From: Ruminococcus sp. | Lineage (GTDB): Bacteria > Bacillota > Clostridia > Oscillospirales > Ruminococcaceae | NCBI RefSeq assembly: GCF_017549005.1 | Contig: NZ_JAFYYT010000021.1 | Location: 1 to 44,837 of the forward strand | DNA: 44,837 bases | Direction: 5' to 3' | Position numbers and translations under genes: made by a program | Notes under the pieces: generated by a model | The model's input: the letters and a program-made list of their open reading frames with translations, nothing else | The model's database searches: none | What the model was told of the DNA's origin: nothing | Shown: one piece after another, positions 1 through 44,837 of the stretch | Layout of the letters: each line of letters begins with the position of its first letter | How positions within the stretch are numbered: position 1 is the stretch's first letter

Positions 1-1598
<1,598 letters not shown>

Positions 1599-1698
1599 AG
1601 CGAACTTTCTCCTTTGCTTGTCTATCTCTACGCATATAGAGTGAGGGCTTCGCTTTCTCTTTCTTACCCTCGTTTTGTTGTTGCCTTATACTTTTATG

Positions 1699-1741
1699 AT
1701 AGCTGTGCGGAACGGCAAGTGCCGTCCCATTGCATAGCTAT
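1699..1741. repeat. Imperfect inverted repeat between tnpW and the coiled-coil gene
   Basis: ATAGCT (1699-1704) pairs with AGCTAT (1736-1741), and inside it ACGGC-aagt-GCCGT forms a second helix, separated by an internal loop. A T-run follows on the plus strand, so it may act as a terminator or as a processing site for the minus-strand transcript. Confidence 0.4.
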
Positions 1742-1756
1742 TTTTATCGGATAGTA

Positions 1757-2110
1757 TTAATCCTCATGGGGATTCGCTTTATCCGTAAAGCTCATTTGCT
1801 GTCCGAAGTCAGCGGCGAGAGCGGAGGTATTGCTTTTCTCATTCTCAGCATTTCCACTCCCGACCAGTTTCAGCAGCTCCTCATCGGACAGACCGCTGGC
1901 TCTCAGTTTCTCCAGAATCTGATGCTCCGAGGTGATGATCTCGTCAAGCTCTCTGGGCTTGCAGTTGTATTCCTCCGCCATAGCCAGACGTGAGACATCC
2001 TTCAGCTTGTCTTCCAGCGTTTTCTTCTTTGCCGTATCGCTTGCGATACGCTTTTCCAAACCTTTAATCTTCTCAATGAGATGATCTCTCTTTTCTGTAT
2101 AGATGCCCAT
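1757..2110 (-). CDS. Small coiled-coil protein of the mobile element
   Basis: About 117 residues from the chosen ATG at 2108-2110 (MGIYTEKRD); an in-frame ATG at 2131 (MKGCDFS) is possible but has a poorer site. The first half is a charged coiled coil (EKIKGLEKRIASDTAKKKTLEDKL). The second half has CKPRELDEIITSEHQILEKL and a Ser/Asn-rich tail ending FTDKANPHED. It resembles small helical accessory proteins encoded in Firmicutes mobilisable elements (DUF4315-like layout), but I do not recognise an exact family. It precedes tnpW and the recombinase and is probably part of the same element. Confidence 0.6.
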   Translation of the reverse strand: MGIYTEKRDHLIEKIKGLEKRIASDTAKKKTLEDKLKDVSRLAMAEEYNCKPRELDEIITSEHQILEKLRASGLSDEELLKLVGSGNAENEKSNTSALAADFGQQMSFTDKANPHED

Positions 2111-2184
2111 AGAAAAATCACAACCTTTCATATTTGTTCTCAGCAGGCAGAGCCGAGTGGCCATGGCTCACCTGCCATGATCCA

Positions 2185-2214
2185 ATTATAGCGCGCTCTA
2201 CATTTGAAATACAA
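2185..2214 (-). promoter_or_regulatory. Promoter of the coiled-coil gene
   Basis: Minus strand TTGTAT (2209-2214), 18-base spacer, TATAAT (2185-2190), with GCGCGC directly before the -10 as at the recombinase promoter. Confidence 0.5.
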
Positions 2215-2467
2215 GCCGCATTGCGCATAAACTTTTGTTCATACTTTGTCAACAAATGTCCGGGGAATTTTGAGACTCAAAAATCTGAAATTACGCTGTT
2301 ACGCCATTTTTGCTATCCGGTCATTTTGACGAAGCCATTTTGAACAATCATAAGAAATCTGAAAATTCATATTGACGGGATTGGGAAAGTGCGCTATATT
2401 GATTATGGGGAGCTACGAAAAAGAGAAAGTCGCACAGCTCCAATTCTCGGAATCGAGAAAAAAGACT

Positions 2468-2610
2468 GAGCCGAAAGGCTCGGAAATGACATTCGCCCCA
2501 CAGGGGCGATTCAAGAGTAGCAAGCACGGTATCATGTGGGCGCGCCGAGAGCGAACCCACATGATACAAAGCTTGGCAGAGGGACACCCCTACAACCCCG
2601 AATTGATAAA
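2468..2610. other. Putative origin of transfer (oriT)-like, hairpin-rich region
   Basis: The gene-free stretch 2215-2633 carries three inverted repeats in series: GAGCC-gaaa-GGCTC (2468-2481), TCGCCCC-ac-aGGGGCGA (2493-2509), and a perfect 12-bp pair GTATCATGTGGG (2529-2540) / CCCACATGATAC (2556-2567). It is followed by a GC-rich stretch reading GGGACACCCCTACAACCCC just before mobC. Closely spaced inverted repeats directly upstream of a mobC gene are the usual layout of an oriT. The nick site cannot be fixed from sequence alone. Confidence 0.5.
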
Positions 2611-2633
2611 AACAAAAAAGGAGAACAAGAGAA

Positions 2634-2978
2634 ATGAAAGACGAAAAGAAGCGTACACTGTACCTGAAAGTCCGTGTCAGCCCCGAAGAAATGACGGCTA
2701 TCAAGAAGAAGTTTGAGAATAGCGGTATGAGCAATCTCAGCGAATTTGTGAGAGCTATGATCTTTGAGGGATATATCGTTCACATAGACGAAAACGAGCT
2801 GAAACGGCTCAACGTACTGGCAAATAATATTGCCAACAATATCAACCAAATCGCTCATCGTGCAAACGTCACGAACAAGGTTTACAAGGAAGACATCGAG
2901 GAGATCAAGGAACTTGGAGATAAGCTCTGGCGTCCATTGTTATTCCTGCAAACGAAGGTTGCACATTTGAAGCATTAA
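2634..2978 (+). CDS. mobC: MobC-like relaxosome accessory protein
   Basis: A 114-residue protein with an N-terminal ribbon-helix-helix-like DNA-binding region (TLYLKVRVSPEEMTAIKKKF, SNLSEFVRAMIFEG). It continues with the hallmark LNVLANNIANNINQIAHRAN, typical of MobC-family plasmid mobilisation proteins that help a relaxase open oriT. The start has AAAAGGAG about 10 bases upstream. A mobA-type relaxase normally follows, often overlapping; none is present here, only short frames and then a terminator, so the mobilisation module is incomplete. Family assignment is secure; function in this strain is doubtful without a relaxase in trans. Confidence 0.82.
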   Translation: MKDEKKRTLYLKVRVSPEEMTAIKKKFENSGMSNLSEFVRAMIFEGYIVHIDENELKRLNVLANNIANNINQIAHRANVTNKVYKEDIEEIKELGDKLWRPLLFLQTKVAHLKH

Positions 2979-2985
2979 GCGGAAT

Positions 2986-3135
2986 ATGAAAATCGCCGTC
3001 AGGGGAATTCCCGACAGCGATGAAATAGTATATGTGCGCTATGAACTGGATAGGCTTTTGAAATTGCTGCGCCCTGCACAAGAATTATTACAATTATTCC
3101 GATATGCTGGACACCGAAATCATTGTCGGCTATAA
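2986..3135 (+). CDS. Possible 49-residue ORF after mobC
   Basis: A short frame starting MKIAVRGIPDSDE right after mobC and ending in TAA at 3133-3135. There is no clear Shine-Dalgarno site and no similarity I recognise. It may be a remnant left when the relaxase region was lost. Confidence 0.2.
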   Translation: MKIAVRGIPDSDEIVYVRYELDRLLKLLRPAQELLQLFRYAGHRNHCRL

Positions 3136-3166
3136 TATGGTTACTATGAAATTGGAGGTATCAGCT

Positions 3167-3379
3167 ATGTTGAAAACACCTGAATTGGCAATGCCGAGAA
3201 CAAACAAGGTCACTACCGTCTGCAATGGCAGGCGTGAGGTCTGGAACGACTATGAAGAAGCAAAAGCTTATTTCCTTGATCTTATGATATCCACGGACGG
3301 TGAGGAGCATGAACGAGCAGAGTGTATTTACATTCAGCTCACGCACGGACTTGACGAGTGCAGCGACGAGGAAGAATAA
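3167..3379 (+). CDS. Small conserved-looking protein of unknown function
   Basis: A 70-residue acidic protein (MLKTPELAMPRTNKVTTVC, then REVWNDYEEAKAYFLDLM and a tail of Glu/Asp). The start at 3167 is chosen because TTGGAGG lies 8 bases upstream; an earlier in-frame ATG at 3104 has no such site. Proteins of this size and style occur as cargo in Firmicutes mobile elements, but I cannot name a family. A clear terminator follows, so this is the last gene of the left region. Confidence 0.6.
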   Translation: MLKTPELAMPRTNKVTTVCNGRREVWNDYEEAKAYFLDLMISTDGEEHERAECIYIQLTHGLDECSDEEE

Positions 3380-3387
3380 TCACTACA

Positions 3388-3422
3388 AAGCAAGTTATCA
3401 GTGACGGTAACTTGCTTTTTTA
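3388..3422 (+). terminator. Rho-independent terminator
   Basis: AAGCAAGTTA (3388-3397), ten-base loop, TAACTTGCTT (3408-3417), then a T-run. It separates the element-derived genes from the phosphate operon. Confidence 0.8.
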
Positions 3423-3423
3423 A

Positions 3424-3479
3424 TTTAACCTGAACTTTACATACTGATACTGTTCAAGTTTACATTGGTATGATATACT
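3424..3479 (+). promoter_or_regulatory. Promoter with Pho-box-like repeats for the phosphate operon
   Basis: A -10 TATACT lies at 3474-3479 without a good TTGACA at -35. Instead TTTAAC (3424), TTTACAT (3436-3442) and TTTACAT (3459-3465) recur at intervals of 12 and 23 bases, close to multiples of the 11-base spacing seen in PhoB/PhoP boxes (consensus TTWACA in Bacillus). The most downstream copy overlaps the -35 position. This suggests autoregulation by the PhoB-like regulator. Confidence 0.45.
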
Positions 3480-3502
3480 GGATACTTGAGGAGTGTGAAA
3501 AA

Positions 3503-4171
3503 ATGCTGATATATATAGTTGAAGACGAAGAACGCATAAGGGAGCTTGAAAGCTATGCCCTCGAGAAGAATGATTTTGAAGTGAAGAGTTTTGAAAATTC
3601 AGTGGAGTTCTACAAGGCTCTGGAAATCAGACTACCCGACCTGATACTGTTGGATATCATGCTGCCCGGTGATGACGGGCTTACGATACTGAAAAAGCTT
3701 CGTAATAATACGGCGTATGACAATATCCCTGTTATCATCATTTCCGCAAAGGACACCGAACTTGACCGGGTAAAGGGTCTTGACCTCGGGGCTGACGATT
3801 ATATGTGCAAGCCTTTCGGGGTAATGGAAATGGTCAGCCGTGTAAAGGCAAGACTTCGTGGATCATCAAAAAACACAGACGGTCAGATAACATTTGAAAA
3901 GCTGACGATCTCTGAAAAGACAAGAGATGTTACCTCAGACGGCAGGACGATAGAGCTTACCTACAAGGAATTTGAACTACTGAAAATGTTTATGGAAAAT
4001 CCGAGGATCGTTCTCCGACGTGATGATATACTTGACAGGATATGGGGACGTGACAGCACGGGGCGCACCCTTGATGTGCATATCCGTACACTCAGAGCAA
4101 AGCTGGGCGAATACGGAAGATATATCGTTACTGTGCGGAATGTAGGCTACAAGCTGGACAAGGACGAGTGA
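3503..4171 (+). CDS. phoB: PhoB-like response regulator (OmpR family)
   Basis: A 222-residue two-component regulator. The receiver domain has the acidic pair VEDEE near residue 8, the phosphorylated Asp51 in LLDIMLPG, and Lys in YMCKPFG. The C-terminal winged helix (about 125-222) has TYKEFELLKMFMENP, the recognition region RTLDVHIRTLRAKL and the wing TVRNVGYKL. The ATG at 3503 is chosen for the GAGGAG site 8-9 bases upstream; the longer frame from 3470 lacks one. The next gene is a sensor kinase and the third a phosphate transporter, which points to the PhoB/PhoR regulon rather than another OmpR branch. Confidence 0.85.
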   Translation: MLIYIVEDEERIRELESYALEKNDFEVKSFENSVEFYKALEIRLPDLILLDIMLPGDDGLTILKKLRNNTAYDNIPVIIISAKDTELDRVKGLDLGADDYMCKPFGVMEMVSRVKARLRGSSKNTDGQITFEKLTISEKTRDVTSDGRTIELTYKEFELLKMFMENPRIVLRRDDILDRIWGRDSTGRTLDVHIRTLRAKLGEYGRYIVTVRNVGYKLDKDE

Positions 4172-4172
4172 T

Positions 4173-5477
4173 ATGGAAAGAAAAATAGAATTCAGTCTGT
4201 TCTATATGGGGATAGTCACAGCTATCACAGGTATCGTGATAACCACTTTCGTATGCTACGGATTTTTCCATAAGGAAGTCAAAGAAAACCTTGCACATGA
4301 ATGTAACATCGTGGCTCAGTGCTATGATAAGATAAGCTCTCCCGACGAGCTTGAACGCTTCACACAGGAGGATTTCCGTATCACACTTATAAAAAAAGAC
4401 GGTACTGTTTTATACGAAAGTGATGCTGATGCGGAAAACATGAAGAACCACCTTGACCGTCCTGAGATCATTGAAGCGATAGAAAACGGAACAGGCAGCG
4501 ATACACGTTATTCGGACACGATCGGTACAGAGGATTACTACTACGCCGTAAAGCTCGATGACGGCAATATCTTGCGTGTGTCTATCCGTTCGGGTTCGAT
4601 ATTCAGGCTGTTTGAACGCTCTATACTTATCATACTCATCGTAACGGTCTGCATCATAGTGGTATCTATGTTCGTTTCTGTGAAGCTGACGGACAAGCTC
4701 ATCGCACCGCTGAAACGCATACCTGAAATGCTCGAAAAGAACAAGTCGCCCGAAGAAATGGGGATATACAGCGAAATTATCCCTCTGGCAGAGGAGATAA
4801 AAACCGTGCGAAGCTCGCAGGAGCTTATGCGGCAGGAATTCACGGCAAATGTATCTCACGAACTGAAAACACCATTGACCTCCATTTCGGGCTATGCAGA
4901 ACTGATCGAAACAGGTTTGGCTCAGGGAGAGGATTGCAAGAAGTTTGCAGGAAATATCAGAACAGAAACTGCAAGACTGCAAACACTGATCGGTGATATA
5001 CTGCGCTTGTCAGAGCTCGATACGATTGCTTCGGCTTCCCTTGATGATGTTGTGGATATAGCCGCTGTTGCAAAGGAATGCAAAGAAAGGCTCACAGGGC
5101 AGGCTGAAAAGAAAGACGTTCGTATCTCTATACACGGGACTTCCAAACCAATAAAGGGCAATCACACAGAGCTGACCGAGCTGATATACAATCTCATTGA
5201 CAATGCGATCAAGTACAATCGTGAAAACGGCAATATCGACATTACGATAGAAGACAATAGGTTTATCATAGTCGATACTGGAATCGGTATGCCGAAAGAA
5301 AGTATTCCCCGTATTTTCGAGCGTTTCTACCGTGTTGACAAGAGCCGCAGTCGAGCAAAAGGGGGGACAGGGCTCGGACTGTCGATCGTAAAGCACATCG
5401 CAGACCGACACGGAGCGCAGATAGATGTTGAAAGCACGATGGGTGTCGGAACAACAATAAGTGTATATTTCAGATAG
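4173..5477 (+). CDS. phoR: PhoR-like membrane sensor histidine kinase
   Basis: A 434-residue kinase. TM1 is at about 9-31 and TM2 at about 148-170, enclosing an extracellular segment with a PAS-like fold signature (DFRITLIKKDGTVLYESDAD). The dimerisation domain has the phospho-acceptor His229 in NVSHELKTPLTS. The ATPase domain shows the N box (LIYNLIDNAIKYN), G1 (VDTGIGM), F box (IFERFYRVDKSRSR) and G2 (GGTGLGLSIVKHI). It starts two bases after the regulator's stop codon, with its AAGGA site inside the regulator gene, so the two are translationally linked. Partner: the preceding PhoB-like regulator. Confidence 0.85.
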   Translation: MERKIEFSLFYMGIVTAITGIVITTFVCYGFFHKEVKENLAHECNIVAQCYDKISSPDELERFTQEDFRITLIKKDGTVLYESDADAENMKNHLDRPEIIEAIENGTGSDTRYSDTIGTEDYYYAVKLDDGNILRVSIRSGSIFRLFERSILIILIVTVCIIVVSMFVSVKLTDKLIAPLKRIPEMLEKNKSPEEMGIYSEIIPLAEEIKTVRSSQELMRQEFTANVSHELKTPLTSISGYAELIETGLAQGEDCKKFAGNIRTETARLQTLIGDILRLSELDTIASASLDDVVDIAAVAKECKERLTGQAEKKDVRISIHGTSKPIKGNHTELTELIYNLIDNAIKYNRENGNIDITIEDNRFIIVDTGIGMPKESIPRIFERFYRVDKSRSRAKGGTGLGLSIVKHIADRHGAQIDVESTMGVGTTISVYFR

Positions 5478-5486
5478 GAGATCATT

Positions 5487-7241
5487 ATGGATATTTTTTC
5501 AATATGTACTCTATGTGGAGGATTGGCATTCTTTCTCTTCGGAATGCACGTTATGTCGAAAAGTCTTGAAAAAGTCGCAGGCGGAAAATTGGAAAGCACA
5601 CTGAAAAAGATGACTTCAAATCCTGTAAAGAGTCTGGCACTCGGTGCAGGTATAACGATCGCCGTACAGTCATCATCTGCTCTGACGGTAATGCTTGTCG
5701 GACTTGTCAATTCAGGCATTATGCAGCTTGAACAAACTGTCGGCGTTATCATGGGCTCCAATATCGGCACAACACTTACAGCATGGCTGCTCAGTACCGC
5801 AGGCATTAAAAGTGACAACATAGCCGTTTCAATGCTGAAGCCCGAAAACTTTGCGCCCATCATCGCTTTGATCGGTATCGCAATGCTGATGATGAGCAAG
5901 AAAAAGAAACGACAGGACATAGGCACGATCATGGTCGGATTTGCAGTGCTGATGTACGGAATGCAGCTTATGAAAGAAGCGGTTTCTCCGCTTGCAGAGA
6001 CCGAAGGCTTCTCCGATATGCTGATCGCATTCAAAAACCCGATACTCAGTGTCCTGTTCGGAGCATTGTTCACAGGTATCATCCAGTCATCTGCGGCATC
6101 AGTCGGTATTTTACAGGCGCTCGCTATGACGGGGACGATATCCTACCGTATGGCTATCCCGATCATTATGGGACAGAACATCGGAACCTGTGTGACCGCA
6201 CTGCTTTCCTCGATCGGAGTAAATAAGAGCGCCAAAAGAGTAACCGCAGTGCATATGTCCTTCAATATTATCGGTACCATCGTTTGCCTGTCATTATTTT
6301 ATGGGGCGAATGGACTGTTCCATTTCAGCTTTGTGGATAAGCCCATAGGCGCTGTGGAGATCGCAGCGGTACACTCCATATTCAATATACTGACGACCGT
6401 GATGCTCCTGCCGTTCTCAAATCAGCTTGTAAAGCTCGCCCAAAAGCTGATACCCGACTCCAAAGAAAAAGAAGCAGAAGTGCTTCTCGACAAACGTCTG
6501 CTTGCCAACCCGCCGCTTGCGGCTTCACAGTGCAGAGAACGAACCAAGGAAATGGCAGTTATCGCAAAGGAAGCACTGCATGAAGCATTGTCAGCGATGT
6601 TCACTTATACGCAGAAGGGCGTTCTGAGCGTAGAGGAGAAGGAGCAGAAACTCGATATCATGGAAGATCAGCTTTCCGACTTTCTGCTGGAACTTTCTTC
6701 GCACAGCCTGACTGATGAAGACAGCCGGACTGTTACCGAACTGCTTCATAGCATCAGCGATTTTGAGCGTATCAGCGACCATGCTATCAATATGATAGAG
6801 ATCGGTGCTGAGATGAATCAGAACGATCAGAGCTTCTCAGACAGCGCGAGAGCCGATTTCGCTACGCTCTTTGCAGCTCTTACAGAAATATCCGAGATCA
6901 CCGTCAAGGCTTTTTCCGAGCAGGATACCGGTATCGCTATGACCGTTGAACCGTTGGAGGAAGTCATCGACGACCTGACAGCCACGATACGTGACAAGCA
7001 TATCTCCAGACTTCGTACAGGCGAATGCAGTCCGGAACTTGGTGTATACCTTTCCGATCTGCTCATCAACTGCGAGAGAGTGTCGGATCACTGCTCCAAT
7101 GTTGCTGTATCCATTATTGAGATCGGACAGGCAAAGCTGCTTAGTCATGAGTATATGACAGCGCTGAAAGCCGAGAGAACACCACAGTTTATTGAAAGCT
7201 ATACGGCTTATGGGCAGAAGTACAGGCTGGCTGAAAATTGA
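5487..7241 (+). CDS. Na/Pi cotransporter family protein with PhoU-like tail
   Basis: A 584-residue membrane protein importing phosphate with sodium. Two inverted Na/Pi-cotransporter repeats carry the signature QSSS/QSSA motifs: VQSSSALTVMLVG near residue 60 and IQSSAASVGILQAL near 200, each followed by a GxNIGT motif (MGSNIGTTLTA, MGQNIGTCVTA). Residues from about 340 on form a cytoplasmic PhoU-like helical domain (MEDQLSDFLLELSS, LLHSISDFERISDHAINM, LLINCERVSDHCSNVAVSI). The length and fusion match bacterial NptA/YjbB-type transporters. It follows phoR by 9 bases with an AGGAG site, in one operon, so phosphate starvation probably induces it. Confidence 0.9.
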   Translation: MDIFSICTLCGGLAFFLFGMHVMSKSLEKVAGGKLESTLKKMTSNPVKSLALGAGITIAVQSSSALTVMLVGLVNSGIMQLEQTVGVIMGSNIGTTLTAWLLSTAGIKSDNIAVSMLKPENFAPIIALIGIAMLMMSKKKKRQDIGTIMVGFAVLMYGMQLMKEAVSPLAETEGFSDMLIAFKNPILSVLFGALFTGIIQSSAASVGILQALAMTGTISYRMAIPIIMGQNIGTCVTALLSSIGVNKSAKRVTAVHMSFNIIGTIVCLSLFYGANGLFHFSFVDKPIGAVEIAAVHSIFNILTTVMLLPFSNQLVKLAQKLIPDSKEKEAEVLLDKRLLANPPLAASQCRERTKEMAVIAKEALHEALSAMFTYTQKGVLSVEEKEQKLDIMEDQLSDFLLELSSHSLTDEDSRTVTELLHSISDFERISDHAINMIEIGAEMNQNDQSFSDSARADFATLFAALTEISEITVKAFSEQDTGIAMTVEPLEEVIDDLTATIRDKHISRLRTGECSPELGVYLSDLLINCERVSDHCSNVAVSIIEIGQAKLLSHEYMTALKAERTPQFIESYTAYGQKYRLAEN

Positions 7242-7255
7242 ACATTTATTCAAAC

Positions 7256-7303
7256 AACAAGGAAAGACAGATACCTCTTGCGAAGTATCTGTCTTTCCTT
7301 GTT
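7256..7303. terminator. Perfect 19-bp stem-loop after the phosphate operon
   Basis: AACAAGGAAAGACAGATAC (7256-7274) is perfectly complementary to 7285-7303 around a ten-base loop. There is no real T-run after either arm, so it may stabilise or end the transcript by another route. Confidence 0.6.
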
Positions 7304-7315
7304 ATAGCCTGCTGT

Positions 7316-7369
7316 AAAGGACTTTCGTATAGTTTTTGTAATAAAACTTCTATATGAGCGCAGTCCTTT
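7316..7369 (-). terminator. Imperfect hairpin downstream of the GGDEF gene
   Basis: AAAGGACT (7316-7323) pairs with AGTCCTTT (7362-7369), with an inner TATAG/CTATA helix. It lies just after the stop codon of the minus-strand cyclase gene and probably ends that operon. Confidence 0.4.
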
Positions 7370-7387
7370 TGGAGCGGTTATTGCTTT

Positions 7388-9307
7388 TTACTGTCTTTTC
7401 TTCCTTCCCGGCTTTGCCATTTTCTGCTCATACATACTTGCGTCGCTTATCTTGAGGAAGTCCTCGATACTTCCGTCCTTATCGGTCTCGCAGAGGTATG
7501 AACCGTAGCTCATTTCTATCCTGTATGGCTTGTCATGGTTTTCGTTGTATTCCTCACATAAACGCACAAGTTCGCAATTGAACTCATCAAGCTTCTGCTG
7601 CGAATAGTCAGAGGCATAGATATAGAACTCATCGCCGCCGGCACGGCCTGCTATTTCGCCTGATCTGCAGCATTCCGTGATGATATGGGCAGCTGTTTTT
7701 ATTGCAAAATCGCCCTCATTATGGCCGTAAATATCATTGATATGCTTGAGTCCGTCCATATCTATAACCATTGTGCATATCTTGCTTTTTCCCTCAAGGC
7801 TCCTGATAGCTTTCTGTGAGAACTCATTGAAGCCTCTGCGGTTGAATATGCCTGTCAGCTCGTCATGTATACTGAGCTCCATCTGCTTTTCGTACAGTGC
7901 TTTCTGCTGCCTGTAGAGCTTCTTGATATTGTCGTTCTTCCAAAGGCGTTCAAGAGTCACGGAAAGATTAAGGAGAAAAATATTATAGAAATCGCTGAAA
8001 ATATCGTCCTCTTTCATCTCAATAAGCGCATATCCGAACATCTTTTCAGCACAGTAGGAACTCATTATGTAATAAAAATGCGGGATCTCGGAATTGACCG
8101 TATGTGGGATAATACATGAGAAACCAGCAGAATCATCAGGCTTTACGTACTCATTTTTCTCGTCTATCCATATAACAGGTCTGAAATTGTCCGTAGGCTT
8201 GTCAAATTCGCTGGAACACGATAATCTGCCCTCCTGATCCGTCTGCAAAAACAGGAAAAAAGCTGAATAATCGCCGAAATTTGTTGCACACTTTCTGAAT
8301 GAGTCCTCAAGTTTGTCGAGCTGCTCGACCTTATTGAGCTTTAGCATGGCAGCTTCAGCGTCGTTGAGACAATAGCCGAAAAGTCTCACATCATTGTAGA
8401 CATCATCGAGATTTTTCGCTTCCTTCTCATAATCAACAGTCTTGCAGCCGCAGGACTGGTCAAATATAGTCCTCGGAGAGACAAAAAGCTCGGCAGTGGG
8501 TTCTTCACCGTTTTGCAGGCTCACAAGCAGCGACATGGCTTTCTCGGCGATGTCCTCCCTTTCACGGGTCGCGGTAGTGATGTGAGGTATGAACTGCTTT
8601 CCCTCGGTCGTACCGTCAAAGCCCGACACTGCTATCTCATCGGGAACTCTGATGCCTCTCTGTTTCAGCGCAGAAATGAGAGCTATTGCCATATAGTCAT
8701 TGGCGCAGACTATGGACTGCGGCCTTTCGGGGCGTGAAAGGAAGAAATCTGCGGCTTCTTCGCCCTTATGGAACCAGAAATCCCCCTCAAAAACGCCTGC
8801 ACCGTCCTCGGGAAGTCCCTTTTCACGCATGACAGACCTGAACACCTTGAGTCTCAGCTGTGCGTCGGGATGAGTAAGGAATCCCGACATAAAGCCGATC
8901 CTTGTGTGCCTGTGAACGTCCGTGAAGTGCTCGACCAGCCTCCGCATACCCGAAGCGTCCTCGAAATCTATATTGTAAAAGCCGTCAACGTGACCGCTGA
9001 TAGATATTACAGGGCATTTTGCGCCGCGGAGCTTGTTTATGACCTTTTCAGCCATGATATTCTCGTTGTAGCCCTCGCCGTCAAAAATTATGCCGTCAAA
9101 TTCGTCGAGATCGACATGATCTATGATATCGAGCTCGCATTCGCCGAATTCTGTATTCTTTTCTCCTATCCTGCCGAGAGAATTGAAATAAACTATGTTC
9201 ATTTCCCTTTTCTTTGCAGCTATATTGAAGCACTTGCAAAGTCCCTCTCTGTATCTGCTTGTTAACGAACAGCCGAAAAATGCGATCGTTTTAAGAGAAT
9301 TTATCAT
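7388..9307 (-). CDS. LacI-type sensor domain fused to GGDEF diguanylate cyclase
   Basis: A 639-residue protein predicted to make c-di-GMP. Residues 1 to about 285 look like a periplasmic-binding-protein domain of the LacI/GalR type (RIGFMSGFLTHPDAQLRLKVF, SIVCANDYMAIALISALKQRG, RVPDEIAVSGFDGTTEG) but there is no helix-turn-helix at the front and no signal peptide, so it should sense a small molecule, perhaps a sugar, in the cytoplasm. The middle (about 290-470) is unassigned. The GGDEF domain (about 475-635) is complete: VIDMDGLKHINDIYGHNEGD and GRAGGDEF. The product-inhibition site has RSGE in place of RxxD. ATG at 9305-9307 is chosen because GGGAGG lies upstream; a GTG codon four residues earlier is less likely. 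It is second in a two-gene operon, 27 bases after an EAL protein with the same sensor type. Confidence 0.82.
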   Translation of the reverse strand: MINSLKTIAFFGCSLTSRYREGLCKCFNIAAKKREMNIVYFNSLGRIGEKNTEFGECELDIIDHVDLDEFDGIIFDGEGYNENIMAEKVINKLRGAKCPVISISGHVDGFYNIDFEDASGMRRLVEHFTDVHRHTRIGFMSGFLTHPDAQLRLKVFRSVMREKGLPEDGAGVFEGDFWFHKGEEAADFFLSRPERPQSIVCANDYMAIALISALKQRGIRVPDEIAVSGFDGTTEGKQFIPHITTATREREDIAEKAMSLLVSLQNGEEPTAELFVSPRTIFDQSCGCKTVDYEKEAKNLDDVYNDVRLFGYCLNDAEAAMLKLNKVEQLDKLEDSFRKCATNFGDYSAFFLFLQTDQEGRLSCSSEFDKPTDNFRPVIWIDEKNEYVKPDDSAGFSCIIPHTVNSEIPHFYYIMSSYCAEKMFGYALIEMKEDDIFSDFYNIFLLNLSVTLERLWKNDNIKKLYRQQKALYEKQMELSIHDELTGIFNRRGFNEFSQKAIRSLEGKSKICTMVIDMDGLKHINDIYGHNEGDFAIKTAAHIITECCRSGEIAGRAGGDEFYIYASDYSQQKLDEFNCELVRLCEEYNENHDKPYRIEMSYGSYLCETDKDGSIEDFLKISDASMYEQKMAKPGRKKRQ

Positions 9308-9334
9308 AATTCTCCCCACCTCCCATTTGTCTGA

Positions 9335-12300
9335 TCATGTATAGTCATAGATGATAGGTCTTTCAATTTCTTCACCGTTAATCATTATCCTTCTTCTGCC
9401 GTTTATGATGCGTATCTTTTCATCGGGAGCAAGGGTATCCTTCCCTATGGCGGAATGGACTACCGCCTGAGTGTCGGAGTTAAGCAGCTCCACCTCTGTA
9501 TCGGGACCGTTTCCGCCGAAAAGAAGCGCCTGTTTTCCAGTACTCTCCAGCTTCAAAGCAGAATCCGATATATTCAGCACGGAAGCTCCGTCAAGAGTTC
9601 CGAAAAGCGTGGAATCATCTGACGTAACATTGAATACCGCACCTATCATGTTGGTGTCTATTTCCGCTTTTTTTCCTTTTATGGAACCAATTACGGAAAT
9701 ACTCCTGCCAAATCCGTAAAAGTATATGGAAGTTTTCTTCATTTTTACAGATACATCATTATAAAGCGAGCCTATCAGAACTCCTGATGTAACGATGAAA
9801 TCCGCTTCTATCTGGCACAGGCTCACGGACAGATCAACCTTTCCCGTCAGAGCGCCTATCCCCACGCACTCCTCGTTATTCGACCTGATATTGTATTCTC
9901 CGCGGTTAATGCATACAGCTCCGCCGAGTCCCGAGCCTATGGCTATTCCCCTCTGACCGTGGCAGTTGATGTTAACAGAGCCGTCCTGATCGAATATGAG
10001 CTCGCCGTGACGCGAATAATGATCGTTTCCGATTCCGTAGAACTCCGCAGCATTCAGCTCTATTTCAAGGTCTCCTCTGCCCTCCAGGGTGAGTCTCGAC
10101 GACTCGGGCACCTTTATTCCCGAACCGAACATGGTATTGGTTCCGAGGAGGACAACTGCTGTATCCGTATTCTCTCCAAGCTCGATACAAGGGCGCTTCT
10201 TGATATTGGTGAAATACACCTCCTCAAGAGTTATACGGCCGCTGTAACCCGATTCCACGCGGAGGTGGATATTAGTCTTCATGTGGGGTATTCCGATTAT
10301 TAATATATCCTTGTATACCATTTCGTCAGCGCCCACTACTATCTCGCTGTAACCGTCCCTGACGAGCTGAGCAAGAGGCACACGGCTGGTCTTGCCGGCG
10401 TAGTAGACCTTTTTCATCTCGCCGTCAATGCGCTCCTGATAATACCGCTGTATCTCGCTTCGGCGCTTGTCGTCGATACCATGTATTATCTCAGGCGATG
10501 GAACTGCCATGTAGAAGCCCTGTATCAGGTCTGCTCCGAGATTTATGGCGATACGCATTTCTTCTGTGGTCTCAACGCCCTCCGCAAGAGCCTTAATGTT
10601 GTTGTCGTGGCAGAAATCGATTATCTCACGGACAAAATGCTGCTTTCTCGGCTGATTGTTTATATCGCTTATGAGAGAATGGTCTATTTTCACATAATTC
10701 GGCATATACCTCAGCAGATTGCTGACGTTTGAATAGCCTGTTCCGTAATCGTCTACCGCGATGTCGATATTGAGCTTCTCGTAGAACTGCTTGAGCTTCA
10801 TAAGATCATCATCGTTGAGTTCCGCTTCTTCTGTCAGTTCGATAACTATCCTGTCCGCTATCTTTTCAAGGTGAGAGCTTATGTCGGAAAGGTCTCCGTC
10901 CCCCACCATTACTCCGGGGATACTGTTTATGAATACCTTTGCGCTGCCTAAAGCCTCCTTGTTTTCGCTGACGATACGCAGCACGTTCAGGAACGTGGAG
11001 CGCTCAACATCGAAGAGTCTTTCCTGCATTGTGGCATATTTTATAATGGAAAGCGGAGATACGTTCGTTTCCGTCCTTGCCCGCATAAGGGCTTCATATG
11101 CGTAAATATCGCCGCTTTTTGCGTCGATAATGGGCTGGAAGTGATAATCGAAAAGGTTTTCGTCGAGTATCTTCGCAACGAGGCTGTAATCCTCCTTTTC
11201 CTTTTCGTCAAGGCTGTCATACGCATAGGAATATATGGTAAACTTGCTGTTTCTTATCCTTTCGAGACGTTTCTGTGCGTTTTTAAGGCAGATATTCCGT
11301 TTCAGCACCTCAAAGCCCCTGTTTACGGAATCTATCCAGCGTCTGTAGACCTCGTCATAGGAATTCATCTCGTTCTTGTAGCGCACCGCCGCATATCCGA
11401 AGCAGTCCTCGCCGAAAAATAAGGGAGTGAATATATATACGGCAGGCGAATCCCGTTCGCCCCCGAGATCGGGAAGCATATCCGCTGAAAGGAACCTGCT
11501 TTCAATTCCCGTCATATTGTTTTTATGGTCGCTGTAATACCTTACAGCATGGATCATGCTCTCATTGTAGCCGTTGTTTTTCACACTGACATTATTCCCG
11601 ATATTTTCCCATTTGCTGTCGAGACACAGGTGAAATTCCCTTATATCCCCCAGCTGATAGATATAGGAATAGACTGAATTAAGGTACTCGGTCAGTGAAA
11701 CCTGGGATATAAGCTCCGACTCCATTGTATTGAAAACGGAATTAAATCCCTCCTCCGAGATCTCGGTCTCCCATTTTCTGCGCTTTATCTGATACGTTGG
11801 CATATTTTCGTTATGACAGCCGCAGCTTTCGCCCAGTACCACTTCGGGACTCAGCGCAAAATCGTCGGGTATCTCGCCTTTCATTCTCTTCATAAGGAAA
11901 TCATAGGCGTATTCTCCGAAATCCTTTGCGGGGATAAGTGCGGAAGTCACCGTACACGGGCTCGTCTGTCCCTCATAGGTGGAGTCATAGCCAACAACGG
12001 CGATATCCTCGGGTATACGTATACCACGGGCAGTAAGAGCCTTGCACAGACCTATAGCCATCTGGTCGTTGGCACAGGCTACTGCGTCCGGCAGAGAGCC
12101 GCCCTGAGAAAGGAGCTGCTCCGCATAGACCTCGCCGCTCTGATACCAGTAATCGCCGTAGATTATGCGCTTTTCCGATACGGGCAGTCCCGCCTTCTCC
12201 ATTGCGTCAAGGTATGCCTGCAAACGCTCCTTTGAATGCTTATGGTTCTTTTTACCCGAAACAAAGGCTATATCACGGCAGCCGTGTACCTCTATCAGGT

Positions 12301-12679
12301 GGGTTATTATATCAAATACAGCCGAATAGCCGTCTATGTAAATGCTCGGGAACAGGTCGCTTTCCTTTTCTATTACAACTATCGGCTTGTCAAAGGTCTC
12401 CTTCAGTCTTTTTTCGAGCTCTGATCCTGCATTTTCGGTCTGAATGCTGTCCTTTAGTATAACAGCGCCGTCAAAACTGTCAGGATTCATCAGCGAGAAA
12501 ATATTTGACTCGCCCTTTTCGTTTTCGGGCGTATCCTGGTATTTACGGTACATTGAAAAAATACATACGTCATTATCGTCAGCAAGTGCCTTTTTATTGA
12601 AACCGCTGATAAAACGGCTCTGATAAGCTTCATCAGCCTGTCCGACAAACAATGCAAGTCTGTTTCTTGATCTTACCAT
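9335..12679 (-). CDS. LacI-type sensor - EAL phosphodiesterase - beta-rich repeat protein
   Basis: A 1114-residue three-part protein. Residues 1 to about 290 are a LacI/GalR-type ligand-binding domain without helix-turn-helix (IAFVSGKKNHKHSKERLQAY, AVACANDQMAIGLCKALTARG, ESCGC). About 505-750 is an EAL domain with every catalytic residue I can check: YEALMR, FINS, IELTEE, VDDYGTGYS, VKIDHSLI, AEGVETTEE, QGFYMA. It should therefore hydrolyse c-di-GMP. The last ~350 residues are repetitive, beta-rich and Gly/Asn/Ser-rich (GTNTMFGSGIKVPESSRLTL, GIAIGSGLGG, GALTGK, GVLIGS), resembling the right-handed beta-helix of carbohydrate-binding-domain proteins such as the Cthe_2159 type. No signal peptide is visible, so that tail would be cytoplasmic, which is odd. 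ATG is preceded by AGGAAAGGA. First gene of the operon with the GGDEF protein. Confidence 0.82.
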   Translation of the reverse strand: MVRSRNRLALFVGQADEAYQSRFISGFNKKALADDNDVCIFSMYRKYQDTPENEKGESNIFSLMNPDSFDGAVILKDSIQTENAGSELEKRLKETFDKPIVVIEKESDLFPSIYIDGYSAVFDIITHLIEVHGCRDIAFVSGKKNHKHSKERLQAYLDAMEKAGLPVSEKRIIYGDYWYQSGEVYAEQLLSQGGSLPDAVACANDQMAIGLCKALTARGIRIPEDIAVVGYDSTYEGQTSPCTVTSALIPAKDFGEYAYDFLMKRMKGEIPDDFALSPEVVLGESCGCHNENMPTYQIKRRKWETEISEEGFNSVFNTMESELISQVSLTEYLNSVYSYIYQLGDIREFHLCLDSKWENIGNNVSVKNNGYNESMIHAVRYYSDHKNNMTGIESRFLSADMLPDLGGERDSPAVYIFTPLFFGEDCFGYAAVRYKNEMNSYDEVYRRWIDSVNRGFEVLKRNICLKNAQKRLERIRNSKFTIYSYAYDSLDEKEKEDYSLVAKILDENLFDYHFQPIIDAKSGDIYAYEALMRARTETNVSPLSIIKYATMQERLFDVERSTFLNVLRIVSENKEALGSAKVFINSIPGVMVGDGDLSDISSHLEKIADRIVIELTEEAELNDDDLMKLKQFYEKLNIDIAVDDYGTGYSNVSNLLRYMPNYVKIDHSLISDINNQPRKQHFVREIIDFCHDNNIKALAEGVETTEEMRIAINLGADLIQGFYMAVPSPEIIHGIDDKRRSEIQRYYQERIDGEMKKVYYAGKTSRVPLAQLVRDGYSEIVVGADEMVYKDILIIGIPHMKTNIHLRVESGYSGRITLEEVYFTNIKKRPCIELGENTDTAVVLLGTNTMFGSGIKVPESSRLTLEGRGDLEIELNAAEFYGIGNDHYSRHGELIFDQDGSVNINCHGQRGIAIGSGLGGAVCINRGEYNIRSNNEECVGIGALTGKVDLSVSLCQIEADFIVTSGVLIGSLYNDVSVKMKKTSIYFYGFGRSISVIGSIKGKKAEIDTNMIGAVFNVTSDDSTLFGTLDGASVLNISDSALKLESTGKQALLFGGNGPDTEVELLNSDTQAVVHSAIGKDTLAPDEKIRIINGRRRIMINGEEIERPIIYDYT

Positions 12680-12815
12680 AAGACCATTCCTTTCCTCAGC
12701 AAATTATACTGCGAAACTGTATTGACATCATTTTTGTATTGCTGAAACAGTGATTTCACCATCTGTAAAAGCAAGCCCATTGAACTTTTACTATATTCCG
12801 TTCATATTCACTCAT

Positions 12816-12844
12816 ATTATATCTTATATATTTTTATAAAGCAA
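12816..12844 (-). promoter_or_regulatory. Candidate promoter of the EAL-GGDEF operon
   Basis: Minus strand TTGCTT (12839-12844), 17-base spacer, TATAAT (12816-12821). This gives a leader of about 130 bases before the ATG at 12679. Confidence 0.45.
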
Positions 12845-12892
12845 TAGACAAAATGTTAAATATCCTGTTTTTACGAGAAACCGTCAATAAAT

Positions 12893-12932
12893 AAAAAAGT
12901 CCGCGACAGTACGTTGCTGTCTGCGGACTTTC
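12893..12932 (-). terminator. Rho-independent terminator
   Basis: Read on the minus strand: AAAGTCCGC-AGACAG, loop, CTGTC-GCGGACTTTTTT. A GC-rich stem and a run of T follow the U32-like gene. Confidence 0.8.
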
Positions 12933-12959
12933 CGATACGTATTTTTATGCTTTTACGGC

Positions 12960-13916
12960 TCATTCGTTAACACTGATGACCTCGTTGGTCTCAAGCCAGT
13001 TCAGGAGCTCGTACCTCGCCTCGTCCCTGTATTCGGGCTTTGCCATGTAGTAAAGATAATGCTCGATAAGGCTGAAAACGTCTTTCGTTCTGCCCTCTAT
13101 CTTGAACTGCTCAAAGCCCATAGGGATATAGGTGTTCCATATCTCGTCGGGACTTATATGATTTTTGAGCTTCTTTATCTCAAACAGCGACCTTCCTATG
13201 CACGGACATTCGTCAAAGCGCATGATACCGGGATTTTCACGCTCGATCTTCTCCATATTCAGCGGAGCATCGCGGTACTTTCTCACATGATTGGCATAGA
13301 TTATCTGCTGCTGACCGATAGCCCGGTAATGTTCGGAACGGTTCGGGCAGCCCGGATTGCAGCAAGCATTCACAAGGAGCTCGCACTTTTTCTTGTCTGG
13401 TATCTTTTCGAGGGTCTCCATATCGTGATTCAGGTCATAGTCGATAACGACGATGTGATAATCCTTTTCCACCTCGCTGTAAAGCTGCTCCGCGTCCGTG
13501 ATACGCTTGCAGGTAGAGCTCGTCAGCTTGTAATTCGGATAGTATTTACGGATATATTCCTCGAGCAGAGGCGAAAAAACTATTGCCTCATTCAGCCCGT
13601 TATCCGCAAGGTGCATGACCATATTGCAGAATTCATCGCTTAAATGCTTCTTTTCAAGCATCGGGTTCGTAAATGTAAAGCGAAGCGGTATACCGCGCTC
13701 ATTGAACGCATTTATCACGCCTTTCACGAAGCTTTTGTCGCAGTATCCGCTCTGAGTACGTCCGCCGTTCCATAATGACGGAGGGAAAACTCCGTAAAAC
13801 GAGGCTATTTCAACACCTTCACGAAAGAATTCAGGTCTTTGGGCAAGCAATTCGCAGAATACAAGATTGAATTTAAAATGTCCTGCGAAATCAGGAAGAT
13901 GAAAACGAGCTTTCAT
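12960..13916 (-). CDS. U32-peptidase-like Cys-rich protein
   Basis: A 318-residue protein with a TIM-barrel feel (GVEIASFYGVFPPSLWNGG, GIPLRFTFTNPML, AIVFSPLLEEYIRK) and a late FEQFKIEGRTKD segment, which is typical of the U32 family. Cys residues cluster in LVNACCNPGCPNRSEH and in FDECPCIG, a spacing like the Fe-S-binding Cys sets of U32 relatives such as the RNA hydroxylases and UbiU/UbiV. A redox-linked role on RNA or a cofactor is therefore more likely than proteolysis, but the substrate is unknown. The start has AAAGGA about 11 bases upstream. It is a single-gene unit with its own terminator; I find only an extended -10 (TATGCTATACT) upstream. Confidence 0.6.
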   Translation of the reverse strand: MKARFHLPDFAGHFKFNLVFCELLAQRPEFFREGVEIASFYGVFPPSLWNGGRTQSGYCDKSFVKGVINAFNERGIPLRFTFTNPMLEKKHLSDEFCNMVMHLADNGLNEAIVFSPLLEEYIRKYYPNYKLTSSTCKRITDAEQLYSEVEKDYHIVVIDYDLNHDMETLEKIPDKKKCELLVNACCNPGCPNRSEHYRAIGQQQIIYANHVRKYRDAPLNMEKIERENPGIMRFDECPCIGRSLFEIKKLKNHISPDEIWNTYIPMGFEQFKIEGRTKDVFSLIEHYLYYMAKPEYRDEARYELLNWLETNEVISVNE

Positions 13917-13981
13917 TCAGATATACGTCCTTTCTCATGTTTTCCCGACCTGCTGCGGCAGTTTCGGGAAGATACATTAAT

Positions 13982-13990
13982 AGTATAGCA
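13982..13990 (-). promoter_or_regulatory. Extended -10 of the U32-like gene
   Basis: Minus strand TATGC followed by TATACT, with TG one base before the hexamer, and no well-spaced -35. The metE and cotH promoters share the TATGCTAT core. Confidence 0.35.
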
Positions 13991-14133
13991 TACCCCTGCC
14001 TTTCAAGATGTTAACAAACTGTAAACAAAGACTTGTGCAGTTTTCCACCGAAAAGATGCATAAAATACCTTTTATATTGAAAAATCACCTCAAAAGTGCT
14101 AAAATAAAAAAGTGCCCAAGATCCCGTCGGCTG

Positions 14134-14160
14134 TGTAACACTTGTCGGAGCAGCTCCGAT
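14134..14160 (+). promoter_or_regulatory. Candidate ECF-type promoter of the sigma/anti-sigma operon
   Basis: TGTAAC (14134-14139), 17-base spacer, CGAT (14157-14160), close to the sigma-X-type pattern TGTAAC-N17-CGAC, about 50 bases before the sigma gene. This suggests autoregulation. A small palindrome TCGGAGCAGCTCCGA (14145-14159) overlaps the spacer. Confidence 0.4.
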
Positions 14161-14212
14161 TGTTGTTTATGAAAGGCCGGCCTTATTAAATAAATCGCAG
14201 GGAGGAATGAAA

Positions 14213-14779
14213 ATGACAAGCAGAGAACTGGCAGCTATGATGAAAAAATCACCTACCGCCTGTCATAAAGCACTTGTCAAGGAATACGGCAGATATGTTT
14301 ATGCCATAGTCTACAATAAGCTGAGAGGCTGCGGCACGAACGAGGACATAGAAGAATGTGTCAGTGATGTTTTTGCCGATATTTTTATGAAATGCGAGTT
14401 TGATCTGTCATCGGACAACGATATAAAATACCTTATCGCAACTGTCGCAAAGAGAAAAGCGATAGACAGTTTCCGCAGCCTGACAGCCAAAGCAAATCAT
14501 ATTACCGATACTGATGAGGACGATATGAGAGAGCTTGTCTCGGACTTCAGTGTTGACGAACACGTTGACCGTTCTGAACTCCGCCGCGTGCTCCTCGACA
14601 AGATAGACGAGCTCGGCGAGCCCGATTCGACTATTCTTATCCAGAAATTCTATTATAACCGAAATTCCAAGGAAATAGCCCAGAGCGTCTCAATGACGGC
14701 TGTTGCCGTAAGACAGAGATGTGCGCGAGCTATGGACAAGCTTCGCGCAAAGCTTTTGGAAATCGGTATGACTGTGTAA
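14213..14779 (+). CDS. ECF-like sigma-70 family RNA polymerase sigma factor
   Basis: A 188-residue sigma factor of the short kind with regions 2 and 4 only. Region 2 contains YVYAIVYNKLRGCGTNEDIE followed by CVSDVFADIFMK and RKAIDSFRSL. Region 4 contains STILIQKFYYNRNSKEIAQS and the recognition helix MTAVAVRQRCARAMDKL. The second ATG (14213) is chosen because GGAGGA is six bases upstream of it but directly abuts the first ATG at 14207. The next gene, 13 bases on, encodes a single-pass membrane protein, so this is a sigma with its likely membrane regulator. A TGTAAC-N17-CGAT element upstream suggests it drives its own operon. Confidence 0.85.
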   Translation: MTSRELAAMMKKSPTACHKALVKEYGRYVYAIVYNKLRGCGTNEDIEECVSDVFADIFMKCEFDLSSDNDIKYLIATVAKRKAIDSFRSLTAKANHITDTDEDDMRELVSDFSVDEHVDRSELRRVLLDKIDELGEPDSTILIQKFYYNRNSKEIAQSVSMTAVAVRQRCARAMDKLRAKLLEIGMTV

Positions 14780-14792
14780 AGGGGGAGCAGCT

Positions 14793-16184
14793 ATGAAGAA
14801 TAAAAACATCTTCGATATACTTGAAAATGCGGAGTATGATTCAATGGAAAGACTAATAGATAAATGCCCCGAAATATCGGATGAACAGCTCGACAGGATA
14901 TTTGTCATGAGCGAAAAGAAATTCAAGAAGAACAAGAAAAATGCAGAAAGGACAAAGAAAGATAACAATATAAAAATGACCGAAAACGACACTGTTGAGG
15001 GCGTTGAGCGCAGCAGAAGGCCCGTATGGCTCACGACTCTGAGCACAGCCGCTTCAATAGTTCTCATTGCAGGCGTTGCCATCGGAAGCACCCTTATGAT
15101 CAGAGGCAACAAACATAACATCACCCCTGACAATCCGCTTCCGCCCGCCGTTACAGCTTCTACCATGAATGCTTCGGGAACCACGGCTTCAGCCACTTAC
15201 GGGAAAGGCTCAGGCATTTCCACCACATTTACAACTGCTTCGGGAGCTAAGACTTCAACAGACGCAAACGTTACGGAAACAGCTGTGGAAGTCGTTACAA
15301 AGGACGCTTCGGGCAGCGAGTTCATCAAGCCGTTCGTAGGGAAGTGGACTTATCAGATATCAGACATCAATAACCTTGATGTCGAAAGCTCGATTGAGAA
15401 CAAGGCCATTGTGGATATCCGCGGCGACGCTTCCTACACATTTACCGACGCAAACGGAAATGTCTCATCAGGAACGATCAAGAGATCAAGCGAAGAGATC
15501 GGCGGCACGGAGATACTCATGCTGGTATTCTCTGGAGATACATTCGTATCATCAGACTCAAGCGTATTCCACAGCGCTTATTACACTGATACCAAGCCTG
15601 ACGAGCTCCACTTCGGAAACGGCTATGCAGCACGTATAGTCCGCGGCGAACTCAGCCTGGGCGCTCAGAAGAGCTGGAAAAAAGCATACCGTGACTGGCT
15701 GACTGCAACAAAGAGCAGCTCAGACTCTCATTATATGTGGGATCTGCAGGATCTTGACAACGACGGCACGCCAGAGCTTCTGATATCCAACGGCGAAGCT
15801 CACGCATCATGGGTAACCTTTTACCATTATTATGAACCTGACGGCACCCCTATGTTTGGCTGCGATTCTGAGGGTACGACCACGTATTTCGGCGAATACG
15901 GCGAGTTCATGTCCTGTAGGGAAGAAGGTCTTATAGGCTGGTCAAATACCCACATGGGCTATTCTTACACTATCATGTATAAGTTTACGGACCAGGGACT
16001 TGTAAAGATACAGACAACAGGCAACAACTCGGGAAATGTACCGTATGAGGAAGTTGAATACAAGGTCAACGATGAAGTTGTCAGCAAAGAGGAGCATGAC
16101 AGTGCTTTAGCACTTTTCAACTCAAAGAACTGGGTACACGTGGGCAGAAAGTACAGCTTTGATGATCTTTCGGCGCTGAATTGA
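14793..16184 (+). CDS. Membrane-anchored probable anti-sigma factor with large ectodomain
   Basis: A 463-residue protein. The cytoplasmic part (1 to about 78) is charged and helical (YDSMERLIDKCPEISDEQLD, KKFKKNKKNAERTKK). One membrane helix spans about 84-105 (LSTAASIVLIAGVAIGSTLM). Outside follow a Ser/Thr-rich linker and a beta-rich module that resembles a lipocalin-like fold (FVGKWTYQISD, GDASYTFTDANGNV). Last is a C-terminal module with an acidic calcium-loop-like motif DLQDLDNDGTPELLI. This is the layout of an anti-sigma factor that senses an outside signal, comparable in principle to RsgI proteins of cellulosome producers, though the N-terminus is not recognisably RsgI and no carbohydrate-binding module is certain. 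It shares an operon with the sigma factor and has a GGGGGAG site. Confidence 0.65.
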   Translation: MKNKNIFDILENAEYDSMERLIDKCPEISDEQLDRIFVMSEKKFKKNKKNAERTKKDNNIKMTENDTVEGVERSRRPVWLTTLSTAASIVLIAGVAIGSTLMIRGNKHNITPDNPLPPAVTASTMNASGTTASATYGKGSGISTTFTTASGAKTSTDANVTETAVEVVTKDASGSEFIKPFVGKWTYQISDINNLDVESSIENKAIVDIRGDASYTFTDANGNVSSGTIKRSSEEIGGTEILMLVFSGDTFVSSDSSVFHSAYYTDTKPDELHFGNGYAARIVRGELSLGAQKSWKKAYRDWLTATKSSSDSHYMWDLQDLDNDGTPELLISNGEAHASWVTFYHYYEPDGTPMFGCDSEGTTTYFGEYGEFMSCREEGLIGWSNTHMGYSYTIMYKFTDQGLVKIQTTGNNSGNVPYEEVEYKVNDEVVSKEEHDSALALFNSKNWVHVGRKYSFDDLSALN

Positions 16185-16208
16185 CGCCAAAACACAATAT
16201 ACCACATG

Positions 16209-16237
16209 AAAAAGCGAAGCTTCTGCTTCGCTTTTTC
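16209..16237. terminator. Rho-independent terminator
   Basis: AAAAAGCGAAGC (16209-16220), loop TTCT, GCTTCGCTTTTT (16225-16236), after the anti-sigma gene. Confidence 0.85.
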
Positions 16238-16289
16238 TGCATATACGGCTTGTTCAGACACAAACCACATACCTGAAGGAATGTATTGC

Positions 16290-16318
16290 TTGACCTTTAT
16301 TTCCTAATGCAGTATAAT
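16290..16318 (+). promoter_or_regulatory. Strong sigma-A promoter
   Basis: TTGACC (16290-16295), 17-base spacer, TATAAT (16313-16318). A hairpin CGGCTC-ctgaa-GAGCCG (16329-16345) begins a few bases after the expected start of transcription. Confidence 0.75.
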
Positions 16319-16401
16319 GTACTTATAGCGGCTCCTGAAGAGCCGGTACATGAGGCGCAGACTTGCGGAACAAGCGAAAAACTATCAAAGGAGAATAAAA
16401 C

Positions 16402-17343
16402 ATGAGCGAATATAATTCAATTTACGAACTTCTGGCTGCAAATACGGTAAACGGCCGCCTGCCCGATGATTTTTCACTTCCAAAGCCCCCAAGCACCGAC
16501 CCGACTCAGCTCAGATGGGCTGACGGAGCAATGGACGGCGTAAGTATGTACCATATGGGCTTCCCGAAAATAACGGACGAGCAAATGCAGATAATTGCCG
16601 ACGCTTTCAAGCTCCTCGGGGATCCTGCAAAGGTGATGCAGAAAATGGCGGAGCTGTTCACCGATACCTCCCCTGTTGTATTTATTGACGCCATTCAGAA
16701 GTATATCATGGAAAACACCGACAAGCTCGAACTTGATAAAATGGTTGACCTTACTTTCAGATGCCTGTCAAGCAAGATCGTGGAAATGGTCAAGTTCGGA
16801 CTTATAATACTGGAAATTCTCTCAGAACCCGACGACCAGATCAAGAATGTGGTCAGAACTCTCGGACTCAGCGATGAATTCACCCTGTTCTCCGTATTCA
16901 ATATGATGACATGGTCAAACGGCAATGATGAGGTCTTTGCCCTTGCACAAAAGGTTCACGGCTGGGGCAGGATACACGCTGTTGCACGGCTTGAGCCCGA
17001 AACAAAGGAAATTAAGGACTGGCTCCTCCATGAGGGTATAATCAACAGCGTTCTTGCAGAGTATTCCGCTCTTGATGTGTATGAAAAGGTGGATATATCG
17101 TCGCTTCTGAAAGGGAATATAACCGACGGACAATTCAGCGATATCGCAAAGGTGCTGTCCTCACTGTTCACAGAGGGCCCTTTTGCAGGTATGAGAGCCT
17201 TTAAAAAGGAAGAAGCGGAAGAAATGCTCTCCGACTTCCTGAAACAGGCTGAAGTCCACAAGACTGGCGATATTTCCGCTCTTCTCGGCGATATCTCGGA
17301 AAGATACGAAGCTCTTTCTGATAAGTGCCGTGAGCTGTTATGA
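16402..17343 (+). CDS. Helical protein of unknown function
   Basis: I do not recognise this 313-residue protein. It is predicted soluble, mostly helical and acidic, without signal peptide or membrane segment. Notable stretches are DEQMQIIADAFKLLGDPAKV, FRCLSSKIVEMVKFGLIILE and HGWGRIHAVARLEPETKEIK. The regular helix pairs suggest a HEAT-like scaffold. The start has AAAGGAG 8 bases upstream. It has a near-consensus promoter, a structured leader of about 80 bases and its own terminator, so it is a single, probably well-expressed gene. Confidence 0.7.
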   Translation: MSEYNSIYELLAANTVNGRLPDDFSLPKPPSTDPTQLRWADGAMDGVSMYHMGFPKITDEQMQIIADAFKLLGDPAKVMQKMAELFTDTSPVVFIDAIQKYIMENTDKLELDKMVDLTFRCLSSKIVEMVKFGLIILEILSEPDDQIKNVVRTLGLSDEFTLFSVFNMMTWSNGNDEVFALAQKVHGWGRIHAVARLEPETKEIKDWLLHEGIINSVLAEYSALDVYEKVDISSLLKGNITDGQFSDIAKVLSSLFTEGPFAGMRAFKKEEAEEMLSDFLKQAEVHKTGDISALLGDISERYEALSDKCRELL

Positions 17344-17362
17344 TATTTTCATTATAAAAGCA

Positions 17363-17397
17363 AATAAGCTCTCCATTATCAGTATGGAGAGCTTATT
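17363..17397. terminator. Shared terminator between convergent genes
   Basis: AATAAGCTCTCCAT (17363-17376), loop of seven, ATGGAGAGCTTATT (17384-17397). It serves the plus-strand unknown gene and the minus-strand metF. Confidence 0.75.
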
Positions 17398-17418
17398 CAT
17401 TTGGTAAATGGAAGAAAT

Positions 17419-18300
17419 TCACACCGAAGCGGACACGCTTACGGCAATAAGGCTTTCTACAGCGTCAAAGATCCTGTGTGCAACATAGGGATTATTCATG
17501 GTATAAAGGTGTATACCGTCAACTCCCTCAGCGATGAGGTCGGTTATCTGGTCTATTGCATAAGCTATGCCTGCGTCGCGCAGCGCTGACTCATTATGCT
17601 CATACTTTTCAAGAACGCGGACGAACTTTTTCGGGAGCTCCACGCCGCAGAGCTTCACCATGCGCTCTATCTGTCTCTTATTGGTAACCGGCATGATACC
17701 GGCCTCTATCGGCACTCCTATGCCTGCTATACGGGCTTTTTCGTAAAAGTCGTAAAAATATCTGTTATCGAGAAAAAGCTGGGTTATCAGGTGATCTGCG
17801 CCGCATTCAGCCTTGTATCTGAGCCATTTCAGGTCATTGACAGCGCTTCCGCTTTCCGGGTGTACCTCGGGATAACAGGCAGCAAGAACGTTGAAGTCAT
17901 AGTTTTCCTTTATGAAGGAGATAAGGTCGCTTGCATGGCGGAAATCACCTGCCGGAGCGCTCCCCTCGCGCCTGTCTCCCCGAAGCGCAAGCACGTTTTC
18001 TATGCCGTGAGCTTGCAGGCTGTCAAGTATCTCCGCAGCCTGTTCCCTTTTCAGCTCAATACATGGCAGATGTGCAACGCTTTCAACTCCGTACCTGTGC
18101 TTTATGTCGGAGGCTATCTGTATGGTCTTGCAGCCGTTATTACCGCCTCCTGCGCCGTAGGTAACGCTTATAAAATCGGGAGAGATATCCGAAAGCTCCT
18201 CGAGAGTGTCATATATCACGCTTTCCTCTGCGTCAGGCTTCGGCGGAAAGACTTCGAGGGAAAAAACAGTCTTGTTTTCAAATAATTCAGCAGTTTTCAT
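17419..18300 (-). CDS. metF: Methylenetetrahydrofolate reductase
   Basis: A 293-residue flavoprotein reducing 5,10-methylene-THF to 5-methyl-THF, the methyl donor for MetE. Typical segments are FSLEVFPPK near the start, [49 protein letters not shown] and [14 protein letters not shown]. The C-terminal [11 protein letters not shown] is also characteristic. The length is normal for bacterial MetF. Its start overlaps the end of metE by 14 bases, so the two are co-transcribed and probably translationally coupled, matching their consecutive roles. Confidence 0.95.
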
Positions 18301-20560
18301 TTCTTGCCTCTTTCGCAGCGTTCACGAGGTTTTTAAGGCTCGGAACAGTTTCCTCGTTTCCTCTTGTTTTAAGTCCGCAGTCGGGATTTATCCACAGCTT
18401 TTCAGCAGGGATACGCTCCCTCATCTTGCTGACAGCAGCCTTTATCTCGTCCTTTGAGGGTACTCTCGGCGAGTGTATATCGTATACTCCGGGACCGACC
18501 TCGGTACGGAAATCATTCTCCCTGAGCACGTCGAGTATAGTCAGGTCAGACCTTGACGCCTCAAAGGTGATGACATCTGCGTCCATATCGTCTATATCCC
18601 TGATAATGTCAGCAAATTCGCTGTAGCACATATGGGTATGTATCTGTGTTTCGGGCTTTACGCCGCTGTGTACATATCTGAACGCAGGTATAGCCCAGTC
18701 GAGGTAGTCCTCTCTCCAGTCAGACCTGCGGAGCGGCAGCTTCTCACGCAGGGCAGCTTCGTCCACCTGTATGATACTGATACCGTTTGCCTCGAGGTCG
18801 AGGACCTCCTCGCGGATAGCAAGAGCTATCTGCAAAGCGCTCTCCCTGAGGGAAATATCCTCTCTCGGGAATGACCAGTTGAGTATGGTAACAGGTCCTG
18901 TGAGCATTCCCTTCATTGGCTTGTCGGTAAGGCTCTGAGCATAGACCGACCATTTCACGGTCATGGGCTTTGCACGGGAGATATCCCCCCATATAACAGG
19001 CGGTTTAACGCAGCGTGTGCCGTAGGACTGCACCCATGCCTTTTCCGTAAAGAGATAGCCGTCAAGGCACTCGCCGAAGTACTCCACCATGTCATTACGC
19101 TCAAATTCGCCATGAACAAGTACGTCAAGACCTATTTCTTCCTGCAATGCAATACATTCTGCTATCTTTTTCTCGATAAAGAACTCGTAATCGCTGTCGG
19201 ATATCTCACCCTTGCGGTATGCGCTGCGCTTTGCCTTCACGTCTGCCGTCTGAGGGAACGAACCGATAGTCGTAGTCGGGAACAGGGGCAGTCTGAACCT
19301 TTCCTTCTGTATCCTTTCGCGCTCTGCAAATCCGGGAAGTCTTACAAAGTCCTTTTCCGTAAGAGCCGCCACCTTTTTCCTTACAGCCTCGTTGCCGCCG
19401 TCTCTCGGCTTGCTGTGGAGAGCTGCATTTCTGCGGTACTCCTCAGTTTCCGTCGGGCATGATGAAGCTGTTATCCTTTTGAGCTCCGCAAGCTCGGTAA
19501 GCTTCTCCTCTGCATATGCGAAATGCTTCTTGTAGAACTCCCCGAGTCTGGTTTCGTTCGCAAGAGTACACGGAACGTGCAGAAGCGAACAGGATGTATT
19601 TATAACTATATCATGTGCGAGCTTTTCAAGCTCTGAAAGCGTGACGAGAGCAGAAGCGTAATTGCAGCGCCAGATGTTCTTTCCGTTCACGACTCCTGCA
19701 AACAAAGTTTTTCCCTGAGGGAAACCGTTTTTCTTTACGAGCTCGAGAGACCTTTTTCCCTCGGTGAGATCAAGACCGATACCGTCAATGTCAAGTCCGC
19801 AGAGTTCATTATAGCAGTCGCGGACGTCGCCGAAATAGGTCTGCACAAGCACCTTAACGCCGCCCTTATCATGCAGTATCTTCTCATACAGTGCTGTGAA
19901 GAGCCGGATATCATCAGCTGTCATATCCATTACCAGTGACGGCTCGTCGAACTGCACCCACTCAGCGCCGAGGCTGCCGAACTTTTTCAGCAGCTCCGAA
20001 TATGCATCAGCAGTACTTGCAATGAAATCGGACGCTTTCCTGCTGCCCTTGTATCTTGCAAGCTTCAGGAATGTGTAAGCTCCGACGATGACAGGCCTGG
20101 TCTTTACGCCGCTGCCGAGAGCCTCGCTGAAAAGCTCAAATGGCTTCGTGCCGACAAGTTTTATCTCTGTGCTGTCGTCTATCTCGGGAACCATATAATG
20201 ATAGTTGGTATTGTACCACTTCTTCATGGCAAGAGCTTTGACATCGCCCTTTTCGCCCTGATAGCCCCTTGCGGCTGCGAAATATGTATCAAGCCCGGAA
20301 AGTCCGAGGGCTGTGTATCTCACGGGAACTGCGTTCAGCAGAAAAGCCGTGTCAAGTACTCCGTCATAGTAAGAAAAATCATTGGACGGTATAAAGTCAA
20401 GTCCGCTTTTTTTCTGTAATCCAAGATTATATAAACGGATATCCTTTGCTGTTTTTTCAAGCTCCGCAGCTGTTATCTCACCGCGGAAGTATTTCTCGCT
20501 TGCGAACTTCAGCTCGCGAAGATTTCCTATTCTCGGGTATCCGATGATCGATGTCTGCAT
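18287..20560 (-). CDS. metE: Cobalamin-independent methionine synthase
   Basis: A 757-residue zinc enzyme transferring a methyl group from methyl-THF (polyglutamate) to homocysteine. The N-terminal barrel begins [19 protein letters not shown]. The catalytic barrel shows [51 protein letters not shown] (zinc-binding His and Cys) and NPDCGLKTR (zinc-binding Cys). The length matches E. coli MetE. The start has AGGA upstream (bases just after 20560). It leads an operon with metF and lies 100 bases downstream of a LysR gene in the same direction. Confidence 0.96.
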
Positions 20561-20594
20561 TTCCTGTTCCTCCGATATGCTTTGTTGTGTTTCT

Positions 20595-20624
20595 ATTATA
20601 GCATACCCGTCAGAAATGTGTTAA
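20595..20624 (-). promoter_or_regulatory. metE promoter
   Basis: Minus strand TTAACA (20619-20624), 18-base spacer, TATAAT (20595-20600) with an extended TATGC before the -10. The leader to the ATG is under 40 bases, too short for a SAM riboswitch. Confidence 0.6.
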
Positions 20625-20662
20625 TATCAAAAAGAAATGCAGTCCCATAGCTAAAAGCTATA

Positions 20663-21574
20663 TCAGGAAGAGTAATTTGCGATGTACTCCTTGAGATGCT
20701 CGAGATACCGCTCCGTAAGCTCGTTCATAGGGCGGTCGGCGGTAGTTATGTAGCCTATCTCCATTTCTTCGCTGCTTTCAAGAGGGATCGACACTATATT
20801 GCTGCCGTTGAGGTCTGAACTGAGTATTCCCGAAGATATGGTATACCCGTCAAGTCCTATAAGGAAATTGAAAAGGGTAGCTCTGTCGGAAACTACTATA
20901 TTTTTCGGACTTTCCGCCGTTATATGCAGCTCCTCGGCAAAGTAAAAGGAGTTTTTCACACCCTGATCGTAGGTAAGACGCGGAAAGGCTTTCAGATCAC
21001 CGAGAGTTACGGAGCTCCTGCCCACAAGTGGATTGCTCCTGCTGACAAAAACATGGGGTTTAGCAGTAAAAAGCGGTTCAAAGCGTATCTCCTCATTCTG
21101 CAGGATATGCCTTATGACCTCGCGGTTGAAGCTGCTTAGGAAAAGGACTCCGATATCGCTTCTGTGAGTGCGGACGTCCTCGATTATCTCTGCGGTTTTA
21201 AGTTCGCGGAGAGAAAATTCGTACTTATCCCTACCGTATTCGCGTACAAGTTCAACAAAAGCATTTACGACGAATGCGTAATGCTGTGCCGAGACAGCAA
21301 AAGCTCTTCTCGGCGGAGCAGTGGACTTGTACTCGTTTTCAAGGAGCTCCGCCTGTTCCACGACCTGACGCGCATAGGAAAGGAACTTCATTCCGTCCTC
21401 GGACAGGTAAACTCCCCTGTTGCTTCGGTTGAAAATAGTTATGCCCATTTCCTTTTCAAGCTCTGCCACGGATTTTGAAAGGCTTGGCTGAGCAATGAAA
21501 AGGCGCTGCGCCGCAGTAGTGATAGAGCCGGTTTCTGCTATTGTGATCATGTATTTAAGCTGCTGTAAAGTCAT
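20663..21574 (-). CDS. LysR family transcriptional regulator
   Basis: A 303-residue regulator. The N-terminal winged helix is typical (MTLQQLKYMITIAETGSITT, AAQRLFIAQPSLSKSVAELE, GITIFNRSNRGVYLSEDG). The effector domain (about 90-300) includes DIGVLFLSSF, PHVFVSRSNPL and YTISSGIL. The start has AAAAGGAGG 7 bases upstream. It lies upstream of metE in the same direction, with a separate metE promoter between. It may control metE-metF as MetR does in enteric bacteria, but the ligand and target are inferred from position only. Confidence 0.88.
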   Translation of the reverse strand: MTLQQLKYMITIAETGSITTAAQRLFIAQPSLSKSVAELEKEMGITIFNRSNRGVYLSEDGMKFLSYARQVVEQAELLENEYKSTAPPRRAFAVSAQHYAFVVNAFVELVREYGRDKYEFSLRELKTAEIIEDVRTHRSDIGVLFLSSFNREVIRHILQNEEIRFEPLFTAKPHVFVSRSNPLVGRSSVTLGDLKAFPRLTYDQGVKNSFYFAEELHITAESPKNIVVSDRATLFNFLIGLDGYTISSGILSSDLNGSNIVSIPLESSEEMEIGYITTADRPMNELTERYLEHLKEYIANYSS

Positions 21575-21766
21575 ATTATCCTCCTTTTCGGCTGTATTGC
21601 TTCTTATTATGTTATATCCATAGCGTTATGATATGATCGTCCAATTTCAGTAAACAGATTTCTTGTCTGCGTATCTGCAAGGACATTATACCATACATAC
21701 CTGATAAATGCAAAGAAAAATGCATTGTACAGAAAAAACTGTCCATTTTTTATAAAGTTTATACGA

Positions 21767-21795
21767 TTGACATCTTTAACTAATCATGTTATAAT
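21767..21795 (+). promoter_or_regulatory. Consensus sigma-A promoter of the GAF-like/GGDEF gene
   Basis: TTGACA (21767-21772), 17-base spacer, TATAAT (21790-21795): both hexamers match the consensus. It lies inside the longest open frame, which supports the downstream ATG at 21911 as the true start and gives a leader of about 108 bases. Confidence 0.8.
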
Positions 21796-21910
21796 GATAT
21801 GTGACAAAAACGCGGCTTTCAAAGCGCCTTTTTTATACAGTTTGCTTTGGATGTCACTGTTATTACTGCCAGGAATATTTTTTACTTTTTGTGTATCGGG
21901 GGGACATATT

Positions 21911-23329
21911 ATGAGATCTGACTTTCATTTCTTTTCAGAACACATAAACGCTATGGCAAGCGTTTTTTCCGTTGAAAAATTTCCCGACGGGAGCTACGGC
22001 AACATTCTTCTTGTAACGGGTAATTCTATTTTTTTCAAGAAGTCCGAGGACGATCACGACAAAATAGGTGAAGAAGCCCTGTATAAGACAGATTTTTCGC
22101 CGAACGAGCCCTATGAAAACTATATGCCGAAGGACAAGAATTTCGAGGATTTCTGCTTCAGGAGCGCCATACTCGGGGAAACTCTCCACACATATATCCA
22201 CCCGGAGAGAATGCCTTTATGGCTCCACCTGACTGCGATACCGCTTAAATCGGACAAGGAAAACATCGGCTACTGCGCTTTTGTGCAGAGTTTTTCGGAA
22301 GCTCCCGATTACTCGCTGATGACCAATACCACACCCGATATCGCAGCAAATGTACTTCAGATATGCATGAAGCTCCGCGGTGCAGACGATTTCATGCAGA
22401 CGATCAATGAGGTTATCGCAGATATCCGCAAGCTCTGCAACGCCGAGTTCTGCTGTATCCTCACAACTGATTTCGCACAGCGTAAATGCTCAGTATTATG
22501 CGAGTCTCTCCGTGAAAATGTCTCTCATAATACCATGAAGGATTATATAGACGATGACTTTTTCAATGTTGTGGACACTTGGCACGGCACTATTGCAGGA
22601 AGCACCTGCGCTATCATCAAGGACAAGCAGGACTGGGACTACCTGAAAGAGACCAATCCCGTATGGTACAATACCATAAAGCCTGCGGGAGCCGAAAGTA
22701 TAATCCTTTTCCCGCTAAGATACCGGAAGGAAACTATCGGCTTTATATGGGCGCTTAATTTTGATGTCAGCAACGCTATGAAAATCAAGGAAACTCTCGA
22801 GCTCACCACATATTTCATCTCATCAGAGCTTGCAAGCCACCAGCTTTTCAACCGTCTGGAAATGCTCAGCTCTCAGGACGTTCTCACGGGAGTTCTCAAC
22901 AGAAACGCTATGAACAACCGTATCGACGTGCTCGTTGCAGATCAGGAACACTTCGGGGACGCTGTAGGGATAATCTTCGCCGATCTTAACGGCCTCAAGC
23001 AGATAAACGACAACGAGGGACACTTTGCAGGCGATCTCCTGTTAAAGGACGCAGCCCTCACATTGCAGAAGCACTTCCCCGACTATGAGATATACCGTGC
23101 AGGCGGCGACGAGTTCATGGTACTTGCCGTCGAGCCTGACGAGGCAGTATTCGCAGAAAAGACGAAGCGCTTCATGACAGCGACCGCCTCTCCCGAGGGA
23201 GTGTGCTTTGCCGTAGGTTCGAGCTACAAGACTATCGGTACAATAAGGAAGGCAATGCAGACTGCCGACGCGAATATGTACGCCAACAAGGAAGAATTCT
23301 ACCTGAAATATCCCGAAAGGAGAAGATAA
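21911..23329 (+). CDS. GAF-like/GGDEF diguanylate cyclase
   Basis: A 472-residue protein predicted to make c-di-GMP in the cytoplasm. The first ~150 residues are an unassigned sensory region (ILLVTGNSIFFKKSEDDHDK). About 165-310 looks like a GAF domain (LCNAEFCCILTTDF, AGAESIILFPLRYRKETIGF). The GGDEF domain (about 325-465) is intact: FADLNGLKQINDNEGHFAGD and YRAGGDEFMVL. There is no RxxD inhibition site at the usual place. ATG at 21911 has GGGGGGA six bases upstream; the longer frame from 21725 would begin before the promoter. It is a single gene with a terminator directly after the stop. Confidence 0.85.
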   Translation: MRSDFHFFSEHINAMASVFSVEKFPDGSYGNILLVTGNSIFFKKSEDDHDKIGEEALYKTDFSPNEPYENYMPKDKNFEDFCFRSAILGETLHTYIHPERMPLWLHLTAIPLKSDKENIGYCAFVQSFSEAPDYSLMTNTTPDIAANVLQICMKLRGADDFMQTINEVIADIRKLCNAEFCCILTTDFAQRKCSVLCESLRENVSHNTMKDYIDDDFFNVVDTWHGTIAGSTCAIIKDKQDWDYLKETNPVWYNTIKPAGAESIILFPLRYRKETIGFIWALNFDVSNAMKIKETLELTTYFISSELASHQLFNRLEMLSSQDVLTGVLNRNAMNNRIDVLVADQEHFGDAVGIIFADLNGLKQINDNEGHFAGDLLLKDAALTLQKHFPDYEIYRAGGDEFMVLAVEPDEAVFAEKTKRFMTATASPEGVCFAVGSSYKTIGTIRKAMQTADANMYANKEEFYLKYPERRR

Positions 23330-23330
23330 A

Positions 23331-23354
23331 AAGCCGCTTAAAGCGGCTTTTTTT
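23331..23354 (+). terminator. Rho-independent terminator
   Basis: AAGCCGC-ttaaa-GCGGCTT followed by a run of T, immediately after the GGDEF gene. Confidence 0.85.
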
Positions 23355-23380
23355 CGGTCTGCCCAAAACAATATTAATTA

Positions 23381-23508
23381 AGGAGACGCCCTCACTCGCA
23401 GGGCGTCTCCTCTTGCGGAGCGCTTTGAGGCTATATGTGGGGATTTGCTACACTCCCCACCAGAGGCGCTGCCTCCGGACTCTGCCAAAGGGTTGTGGAC
23501 CCTTTGGC
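23381..23508. repeat. Intergenic block of four consecutive hairpins
   Basis: Four stem-loops in about 130 bases: AGGAGACGCCCT/AGGGCGTCTCCT (23381-23411, perfect 12 bp), GTGGGGA/TCCCCAC (23437-23460), GAGGC-gct-GCCTC (23463-23475) and GCCAAAGGGT/ACCCTTTGGC (23484-23508, perfect 10 bp). No ORF covers it. The arrangement resembles palindromic intergenic repeats I associate with Ruminococcaceae genomes. It lies between convergent genes and may also end the cotH transcript. No second copy is present in this window. Confidence 0.6.
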
Positions 23509-23561
23509 ATCCCTTTCATGGGTAAAGTGGATTTTTGCCAAAATACTAATTTTTTACGTCA

Positions 23562-26500
23562 TCAGAACGACTTGATATCGCCCATTATGAACCTCTTGAG
23601 AAGCACAAGGTCAGCGCTGTTTATAGCGTCGTCATCGTTTATATCGGCTGCTCCGAAGTTATCGGCTTCACCTGTGAGAACTGCCTTTTTCATAGAGCAA
23701 AGATCGTAAATATCCACCTTTCCGTCCTCATTGAGGTCGCCGATAGCATATTTACTTACCGCCTTGTCTGTTCTCCACCAGTTTACATTGTAAAGGTAGC
23801 CCTCGCCGCCTGTAAATACGAAGTAAACATCGTGCTTGCCGTTGGTCTCACTGACAGAACAGGTCTGAGTGTTCCAGGTCTGCCAGCCGCTTGTGCTCTT
23901 GATATCCATTTTTCCTATGACCTGACCGTTCGGATCGTCAATATGTACCTCGAGGACAGCCTTTGCGCCGTTTGAACCGATACGGAAGTCGATATTGCGT
24001 ACATTTGTGAGATCAACGTCCTTGAAGCCGATGTACTCGCCGTTTTCGATATACGCAACATCAAGTCCGCCCTCCGAGCAGTTTTCGGTATCTATTCCCG
24101 ACTTGAAATCATAGGTCTCAGCCTGTACCACCTTGCTCAGCGACTTGAGTCCCTTGACAGGCACTGTTTTCTGTATAGCCGCTGTTGTAGTCGTTGCAGC
24201 CTTTGTTGTAGTAGTTGTAGCTTTTGTTGTAGTCTTTGTTGTGGTAGTTGTCACAGGCTGAACATTTTCACCGTCCGAGTAAACTGCCTCAACTGTAGCG
24301 TCAGACTCCAGCTTTACCTTTATAGAAGCTGTTGCGGCGTCGCCGTTGGTTATCCTGGCACCGTTTATGTTCCAGTGCGAGAAAGTGCGTCCCTCCACAG
24401 GCATAGCCTTGATATAGATATCGTAATCTGTGTGGTAATTACCGCTCCATCTGCTGATATTGCCGAGCTCAAGGGTATTGAGCTTTATGCTGCCGTTATC
24501 GGGAGAGTTGACCACTGTAAGTCTGCGCGGCTCGGAAGAAAGCCCTGCAGCCGAACGTGTAGTGCGCTCTGCATAGGGATAACGCTGTGCATAGAAGTCA
24601 AGAACAGTGGAAATATCGCCCTCAAATCGCCTGATCGCATTATCGCCCGAAAGGCTTCCCGAATGGAAACGCGCATATGTATCTGCTACCTGCTGTCTGT
24701 AGCTGTTCTTGTAGCCTTCTATGACTGCCCTTGTTCTGTCGGTATTGAAATTGTGATTTGCAAGGTCCATCATAGTCCTTGCGAATTTCAGTCTGAACTG
24801 CTCGATATTCATAAGGGAGTTGAACACTCTTGCCAGCTGGCTGCCGCTTTCACGGATACGTCTGAAACCGTCAGCGGAATAGGACTTGTCCTCTGTGCCG
24901 TAAAGTCCCTGTCCCGACTCGGTATCGAAGAGTATCATTCTCCACTTGCCGTCAGCGTAAGGATTTGTTTCGTCGATAGCATTTGAACGCCATGCGCTGA
25001 AATTGTTCTGCGGCCAGTCCGCATTCGACCAGTATATCTGAGCTGCAAAATAGTCCATGAAGCCCTGTATGTCTACCTTGCTGCAAAACTCGTCATAGGA
25101 CATATTCCCGTTTGCCATACCGTCGCAGACGCTGCGCCAGTCTCTGAGGTCCTGTTCCGAGCCCTCCTCGAGAGCGCCGTTCTCTATCATGGCGATATCG
25201 CTCTTCTTAACGCCGTAATGGTCGCTGAGGAAGCTTGTATTTATCTTTTCCATCATCTGATAGATACCCCAGAACTCGCCGTCGAGAAATACTATGCACT
25301 CTGTTACAGCCTGATGTGCAAATGCTCTGTCCGCAACAAGGCTCTGGTTGATGCTGTCACGGAAGAAAGCTCCTGTGTTGTCGTTTCCGCCGTTTCTGAG
25401 GACCACACCGTCGAATTTCTTTATAGCCTTGCCGTTTTTAGCCTTAACAGCTTTTCCTGAGAAGAAATCATAGTCAAACTCGGTAAGACCGTAATCCTTG
25501 CGTGTGTAAACGTTGAAGCTCTTCTGTGCGAGACATCTTGAGAAAGCTCCCTTGATACGTATGCCGACGCTCTGGTCTATCACCTTTTTACCGTTTTCAA
25601 ACATGGTGAATTGTGCAGGGCGCTCCCAGTCCCTGCCTCTCTGAGTGTAGTTTGCAGGTATCTCCCACGGCCACTTGTCGCCGCTGCTGTGCCTGTTTTC
25701 CTCGTATATCCTTCCGAGGCAGTAGATTCCCTTATTGTTGTCAAAAAGGTTTGCAGGGTCGGTAACGAGTGAAACTACCTTCATCTGCTTGTAGTAACCC
25801 GAATTTGTCCTGCCGATGAAGTATGTCTTTGTGATGTATTCGCTTGCCCGGTTCTCCTTGTCGACTGCAACAGCTCTTATGACTACTGCTTTGTCAACGT
25901 TTCCGCGGGGAGCTTCCGCACCGTCGGGAACTATGTCTGTACGTGCGCTCAGACGGTTCTCGGTATCAGTCATATCATTTATCGTGAGCGGCTCCGTATA
26001 CTTTTTTGAACCGTACACAGGGTCGCTGCCGTCTGTGGTATAGTAGATATCACACCCTTCGTCGGCTGTGAGCGTAAGTGTGAAGCTGCTGTCATAGAAG
26101 CCGCTTTCCTGCGAAAAAACAGGCGGATGCACAGCTGCGTTTCCCTCAGGAGCTGCATTCGCCTTGTCGGGAGTACCTTTAAGCGTGTAGAACTCGCCGC
26201 TTCCATCGGGGTACTGTCCGTATGAGGCGTCAGCCGCAAGCGCTCCGACCGTCACAGTCTGGACTCTGCTGCCATTCTTGTCGCTGAGCACGAGAGTTTC
26301 GCCCGAAGCTGCAAGTCCAAAAGGAGCTATCGTTCTGTCGTTTGCTGCTGCGTCGCTGTCACAGAAGACAATGAGTCTTCCCTCTGCCGGTACACGTGTT
26401 CCCTCAGGGAATACATATTTACGTGGCTCGCCTTCCGTATCGGAAAGTCCCCAGCCCGAAATATCGGCTTCTGTCTTTGCGCTGTTGTACAGCTCTATCC

Positions 26501-26672
26501 AGTCGTGGCACTTCCCGTCTGCCGCAGGATATGAGCTGTTTTTTGTGCAGATCTCATTCATTGACACTTGTACGTTAGTATCTGCGTGTGCAGGAAGATA
26601 TGAGGCGGTCTGCAAAAGCATCCCAAGGCATAATATCCCTGCAATGGTGTGTCTTTTTGAAGTGTTTTTCAT
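23562..26672 (-). CDS. Secreted CotH kinase-domain protein with LTD, CBM6 and dockerin
   Basis: A 1036-residue exported protein. Domains in order: signal peptide (1 to about 31, ending PAHADT); lamin-tail domain (VSMNEICTKNSSYP, WIELYNSA); a chitobiase-C-like segment (IYYTTDGSDPVYGS); CotH domain (about 296-677) with the motifs IRIKGAFSR, NADWPQNNFSAWR and FDTESGQG; a small beta-repeat (GRTFSHWNINGA); a Thr/Lys/Ala linker (about 805-830); CBM6 (QAETYDFKSG, IGFKDVDLTN, about 847-970); and a dockerin with two calcium loops (DLNEDGKVDIYD, DINDDDAINSAD). CotH proteins are Fam20C-like kinases, so this could phosphorylate extracellular or cellulosomal proteins; that is inference. The usual DxD metal pair reads DTE. 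The ATG at 26672 has GGAGGG; the frame upstream to 26771 is not needed. Confidence 0.85.
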   Translation of the reverse strand: MKNTSKRHTIAGILCLGMLLQTASYLPAHADTNVQVSMNEICTKNSSYPAADGKCHDWIELYNSAKTEADISGWGLSDTEGEPRKYVFPEGTRVPAEGRLIVFCDSDAAANDRTIAPFGLAASGETLVLSDKNGSRVQTVTVGALAADASYGQYPDGSGEFYTLKGTPDKANAAPEGNAAVHPPVFSQESGFYDSSFTLTLTADEGCDIYYTTDGSDPVYGSKKYTEPLTINDMTDTENRLSARTDIVPDGAEAPRGNVDKAVVIRAVAVDKENRASEYITKTYFIGRTNSGYYKQMKVVSLVTDPANLFDNNKGIYCLGRIYEENRHSSGDKWPWEIPANYTQRGRDWERPAQFTMFENGKKVIDQSVGIRIKGAFSRCLAQKSFNVYTRKDYGLTEFDYDFFSGKAVKAKNGKAIKKFDGVVLRNGGNDNTGAFFRDSINQSLVADRAFAHQAVTECIVFLDGEFWGIYQMMEKINTSFLSDHYGVKKSDIAMIENGALEEGSEQDLRDWRSVCDGMANGNMSYDEFCSKVDIQGFMDYFAAQIYWSNADWPQNNFSAWRSNAIDETNPYADGKWRMILFDTESGQGLYGTEDKSYSADGFRRIRESGSQLARVFNSLMNIEQFRLKFARTMMDLANHNFNTDRTRAVIEGYKNSYRQQVADTYARFHSGSLSGDNAIRRFEGDISTVLDFYAQRYPYAERTTRSAAGLSSEPRRLTVVNSPDNGSIKLNTLELGNISRWSGNYHTDYDIYIKAMPVEGRTFSHWNINGARITNGDAATASIKVKLESDATVEAVYSDGENVQPVTTTTTKTTTKATTTTTKAATTTTAAIQKTVPVKGLKSLSKVVQAETYDFKSGIDTENCSEGGLDVAYIENGEYIGFKDVDLTNVRNIDFRIGSNGAKAVLEVHIDDPNGQVIGKMDIKSTSGWQTWNTQTCSVSETNGKHDVYFVFTGGEGYLYNVNWWRTDKAVSKYAIGDLNEDGKVDIYDLCSMKKAVLTGEADNFGAADINDDDAINSADLVLLKRFIMGDIKSF

Positions 26673-26780
26673 TTTTCCCTCCAACGATTGTTTCTTACCC
26701 TCTGAATAACGATCCTTTCGGATCATGCTCTGACACTTCTGCTTGTCAGAAAAAAGTTTAAAATGGATCACAACTTAAAT

Positions 26781-26809
26781 ATTATAGCATATACACAAGG
26801 CTATTTCAA
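26781..26809 (-). promoter_or_regulatory. Promoter of the CotH-dockerin gene
   Basis: Minus strand TTGAAA (26804-26809), 17-base spacer, TATAAT (26781-26786) with extended TATATGC before the -10; leader about 100 bases. Confidence 0.7.
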
Positions 26810-26944
26810 GCGGTTTTTGGAATTTTTTTACCATTTACACAGAAAAAAATTTAAGCCTGAAAGCTTATATCTTAACAAATGTTACAAGAAGACTATCTTT
26901 TTCATTCCCGCATATAAAATATGTCGCCTTCGGCTTCTTTAAAA

Positions 26945-27009
26945 AGTGACAAATGTCACTCAGAAAGTGACAATCGTAACTTGAGAAATGAGGAGCAAAT
27001 AAATATAAT
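26945..27009 (+). promoter_or_regulatory. Operator palindrome and promoter of the lipid operon
   Basis: Palindrome AGTGACA-AA-TGTCACT (26945-26960) is followed by a third half-site AGTGACA (26966-26972). Next come a -35 TTGAGA (26981-26986), a 17-base spacer and TATAAT (27004-27009). Three copies of one half-site just upstream of the -35 look like an activator or repressor site. The rest of the divergent region 26810-26944 is AT-rich and shows nothing else I can name. Confidence 0.55.
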
Positions 27010-27041
27010 ATAATCAACGACAACACTTTGGAGGTGCTTTT

Positions 27042-27407
27042 ATGAAAAACAAAAATATTTTTCAGAGCATAAGATGTGCAGCACACGGCATTGCCGAATG
27101 CTACAGAAGCGAAAGGAACTTCATGGAATACACGGCTATCGCGCTTTTCATGCTGATATTCAATATCCTGCTGCACTGTGCGGTATGGGAGTACATCGTA
27201 TTCGTCGCCCTTGTGACCGCCGCTTTTTCCGCAGAGTTCCTGAATACTGCCATTGAGCGCGTCATCGACACCTACGACAACAATATCAACGAGAAGAACC
27301 GCTTCATCAAGGACGCGGCGGCAGGCGGAGTTCTTGCCATTTCCTCAGCATTCTTCGTAACCGAAGCTATAATCCTCGTTCCAAAGGCTTTAGCGCTGCT
27401 AAAATGA
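27042..27407 (+). CDS. dgkA: DgkA-type lipid kinase (undecaprenol/diacylglycerol kinase family)
   Basis: A 121-residue membrane enzyme with three predicted helices. The signature AAFSAEFLNTAIERVID and the following KDAAAGGVLAISS match the DgkA family, whose Gram-positive members phosphorylate undecaprenol and whose Gram-negative members use diacylglycerol. The N-terminal FQSIRCAAHGIAECYRSERN is also typical. A GGAGG site lies upstream. It is the first gene of a five-gene operon and its last codons overlap the next gene (ATGA). In this setting it should supply a phosphorylated lipid alcohol for the downstream enzymes; which alcohol is unknown. Confidence 0.88.
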   Translation: MKNKNIFQSIRCAAHGIAECYRSERNFMEYTAIALFMLIFNILLHCAVWEYIVFVALVTAAFSAEFLNTAIERVIDTYDNNINEKNRFIKDAAAGGVLAISSAFFVTEAIILVPKALALLK

Positions 27408-28000
27408 ATATTCTCACTGAGATAACGCAGATATATGCAACTCTTGCGTCAGTGATAATCGCAGGAGTACTGAACATGATATTTGTAAAGCTGCCCATAT
27501 GCGAAGAGCTGAAAAAGCCTATGGACTGCGGAAAATGTCTCCGCGACGGCAAGCGTCTCTTCGGGGACAACAAGACCTGGAAGGGCTTCCTCGGAATGAT
27601 TTTTCTCGGCGGAGCGTCTCAGGTCATATGGGGAGCTGTATGCTCCGCAGTTCCGCCTCTTGAAGCAAAAAATCAGCTGATCGCCGTTCACGGCAACAGC
27701 TTCGCGCCGAACCTCGGGGCAGGACTGCTTTTCGGGCTCGCCTATGCGGTATTCGAGCTGCCGAACAGCTTTATAAAGCGCAGGGCAGGCATAATGGCAG
27801 GCAAGACCGATAAGGGGCTGAAGGGCATGATATTCTATGTGATAGACCAGATAGATTCGCTTCTGGGAGTCGTCCTGTGCCTCAGTCTGCTCTGTCCGGT
27901 AAGCTTCGGACAATACTGGCTTTACATTCTTGTGGGATTTTTTACACATTCGGCTGTGAACCTGATTCTTTACGCACTCAGGATACGCCGCAACATTTAA
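27404..28000 (+). CDS. CDP-archaeol-synthase-like CTP:lipid-phosphate cytidylyltransferase
   Basis: A 198-residue protein with about five membrane helices. The motif LFGDNKTWKGFLGM matches the CarS/CdsA-like family (PF01864 type), and the C-terminal third has YVIDQIDSLLGVVL, a further conserved acidic motif. In archaea CarS activates digeranylgeranylglyceryl phosphate with CTP; bacterial members are often annotated only by homology. Here it overlaps dgkA by four bases, and kinase then CTP-transferase is a logical order (lipid phosphate to CDP-lipid). The substrate could be phosphatidate or an isoprenoid phosphate. Confidence 0.72.
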   Translation: MNILTEITQIYATLASVIIAGVLNMIFVKLPICEELKKPMDCGKCLRDGKRLFGDNKTWKGFLGMIFLGGASQVIWGAVCSAVPPLEAKNQLIAVHGNSFAPNLGAGLLFGLAYAVFELPNSFIKRRAGIMAGKTDKGLKGMIFYVIDQIDSLLGVVLCLSLLCPVSFGQYWLYILVGFFTHSAVNLILYALRIRRNI

Positions 28001-28013
28001 GGGGGAAACGACC

Positions 28014-28928
28014 ATGTTAAAACGACTTGATATCTATTTCAGGGAAATGTATCCGCTTTTACCTCGTCTGATACTTGGATTCATAGTTTTCGGCGAGATA
28101 TACTTCATTGTACTGCTCAATAACGGAGTTACCGATTTCAGCATATCTTTAGCCGAATTTATCGGCGGCTTCACAGTATTCAGCTTCCTTTGCTGGCTCA
28201 GGATAGCCGATGATTTCAAGGACTACGAGCTGGACTGCCGCCTTTTTTCACACCGCCCTCTTCCCTCGGGAAGAGTCACAAAAAAGGACCTTGCCATATT
28301 CATAACCTCGCTTATCGCGGTAACGGTGATCCTCAACTTTGTATTCCTCAATAATTTCCTGTTCTTCCTTTTCCTTTACATCTACGGAACACTCATGTCG
28401 CTGTGGTTCTTCCAGAAAAAGAAGATACAGAAAAGTCTGCCGCTGGCGCTGGTAACGCACAATCCCGTGCAGATGATACTCAATATCTACATAATCTCCT
28501 TCACCTGCATAAAATACGGACTTTCCGCATTTACTCTCACCAATTTCCTCGCAATGATGACCCTTTACTTCCCTGCACTCATATGGGAGATATCAAGAAA
28601 GATAAGAGCTCCTAAGGACGAGACCGAATACGTTACCTATTCAAAGCTTTTCGGCTATAAAAAGCCCGTAAAGTTCGTGCTTGTACTCACTCTTGTCGAC
28701 ATTCTCACAAATATCCTCCTGGTTTACAGGCTCAGCTGGATATCCGTAGCAGCCCTGCTCATAAACGTTGCATGGATGACATGGAAATTTGTGGAGTTCA
28801 TAGGCGACCCGACTAAGTTCAGGCTGGTCGATAAGGTGGAAAAATACACATACATACAGGAAAGCATAATGCTCATAACAGTTGCAGGATATATAATCTC
28901 ACAGAGAATGGGGGTAACACTGATATGA
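28014..28928 (+). CDS. UbiA-like prenyltransferase
   Basis: A 304-residue integral membrane protein with about eight or nine helices. The first Asp-rich motif, IADDFKDYELD, followed by RPLPSGRVT, is the diphosphate/Mg-binding signature of UbiA prenyltransferases (pattern DDxxDxxxD ... RPLxxG). The second motif is weaker: ISRKIRAPKDETEYVTYSK. The family transfers a prenyl chain to an acceptor in the membrane. The gene starts 13 bases after the CTP-transferase, with GGGGG upstream, and its stop overlaps the next start (ATGATG). The acceptor is unknown; a lipid or polyol from the neighbouring steps is possible. Confidence 0.75.
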   Translation: MLKRLDIYFREMYPLLPRLILGFIVFGEIYFIVLLNNGVTDFSISLAEFIGGFTVFSFLCWLRIADDFKDYELDCRLFSHRPLPSGRVTKKDLAIFITSLIAVTVILNFVFLNNFLFFLFLYIYGTLMSLWFFQKKKIQKSLPLALVTHNPVQMILNIYIISFTCIKYGLSAFTLTNFLAMMTLYFPALIWEISRKIRAPKDETEYVTYSKLFGYKKPVKFVLVLTLVDILTNILLVYRLSWISVAALLINVAWMTWKFVEFIGDPTKFRLVDKVEKYTYIQESIMLITVAGYIISQRMGVTLI

Positions 28929-31264
28929 TGATAACTGAGGACAATTACAGAAAATACAGGATAGGCTCAAAGGCTCAGCGCCTTTTCATCATGCGTGAGA
29001 ACGGTCTCAACGTTCCCGAACTGGTATGCGTTCAGAGCGCAGACAGTCTTTCGGACTTTCCCTTTGACAAGGACGGGCTGTACTCGGTACGCTCCTCTGC
29101 GGACTGTGAGGACGGAGCTTCAATGTCCTTTGCAGGGCAGTTCAGCACCTGTCTGAACGTCAGGGGCACAGAGCTGAAAAAGTATGTGGAAAGATGCCTT
29201 TCCGCTGGCAATGCAGCCGAGGACTACATTAAAAGCATGGGCAAAGACCCCGAAGAAGCTCATATCTCTGTCATAATACAGAAAATGGTGGAGTCCGAGC
29301 TCTCAGGCGTCATATTCACCTCAAATCCGCAGGGGATACTAAACGAAACGGTCATAGTTGTCGGAAAAGGTCTCGGAAACGGCGTAGTCGAGGACAAGAC
29401 CGACGTTACCCACTACTATTACAATACTACCGATGACCTGTACTGCTTCGAGAGACAGAACGACTCTCCCCTGCTGACCGACGAGCTGCTCCGTGAGCTC
29501 ATTGCGGTATCCAAAAAGATATGCGGCATTTTCGGCAAGCGTCAGGACATTGAATTTGCCATAAAGGACGGAGAAGTTTTCATTTTGCAGGCAAGACCCG
29601 TTACTTCTCTGAGGAAATGTTCCGTGACCGTCCTCGACAGCAGCAATATCTCGGAAAGTTACCCCGGGATATCCCTTCCTATGACAGTCAGCTTCGTAAG
29701 CGAGGTCTACTATCAGGTATTCAGAAGCTGCGTGAAAAGAGCTACCAGAAACGACGGCACAGCCGAGCGCATCGACACTTCTCTCCGCAATATGACAGCC
29801 AGCGTCAACGGAAGGATCTACTACCGCATAAGCAACTGGTACGACATAATAGCTATGCTGCCTTTCAGCAAAAAAATAATCCCTGTATGGCAGGAAATGC
29901 TGAGCGTTCACGAAAAGGAAGTGACCCGCTCCGGCGAGAAGGCAGGCTTTATGACAAAGCTCCGCGTGACGGCTTCGTTCTTTCAGCTTCTCTCTAAAAA
30001 CCGCAGGAATATGAAGAAACTTGACGAATATTTCGATAAAGTCTACGAAAAATACTCTTCCGCCATAGATGAGACGCACAGTCCCGAGGCTCTTCTTGAA
30101 CTGTACTGCGGACTCCGCAGCGAGCTTGCCTGCCACTGGGACCTCACACTTGTCAACGACCTGTATACCTTTATTTTCACTGGGCTTCTCAAAAAAAGCC
30201 TTACAAGGAAATACGGCGCAGAGGGGCAGGAGCTTACGAATCTTTTCATTGCAGGCAACCGCGATATCGAAAGCATGAAGCCCGTCAGAATGCTTGCGGA
30301 AATAAAGAAATGCTTCACGGAAAGCGGTGTTCTTGATGAGCTGCGCGGCGTAAACGACCAAAAAAGCTTTGAAAACGCAATGGATAAGTGCAGGAGCGGA
30401 GCAAAGCTCATATCGCAGTATATCGGGCTCTACGGTGACAGATGTCCCGAGGAGCTGAAGCTCGAAACGGATACCTACCGCACAAAGCCATATCTGCTTG
30501 CGGAAAACATAGTAAACGCCGCAGACTGCGGCAGAACAGACGCGGAAAAGCTCCCGAAGCTGGGAATATTCGCCGAAGCCTTTGCAAAAAGGGCAGCAAA
30601 CGGCATAAAGCTCCGCGAAAGCTCGCGTATGTCAAGAGGAAAGATATTCGGACTTGTCCGCAGGATAATTCTAAAAACTGCCGATGAGCTCTGCAAAAAC
30701 GGGCGTATCGACGCTCCCGCAGACGTTTTCTGCCTGCAATTCGACGAATTGTTTGAAGCAGTGAAGCAAAAGGACATGGAGCTCAGAGAGCTCATAGAAA
30801 CGCGCCGCGCAGCCTTCAGGAGCTTTGAGAAGCTGCCTCTGTATTCGAGACTTGTGTTTGCAGGAGAACCCTTTGACAAGCAGTTCTCAGCCGCTTCGGC
30901 AGGAAGCCTTGCAAATACCGACACTCTCAGGGGTATCCCATGCTCGTCAGGCGACGCAGAGGGTGAAGTCTTGGTTGTGGACAAGCTCACTCCCGACCTT
31001 GACAGCGAGGGAAAGATAATAGCCGCAAAAATGACCGACCCGGGCTGGGTATTTCTGCTCAGCAGGTCGGCAGGCATAGTATCCGAGCGCGGCTCTCTCC
31101 TGTCGCATACCGCCATAATCTCCCGTGAGCTGAAAAAGCCTGCTGTCGTAGGTGTAAAGGAGCTCTTTTCAACCGTAAGGAACGGCGACAGGATACACAT
31201 AAACGGTTCCACGGGAACCATCACCATTATTGAAAAGAAGATAAAAATGAACGAGGCGATATAA
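28925..31264 (+). CDS. Rifampin-phosphotransferase-like / PEP-synthase-like dikinase
   Basis: A 779-residue protein with an N-terminal ATP-binding domain of the PPDK/PEP-synthase type (LYSVRSSADCEDGASMSFAG, IIQKMVESELSGVIFTSNP, VGKGLGNGVVEDK, QDIEFAIKDGEVFILQARP). A long middle region (about 240-670) has no PEP/pyruvate TIM barrel. A C-terminal swivelling domain carries the phospho-His728 in GSLLSHTAIISREL and the motif DPGWVFLL. This order (ATP domain, substrate domain, His domain) is that of rifampin phosphotransferase, not true PEP synthase. The predicted chemistry moves the ATP beta-phosphate through His to a substrate bound in the middle domain. In this operon the substrate is more likely a lipid intermediate than an antibiotic, but that is inference. 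Confidence 0.75.
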   Translation: MMITEDNYRKYRIGSKAQRLFIMRENGLNVPELVCVQSADSLSDFPFDKDGLYSVRSSADCEDGASMSFAGQFSTCLNVRGTELKKYVERCLSAGNAAEDYIKSMGKDPEEAHISVIIQKMVESELSGVIFTSNPQGILNETVIVVGKGLGNGVVEDKTDVTHYYYNTTDDLYCFERQNDSPLLTDELLRELIAVSKKICGIFGKRQDIEFAIKDGEVFILQARPVTSLRKCSVTVLDSSNISESYPGISLPMTVSFVSEVYYQVFRSCVKRATRNDGTAERIDTSLRNMTASVNGRIYYRISNWYDIIAMLPFSKKIIPVWQEMLSVHEKEVTRSGEKAGFMTKLRVTASFFQLLSKNRRNMKKLDEYFDKVYEKYSSAIDETHSPEALLELYCGLRSELACHWDLTLVNDLYTFIFTGLLKKSLTRKYGAEGQELTNLFIAGNRDIESMKPVRMLAEIKKCFTESGVLDELRGVNDQKSFENAMDKCRSGAKLISQYIGLYGDRCPEELKLETDTYRTKPYLLAENIVNAADCGRTDAEKLPKLGIFAEAFAKRAANGIKLRESSRMSRGKIFGLVRRIILKTADELCKNGRIDAPADVFCLQFDELFEAVKQKDMELRELIETRRAAFRSFEKLPLYSRLVFAGEPFDKQFSAASAGSLANTDTLRGIPCSSGDAEGEVLVVDKLTPDLDSEGKIIAAKMTDPGWVFLLSRSAGIVSERGSLLSHTAIISRELKKPAVVGVKELFSTVRNGDRIHINGSTGTITIIEKKIKMNEAI

Positions 31265-31265
31265 C

Positions 31266-32342
31266 ATGAAATATACCGCAAAACTCATTTCGGCAGACAA
31301 CAAGAAGGAGCTTTCCGACTTTCTGTCACTGCCGGGAAAACTATACAAAAAAAGCGAGCTCATGCAGGACAGAGCCGAGGAAAAGGCTCTGCTGCGCGGC
31401 TCGCATATACTCAGAAGATACTTCCGCGTATTTCCAGTAATTGCAAGGGACGAAAGCGGAAAAGTCGCCGCAAGGTGCGCCGTTACCATATATCCCGACC
31501 GCTCCTCCGCTTATTTCGGCTTTTTCGAGTGCATAAACGATATAAAAGCGGCTCAGGCGCTTATGAAATGTGCCGAAAGCATTGCAAAAAAGGAGGGAAA
31601 GACCTCCCTCACAGGACCTGTAGACTGTTCCTTCTGGATACGCTACAGGCTCAAGACCGATAATTTCGGCTCGCCCTATACAGGCGAGCCGTACAACCTT
31701 GATTATTACGAAAAGCTCCTGTGCGGCTGCGGTCTCGAAAGCTGCGGCGAATACATATCCAACCGATATGGCAGGATACCTGCGGAGTACAGCGACGGCA
31801 GATTCAGCCGACGTCTGCCTCAGTTCACAGAAAAGGGCTATGAGCTGAAAAGCCCCGACAACAGCACCTTTGAGCGCTCTCTGCGCGAGATATACCGTCT
31901 TATCATGGAGCTTTACAGCGATTTTCAGACATTCAGCCCCATAACCGAGGACGAATTTGCCGCAATTTATTCTCCGCTGAAAAAAATTGTGGACTATTCA
32001 ATGGTAAAGGTCGCCTATTTCCACGGAGAAGCCGTGGGCTTCTTCGTATCTGTCCCTGATTTCGGCAATGCTGTCCGCGGCAGCATAACTCCCGCGAAGC
32101 TGCTGAAAATACTGAGCACAAAGAAGAAGTGCAGACAGTATATCCTCCTGTATCTCGGCATAAAGCCCGAGCATAAAGGCCTCGGCAAGGCTCTTTCCGA
32201 GGCGCTCTGTCAGAACCTTGCCGACAACGGCGCTGACTCCGTGGGAGCTCTCATACGTGCAGGCAAGGTCAATGGCAGCTATTTCAGCCAGCTGATAAAA
32301 GAGACATACAGCTACAGGCTCTACAGCAAGGACATAGCTTAA
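31266..32342 (+). CDS. GNAT family acyltransferase (YghO-like)
   Basis: A 358-residue protein. The first half contains TSLTGPVDCSFWIRYRLKTD and GEPYNLDYYEKLLCGCGLES, resembling the YghO-like two-lobed GNAT family as I remember it. The second half carries a canonical acyl-CoA-binding segment: ILLYLGIKPEHKGLGKALSE, with the GxGxA-type loop. It should transfer an acyl or acetyl group to an amine or hydroxyl. It starts two bases after the preceding gene and ends the operon ahead of a terminator, so it probably finishes the product of this pathway. Confidence 0.72.
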   Translation: MKYTAKLISADNKKELSDFLSLPGKLYKKSELMQDRAEEKALLRGSHILRRYFRVFPVIARDESGKVAARCAVTIYPDRSSAYFGFFECINDIKAAQALMKCAESIAKKEGKTSLTGPVDCSFWIRYRLKTDNFGSPYTGEPYNLDYYEKLLCGCGLESCGEYISNRYGRIPAEYSDGRFSRRLPQFTEKGYELKSPDNSTFERSLREIYRLIMELYSDFQTFSPITEDEFAAIYSPLKKIVDYSMVKVAYFHGEAVGFFVSVPDFGNAVRGSITPAKLLKILSTKKKCRQYILLYLGIKPEHKGLGKALSEALCQNLADNGADSVGALIRAGKVNGSYFSQLIKETYSYRLYSKDIA

Positions 32343-32362
32343 AGCTGATCTTCGCATATACA

Positions 32363-32390
32363 AAAAGGCTTCCCGACGGGAAGCCTTTTC
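32363..32390. terminator. Shared terminator of convergent operons
   Basis: AAAAGGCTTCCC-gac-GGGAAGCCTTTT (32363-32389). It ends the five-gene operon on the plus strand and the GGDEF-EAL operon on the minus strand. Confidence 0.85.
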
Positions 32391-32401
32391 TAACTGATTT
32401 T

Positions 32402-34138
32402 TTACATTTCACCCATTACAAGCCTTTCGGCTTCATTCATAGGAAGCGGACGTCCCCAGATAAAGCCCTGTATATAGTCACAGCCGATATCCTTCAGCGA
32501 AACGAGCTGCTCCTCTTCCTCAACGCCCTCTGCAATAACGTCAAGTCCCATGATATGACCTATGGAAATAATCGCAGCAACGTACTGCTTTGAAGAGTCG
32601 TCCTTATTCATGTCGTCAATAAACGACTTGTCTATTTTCAGCAGGTTTGCAGGGAATTTGTTCAGATAGCTCAGTGACGAATAGCCGGTTCCGAAGTCGT
32701 CGATAGCGATCTTTATGCCCATTTTCTTTATCTCCTCGATACATTGCAGGGCTTTTTCCGCAGAATCTATCATTACCGACTCCGTTATCTCAATTTCCAG
32801 CTGATTTGCAGGAAATTCTCCCGTATTGATTATCTCCCTGAGCTCGTCAAGGAAATCGTTCTTCATCATGTGCTTTACCGATACGTTAACGCTCAGCGTT
32901 ATATCGGCTCCCGATCTTTTAAGGAGCTCCCCGAAGAATGCGGCGGACTTCTTCATTACCATGCCGTCCACCTTGTCGATGATACCCACCTTTTCCGCAA
33001 CGGGTATGAACTCGCCTGGACTTATAACGTTTCCGTCCGAGTCCTTCATACGTGCAAGGGCCTCAAATCCGCGGAGCTTATGGTCAATACTGTACTGCGG
33101 CTGGAGGTTGAAGTATATAGTCTCGTTTTCGAGAGCCTCTCTGAGCTTTCTTTCGATCTCGAGGGTACGCTCTTTTTTGAGGAGGTCGGGCGAAAAGCGC
33201 AGGATATGGTTTCCGCTGCCGGCTCGCTTGACCTCTGTCATAGCCGCGTCCGCATAGGAGAAGAGACTGTCGGAGGTTTTCGCGTCTGTCGGGAACTTGG
33301 CATAGCCGAAGCTTGCTGATATGTAAAGGTCCACGTTGTCAATGGTAAGCCGTCTGCCGAGAGCGGATTCATACTGCTTTATCGTATTCATGATATCGTC
33401 GTCGGAATGATAATTCCTGATTATCAGTGAAAACTCATCGCCTGCGATACGTGTGATGAAGTCGAGAGTTCCCGATACGCCCGTATCAGCAATGCTCTTC
33501 CAGCGCGAAGCTATCTCGATAAGGACTTTATTTCCGATATTGAAGCCCATTGTATCGTTTATGCCCTTGAAATTGTTAAGGTCTATGGAGACCATGGCAA
33601 ATTCATCGCCGCGTCTGATAAGACTGCTCACAAGCTCCGAACAGGCAAATCTGTTCGGTATCTCCGTCAGTCTGTCGGTAACAGCCTGATCTCGTATCCT
33701 CTCCTGGTACTTTTGATTTTTATAGTTATTGTCATATATGAGCATAATAGCTATTATGGTCAGAAAATCAGTGAAGATTCCGGGAATCATAGCAAGGCTG
33801 TGATGTCTCAGCATACTTATCGTCAGCATTGGTAACTGTATTATCAACGCCGTAAGAGCAGTATAGAATCCCAGCTTTTTATAATACACCACCATAAGTA
33901 TTACGCATATATTAGACAGCGCCGAAAGAATACCCGCAAAAGCATTTATAGGTATGTTTAAGTCTGCGATACTTATATAAGTGTTGGAACCCTTGCAGGC
34001 TGTCGCGACTATCAAAGCGATATAGACCACGACCAACGCCACATATCCCACTATAGGTGCTTGTTTATTCTCTGAAAAACTTTCGATCGTTTTTTGGAGA
34101 ATATTATTCTCAGCAACCTCAGATCTGTTTTTTTTCAT
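32402..34138 (-). CDS. Membrane GGDEF-EAL protein; probably phosphodiesterase
   Basis: A 578-residue protein. Four predicted membrane helices lie in residues 28-138. The GGDEF domain (about 150-315) is degenerate: RIAGDEF instead of GGDEF, and GFNIGN where active cyclases have GHxxGD, so it probably only binds GTP or regulates. The EAL domain (about 325-575) keeps the catalytic residues: FEALARM, LSVNVS, EITESVMI, IDDFGTGYSS, LKIDKSFI, AEGVEEEEQ and QGFIWGRPL. Net activity is therefore predicted as c-di-GMP hydrolysis. The start has GAGGGA upstream. It is the second gene of an operon, 41 bases after a Cache-HAMP-GGDEF cyclase, giving an opposing pair. Confidence 0.87.
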   Translation of the reverse strand: MKKNRSEVAENNILQKTIESFSENKQAPIVGYVALVVVYIALIVATACKGSNTYISIADLNIPINAFAGILSALSNICVILMVVYYKKLGFYTALTALIIQLPMLTISMLRHHSLAMIPGIFTDFLTIIAIMLIYDNNYKNQKYQERIRDQAVTDRLTEIPNRFACSELVSSLIRRGDEFAMVSIDLNNFKGINDTMGFNIGNKVLIEIASRWKSIADTGVSGTLDFITRIAGDEFSLIIRNYHSDDDIMNTIKQYESALGRRLTIDNVDLYISASFGYAKFPTDAKTSDSLFSYADAAMTEVKRAGSGNHILRFSPDLLKKERTLEIERKLREALENETIYFNLQPQYSIDHKLRGFEALARMKDSDGNVISPGEFIPVAEKVGIIDKVDGMVMKKSAAFFGELLKRSGADITLSVNVSVKHMMKNDFLDELREIINTGEFPANQLEIEITESVMIDSAEKALQCIEEIKKMGIKIAIDDFGTGYSSLSYLNKFPANLLKIDKSFIDDMNKDDSSKQYVAAIISIGHIMGLDVIAEGVEEEEQLVSLKDIGCDYIQGFIWGRPLPMNEAERLVMGEM

Positions 34139-34179
34139 AGTTTTCCCTCATTATTAATATTTCAAAACAGTTTTTATCT

Positions 34180-35664
34180 TTACCTGTCCAAGCCGTATTT
34201 TCTCCTGAAGCGTTTCTTGTCCTCGTACATCGCCTCATCGGCGCGTTTGAAAACAGGGTCGGCAGTTGTATCATACGAAGCGTTCTCCGCCATCCCAACT
34301 GCGGCAGAGTACCTGAACCAGGGTTTCAGCTCCGTCTGATTGTATTTTTTGTCGAATTTTTCCCTGAGCTCATCGACAAGAGCCTGTCGCTCCTTGTAAT
34401 CATGCCCCTGCAATACGACAATGAACTCGTCGCCGCCTATCCTGTAGACGGGAGAATGCTTGAATACCTCGCAGACCAAGCGGCAGCAGCCTCTTATGTA
34501 CTGATCGCCTGCCTTATGTCCGCAGCTGTCATTTATGTCCTTGAGTTTGTTCATATCCACCATTACAAGTGCAAACTCAATGTCCCCCTCGGACATTTCC
34601 ATATTCAGCAGGTTGACCCTGTTTGAATATGCAGCCTTGCTTCCCACGCCTGTCAGCATATCCTTCTTGGCTTCCTTGCTGAGCCTTCCTATCTGGAGTT
34701 CCTTATCCCTTATATCCTGTTCTGCTTTGAGCTTATCCTGCTGCAATTCCGAAAGATCGTTGAGGCGGTCTGTTATATTCATCTGCATTGAGCGGATACC
34801 ATGATAAAGGTCGCCGATCTCATCGTGATTTTTTATGTTAAGCTCCATGACCCCTGCCTCCTTGTAGGTCAGCCCCTCGGCAGGGTTGAATTTCTTCATT
34901 TCCGTGGTCATTGCTCTGAGAGGGTTGCTGATGAGCCTGTTTATCAGGATCATCGATATTGTCTGAACAACAACGGTAAATACCAGCGCTCCCATTATAA
35001 GGTAGATGAGGAAGCGGTTGCGCTCGTTCATCACGTCCTCCATGTCGAAGTCGCAGCCGACTATGCACACACATTCGCCCTCAGAGTTATAAACAGGGCA
35101 GAATGAGGAGCAAAGCCAGCCCCAGTCGCCGTTGGAGATAGTGGGTTCGATATTAGCTGTCAGATCAAGACCTAAAAGCTCCTCCTCGCGGTCTTCATAG
35201 TAGCCCGTCTGAAAGACAGGCTCGTCGGGGGCATCAATGAGGTACATATCCTTCACGGCGTCCTTATCGCCATTGGCAACGACATAGATGTACTTTATAT
35301 CTGTCATGTTCTGCAGATAGCGCTCTATCGCGCCCTGTACCCTTACATATTCGTCCCAGAGGCCGTGTTCCCTGAGATAATCCTTGATGATCTCCTCGTC
35401 GCCGTCCTTCATTGCTTCTCCGCGCAGAGCCTGAAACTCCGCAGATTCTGCTGTTTCGCGGAGCTTCCCGAGATAATCGCCGTCCAACATCGTCGAAAAG
35501 TACCTTGCGTTACTGGCCGTGCAGCGTTTATAGTAATCGTTTATCTGGTTAACGCTGGCAAAAAAGGCAACTGCCGTCGTACCTGCCGCCATTGCAAGAA
35601 CGATAAGGAATACAAAAATGTATATCTTGACTTTTACCGAAAAAAAGCCTTTCTTTTCATCCAC
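34180..35664 (-). CDS. Cache-HAMP-GGDEF diguanylate cyclase
   Basis: A 494-residue transmembrane cyclase. TM1 (about 11-33) and TM2 (about 218-240) flank an extracellular region of Cache type (YLQNMTDIKYIYVVANGD, WGWLCSSFCPVYNSEGECVC). A HAMP linker follows TM2 (NRLISNPLRAMTTEMKKF, NHDEIGDLYHGIRSM), then a short coiled coil and an intact GGDEF domain (VDMNKLKDINDSCGHKAGD, YRIGGDEF). No RxxD site is seen before GGDEF. It likely senses a small outside molecule and makes c-di-GMP. The start has AAAGGGGGG upstream. It is the first gene of the operon with the GGDEF-EAL protein. Confidence 0.88.
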   Translation of the reverse strand: MDEKKGFFSVKVKIYIFVFLIVLAMAAGTTAVAFFASVNQINDYYKRCTASNARYFSTMLDGDYLGKLRETAESAEFQALRGEAMKDGDEEIIKDYLREHGLWDEYVRVQGAIERYLQNMTDIKYIYVVANGDKDAVKDMYLIDAPDEPVFQTGYYEDREEELLGLDLTANIEPTISNGDWGWLCSSFCPVYNSEGECVCIVGCDFDMEDVMNERNRFLIYLIMGALVFTVVVQTISMILINRLISNPLRAMTTEMKKFNPAEGLTYKEAGVMELNIKNHDEIGDLYHGIRSMQMNITDRLNDLSELQQDKLKAEQDIRDKELQIGRLSKEAKKDMLTGVGSKAAYSNRVNLLNMEMSEGDIEFALVMVDMNKLKDINDSCGHKAGDQYIRGCCRLVCEVFKHSPVYRIGGDEFIVVLQGHDYKERQALVDELREKFDKKYNQTELKPWFRYSAAVGMAENASYDTTADPVFKRADEAMYEDKKRFRRKYGLDR

Positions 35665-35761
35665 CCCATTCCCCCCTTTCCCGAAATATAATGAACGCTC
35701 TATTTATTTTTTTGAGGCAGTAAACCTTTCAAAGCCTACTATCTCATTATAATCCTATTTT

Positions 35762-35790
35762 ATTATACATGATTTTTTGACAAATATCAA
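35762..35790 (-). promoter_or_regulatory. Promoter of the second c-di-GMP operon
   Basis: Minus strand TTGATA (35785-35790), 17-base spacer, TATAAT (35762-35767); leader about 90 bases. Confidence 0.65.
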
Positions 35791-35893
35791 TGGACAAAAT
35801 GTTAAATTAGATTAACTTACTGCATTTTTAATTGATTTATTGCCGCAAAGCTGCTGCACAAAACGTTATAGCCGATACAAAATGTAACAAAAG

Positions 35894-35924
35894 AAAGCCG
35901 GGGGCTTTATGCCCTCGGCTTTTA
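35894..35924 (-). terminator. Rho-independent terminator of the xylanase gene
   Basis: Minus strand: AAAGCCGAGGGC, loop, GCCCCCGGCTTT followed by CTTTTGTT. It lies 25 bases past the xylanase stop codon. Confidence 0.75.
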
Positions 35925-35948
35925 AAAATATCATGGATTTACTATTTT

Positions 35949-38900
35949 TTACTGTCCTTCGTGGAAGAAGTAGGGAAGTCCATCATATACATAATGTCTT
36001 ACATTGCCCCACCAGTGATCCTTACCGTTAACTACCATGAAGTAAAGGTTGCCCTTTGAGAAGTCAGATGTGTAAACGAACTGGCTCATCTTCTTCATTT
36101 CGTCGATCTGAGGACTTACGTTAGGATAAGCTATATCAGTTGAACCTGTAGCGCAGAATATGAAGTACTCATTCTTCTGGAGACCTGACTTGTCAACTGC
36201 ATTAGCAATACCCTTAGCCTTGTCGTATGCTGAGTTACCGTTCCAGCTGTCGCCGCTGAGAGGCATGAAGTAGCCTACGATGTCGAGGCAGTTCTCGAAT
36301 ACAGCCCATGTTGAAACGCCGCCCATTGAGAAGCCGCCGTATGCTCTGTGCATTCTTGAAGCCTTGAGTGAGCTCTCAGATGTATCCTTGTTAGCATAAG
36401 TTGAGTACTTGCCCTCAACGAAAGGAACTAAGCTCTGACGGAACTCGCTGTAGAAGCGTCCTGCTTCTGTCTTGTTGAATGTCGGGAATACAACGATAAG
36501 TGGCTCAAGCTCGCCGTTCTTGATCATATTGTCCAGCATATTCTGGATCATAGTATCGTTCTGGGAGATCAGAGTGTTCTCATTCTCTCCGCCGCCGTGC
36601 ATGAGATAGAATATGTTGTACTTCTTGCTCGGGTCATAGTTATAAGGAGTATAAACATTGCAGCTGTTATAGCCGTTTATGCCGTTATAGCTCTCCTTTG
36701 TGACCTTACCCTGCTGCTGGCAGCCGTTGAAGTAATAATCAGGAGCTGCCTTATACTGTAAGTTAGCATTGTAGTTGAAGTTTGACTTAGGCTGAGTTGT
36801 TGTTGTAGTTGTAGTTGCCTTTGTTGTAGTTGTTGTCTGTCTTGTAGTAGTTGTTGTTGTCGGCTGTGTAGCAACAGTCTGCTGCTCATTTCCGCCATTG
36901 CTGCCCTGTGAAGATACAGTGAGTATCTTGTCAGCATAGCTGTCAGGAAGTGACTTTATGAGACCGAGGAGATACTTCTGGATAGTATAAGCGTCGATAG
37001 TTGTGATACCAGCGCCTGCCTCGTAAACGTCTGCGTTGAACTTGCCCTGATCTGTAAGTGAATACTTGTTCGGGTTAGCAAGTGACTGCATGATGATTAC
37101 TGCGTCAGCCATATCTATGCCGCCGTCGCAGTTACCGTCGCCCCACTTTGAAACCTTTTCGTTGAGGAGCTCCTTGAGATCCTTTGCCGGAACTGTGGTT
37201 GTAGTAGTTGTAACAACGGGAGCTGTAGTAGTTGTAGTTGTTGTAACTACCTCCTCCTCATAGCTCGGAGGATCGATCTTCTTTGTGAGTGCGATGATGT
37301 CGTTGTAGAACGACTTAGGCTGATAGTTGCTGAACGGAAGCGGTGAACCGCCGTTTTCACGGTATCTCCAGCTTCTCTCATCTGTTGTACCCCAGAGAGT
37401 TACAGTTGAGATGTTCTTAGCGTGCTTCATAGCAACCTCAAAGATCTGAGGATAAAGCTGTCCGTTAGAACCTGTGCTGTTTGTGATATCGAGCTCAGTG
37501 ATCTGAACGTCAAGTCCGAGTGACTCGAACTGCTTGATAGCTGTCTCGAACTCGCTTGCTGAAGGATACTTGGAATCAAGGTGAGCCTGCATACCGATAC
37601 CATCGATATAGTCGCCCTCCTTCATGACTGTCTTGGCCATGTTTACAAGGTCCTTGGTCTTTGCGCTCATGTACTCGTTATAGTCGTTGAGGTAAAGCTT
37701 ACAATCCTTAGGAGCATACTGTCTTGCATACTTGAATGCGTTTACAACGAATTCTGAGCTGCCGTTGTATACTCTTGACCAGTTGGAATTGTTTGCAGGT
37801 CTCATTCCGCCGCCGTCGTTAACGAAGAGCTCGTTACAAACGTCGTAGGAGTGGAGATTAAGGTTCGGGAACTGAGACTTGATAGCACTGAAAGTATTCT
37901 TGATCATGCTCTCAAGACGCTTGTTCATTCTGTCCTTTGATACAGTGCCGCCGTTGTCCTGGAACAGAGACTGAGGAGTCTGGCTGTACCATACGAACGT
38001 ATGACCACGAACGCCGATGCCGTTCTGCTCAGCGAACTTGAGTATGCTGCTTGCAGAATTAAGGCTGATGTTTACATTATCGCCGTTTACGCCTGCAACG
38101 ATGGAATCAGGCTTCATTTCGTTCTCGCAGGTGATGGAGTTGTAGTTCTTCTTGATGAACTGCTGAGCCTGTGAGTTGCCTATCTCGTTGCCGCTTACGG
38201 AAGTACCGAGACGGAAGTACGGTCCCATGTAATCCTTGAAGCCGTCGCCGCCCTTTTCGTACTTGTAGTTGAGGTTCTGATGTGCGCGAACGCCTGTATA
38301 GCTTGCGCCGCCGCCTGAGCCGCCTTCACCGCCGCCTGAGCCGCTGCCGCCGCCTGCGGATGTGTCGCCAACTGTGCCCTGGCCTGTTACTACAGATGAT
38401 TCCTTGCCTGCCTTGGAAACCTGAACTGCGTCTACGAAGAAGTCGCAGAGGTCGCCTGAGCTCTCGGGAGTCTCAATGTAGAGTATAAGGTCGCCTGAGT
38501 TGGAAGGTATCTCGAACTTTGTATTCTCGAGCTTTGTCCACTCACCGCTCTTAGCCGAGCAGTCAGCGATCTGTGTATAGGAAGCGCCGTTGCCGTCGCC
38601 CTGCTGGAGGGACATCTGGAGAGTTACAGTGCTGCCTGAGTTCTGGAGAACTGCTGCGCTGAAGCTGTATGTCTCGCCGGGTACGAATGCACTTGAATCA
38701 AGCGGGATAGCACAGCCGTTCCACTCGTTCTCTCTTCCTGAAACGTAGAGTGACTTTGAACCGTCGTAGAAGTTCTTGCTGTTTGTATCAACAGAAGCGC
38801 TTCCTCTTCCTACCCAGTCGCCTTCGCCGCTTTCAAAATCATTTGTGAAGTAGTCGCCGTTCTTATCGGGCTCTACTGTCTTAGCGGGTGTAACGGTCTC

Positions 38901-39668
38901 TCCGCCGCCGCCACCGCCGCCGCCGTTATAACCGTTCTCGTATACGGCGAGGCTCTTAACGTTAGCAGAACCGTTTGATCTGTAGCCCTCGATGTTAAGG
39001 GATACTTCATAAAGAGTACCCGACATATCGAGACCTGCCTTTGACCATGCGTCAAAGTGCTTGCCTACGTGGATAGTACCCTTCATGTAGTTTGTTGTAT
39101 TGTTTCTTGAGCCGCTTGTCTGGCGGATGCTCCAGTACTGCGGGAAAGTAGCTGTACCGTCAAGAGAAGGCTGATTGTAACGCATTGTCTTTGCAATGTC
39201 GTATGTGTTTCCGTCAAGAGTTACAGTACCCTTTCTCTCAGCGCCGTCTCCGGGTGGACGCCAGTCGCCCCAGCCCTCTACGATGTAGTATTCCATGAGA
39301 GGATTTCTTGTCCAGCCGTATACACACATATAGGAGTTTCCTCTTGGTGTGTACTCAACATCATAAGTCAGAGTGATATCAGAGCCTATCTGATTGTACC
39401 TCTGCTTTTTGCTGTCGTAGTTCTTGCCCATACGAGCCAGGAAGTTTTCAATTCCGCTCCAGGAACAGGAGAAAGAGCCTGCACCGGGGTTCATTGAAGC
39501 CTGACCTGTATAGTTCTGGTTCCACATCTCATAGTCAAATCCGCCGATATTGCCTCTTACCTGCTGGTCAGCTCCATGAACAACCGCAGGAACAGAAGGA
39601 ATACTTGCAGCGATCATCACAGCAGTAGTACCTGCGCCGACGATCTTCTTCAAGATGCCTTTTCTCAT
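35949..39668 (-). CDS. Multimodular secreted xylanase: GH11-CBM22-GH10-dockerin-CE1
   Basis: A 1239-residue cellulosomal enzyme cutting and de-esterifying xylan. Domains: signal peptide (1 to about 33); GH11 (about 35-250) with nucleophile Glu125 in LMEYYIVEG and acid/base Glu near 226 in LNIEGYRSN; poly-Gly linker; CBM22 (about 270-421); Gly/Ser linker; GH10 (about 456-798) with acid/base Glu near 612 in DVCNELF and nucleophile near 724 in QITELDIT; Thr linker; dockerin (about 843-909; GDGNCDGGIDMADAVIIMQ); second Thr linker; CE1 esterase (about 964-1239) with Ser near 1112 in GGFSMGGVS and His in KDHWWGN. An internal dockerin between catalytic modules is typical of R. flavefaciens. ATG at 39668 is chosen because GAGGA abuts the earlier ATG at 39677. 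Confidence 0.93.
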   Translation of the reverse strand: MRKGILKKIVGAGTTAVMIAASIPSVPAVVHGADQQVRGNIGGFDYEMWNQNYTGQASMNPGAGSFSCSWSGIENFLARMGKNYDSKKQRYNQIGSDITLTYDVEYTPRGNSYMCVYGWTRNPLMEYYIVEGWGDWRPPGDGAERKGTVTLDGNTYDIAKTMRYNQPSLDGTATFPQYWSIRQTSGSRNNTTNYMKGTIHVGKHFDAWSKAGLDMSGTLYEVSLNIEGYRSNGSANVKSLAVYENGYNGGGGGGGGETVTPAKTVEPDKNGDYFTNDFESGEGDWVGRGSASVDTNSKNFYDGSKSLYVSGRENEWNGCAIPLDSSAFVPGETYSFSAAVLQNSGSTVTLQMSLQQGDGNGASYTQIADCSAKSGEWTKLENTKFEIPSNSGDLILYIETPESSGDLCDFFVDAVQVSKAGKESSVVTGQGTVGDTSAGGGSGSGGGEGGSGGGASYTGVRAHQNLNYKYEKGGDGFKDYMGPYFRLGTSVSGNEIGNSQAQQFIKKNYNSITCENEMKPDSIVAGVNGDNVNISLNSASSILKFAEQNGIGVRGHTFVWYSQTPQSLFQDNGGTVSKDRMNKRLESMIKNTFSAIKSQFPNLNLHSYDVCNELFVNDGGGMRPANNSNWSRVYNGSSEFVVNAFKYARQYAPKDCKLYLNDYNEYMSAKTKDLVNMAKTVMKEGDYIDGIGMQAHLDSKYPSASEFETAIKQFESLGLDVQITELDITNSTGSNGQLYPQIFEVAMKHAKNISTVTLWGTTDERSWRYRENGGSPLPFSNYQPKSFYNDIIALTKKIDPPSYEEEVVTTTTTTTAPVVTTTTTTVPAKDLKELLNEKVSKWGDGNCDGGIDMADAVIIMQSLANPNKYSLTDQGKFNADVYEAGAGITTIDAYTIQKYLLGLIKSLPDSYADKILTVSSQGSNGGNEQQTVATQPTTTTTTRQTTTTTKATTTTTTTQPKSNFNYNANLQYKAAPDYYFNGCQQQGKVTKESYNGINGYNSCNVYTPYNYDPSKKYNIFYLMHGGGENENTLISQNDTMIQNMLDNMIKNGELEPLIVVFPTFNKTEAGRFYSEFRQSLVPFVEGKYSTYANKDTSESSLKASRMHRAYGGFSMGGVSTWAVFENCLDIVGYFMPLSGDSWNGNSAYDKAKGIANAVDKSGLQKNEYFIFCATGSTDIAYPNVSPQIDEMKKMSQFVYTSDFSKGNLYFMVVNGKDHWWGNVRHYVYDGLPYFFHEGQ

Positions 39669-39786
39669 TTTGATCATTCCTCACTTTCTGAAAAATATTA
39701 GTGATTTTTTCCCTTTTCTCGACCAAGAAAAAGCACAAAAGTGCAATAAACTTTTGAGTCCCATCTTTTTCTCAGTTCCTACTCTT

Positions 39787-39815
39787 ATTTTATTACGTCT
39801 TTGTGAACATGGCAA
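39787..39815 (-). promoter_or_regulatory. Candidate xylanase promoter
   Basis: Minus strand TTGCCA (39810-39815), 17-base spacer, TAAAAT (39787-39792). The leader of about 110 bases contains a small GCAC-ttt-tGTGC hairpin. Confidence 0.45.
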
Positions 39816-40083
39816 GTCAATTCTTGCTATCAGCAACCATTTTTAGCCGCTTTTTGCTGTTTTTTACATTTTTGGTTCAACTTTATCTCCGATTTTTATA
39901 TACTCTCTGTCATTTTGAGCTTTTTTATAACATTTCACGCAGAGGAATAATTCCGCCGTTTAGCACGATAGTACTATAAATTAATTACTTTATGCTGTTT
40001 TGAATAAAACAAAGGTGCTGTCTGAAAATATCATTTAATACATATCGGATGAATATTTACAGCAAAGGCTGCTTTCACAAAAC
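39816..40083. other. AT-rich intergenic stretch, no recognised content
   Basis: Between the xylanase promoter and the lipoprotein terminator I see no ORF with a ribosome site, no RNA gene and no repeat. Confidence 0.5.
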
Positions 40084-40110
40084 AAAAAGGAGCTTTTTCA
40101 AGCTCCTTTG
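40084..40110 (-). terminator. Terminator of the lipoprotein gene
   Basis: AAAGGAGCTT (40086-40095), loop TTTC, AAGCTCCTTT (40100-40109), with a T-run on the minus strand, 10 bases past the stop. Confidence 0.75.
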
Positions 40111-40120
40111 ACAATGTTAA

Positions 40121-40816
40121 TCATTCAAATGTTTCGTTCGTGATGAGCCAGTTGTCTCCGTCCCTGACAAAATTCAACTTTCCGTCGCCGCTAAGTTGAT
40201 TTTTGCAAACGGTTTCGGCAGTGAAAGAATTCTCGGTAACATTGCTTAATTTAACGCCGCCTTCTGTAATGTAAATATTAAACCCATGAGCTGTATAATA
40301 ATAATAAAGCTTTCCGTCTCTTTCAGCAAATAAATTATTAACGCTCTTGAGAAGACCTTCTTTTAATTTGCCTGTGCAGGTATCGTTTATAATAGCCTCG
40401 ATATCTGCAATAGAATTTATACCGGGTTCGTTGACCCTGATGAGGTCTGCACCGTATTTGTCAGCGATAATGTCATTCTCATCGCTGCCGATCTTACCTG
40501 ATACATAGCCGTTGATCTTTGTAAGCGCATTCATTTTCCTGATCGCTATCTGCTCCAGCTCTGCATTCTCCGAAGTTCCGTCCGTTGCGTCTTCAGCCTC
40601 AGAAGCTTCGGCAGTATCAGCCTCTGTTGCAGCCTCGGTTGTTTCCGCGGCAGTTGTTGTCTCCGCTTCTGTTGTCACCTCAGCAGTGGTCTCAACCGTT
40701 GTTGTTACGGCAGTTGTTGTTTTGTTGTCCTGTGCAGCGCTGTCTTCCGTTGAGCCGCAGCCTGTCAGGCATATGCTCAGCACAACGGCTGTGACTGCAA
40801 TGATCTTTCTGTTCAT
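40121..40816 (-). CDS. Secreted lipoprotein of unknown function
   Basis: A 231-residue lipoprotein. The signal peptide IIAVTAVVLSICLTGC ends in a lipobox LTGC, so the mature protein is anchored by its Cys to the outer face of the membrane. A linker of about 70 residues rich in Thr, Ala, Glu and Val follows (TTTAVTTTVETTAEVTTEAE), then a C-terminal domain of about 140 residues with two beta-rich stretches (GKLYYYYTAHGFNIYITEGG, GKLNFVRDGDNWLITNETFE). I do not recognise that domain. The second ATG is preferred because AAGAAGA lies too close to the first at 40822; the evidence is slight. Only a -10 (TATAAT at 40864-40869) is seen upstream. Confidence 0.75.
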   Translation of the reverse strand: MNRKIIAVTAVVLSICLTGCGSTEDSAAQDNKTTTAVTTTVETTAEVTTEAETTTAAETTEAATEADTAEASEAEDATDGTSENAELEQIAIRKMNALTKINGYVSGKIGSDENDIIADKYGADLIRVNEPGINSIADIEAIINDTCTGKLKEGLLKSVNNLFAERDGKLYYYYTAHGFNIYITEGGVKLSNVTENSFTAETVCKNQLSGDGKLNFVRDGDNWLITNETFE

Positions 40817-40949
40817 TTTCATTCTTCTTTCATTATAATATTGTCAGCTTTCTCGACAAAGGTATTATACCACACCGTTCTGGAAAAAGCTACATAATAT
40901 CAGAATTGTAACAATTATTTATAAAAATGTAAAATTCCATCTCCGTCTG

Positions 40950-40978
40950 TTGACTTATAAAAGCAAATAATATATAAT
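40950..40978 (+). promoter_or_regulatory. Promoter of the methyltransferase gene
   Basis: TTGACT (40950-40955), 17-base spacer, TATAAT (40973-40978), about 50 bases before the ATG. Confidence 0.75.
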
Positions 40979-41029
40979 AAGAATACTTTTCCGTAAAACC
41001 AAACCATTTTGCCAAAGAAAGGAGCCGCT

Positions 41030-41785
41030 ATGGAACTCAGACTATCATTTGACACTATCCCCGAGCAGTTTGACAAATGGAGGCCTCACTACAGCCCACA
41101 GCTATTCTCTCAACTTATTGAAAAAGCAGCAATAAACATCAGCTCAAAGGTACTTGAGATAGGTCCCGGTACAGGACAGGCTACCGACCCGATACTTGAA
41201 ACGGGCTGCGGCTACACGGCGATAGAGCTCGGCAGCAATCTCTCGGAGTTTCTGCGTAACAAGTACAAAAACGCAGAAAACTACAGCCTCATCAACGACG
41301 ATTTCATCACTCACGACTTCGGCGGCGAGAAATACGATATGATATATTCCGCTGCTGCTATACAGTGGCTCCCCGAAGATACCGCATTCAGCAAGACATT
41401 CAGGCTTCTGAAAAACGGCGGAATGCTGGCGATGATGTTCCTGCACATGGATCTGAGATCTCCCCAGCCGCAGATGTACGCGGATATGCAGAAGGTCTAC
41501 GACAAATACTTCAAAACCGGAAACAGCGGCAGCAAAGCTCCATTTGTGTACGACAATGCACTCAATTACGGCTATACCGACCTTGAGACCAGCATTTTCC
41601 GCGGCACAAGGGAGTTCACAGCCGCAGAATACGTGCAGTACATCGGTACCCACAGCGACCACATAGCCCTTGAAGAGCCCTACAGGACTCCATTCTTCAA
41701 GGGTATAAAAGAAGCCATAACCGAACACGGAAACAAGCTCGTCATCAACGACGAATACATACTGAAAACAGTAAAGAAACCATAA
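41030..41785 (+). CDS. Class I SAM-dependent methyltransferase
   Basis: A 251-residue soluble enzyme. Motif I is VLEIGPGTGQATDPIL near residue 43, followed by YTAIELGSNLSEFL (acidic residue after beta-2), NDDFITHDFGGEKYDMIYSA and AIQWLPEDTAF, the usual order of a small-molecule methyltransferase of the trans-aconitate/ubiquinone type. The acceptor cannot be told. The ATG at 41030 has AAAGGAG five bases upstream, so the frame beginning at 41009 is not used. Single gene with own promoter and terminator. Confidence 0.88.
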   Translation: MELRLSFDTIPEQFDKWRPHYSPQLFSQLIEKAAINISSKVLEIGPGTGQATDPILETGCGYTAIELGSNLSEFLRNKYKNAENYSLINDDFITHDFGGEKYDMIYSAAAIQWLPEDTAFSKTFRLLKNGGMLAMMFLHMDLRSPQPQMYADMQKVYDKYFKTGNSGSKAPFVYDNALNYGYTDLETSIFRGTREFTAAEYVQYIGTHSDHIALEEPYRTPFFKGIKEAITEHGNKLVINDEYILKTVKKP

Positions 41786-41810
41786 AAAAGCAGGGATAAA
41801 CCCTGCTTTT
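41786..41810. terminator. Shared terminator, methyltransferase and nitroreductase
   Basis: AAAAGCAGGG (41786-41795), loop ATAAA, CCCTGCTTTT (41801-41810), between convergent genes. Confidence 0.8.
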
Positions 41811-41814
41811 CATC

Positions 41815-42333
41815 TTATTCGCACCAGTATACGTAATTCTCTTTTCTCGGAGCTGCGGCAGGCTCTTCGCAGTCTGCATAACCGAGAATACAATGCCCGA
41901 TACCCTCGTAATTGCCCTCGATACCCAGCTTTTTCAGGAGTTCCCTGCCCTCTTCGGACTCAAACTCTTCCTTCGCGCGGTGTATCCAGCAGCTCGCAAG
42001 ACCGTATGCATGAGCAGCGTTCATGAGATTTCCCATAACGAGAGTTCCGTCATAGAGATAAGTGAACATATCCTTATCTGCAAGCACGATGAGCACGACG
42101 GGAGCGTTATAGAACGGGTCGTTGTTCATACCCATTACCTGAGCGTTCATTACCGAAAGCCTGTCCCGTATTTCCTTGTTCGTCACAGCAACGATTATCG
42201 GAGACTGACGGTTCATGCCCGTTGCAGCGTATGTGCCTGCCTCGATTATCTTCCCGATGATATCCTTGGGCGGCATATCAGATTTGAATTTTCTGATGCT
42301 TCTTCGTGTTAAAAGGTTTTCGATTGCGTCCAT
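41815..42333 (-). CDS. Nitroreductase family protein
   Basis: A 172-residue flavin (FMN) oxidoreductase. The start IENLLTRRSIRKFKSD is the classic FMN-phosphate-binding opening of the family. GTYAATGMNRQSPIIVAVTN and the late GIGHCILGYADCEEP (usual AxxxLGYP-type segment) also fit. MGNLMNAAHAYGLASCWI is the conserved central helix. The size corresponds to the short subgroup and the protein should be a dimer. A GGGAGG site precedes the ATG. The physiological substrate is not evident. It has its own promoter and a palindrome in the leader. Confidence 0.9.
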   Translation of the reverse strand: MDAIENLLTRRSIRKFKSDMPPKDIIGKIIEAGTYAATGMNRQSPIIVAVTNKEIRDRLSVMNAQVMGMNNDPFYNAPVVLIVLADKDMFTYLYDGTLVMGNLMNAAHAYGLASCWIHRAKEEFESEEGRELLKKLGIEGNYEGIGHCILGYADCEEPAAAPRKENYVYWCE

Positions 42334-42401
42334 AATATTTCCTCCCTTGATCAGTTTTGTTATGTAAATAATATTATGTTCCTATAAAAAAGCAGTTGTA
42401 A

Positions 42402-42416
42402 ATTTGCGCCGCAAAT
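42402..42416. promoter_or_regulatory. 15-bp palindrome in the nitroreductase leader
   Basis: ATTTGCG-c-CGCAAAT, just downstream of the expected transcription start of the nitroreductase gene; a possible repressor site. Confidence 0.35.
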
Positions 42417-42430
42417 AATACGTCAAAAAT

Positions 42431-42459
42431 ATTATACTATATTTTTCAGGCTTAGTCAA
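42431..42459 (-). promoter_or_regulatory. Promoter of the nitroreductase gene
   Basis: Minus strand TTGACT (42454-42459), 17-base spacer, TATAAT (42431-42436). Confidence 0.75.
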
Positions 42460-42520
42460 CTATTTTGTTGGATTTTTCGGCAAGTCTGACAACTGGTCAT
42501 ACCATTTTTCAGTGTAAAAA

Positions 42521-42549
42521 TTGACTTTTTGCCCTTTGCGATGTATAAT
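42521..42549 (+). promoter_or_regulatory. Promoter of the helical-repeat gene
   Basis: TTGACT (42521-42526), 17-base spacer, TATAAT (42544-42549), about 30 bases before the ATG; divergent from the nitroreductase promoter. Confidence 0.75.
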
Positions 42550-42582
42550 TATTAAAATCAACAATGACCGAGGTGAATAAAA

Positions 42583-44211
42583 ATGTTCAGCTTTTTCAAG
42601 CGCAAAAAGACTGAAGCCGCTCAGGGAGCGCAGCTTGTCGTCCCGAATAAAACAGCATATGAGCCAAAGCTCCCCACTGTCAGCGACGAGCGCATAACAG
42701 CTTCCATAAACGAACTTATGGACGGAAAGTACACCTATGTACAGCTTTTGCTGGAAAACTTCTTCTTTGTAAACGAAAAGCAGCAGAAGGACATTGCTCA
42801 GGCTCTTCTTCAAACTCTCGGCAGCCTTTCCGCAAAGAAATGGTACACTTTTTCCGACATCTGCCGCGGCTCGGACTATTGCTCCCACTCGCAGTATCTT
42901 ATGTTCAGAGGCACACAGCAGGCAGACCTGACCCGTGAAAAGTACCCTCATCTTTCCGACGAGGAATACATCGCCCTGCTCTGTATCGGAACCTTCAACC
43001 GAAACGGCTATTTCCGCGAGGACTGCCTGCGAAAGCTTGCCAAATACGACGGATTACTCAGGTATTTCTACATCCGCGTCAACGACTGGGTTCAGGAAAT
43101 AAGGAACTGCTCCGCGGAGCTGCTGAAGCAGATACTTCCGAAATGTCCGCTGTACGATATCATCAGGGATACGATCATATATGAAAAGCTCGCCATGACT
43201 CACAGGCGCTCGGAAAAGCATATAGGTGAACTCTATGAAACAATCTGCGCAAGGATAAAAAACGAGCTCGGTACCTCACATCTTGCAAGGCTTTACCGCG
43301 AAGAACCTATGATAAGGAACGCTTTCTACAGATTCGGCTGTCAGAACGGACTTTTCAGCAAGGAAATACTGGAAAATATCATCGAATACGAGCCCTTCGG
43401 CAGCAGCAAGGAGCTCATTCTAATGCACAAGATCGGCAATTTCGGCTGCTCCGACAGCGAATATGAAAAATATATCAGCCATAAATGCCCCAACATCAGA
43501 TATACCGCCCTTCTGAAAAAATACGAGGAACTGAACAGTGCATGGGACGGACTTGACCGCCTTCTCACGGATAAGTCCTCAAAGGTACGGGCTCTTGCAG
43601 TCTTTATTCTGAAAAAATACTGGGGATTCAAACCACGGGAATACTTTCTCGAACTTCTCGGCACCGAAAATACTGCCATAGCCGTTGCAGAGCTCGGCAC
43701 ATACGGTACAAAAGCAGACGCAGAAGCCCTTAAAAGCTTCATATGCCCGGATAATACCGCCACAGCCCGGAAAGCTCTCCGCTCCTACGGCAAACTCATG
43801 GGCGCGGATGGAGCTCCTGTCTACTGGGAGCAGCTATGCTCCTACAACAGCCTAATGGCCACCGAAGCCTACCGAACCATCACCGCGAACCGCATAAATT
43901 ACAGCTGCAGTGATATATGGAACGAATATAAGCATCACACTGCTCCCACTATTAAAAAGCACTTCATTCATCTGTTATGCAGACAGACCGACTGGGACAG
44001 AATGAAGTATCTTGTGGAACTCTATGCCGACGACTCCCTTGACGAAACACTGAAAAGCTGCGTTATCGGCTCTCTGAGCAGACGGAATATGTACAAAAAG
44101 CTCACGGGCGATACAGCAGACGAACTTGTTTCCGCCATAAACGAGCACAGGGACAAGCTCGGCAAGCTTGCGGACGGACTGCTTTTTGACATCTCGAAAG
44201 CTAAAAGCTGA
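42583..44211 (+). CDS. Large protein with HEAT-like helical repeats, function unknown
   Basis: A 542-residue soluble protein of paired helices. Repeat-like segments include WVQEIRNCSAELLKQILPKC, KSSKVRALAVFILKKYWGFK, TAIAVAELGTYGTKADAEAL and TARKALRSYGKLMG, each with the Ala/Leu spacing of HEAT repeats. The N-terminal MFSFFKRKK is basic but not a signal peptide. I do not recognise a family. It probably acts as a scaffold or binding protein. The start has GAGGTG upstream. Single gene between a strong promoter and a strong terminator. Confidence 0.75.
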   Translation: MFSFFKRKKTEAAQGAQLVVPNKTAYEPKLPTVSDERITASINELMDGKYTYVQLLLENFFFVNEKQQKDIAQALLQTLGSLSAKKWYTFSDICRGSDYCSHSQYLMFRGTQQADLTREKYPHLSDEEYIALLCIGTFNRNGYFREDCLRKLAKYDGLLRYFYIRVNDWVQEIRNCSAELLKQILPKCPLYDIIRDTIIYEKLAMTHRRSEKHIGELYETICARIKNELGTSHLARLYREEPMIRNAFYRFGCQNGLFSKEILENIIEYEPFGSSKELILMHKIGNFGCSDSEYEKYISHKCPNIRYTALLKKYEELNSAWDGLDRLLTDKSSKVRALAVFILKKYWGFKPREYFLELLGTENTAIAVAELGTYGTKADAEALKSFICPDNTATARKALRSYGKLMGADGAPVYWEQLCSYNSLMATEAYRTITANRINYSCSDIWNEYKHHTAPTIKKHFIHLLCRQTDWDRMKYLVELYADDSLDETLKSCVIGSLSRRNMYKKLTGDTADELVSAINEHRDKLGKLADGLLFDISKAKS

Positions 44212-44212
44212 T

Positions 44213-44246
44213 AAAAAAGACGGCAGATCACTCTGCCGTCTTTTTT
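44213..44246. terminator. Strong bidirectional terminator
   Basis: AAAAAAGACGGCAGA-tcac-TCTGCCGTCTTTTTT: perfect 15-bp stem with T-runs both ways, between convergent genes. Confidence 0.88.
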
Positions 44247-44261
44247 ATCAATATTCAACTA

Positions 44262-44837
44262 TCACTTTTTTATCGGAAGCAATGATATGATTTTCAGAAG
44301 GAGCTTCTGAATTGCCAAAGCGTCGCTCAGTGTAACACCGCTTGTGCTCTGATCGCAGTCGGAATTAGCGATTCCCTCCTGTGTGATGTGCTGTTTTTCA
44401 GTTCCCTCAAGTCCGTACTTATTCGGATTAGCAAGGAACTGCATTACGATAACCACGTCGGACATATCAATATTTCCGTCACAGTTTGCATCGCCGAATC
44501 TGATAACTCTCTGCGGTGCAGGCGGTTTTTCCGTAGTTGTTGCAGGCTTTGATGTTGTAGTTGTAGGCTTCGCTGTTGTTGTGGTAGCCTTTGTAGTTGT
44601 CTTTGTTGTCGTAGTTGTAGGCTTCGCTGTTGTTGTGGTAGCCTTTGTAGTTGTCTTTGTTGTCGTGGTTGTAGGCTTTGCCGTTGTTGTGGTAGCCTTT
44701 GTAGTTGTCTTTGTTGTCGTAGTTGTAGGCTTCGCTGTTGTTGTGGTAGCCTTTGTAGTTGTCTTTGTTGTCGTGGTTGTAGGCTTCGCTGTTGTTGTGG
44801 TAGCCTTTGTAGTTGTCTTTGTTGTCGTAGTTGTAGG
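44262..44837 (-). CDS. C-terminus of a dockerin protein with repeated Thr linker (partial)
   Basis: The last 191 residues of a protein whose N-terminus lies beyond the right edge. The dockerin has two calcium-loop halves: RFGDANCDGNIDMSDVVIVM and, after the spacer NPNKYGLEGTEKQHITQEG, the half NSDCDQSTSGVTLSDALAIQ. It is closely related in layout to the dockerin of the xylanase at 35949 (both have MADA/MSDV, LANPNKY). Before it comes a Thr/Lys/Ala/Pro linker of at least 100 residues built from an 18-residue unit. The enzyme part is not visible, so the catalytic role is unknown; it should be a scaffoldin-bound cell-wall enzyme. Confidence 0.88.
   Translation of the reverse strand, partial: PTTTTTKTTTKATTTTAKPTTTTTKTTTKATTTTAKPTTTTTKTTTKATTTTAKPTTTTTKTTTKATTTTAKPTTTTTKTTTKATTTTAKPTTTTSKPATTTEKPPAPQRVIRFGDANCDGNIDMSDVVIVMQFLANPNKYGLEGTEKQHITQEGIANSDCDQSTSGVTLSDALAIQKLLLKIISLLPIKK
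44555..44837. repeat. 54-bp coding minisatellite in the dockerin linker
   Basis: The motif TTGTAGGCTT recurs at 44561, 44615, 44669 and 44777 (variant at 44723 identical in frame), with a partial sixth copy at the edge, a period of 54 bp (18 codons). Copies differ only at a few bases (for example GTAG/GTGG, TTCGC/TTTGC) that look synonymous. At least five full copies; continues past the window. Confidence 0.85.

Follow-up and report, generated by a model that had tools for sequence, protein, structure and literature searches.

The archaeal phospholipid pathway transfers prenyl groups, activates the lipid with CTP, attaches serine and decarboxylates it, and the same broad enzyme families for these steps recur in an operon, together with its relatives, that lies on contig NZ_JAFYYT010000021.1 of Ruminococcus sp. 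(the whole stretch analysed, 44,837 nucleotides, is hereafter called the window). The operon set, however, adds a lipid kinase, one or more Rph-type dikinases, a GNAT and an acyl ligase, no full-length GGGP synthase was found in 13 operon-bearing genomes, and the second motif of the operon UbiA is altered. Tocopherol prenyl salvage, composed of phytol kinase, phytyl-phosphate kinase and a UbiA-type transferase, is similar in that kinases feed a UbiA transferase as in the operon, but the CDP activation, serine transfer and N-acyltransferase of the operon have no counterpart there. Rifampin phosphotransferase (RPH) shares with the operon Rph the domain set, the phospho-His, the ATP-grasp residues and the R-E pair of the substrate domain, whereas the operon protein is shorter (779 versus 867 amino acids), is encoded in lipid operons, and scores 207 bits against an equivalog cut-off of 999. 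The GNATs of bacterial ceramide synthase type (CerS) are approached through plasmid GNATs homologous to 60-83 % of the length of the operon GNAT, but the identity is 18-26 % and 10 of 11 operon genomes gave no match for a serine-palmitoyltransferase (SPT)-like gene. In betaine-lipid synthesis, BtaA transfers homoserine to diacylglycerol; a DUF3419 (BtaA-like) gene is likewise present in sister clusters of the operon, but DUF3419 was not found in the window's genome, and the Roseinatronobacter cluster is without an annotated BtaB-like methyltransferase.

As a whole, the gene set, which recurs in numerous bacteria of gut and rumen, has the appearance of a complete biosynthetic unit, not described before, for a membrane lipid of unusual type, with a prenyltransferase-like enzyme and a relative of a kinase that inactivates an antibiotic at its centre. 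We consider it fairly probable (about 0.6) that the operon encodes a pathway of modular design leading to a membrane lipid not yet described, in which a core of UbiA, Rph and acyltransferase makes a lipid alcohol and exchangeable modules decorate it.

Organization of the five-gene operon

After re-derivation of the ORF positions, the five genes described in the first-pass annotation were found at the coordinates given there, all on the forward strand and in the order DgkA, CarS-like, UbiA-like, Rph-like and GNAT-like. The DgkA and CarS-like ORFs overlap by 4 bases, the CarS-like and UbiA-like ORFs are separated by 13 bases, the UbiA-like and Rph-like ORFs overlap by 4 bases, and a gap of 1 base precedes the GNAT-like ORF. 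The tight packing, with overlaps or gaps of 2-13 bases in the earlier description, is retained with its upper value, but the smallest gap is 1 base instead of 2. A sigma-70-like promoter was predicted by consensus scan at 26981..27009 on the forward strand (TTGAGA-17-TATAAT, 11 of 12 bases), but since 13 promoter-like sites with at least 9 consensus bases were observed in the region against 7.0 expected in shuffles, this single site by itself carries little weight. The terminator proposed earlier after the operon was recovered as an intrinsic stem-loop at 32363..32389 on the forward strand (fold -18.3 kcal/mol, z -6.7), which probably serves the convergent gene on the reverse strand as well.

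Proteins encoded by the operon

The first gene (27042..27407, forward strand) encodes a 121-residue lipid-alcohol kinase of the DgkA/UdpK family, the membership in the prokaryotic DAGK/UdpK group being indicated by the match to PF01219 (E 1.1e-21, 77 bits) together with E65, N68, E72, K90 and D91, which were invariant in an alignment of 14 rows and which we take to be residues of catalytic type. The CarS-like CTP:lipid-phosphate cytidylyltransferase of 198 residues (27404..28000, forward strand) passes the curated cut-off of PF01864 (58.3 versus 22 bits, E 1.3e-15) and stays below the cut-off of the CDP-archaeol synthase equivalog NF003114 (69 versus 148 bits).

The third protein, of 304 residues (28014..28928, forward strand), belongs to the UbiA superfamily of membrane transferases, as judged from a match to PF01040 (E 1.5e-8) barely above the cut-off (34.7 versus 34.2 bits) and from the first Asp-rich motif, RIADDFKDYELD, of which D66, D67, D70 and D74 were invariant in an alignment of 18 rows. 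It gave 438 bits with NF010118 (cut-off 443), for which a search of 398 genomes of the phylum found a match in the window's own genome only, and 16.9 bits with the DGGGP-synthase equivalog NF009522, far from the cut-off of 353. In canonical UbiA prenyltransferases the second motif is also Asp-rich. This canonical motif is absent from the aligned rows and replaced by E..RK, an alteration common to the rows of the window, Clostridia, Roseinatronobacter and S. clavuligerus, and because of this deviation prenyl transfer is not assured.

The Rph-type dikinase (28925..31264, forward strand; 779 residues, phospho-His at His728) is arranged in the order of ATP-grasp, substrate domain and swivelling phospho-His domain. 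Its Pfam matches are PF01326 at residues 50-231 (E 3.4e-34) and PF00391 at residues 695-764 (E 7e-22), and nothing else, the PEP/pyruvate-barrel family being unmatched. This is the Rph-type architecture, with the ATP-grasp at the N terminus, the His domain at the C terminus and no PEP/pyruvate barrel. The best PDB matches, 5fbs and 5hv1-3 (E about 4e-81), are deposited as phosphoenolpyruvate synthase, but we take them to be rifampin phosphotransferase structures. Residues 484 onward align to rifampin-phosphotransferase-type structures and retain the catalytic residues, and the claim of the first-pass annotation that this enzyme is without the barrel agrees with both results; for the stretch of about 233-484, no PDB match was obtained by sequence. 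The catalytic Arg117, Thr136 and His825 of RPH-Lm and the R-E pair of its substrate domain are retained; among 55 aligned rows, R56, H728, R564 and E565 are invariant and T75 is nearly so. A plain PEP synthase was rejected since the barrel family was unmatched in Pfam, and a role in rifampin resistance is unsupported by the family score (206.6 bits with the equivalog NF041857, cut-off 999).

For the fifth protein (31266..32342, forward strand; 358 residues), no GNAT family match was found in Pfam or NCBIfam, and its assignment as a GNAT-type N-acyltransferase was made through homologues, namely by profile matches to plasmid GNATs, one homologue itself matching PF00583 (E 3.3e-12). Plasmid records with a GNAT match numbered 18, and in the five for which the gene surroundings were read, some homologues adjoin SPT-like genes. 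Judged from its sequence, the fifth protein resembles N-acyltransferases of ceramide-synthase type, and CC_1154 (CerS) of Caulobacter presumably belongs to the same GNAT family.

Co-occurrence of the five genes

Loci were selected by UbiA in an alignment scan of named genomes, and the genes at the best 80 of 159 loci were counted by tblastn chaining (L013, a weak UbiA match in G030, was left out; L009 to L012, apparently the same stretches as L025, L014, L019 and L015, were not analysed apart). Among these best 80 of 159, Rph was present at 76, GNAT at 70, CarS at 65, DgkA at 57, Psd at 39, PssA at 35, the acyl ligase at 26 and a second Rph-type dikinase, RPH2, at 9; Rph stands immediately after UbiA in 75, and the complete five-gene set was found in 52, indicating that the set is not a product of chance. 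The identity of UbiA is high (median 79 % in 47 loci), partly because the loci were chosen by UbiA. The Rph match was fragmented in 6 of the same 80, and some copies may accordingly be broken or badly sequenced; in the draft genome of Roseburia inulinivorans it is split into three. Linked homologues occur in Pseudobacteroides, Ruminococcus, Roseburia and Lachnospiraceae. Among the bearers are strains under the names Roseburia inulinivorans and Ruminococcus flavefaciens, and cultured ones include R. flavefaciens YRD2003, Pseudobacteroides cellulosolvens and Lachnospiraceae NK4A144. The search for conserved co-occurrence recommended in the first-pass annotation thus found the homologues not scattered but kept together across divergent Clostridia.

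A reverse draw was made of 291 Clostridia genomes chosen irrespective of UbiA. The Rph family (threshold E 1e-80) was found in 9 of them, and UbiA adjoins Rph in 8 of the 9, the remaining one being inconclusive. Strong CarS matches numbered 7, of which 6 were in Rph-family genomes (hypergeometric 7e-10), and the three DUF3419 genes of the draw all lie in Rph-family clusters (3 of 9; probability 2e-5), both probabilities being computed post hoc and ignoring relatedness. Psd was present in 5/5 class I genomes of the draw, as compared with 44/291 overall and 0/4 of the other Rph-family genomes. CarS was not found in 12 genomes having the UbiA-led core, suggesting that the head-group module is not obligatory. 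Outside Clostridia, a plasmid of an alphaproteobacterium carries UbiA, Rph, DUF3419, a membrane protein, GNAT and an AMP ligase.

Head-group genes and their exchange

Related operons add genes for a CDP-alcohol:serine transferase (PssA), a phosphatidylserine decarboxylase (Psd) and an acyl ligase (AMP-ligase), which point to a phosphoethanolamine head group. The window operon is without all three, and a phosphoethanolamine head there would rely on unlinked genes; PssA and Psd are encoded elsewhere in the window's genome. Unlinked PssA and Psd are also present in Ruminococcus G034, which is without the operon's UbiA, and Psd gave no match in the genome that carries L016, an operon locus very near to that of the window. 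In two core-only genomes the PssA matches were weak (E 3e-4 and 6e-4).

Exchange of modules was observed at two points. At the 65 CarS loci among the best 80 of 159 UbiA loci, DgkA only was found in 57, RPH2 only in 8, both in 0 and neither in 0. RPH2 apparently takes the place of the lipid kinase DgkA, and this exchange may represent one single event. In 3 of the 9 Rph-family genomes of the 291-genome draw, the DUF3419 gene replaces the phospho-module. Because clusters differ in this way in their head-group modules, comparing them is a clean route to deducing the backbone.

According to the RPH structure paper (PMC4844700), the substrates of most Rph-type dikinases form a large unexplored group. 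Two separate Rph subfamilies are here tied to lipid genes, one apparently replacing a known lipid kinase, and this link provides a testable substrate class for the Rph-type dikinases.

Proposed pathway and alternative explanations

The analysis establishes which genes are present, that they are linked, that modules are exchanged and that the catalytic residues are conserved; from this we infer the substrates and the product, and conjecture the order of steps, as follows. The UbiA-type enzyme would join a chain activated as its diphosphate, probably a prenyl chain, to an acceptor of small size, and the Rph-type enzyme would phosphorylate a hydroxyl on either the acceptor or the donor via phospho-His728, consuming ATP and releasing AMP and Pi. 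The GNAT, similar to ceramide synthases, may attach a fatty acyl group, which in some relatives would come from the clustered acyl ligase, and the product of this core module would be a lipid with a free hydroxyl. By family, DgkA would then phosphorylate this hydroxyl, CarS would use the resulting lipid phosphate to form a CDP-lipid, and the PssA/Psd pair would add phosphoserine and decarboxylate it to phosphoethanolamine. In other lineages the second Rph-type dikinase would act in place of DgkA, or the BtaA-like DUF3419 protein, as a homoserine transferase, in place of the entire phospho-module. The possibility of an undescribed lipid pathway, raised in the first-pass annotation, gains strength from the PssA, Psd and acyl-ligase genes and from the alternative BtaA-like gene. 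More tentatively, and at somewhat less than even odds, the UbiA-Rph pair could mark a class of bacterial lipids, so far undescribed, that occurs in Clostridia, Alphaproteobacteria and perhaps Actinomycetota and is built on an acyl- and prenyl-bearing alcohol that is neither diacylglycerol, ceramide nor archaeol, with a head of phosphoethanolamine (through CarS, PssA, Psd and a lipid kinase, either DgkA or a novel one of Rph type) or homoserine (through a BtaA-like enzyme); the Rph-type dikinases would then include lipid kinases. A new product would be a membrane lipid made by Clostridia of the rumen and gut, and lipid extracts of cultured strains would be the place to look for it.

The operon might instead combine two unrelated functions, DgkA-CarS(-PssA-Psd) forming an accessory route from diacylglycerol to phosphatidylethanolamine, and UbiA-Rph-GNAT making some other small molecule, for instance a secondary metabolite. 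The parts are indeed separable, since core-only loci occur and CarS was not found in 12 genomes of this kind, and Rph relatives on Streptomyces plasmids lie in clusters with AfsA/ICMT genes that resemble those of secondary metabolism, one of them including UbiA. We regard this explanation as unlikely, however, because CarS is concentrated in Rph-family genomes of the draw, a different head-group gene, DUF3419, stands next to Rph in three of the other clusters, and the joint operon is retained across divergent Clostridia. Less likely still is a role in modifying or recycling envelope material linked to polyprenyl phosphate, in which DgkA would be an undecaprenol kinase and UbiA would move a sugar-like group onto polyprenyl phosphate, as does decaprenyl-phosphate phosphoribosyltransferase. 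Undecaprenol kinase is a member of the DgkA family, and some UbiA-fold enzymes accept polyprenyl phosphate, but the scheme leaves CarS, PssA and Psd without a role, and neither glycosyltransferase nor flippase was recognised among the recurring neighbour clusters inspected (5 to 14). The earlier suggestion of undecaprenol-linked material found no backing.

An archaeal-type ether-lipid pathway in bacteria, with UbiA as DGGGP synthase, CarS as CDP-archaeol synthase and PssA/Psd as archaetidylserine synthase and decarboxylase, is very improbable. The sole PDB relative of UbiA by profile is the DGGGP synthase 6m31 (E 2e-4), CarS is in the CDP-archaeol synthase family, and the PssA-like protein of Pseudobacteroides scores highest with archaetidylserine synthase; all three proteins, however, stay well below the archaeal equivalog cut-offs, and full-length GGGP synthase (PF01884) was not found in 14 genomes (13 operon bearers plus G034), which disfavours this pathway. 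The window's genome gave no PF01884 match, and the 14 genomes gave three partial ones covering 46-52 of 226 positions, of which that in G455, with in-frame neighbours, is slightly above the cut-off (24.2 versus 23.9 bits). An equally slight chance is given to a sphingolipid pathway of ceramide type with ceramide phosphoethanolamine as its end product. Ceramide formation in Caulobacter requires an N-acyltransferase, and the homology of the operon GNAT to those adjoining SPT-like genes and the acyl ligase clustered in 26 of the best 80 of 159 relatives would fit, but a sphingoid base accounts for neither UbiA nor Rph. A search with a single Rubrobacter protein, to which the function was assigned by family and gene context, gave no SPT-like match at E 1e-20 in 10 of 11 operon genomes, among them that of the window, which disfavours an SPT-dependent sphingolipid; the remaining genome, G725, has two SPT-like genes (39 % identity).

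The class II clusters encode in addition a membrane protein, hyp439, for which Pfam, NCBIfam and profile comparison with CarS yielded nothing usable; by eye, we take it to be similar to the phytol/dolichol-kinase family.

Organization of the operon and relatives of its products

The five genes that the first-pass annotation had placed in one direction were borne out in coordinates and strand by the ORF positions in the window: DgkA (27042-27407), CarS-like (27404-28000), UbiA-like (28014-28928), Rph-like (28925-31264) and GNAT-like (31266-32342), all on the + strand. Neighbouring genes overlap by 4 bases at two junctions and are 13 and 1 bases apart at the other two, a consensus scan identified a promoter-like site with 11 of 12 consensus bases upstream, and fold computation gave a terminator stem of -18.3 kcal/mol (z -6.7) on the 3' side. 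We put the probability that these genes form one lipid pathway at about 0.6. Most likely, the core of UbiA, Rph, GNAT and often an acyl ligase would make a lipid alcohol whose head, either phospho- or homoserine, would be added by interchangeable modules; how the core works chemically is considerably less certain. No description of the gene combination was found among the titles and abstract openings listed from an open-access library that covers few subscription journals or preprints.

In Pfam, the first four proteins matched DAGK_prokar, CarS-like, UbiA, and PPDK_N plus PEP-utilizers, respectively, and no GNAT family was matched by the fifth. In NCBIfam, UbiA scored 438 bits against NF010118 'prenyltransferase' (cut-off 443) and Rph 749 bits against NF004882 'phosphoenolpyruvate synthase' (cut-off 850); the homologues from Pseudobacteroides cellulosolvens exceed both cut-offs. 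Both models bear generic names, and no functional description was found for them. The nearest named relatives of the window genome are Ruminococcus, with UbiA at 94-95 % identity, and the genome is assigned to Ruminococcus on that basis.

The top PDB matches of Rph, 5fbs and 5hv1-3 (E about 4e-81), are deposited as phosphoenolpyruvate synthase and are known as rifampin phosphotransferases (RPH). The PDB matches span positions 54-233 and 484-778 of the Rph profile, with none between. R56, T75, H728 and R564-E565 of Rph align with Arg117, Thr136, His825 and the R-E pair of RPH, which are reported as critical in PMC4844700; the pair stands as R666-E667 on the printed alignment versus Glu666, Arg667 in the text of the paper. 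In the UbiA alignment, all 18 Clostridia rows share the motif R..DD.KD.E.D without change, and a second motif reads E..RK; both recur in the Roseinatronobacter and Streptomyces clavuligerus proteins, with E at the second Asp. By profile, UbiA had a single PDB relative, the DGGGP synthase of archaea (E 2e-4, 86 positions aligned).

Conservation and linkage of the gene set

Of 60 genomes sampled as relatives, the window genome counted, five gave a strong UbiA match and one more a weak match. Scanning named genomes with the UbiA alignment yielded 159 loci, and neighbours were scored by chained tblastn around UbiA in the best 80 of them, which are phylogenetically non-independent. Near UbiA were found Rph (76), GNAT (70), CarS (65), DgkA (57), Psd (phosphatidylserine decarboxylase, 39), PssA (serine transferase, 35), acyl ligase (26) and RPH2 (9). 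The co-occurrence of all five families, the check proposed in the first-pass annotation, was indeed observed in 52 of these 80 UbiA-selected loci, and Rph directly follows UbiA in 75. Among the four loci without Rph, three are cut off by a contig edge no more than 128 bases away and L051 carries Rph about 3.4 kb downstream; of the ten loci lacking GNAT, seven end no more than 152 bases past the last gene, L051 again has the gene further downstream, and none was found by tblastn around UbiA in L052 and L073. The Rph match is in two or three pieces in six of the 80 loci (L020, L033, L068, L071, L075 and L092), which may reflect frameshifts, sequencing or assembly errors, or decay; L075, from Roseburia inulinivorans DSM 16841, shows it at 10911-13029. 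Synteny common to the loci is limited to the operon, because the widest non-operon neighbour cluster, which on reading by eye includes ABC-transporter ATPases, spans just 18 loci.

The linkage was also approached from other families in 291 Clostridia genomes drawn without regard to UbiA. With a cut-off of our own choice, E 1e-80, NF004882 Rph was present in nine genomes, two exceeding the curated cut-off. UbiA adjoins Rph in eight of the nine, namely five with window-type (class I) clusters, the window's own by construction, together with G591, G538 and G646 (UbiA profile E 1.2e-5); in G565, a 167-aa ORF beside Rph gave only E 0.095 with the UbiA profile and 0.006 with a wider one. CarS matched in 109 of 291 genomes at E 0.001; most of the weaker matches fall in frames 260 to 330 aa long, taken for CdsA. 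Six of the seven genomes with 45 bits or more belong to the nine Rph genomes. The remaining one, G520, carries at L115 (G520:C35) CarS, a partial RPH2 and Psd in pieces, with no UbiA matched in 18 kb, and this is possibly a decaying cluster. DUF3419, at E 1e-15, was found in three genomes (G538, G565 and G591), each time within or adjoining the Rph cluster. The hypergeometric chance is 7e-10 for CarS and 2e-5 for DUF3419, calculated post hoc with relatedness ignored. A variant cluster, L114 (G646:C50), consists of PssA-like, a 923-aa protein, CarS, a highly divergent UbiA and Rph, with no GNAT matched in the stretch.

Exchangeable kinase and putative head-group modules

RPH2 is a divergent second Rph-type dikinase of about 836 aa, matching the same PDB structures as Rph (E 2e-102). 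Among the 65 CarS operons within the best 80 of 159 loci, DgkA lies upstream of CarS in 57, RPH2 downstream in 8, and both in none. A UbiA tree built from the window, 75 of the 80 loci and four additional genomes places the RPH2-type loci to one side of a branch with weak support (72/39), the only other member there being a truncated locus, and thus the swap may be a single replacement; core-only loci arose at least two times. The kinase swap, the most telling hint, leads us to infer that a lipid alcohol may be the substrate of RPH2 and possibly of the Rph-type enzymes in these clusters as a whole.

Operons of relatives additionally carry a CDP-alcohol phosphatidyltransferase, Psd (PF02666, E 9e-52) and an acyl ligase of the AMP-forming type (PF00501, E 5.9e-48). 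The Pseudobacteroides phosphatidyltransferase (PF01066, E 4.9e-15) gave in NCBIfam archaetidylserine synthase as best match (70 bits versus cut-off 240), followed by PssA (61 versus 107). Psd occurs in 44 of the 291 genomes, including all five class I genomes, inside the operon in four and outside in the window genome, and was found in none of the other four Rph-family genomes. Outside the operon, the window genome carries genes for PssA-like (C54:83271, E 2.7e-54) and Psd (C53:39482, E 8e-52) proteins; since G034, a Ruminococcus genome without this UbiA, has both likewise, these two genes are not operon-specific. A phosphoethanolamine head is counted against by the lack of a Psd match in the genome of a close operon bearer, L016 (one of 15 genomes searched), and by the only weak PssA matches of two core-only genomes, both of which could be assembly gaps.

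In class II clusters, DUF3419 (BtaA-like) replaces the putative phospho-head genes. A plasmid of the alphaproteobacterium Roseinatronobacter carries UbiA, Rph, DUF3419, a membrane protein, GNAT and AMP ligase in a row; its GNAT matched that of locus L079 at E 1e-15 and that of the window at 2.9e-11, in a database of six cluster proteins only. G538 has the same six genes in the same order, the last cut by the contig end, G591 has them in a different order, and in G565 the membrane protein is missing while AMP ligase is present twice. In PMC10685587, DUF3419 is the annotation of a betaine-lipid synthase homologue, and BtaA converts diacylglycerol and SAM to diacylglycerol-O-homoserine. The control genome of Deinobacterium chartae matches both NF004882 Rph and DUF3419, and therefore may hold a class II cluster. 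On a plasmid of S. clavuligerus (L132, 6409-11786), Rph and UbiA (PF01040 E 6e-4, below cut-off; profile E 1.2e-10) follow AfsA and ICMT, a cluster that may serve secondary metabolism. An S. durmitorensis plasmid carries AfsA-ICMT-nitroreductase-Rph-P450, the Rph dikinase again being clustered with an A-factor-type synthase.

Alternative routes

CarS was found at E 0.001 in none of twelve core-only genomes, both positive controls being matched; several of these are draft metagenome assemblies, and the missing CarS is therefore not proof. An archaeal ether-lipid route was judged unlikely, as no full-length GGGP synthase was found in 14 genomes: three matches covered 46 to 52 of 226 positions, and one of these narrowly passed the cut-off with its neighbours in the frame.

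A ceramide-type route was considered from the relatives of the GNAT. The Pseudobacteroides GNAT as tblastn query identified 18 plasmid records, and a profile of 55 clostridial GNAT rows matched all five plasmid proteins examined among them (57 to 95 bits). A serine-palmitoyltransferase-like gene, with a reductase, adjoins the Rubrobacter plasmid GNAT, and another lies near YghO, the GNAT of Pseudomonas veronii, with four genes between. The Sphingomonas plasmid GNAT is near LptF/LptG; no neighbour of either kind was found for the Bacteroides and Ensifer plasmid GNATs. Caulobacter CC_1154 presumably belongs to the same GNAT family as the relatives of the operon GNAT. In PMC11324152 (see also PMC10865984, PMC11087976), CC_1154 is described as the N-acyltransferase CerS, in a region shared with the LptF2/LptG2 genes. 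The serine palmitoyltransferase route was nevertheless judged unlikely, no match to the enzyme being found at E 1e-20 in 10 of 11 operon genomes; the exception, G725, has two matches with 39 % identity.

Other genes in the window

Divergent from the operon, a large protein with lamin-tail, CotH kinase, CBM6 and dockerin domains is encoded on the - strand (23562-26771), and is a cellulosome-type protein carrying CotH kinase. A GGDEF-EAL gene (32402-34138, -) converges on the operon, with a HAMP-GGDEF gene (34180-35664, -) behind it; the stem at 32363-32389 probably terminates transcription in both directions. The product of 35949-39677 (-), with GH11, CBM4_9, GH10, a weak dockerin match and an esterase domain, is probably a cellulosomal xylanase.
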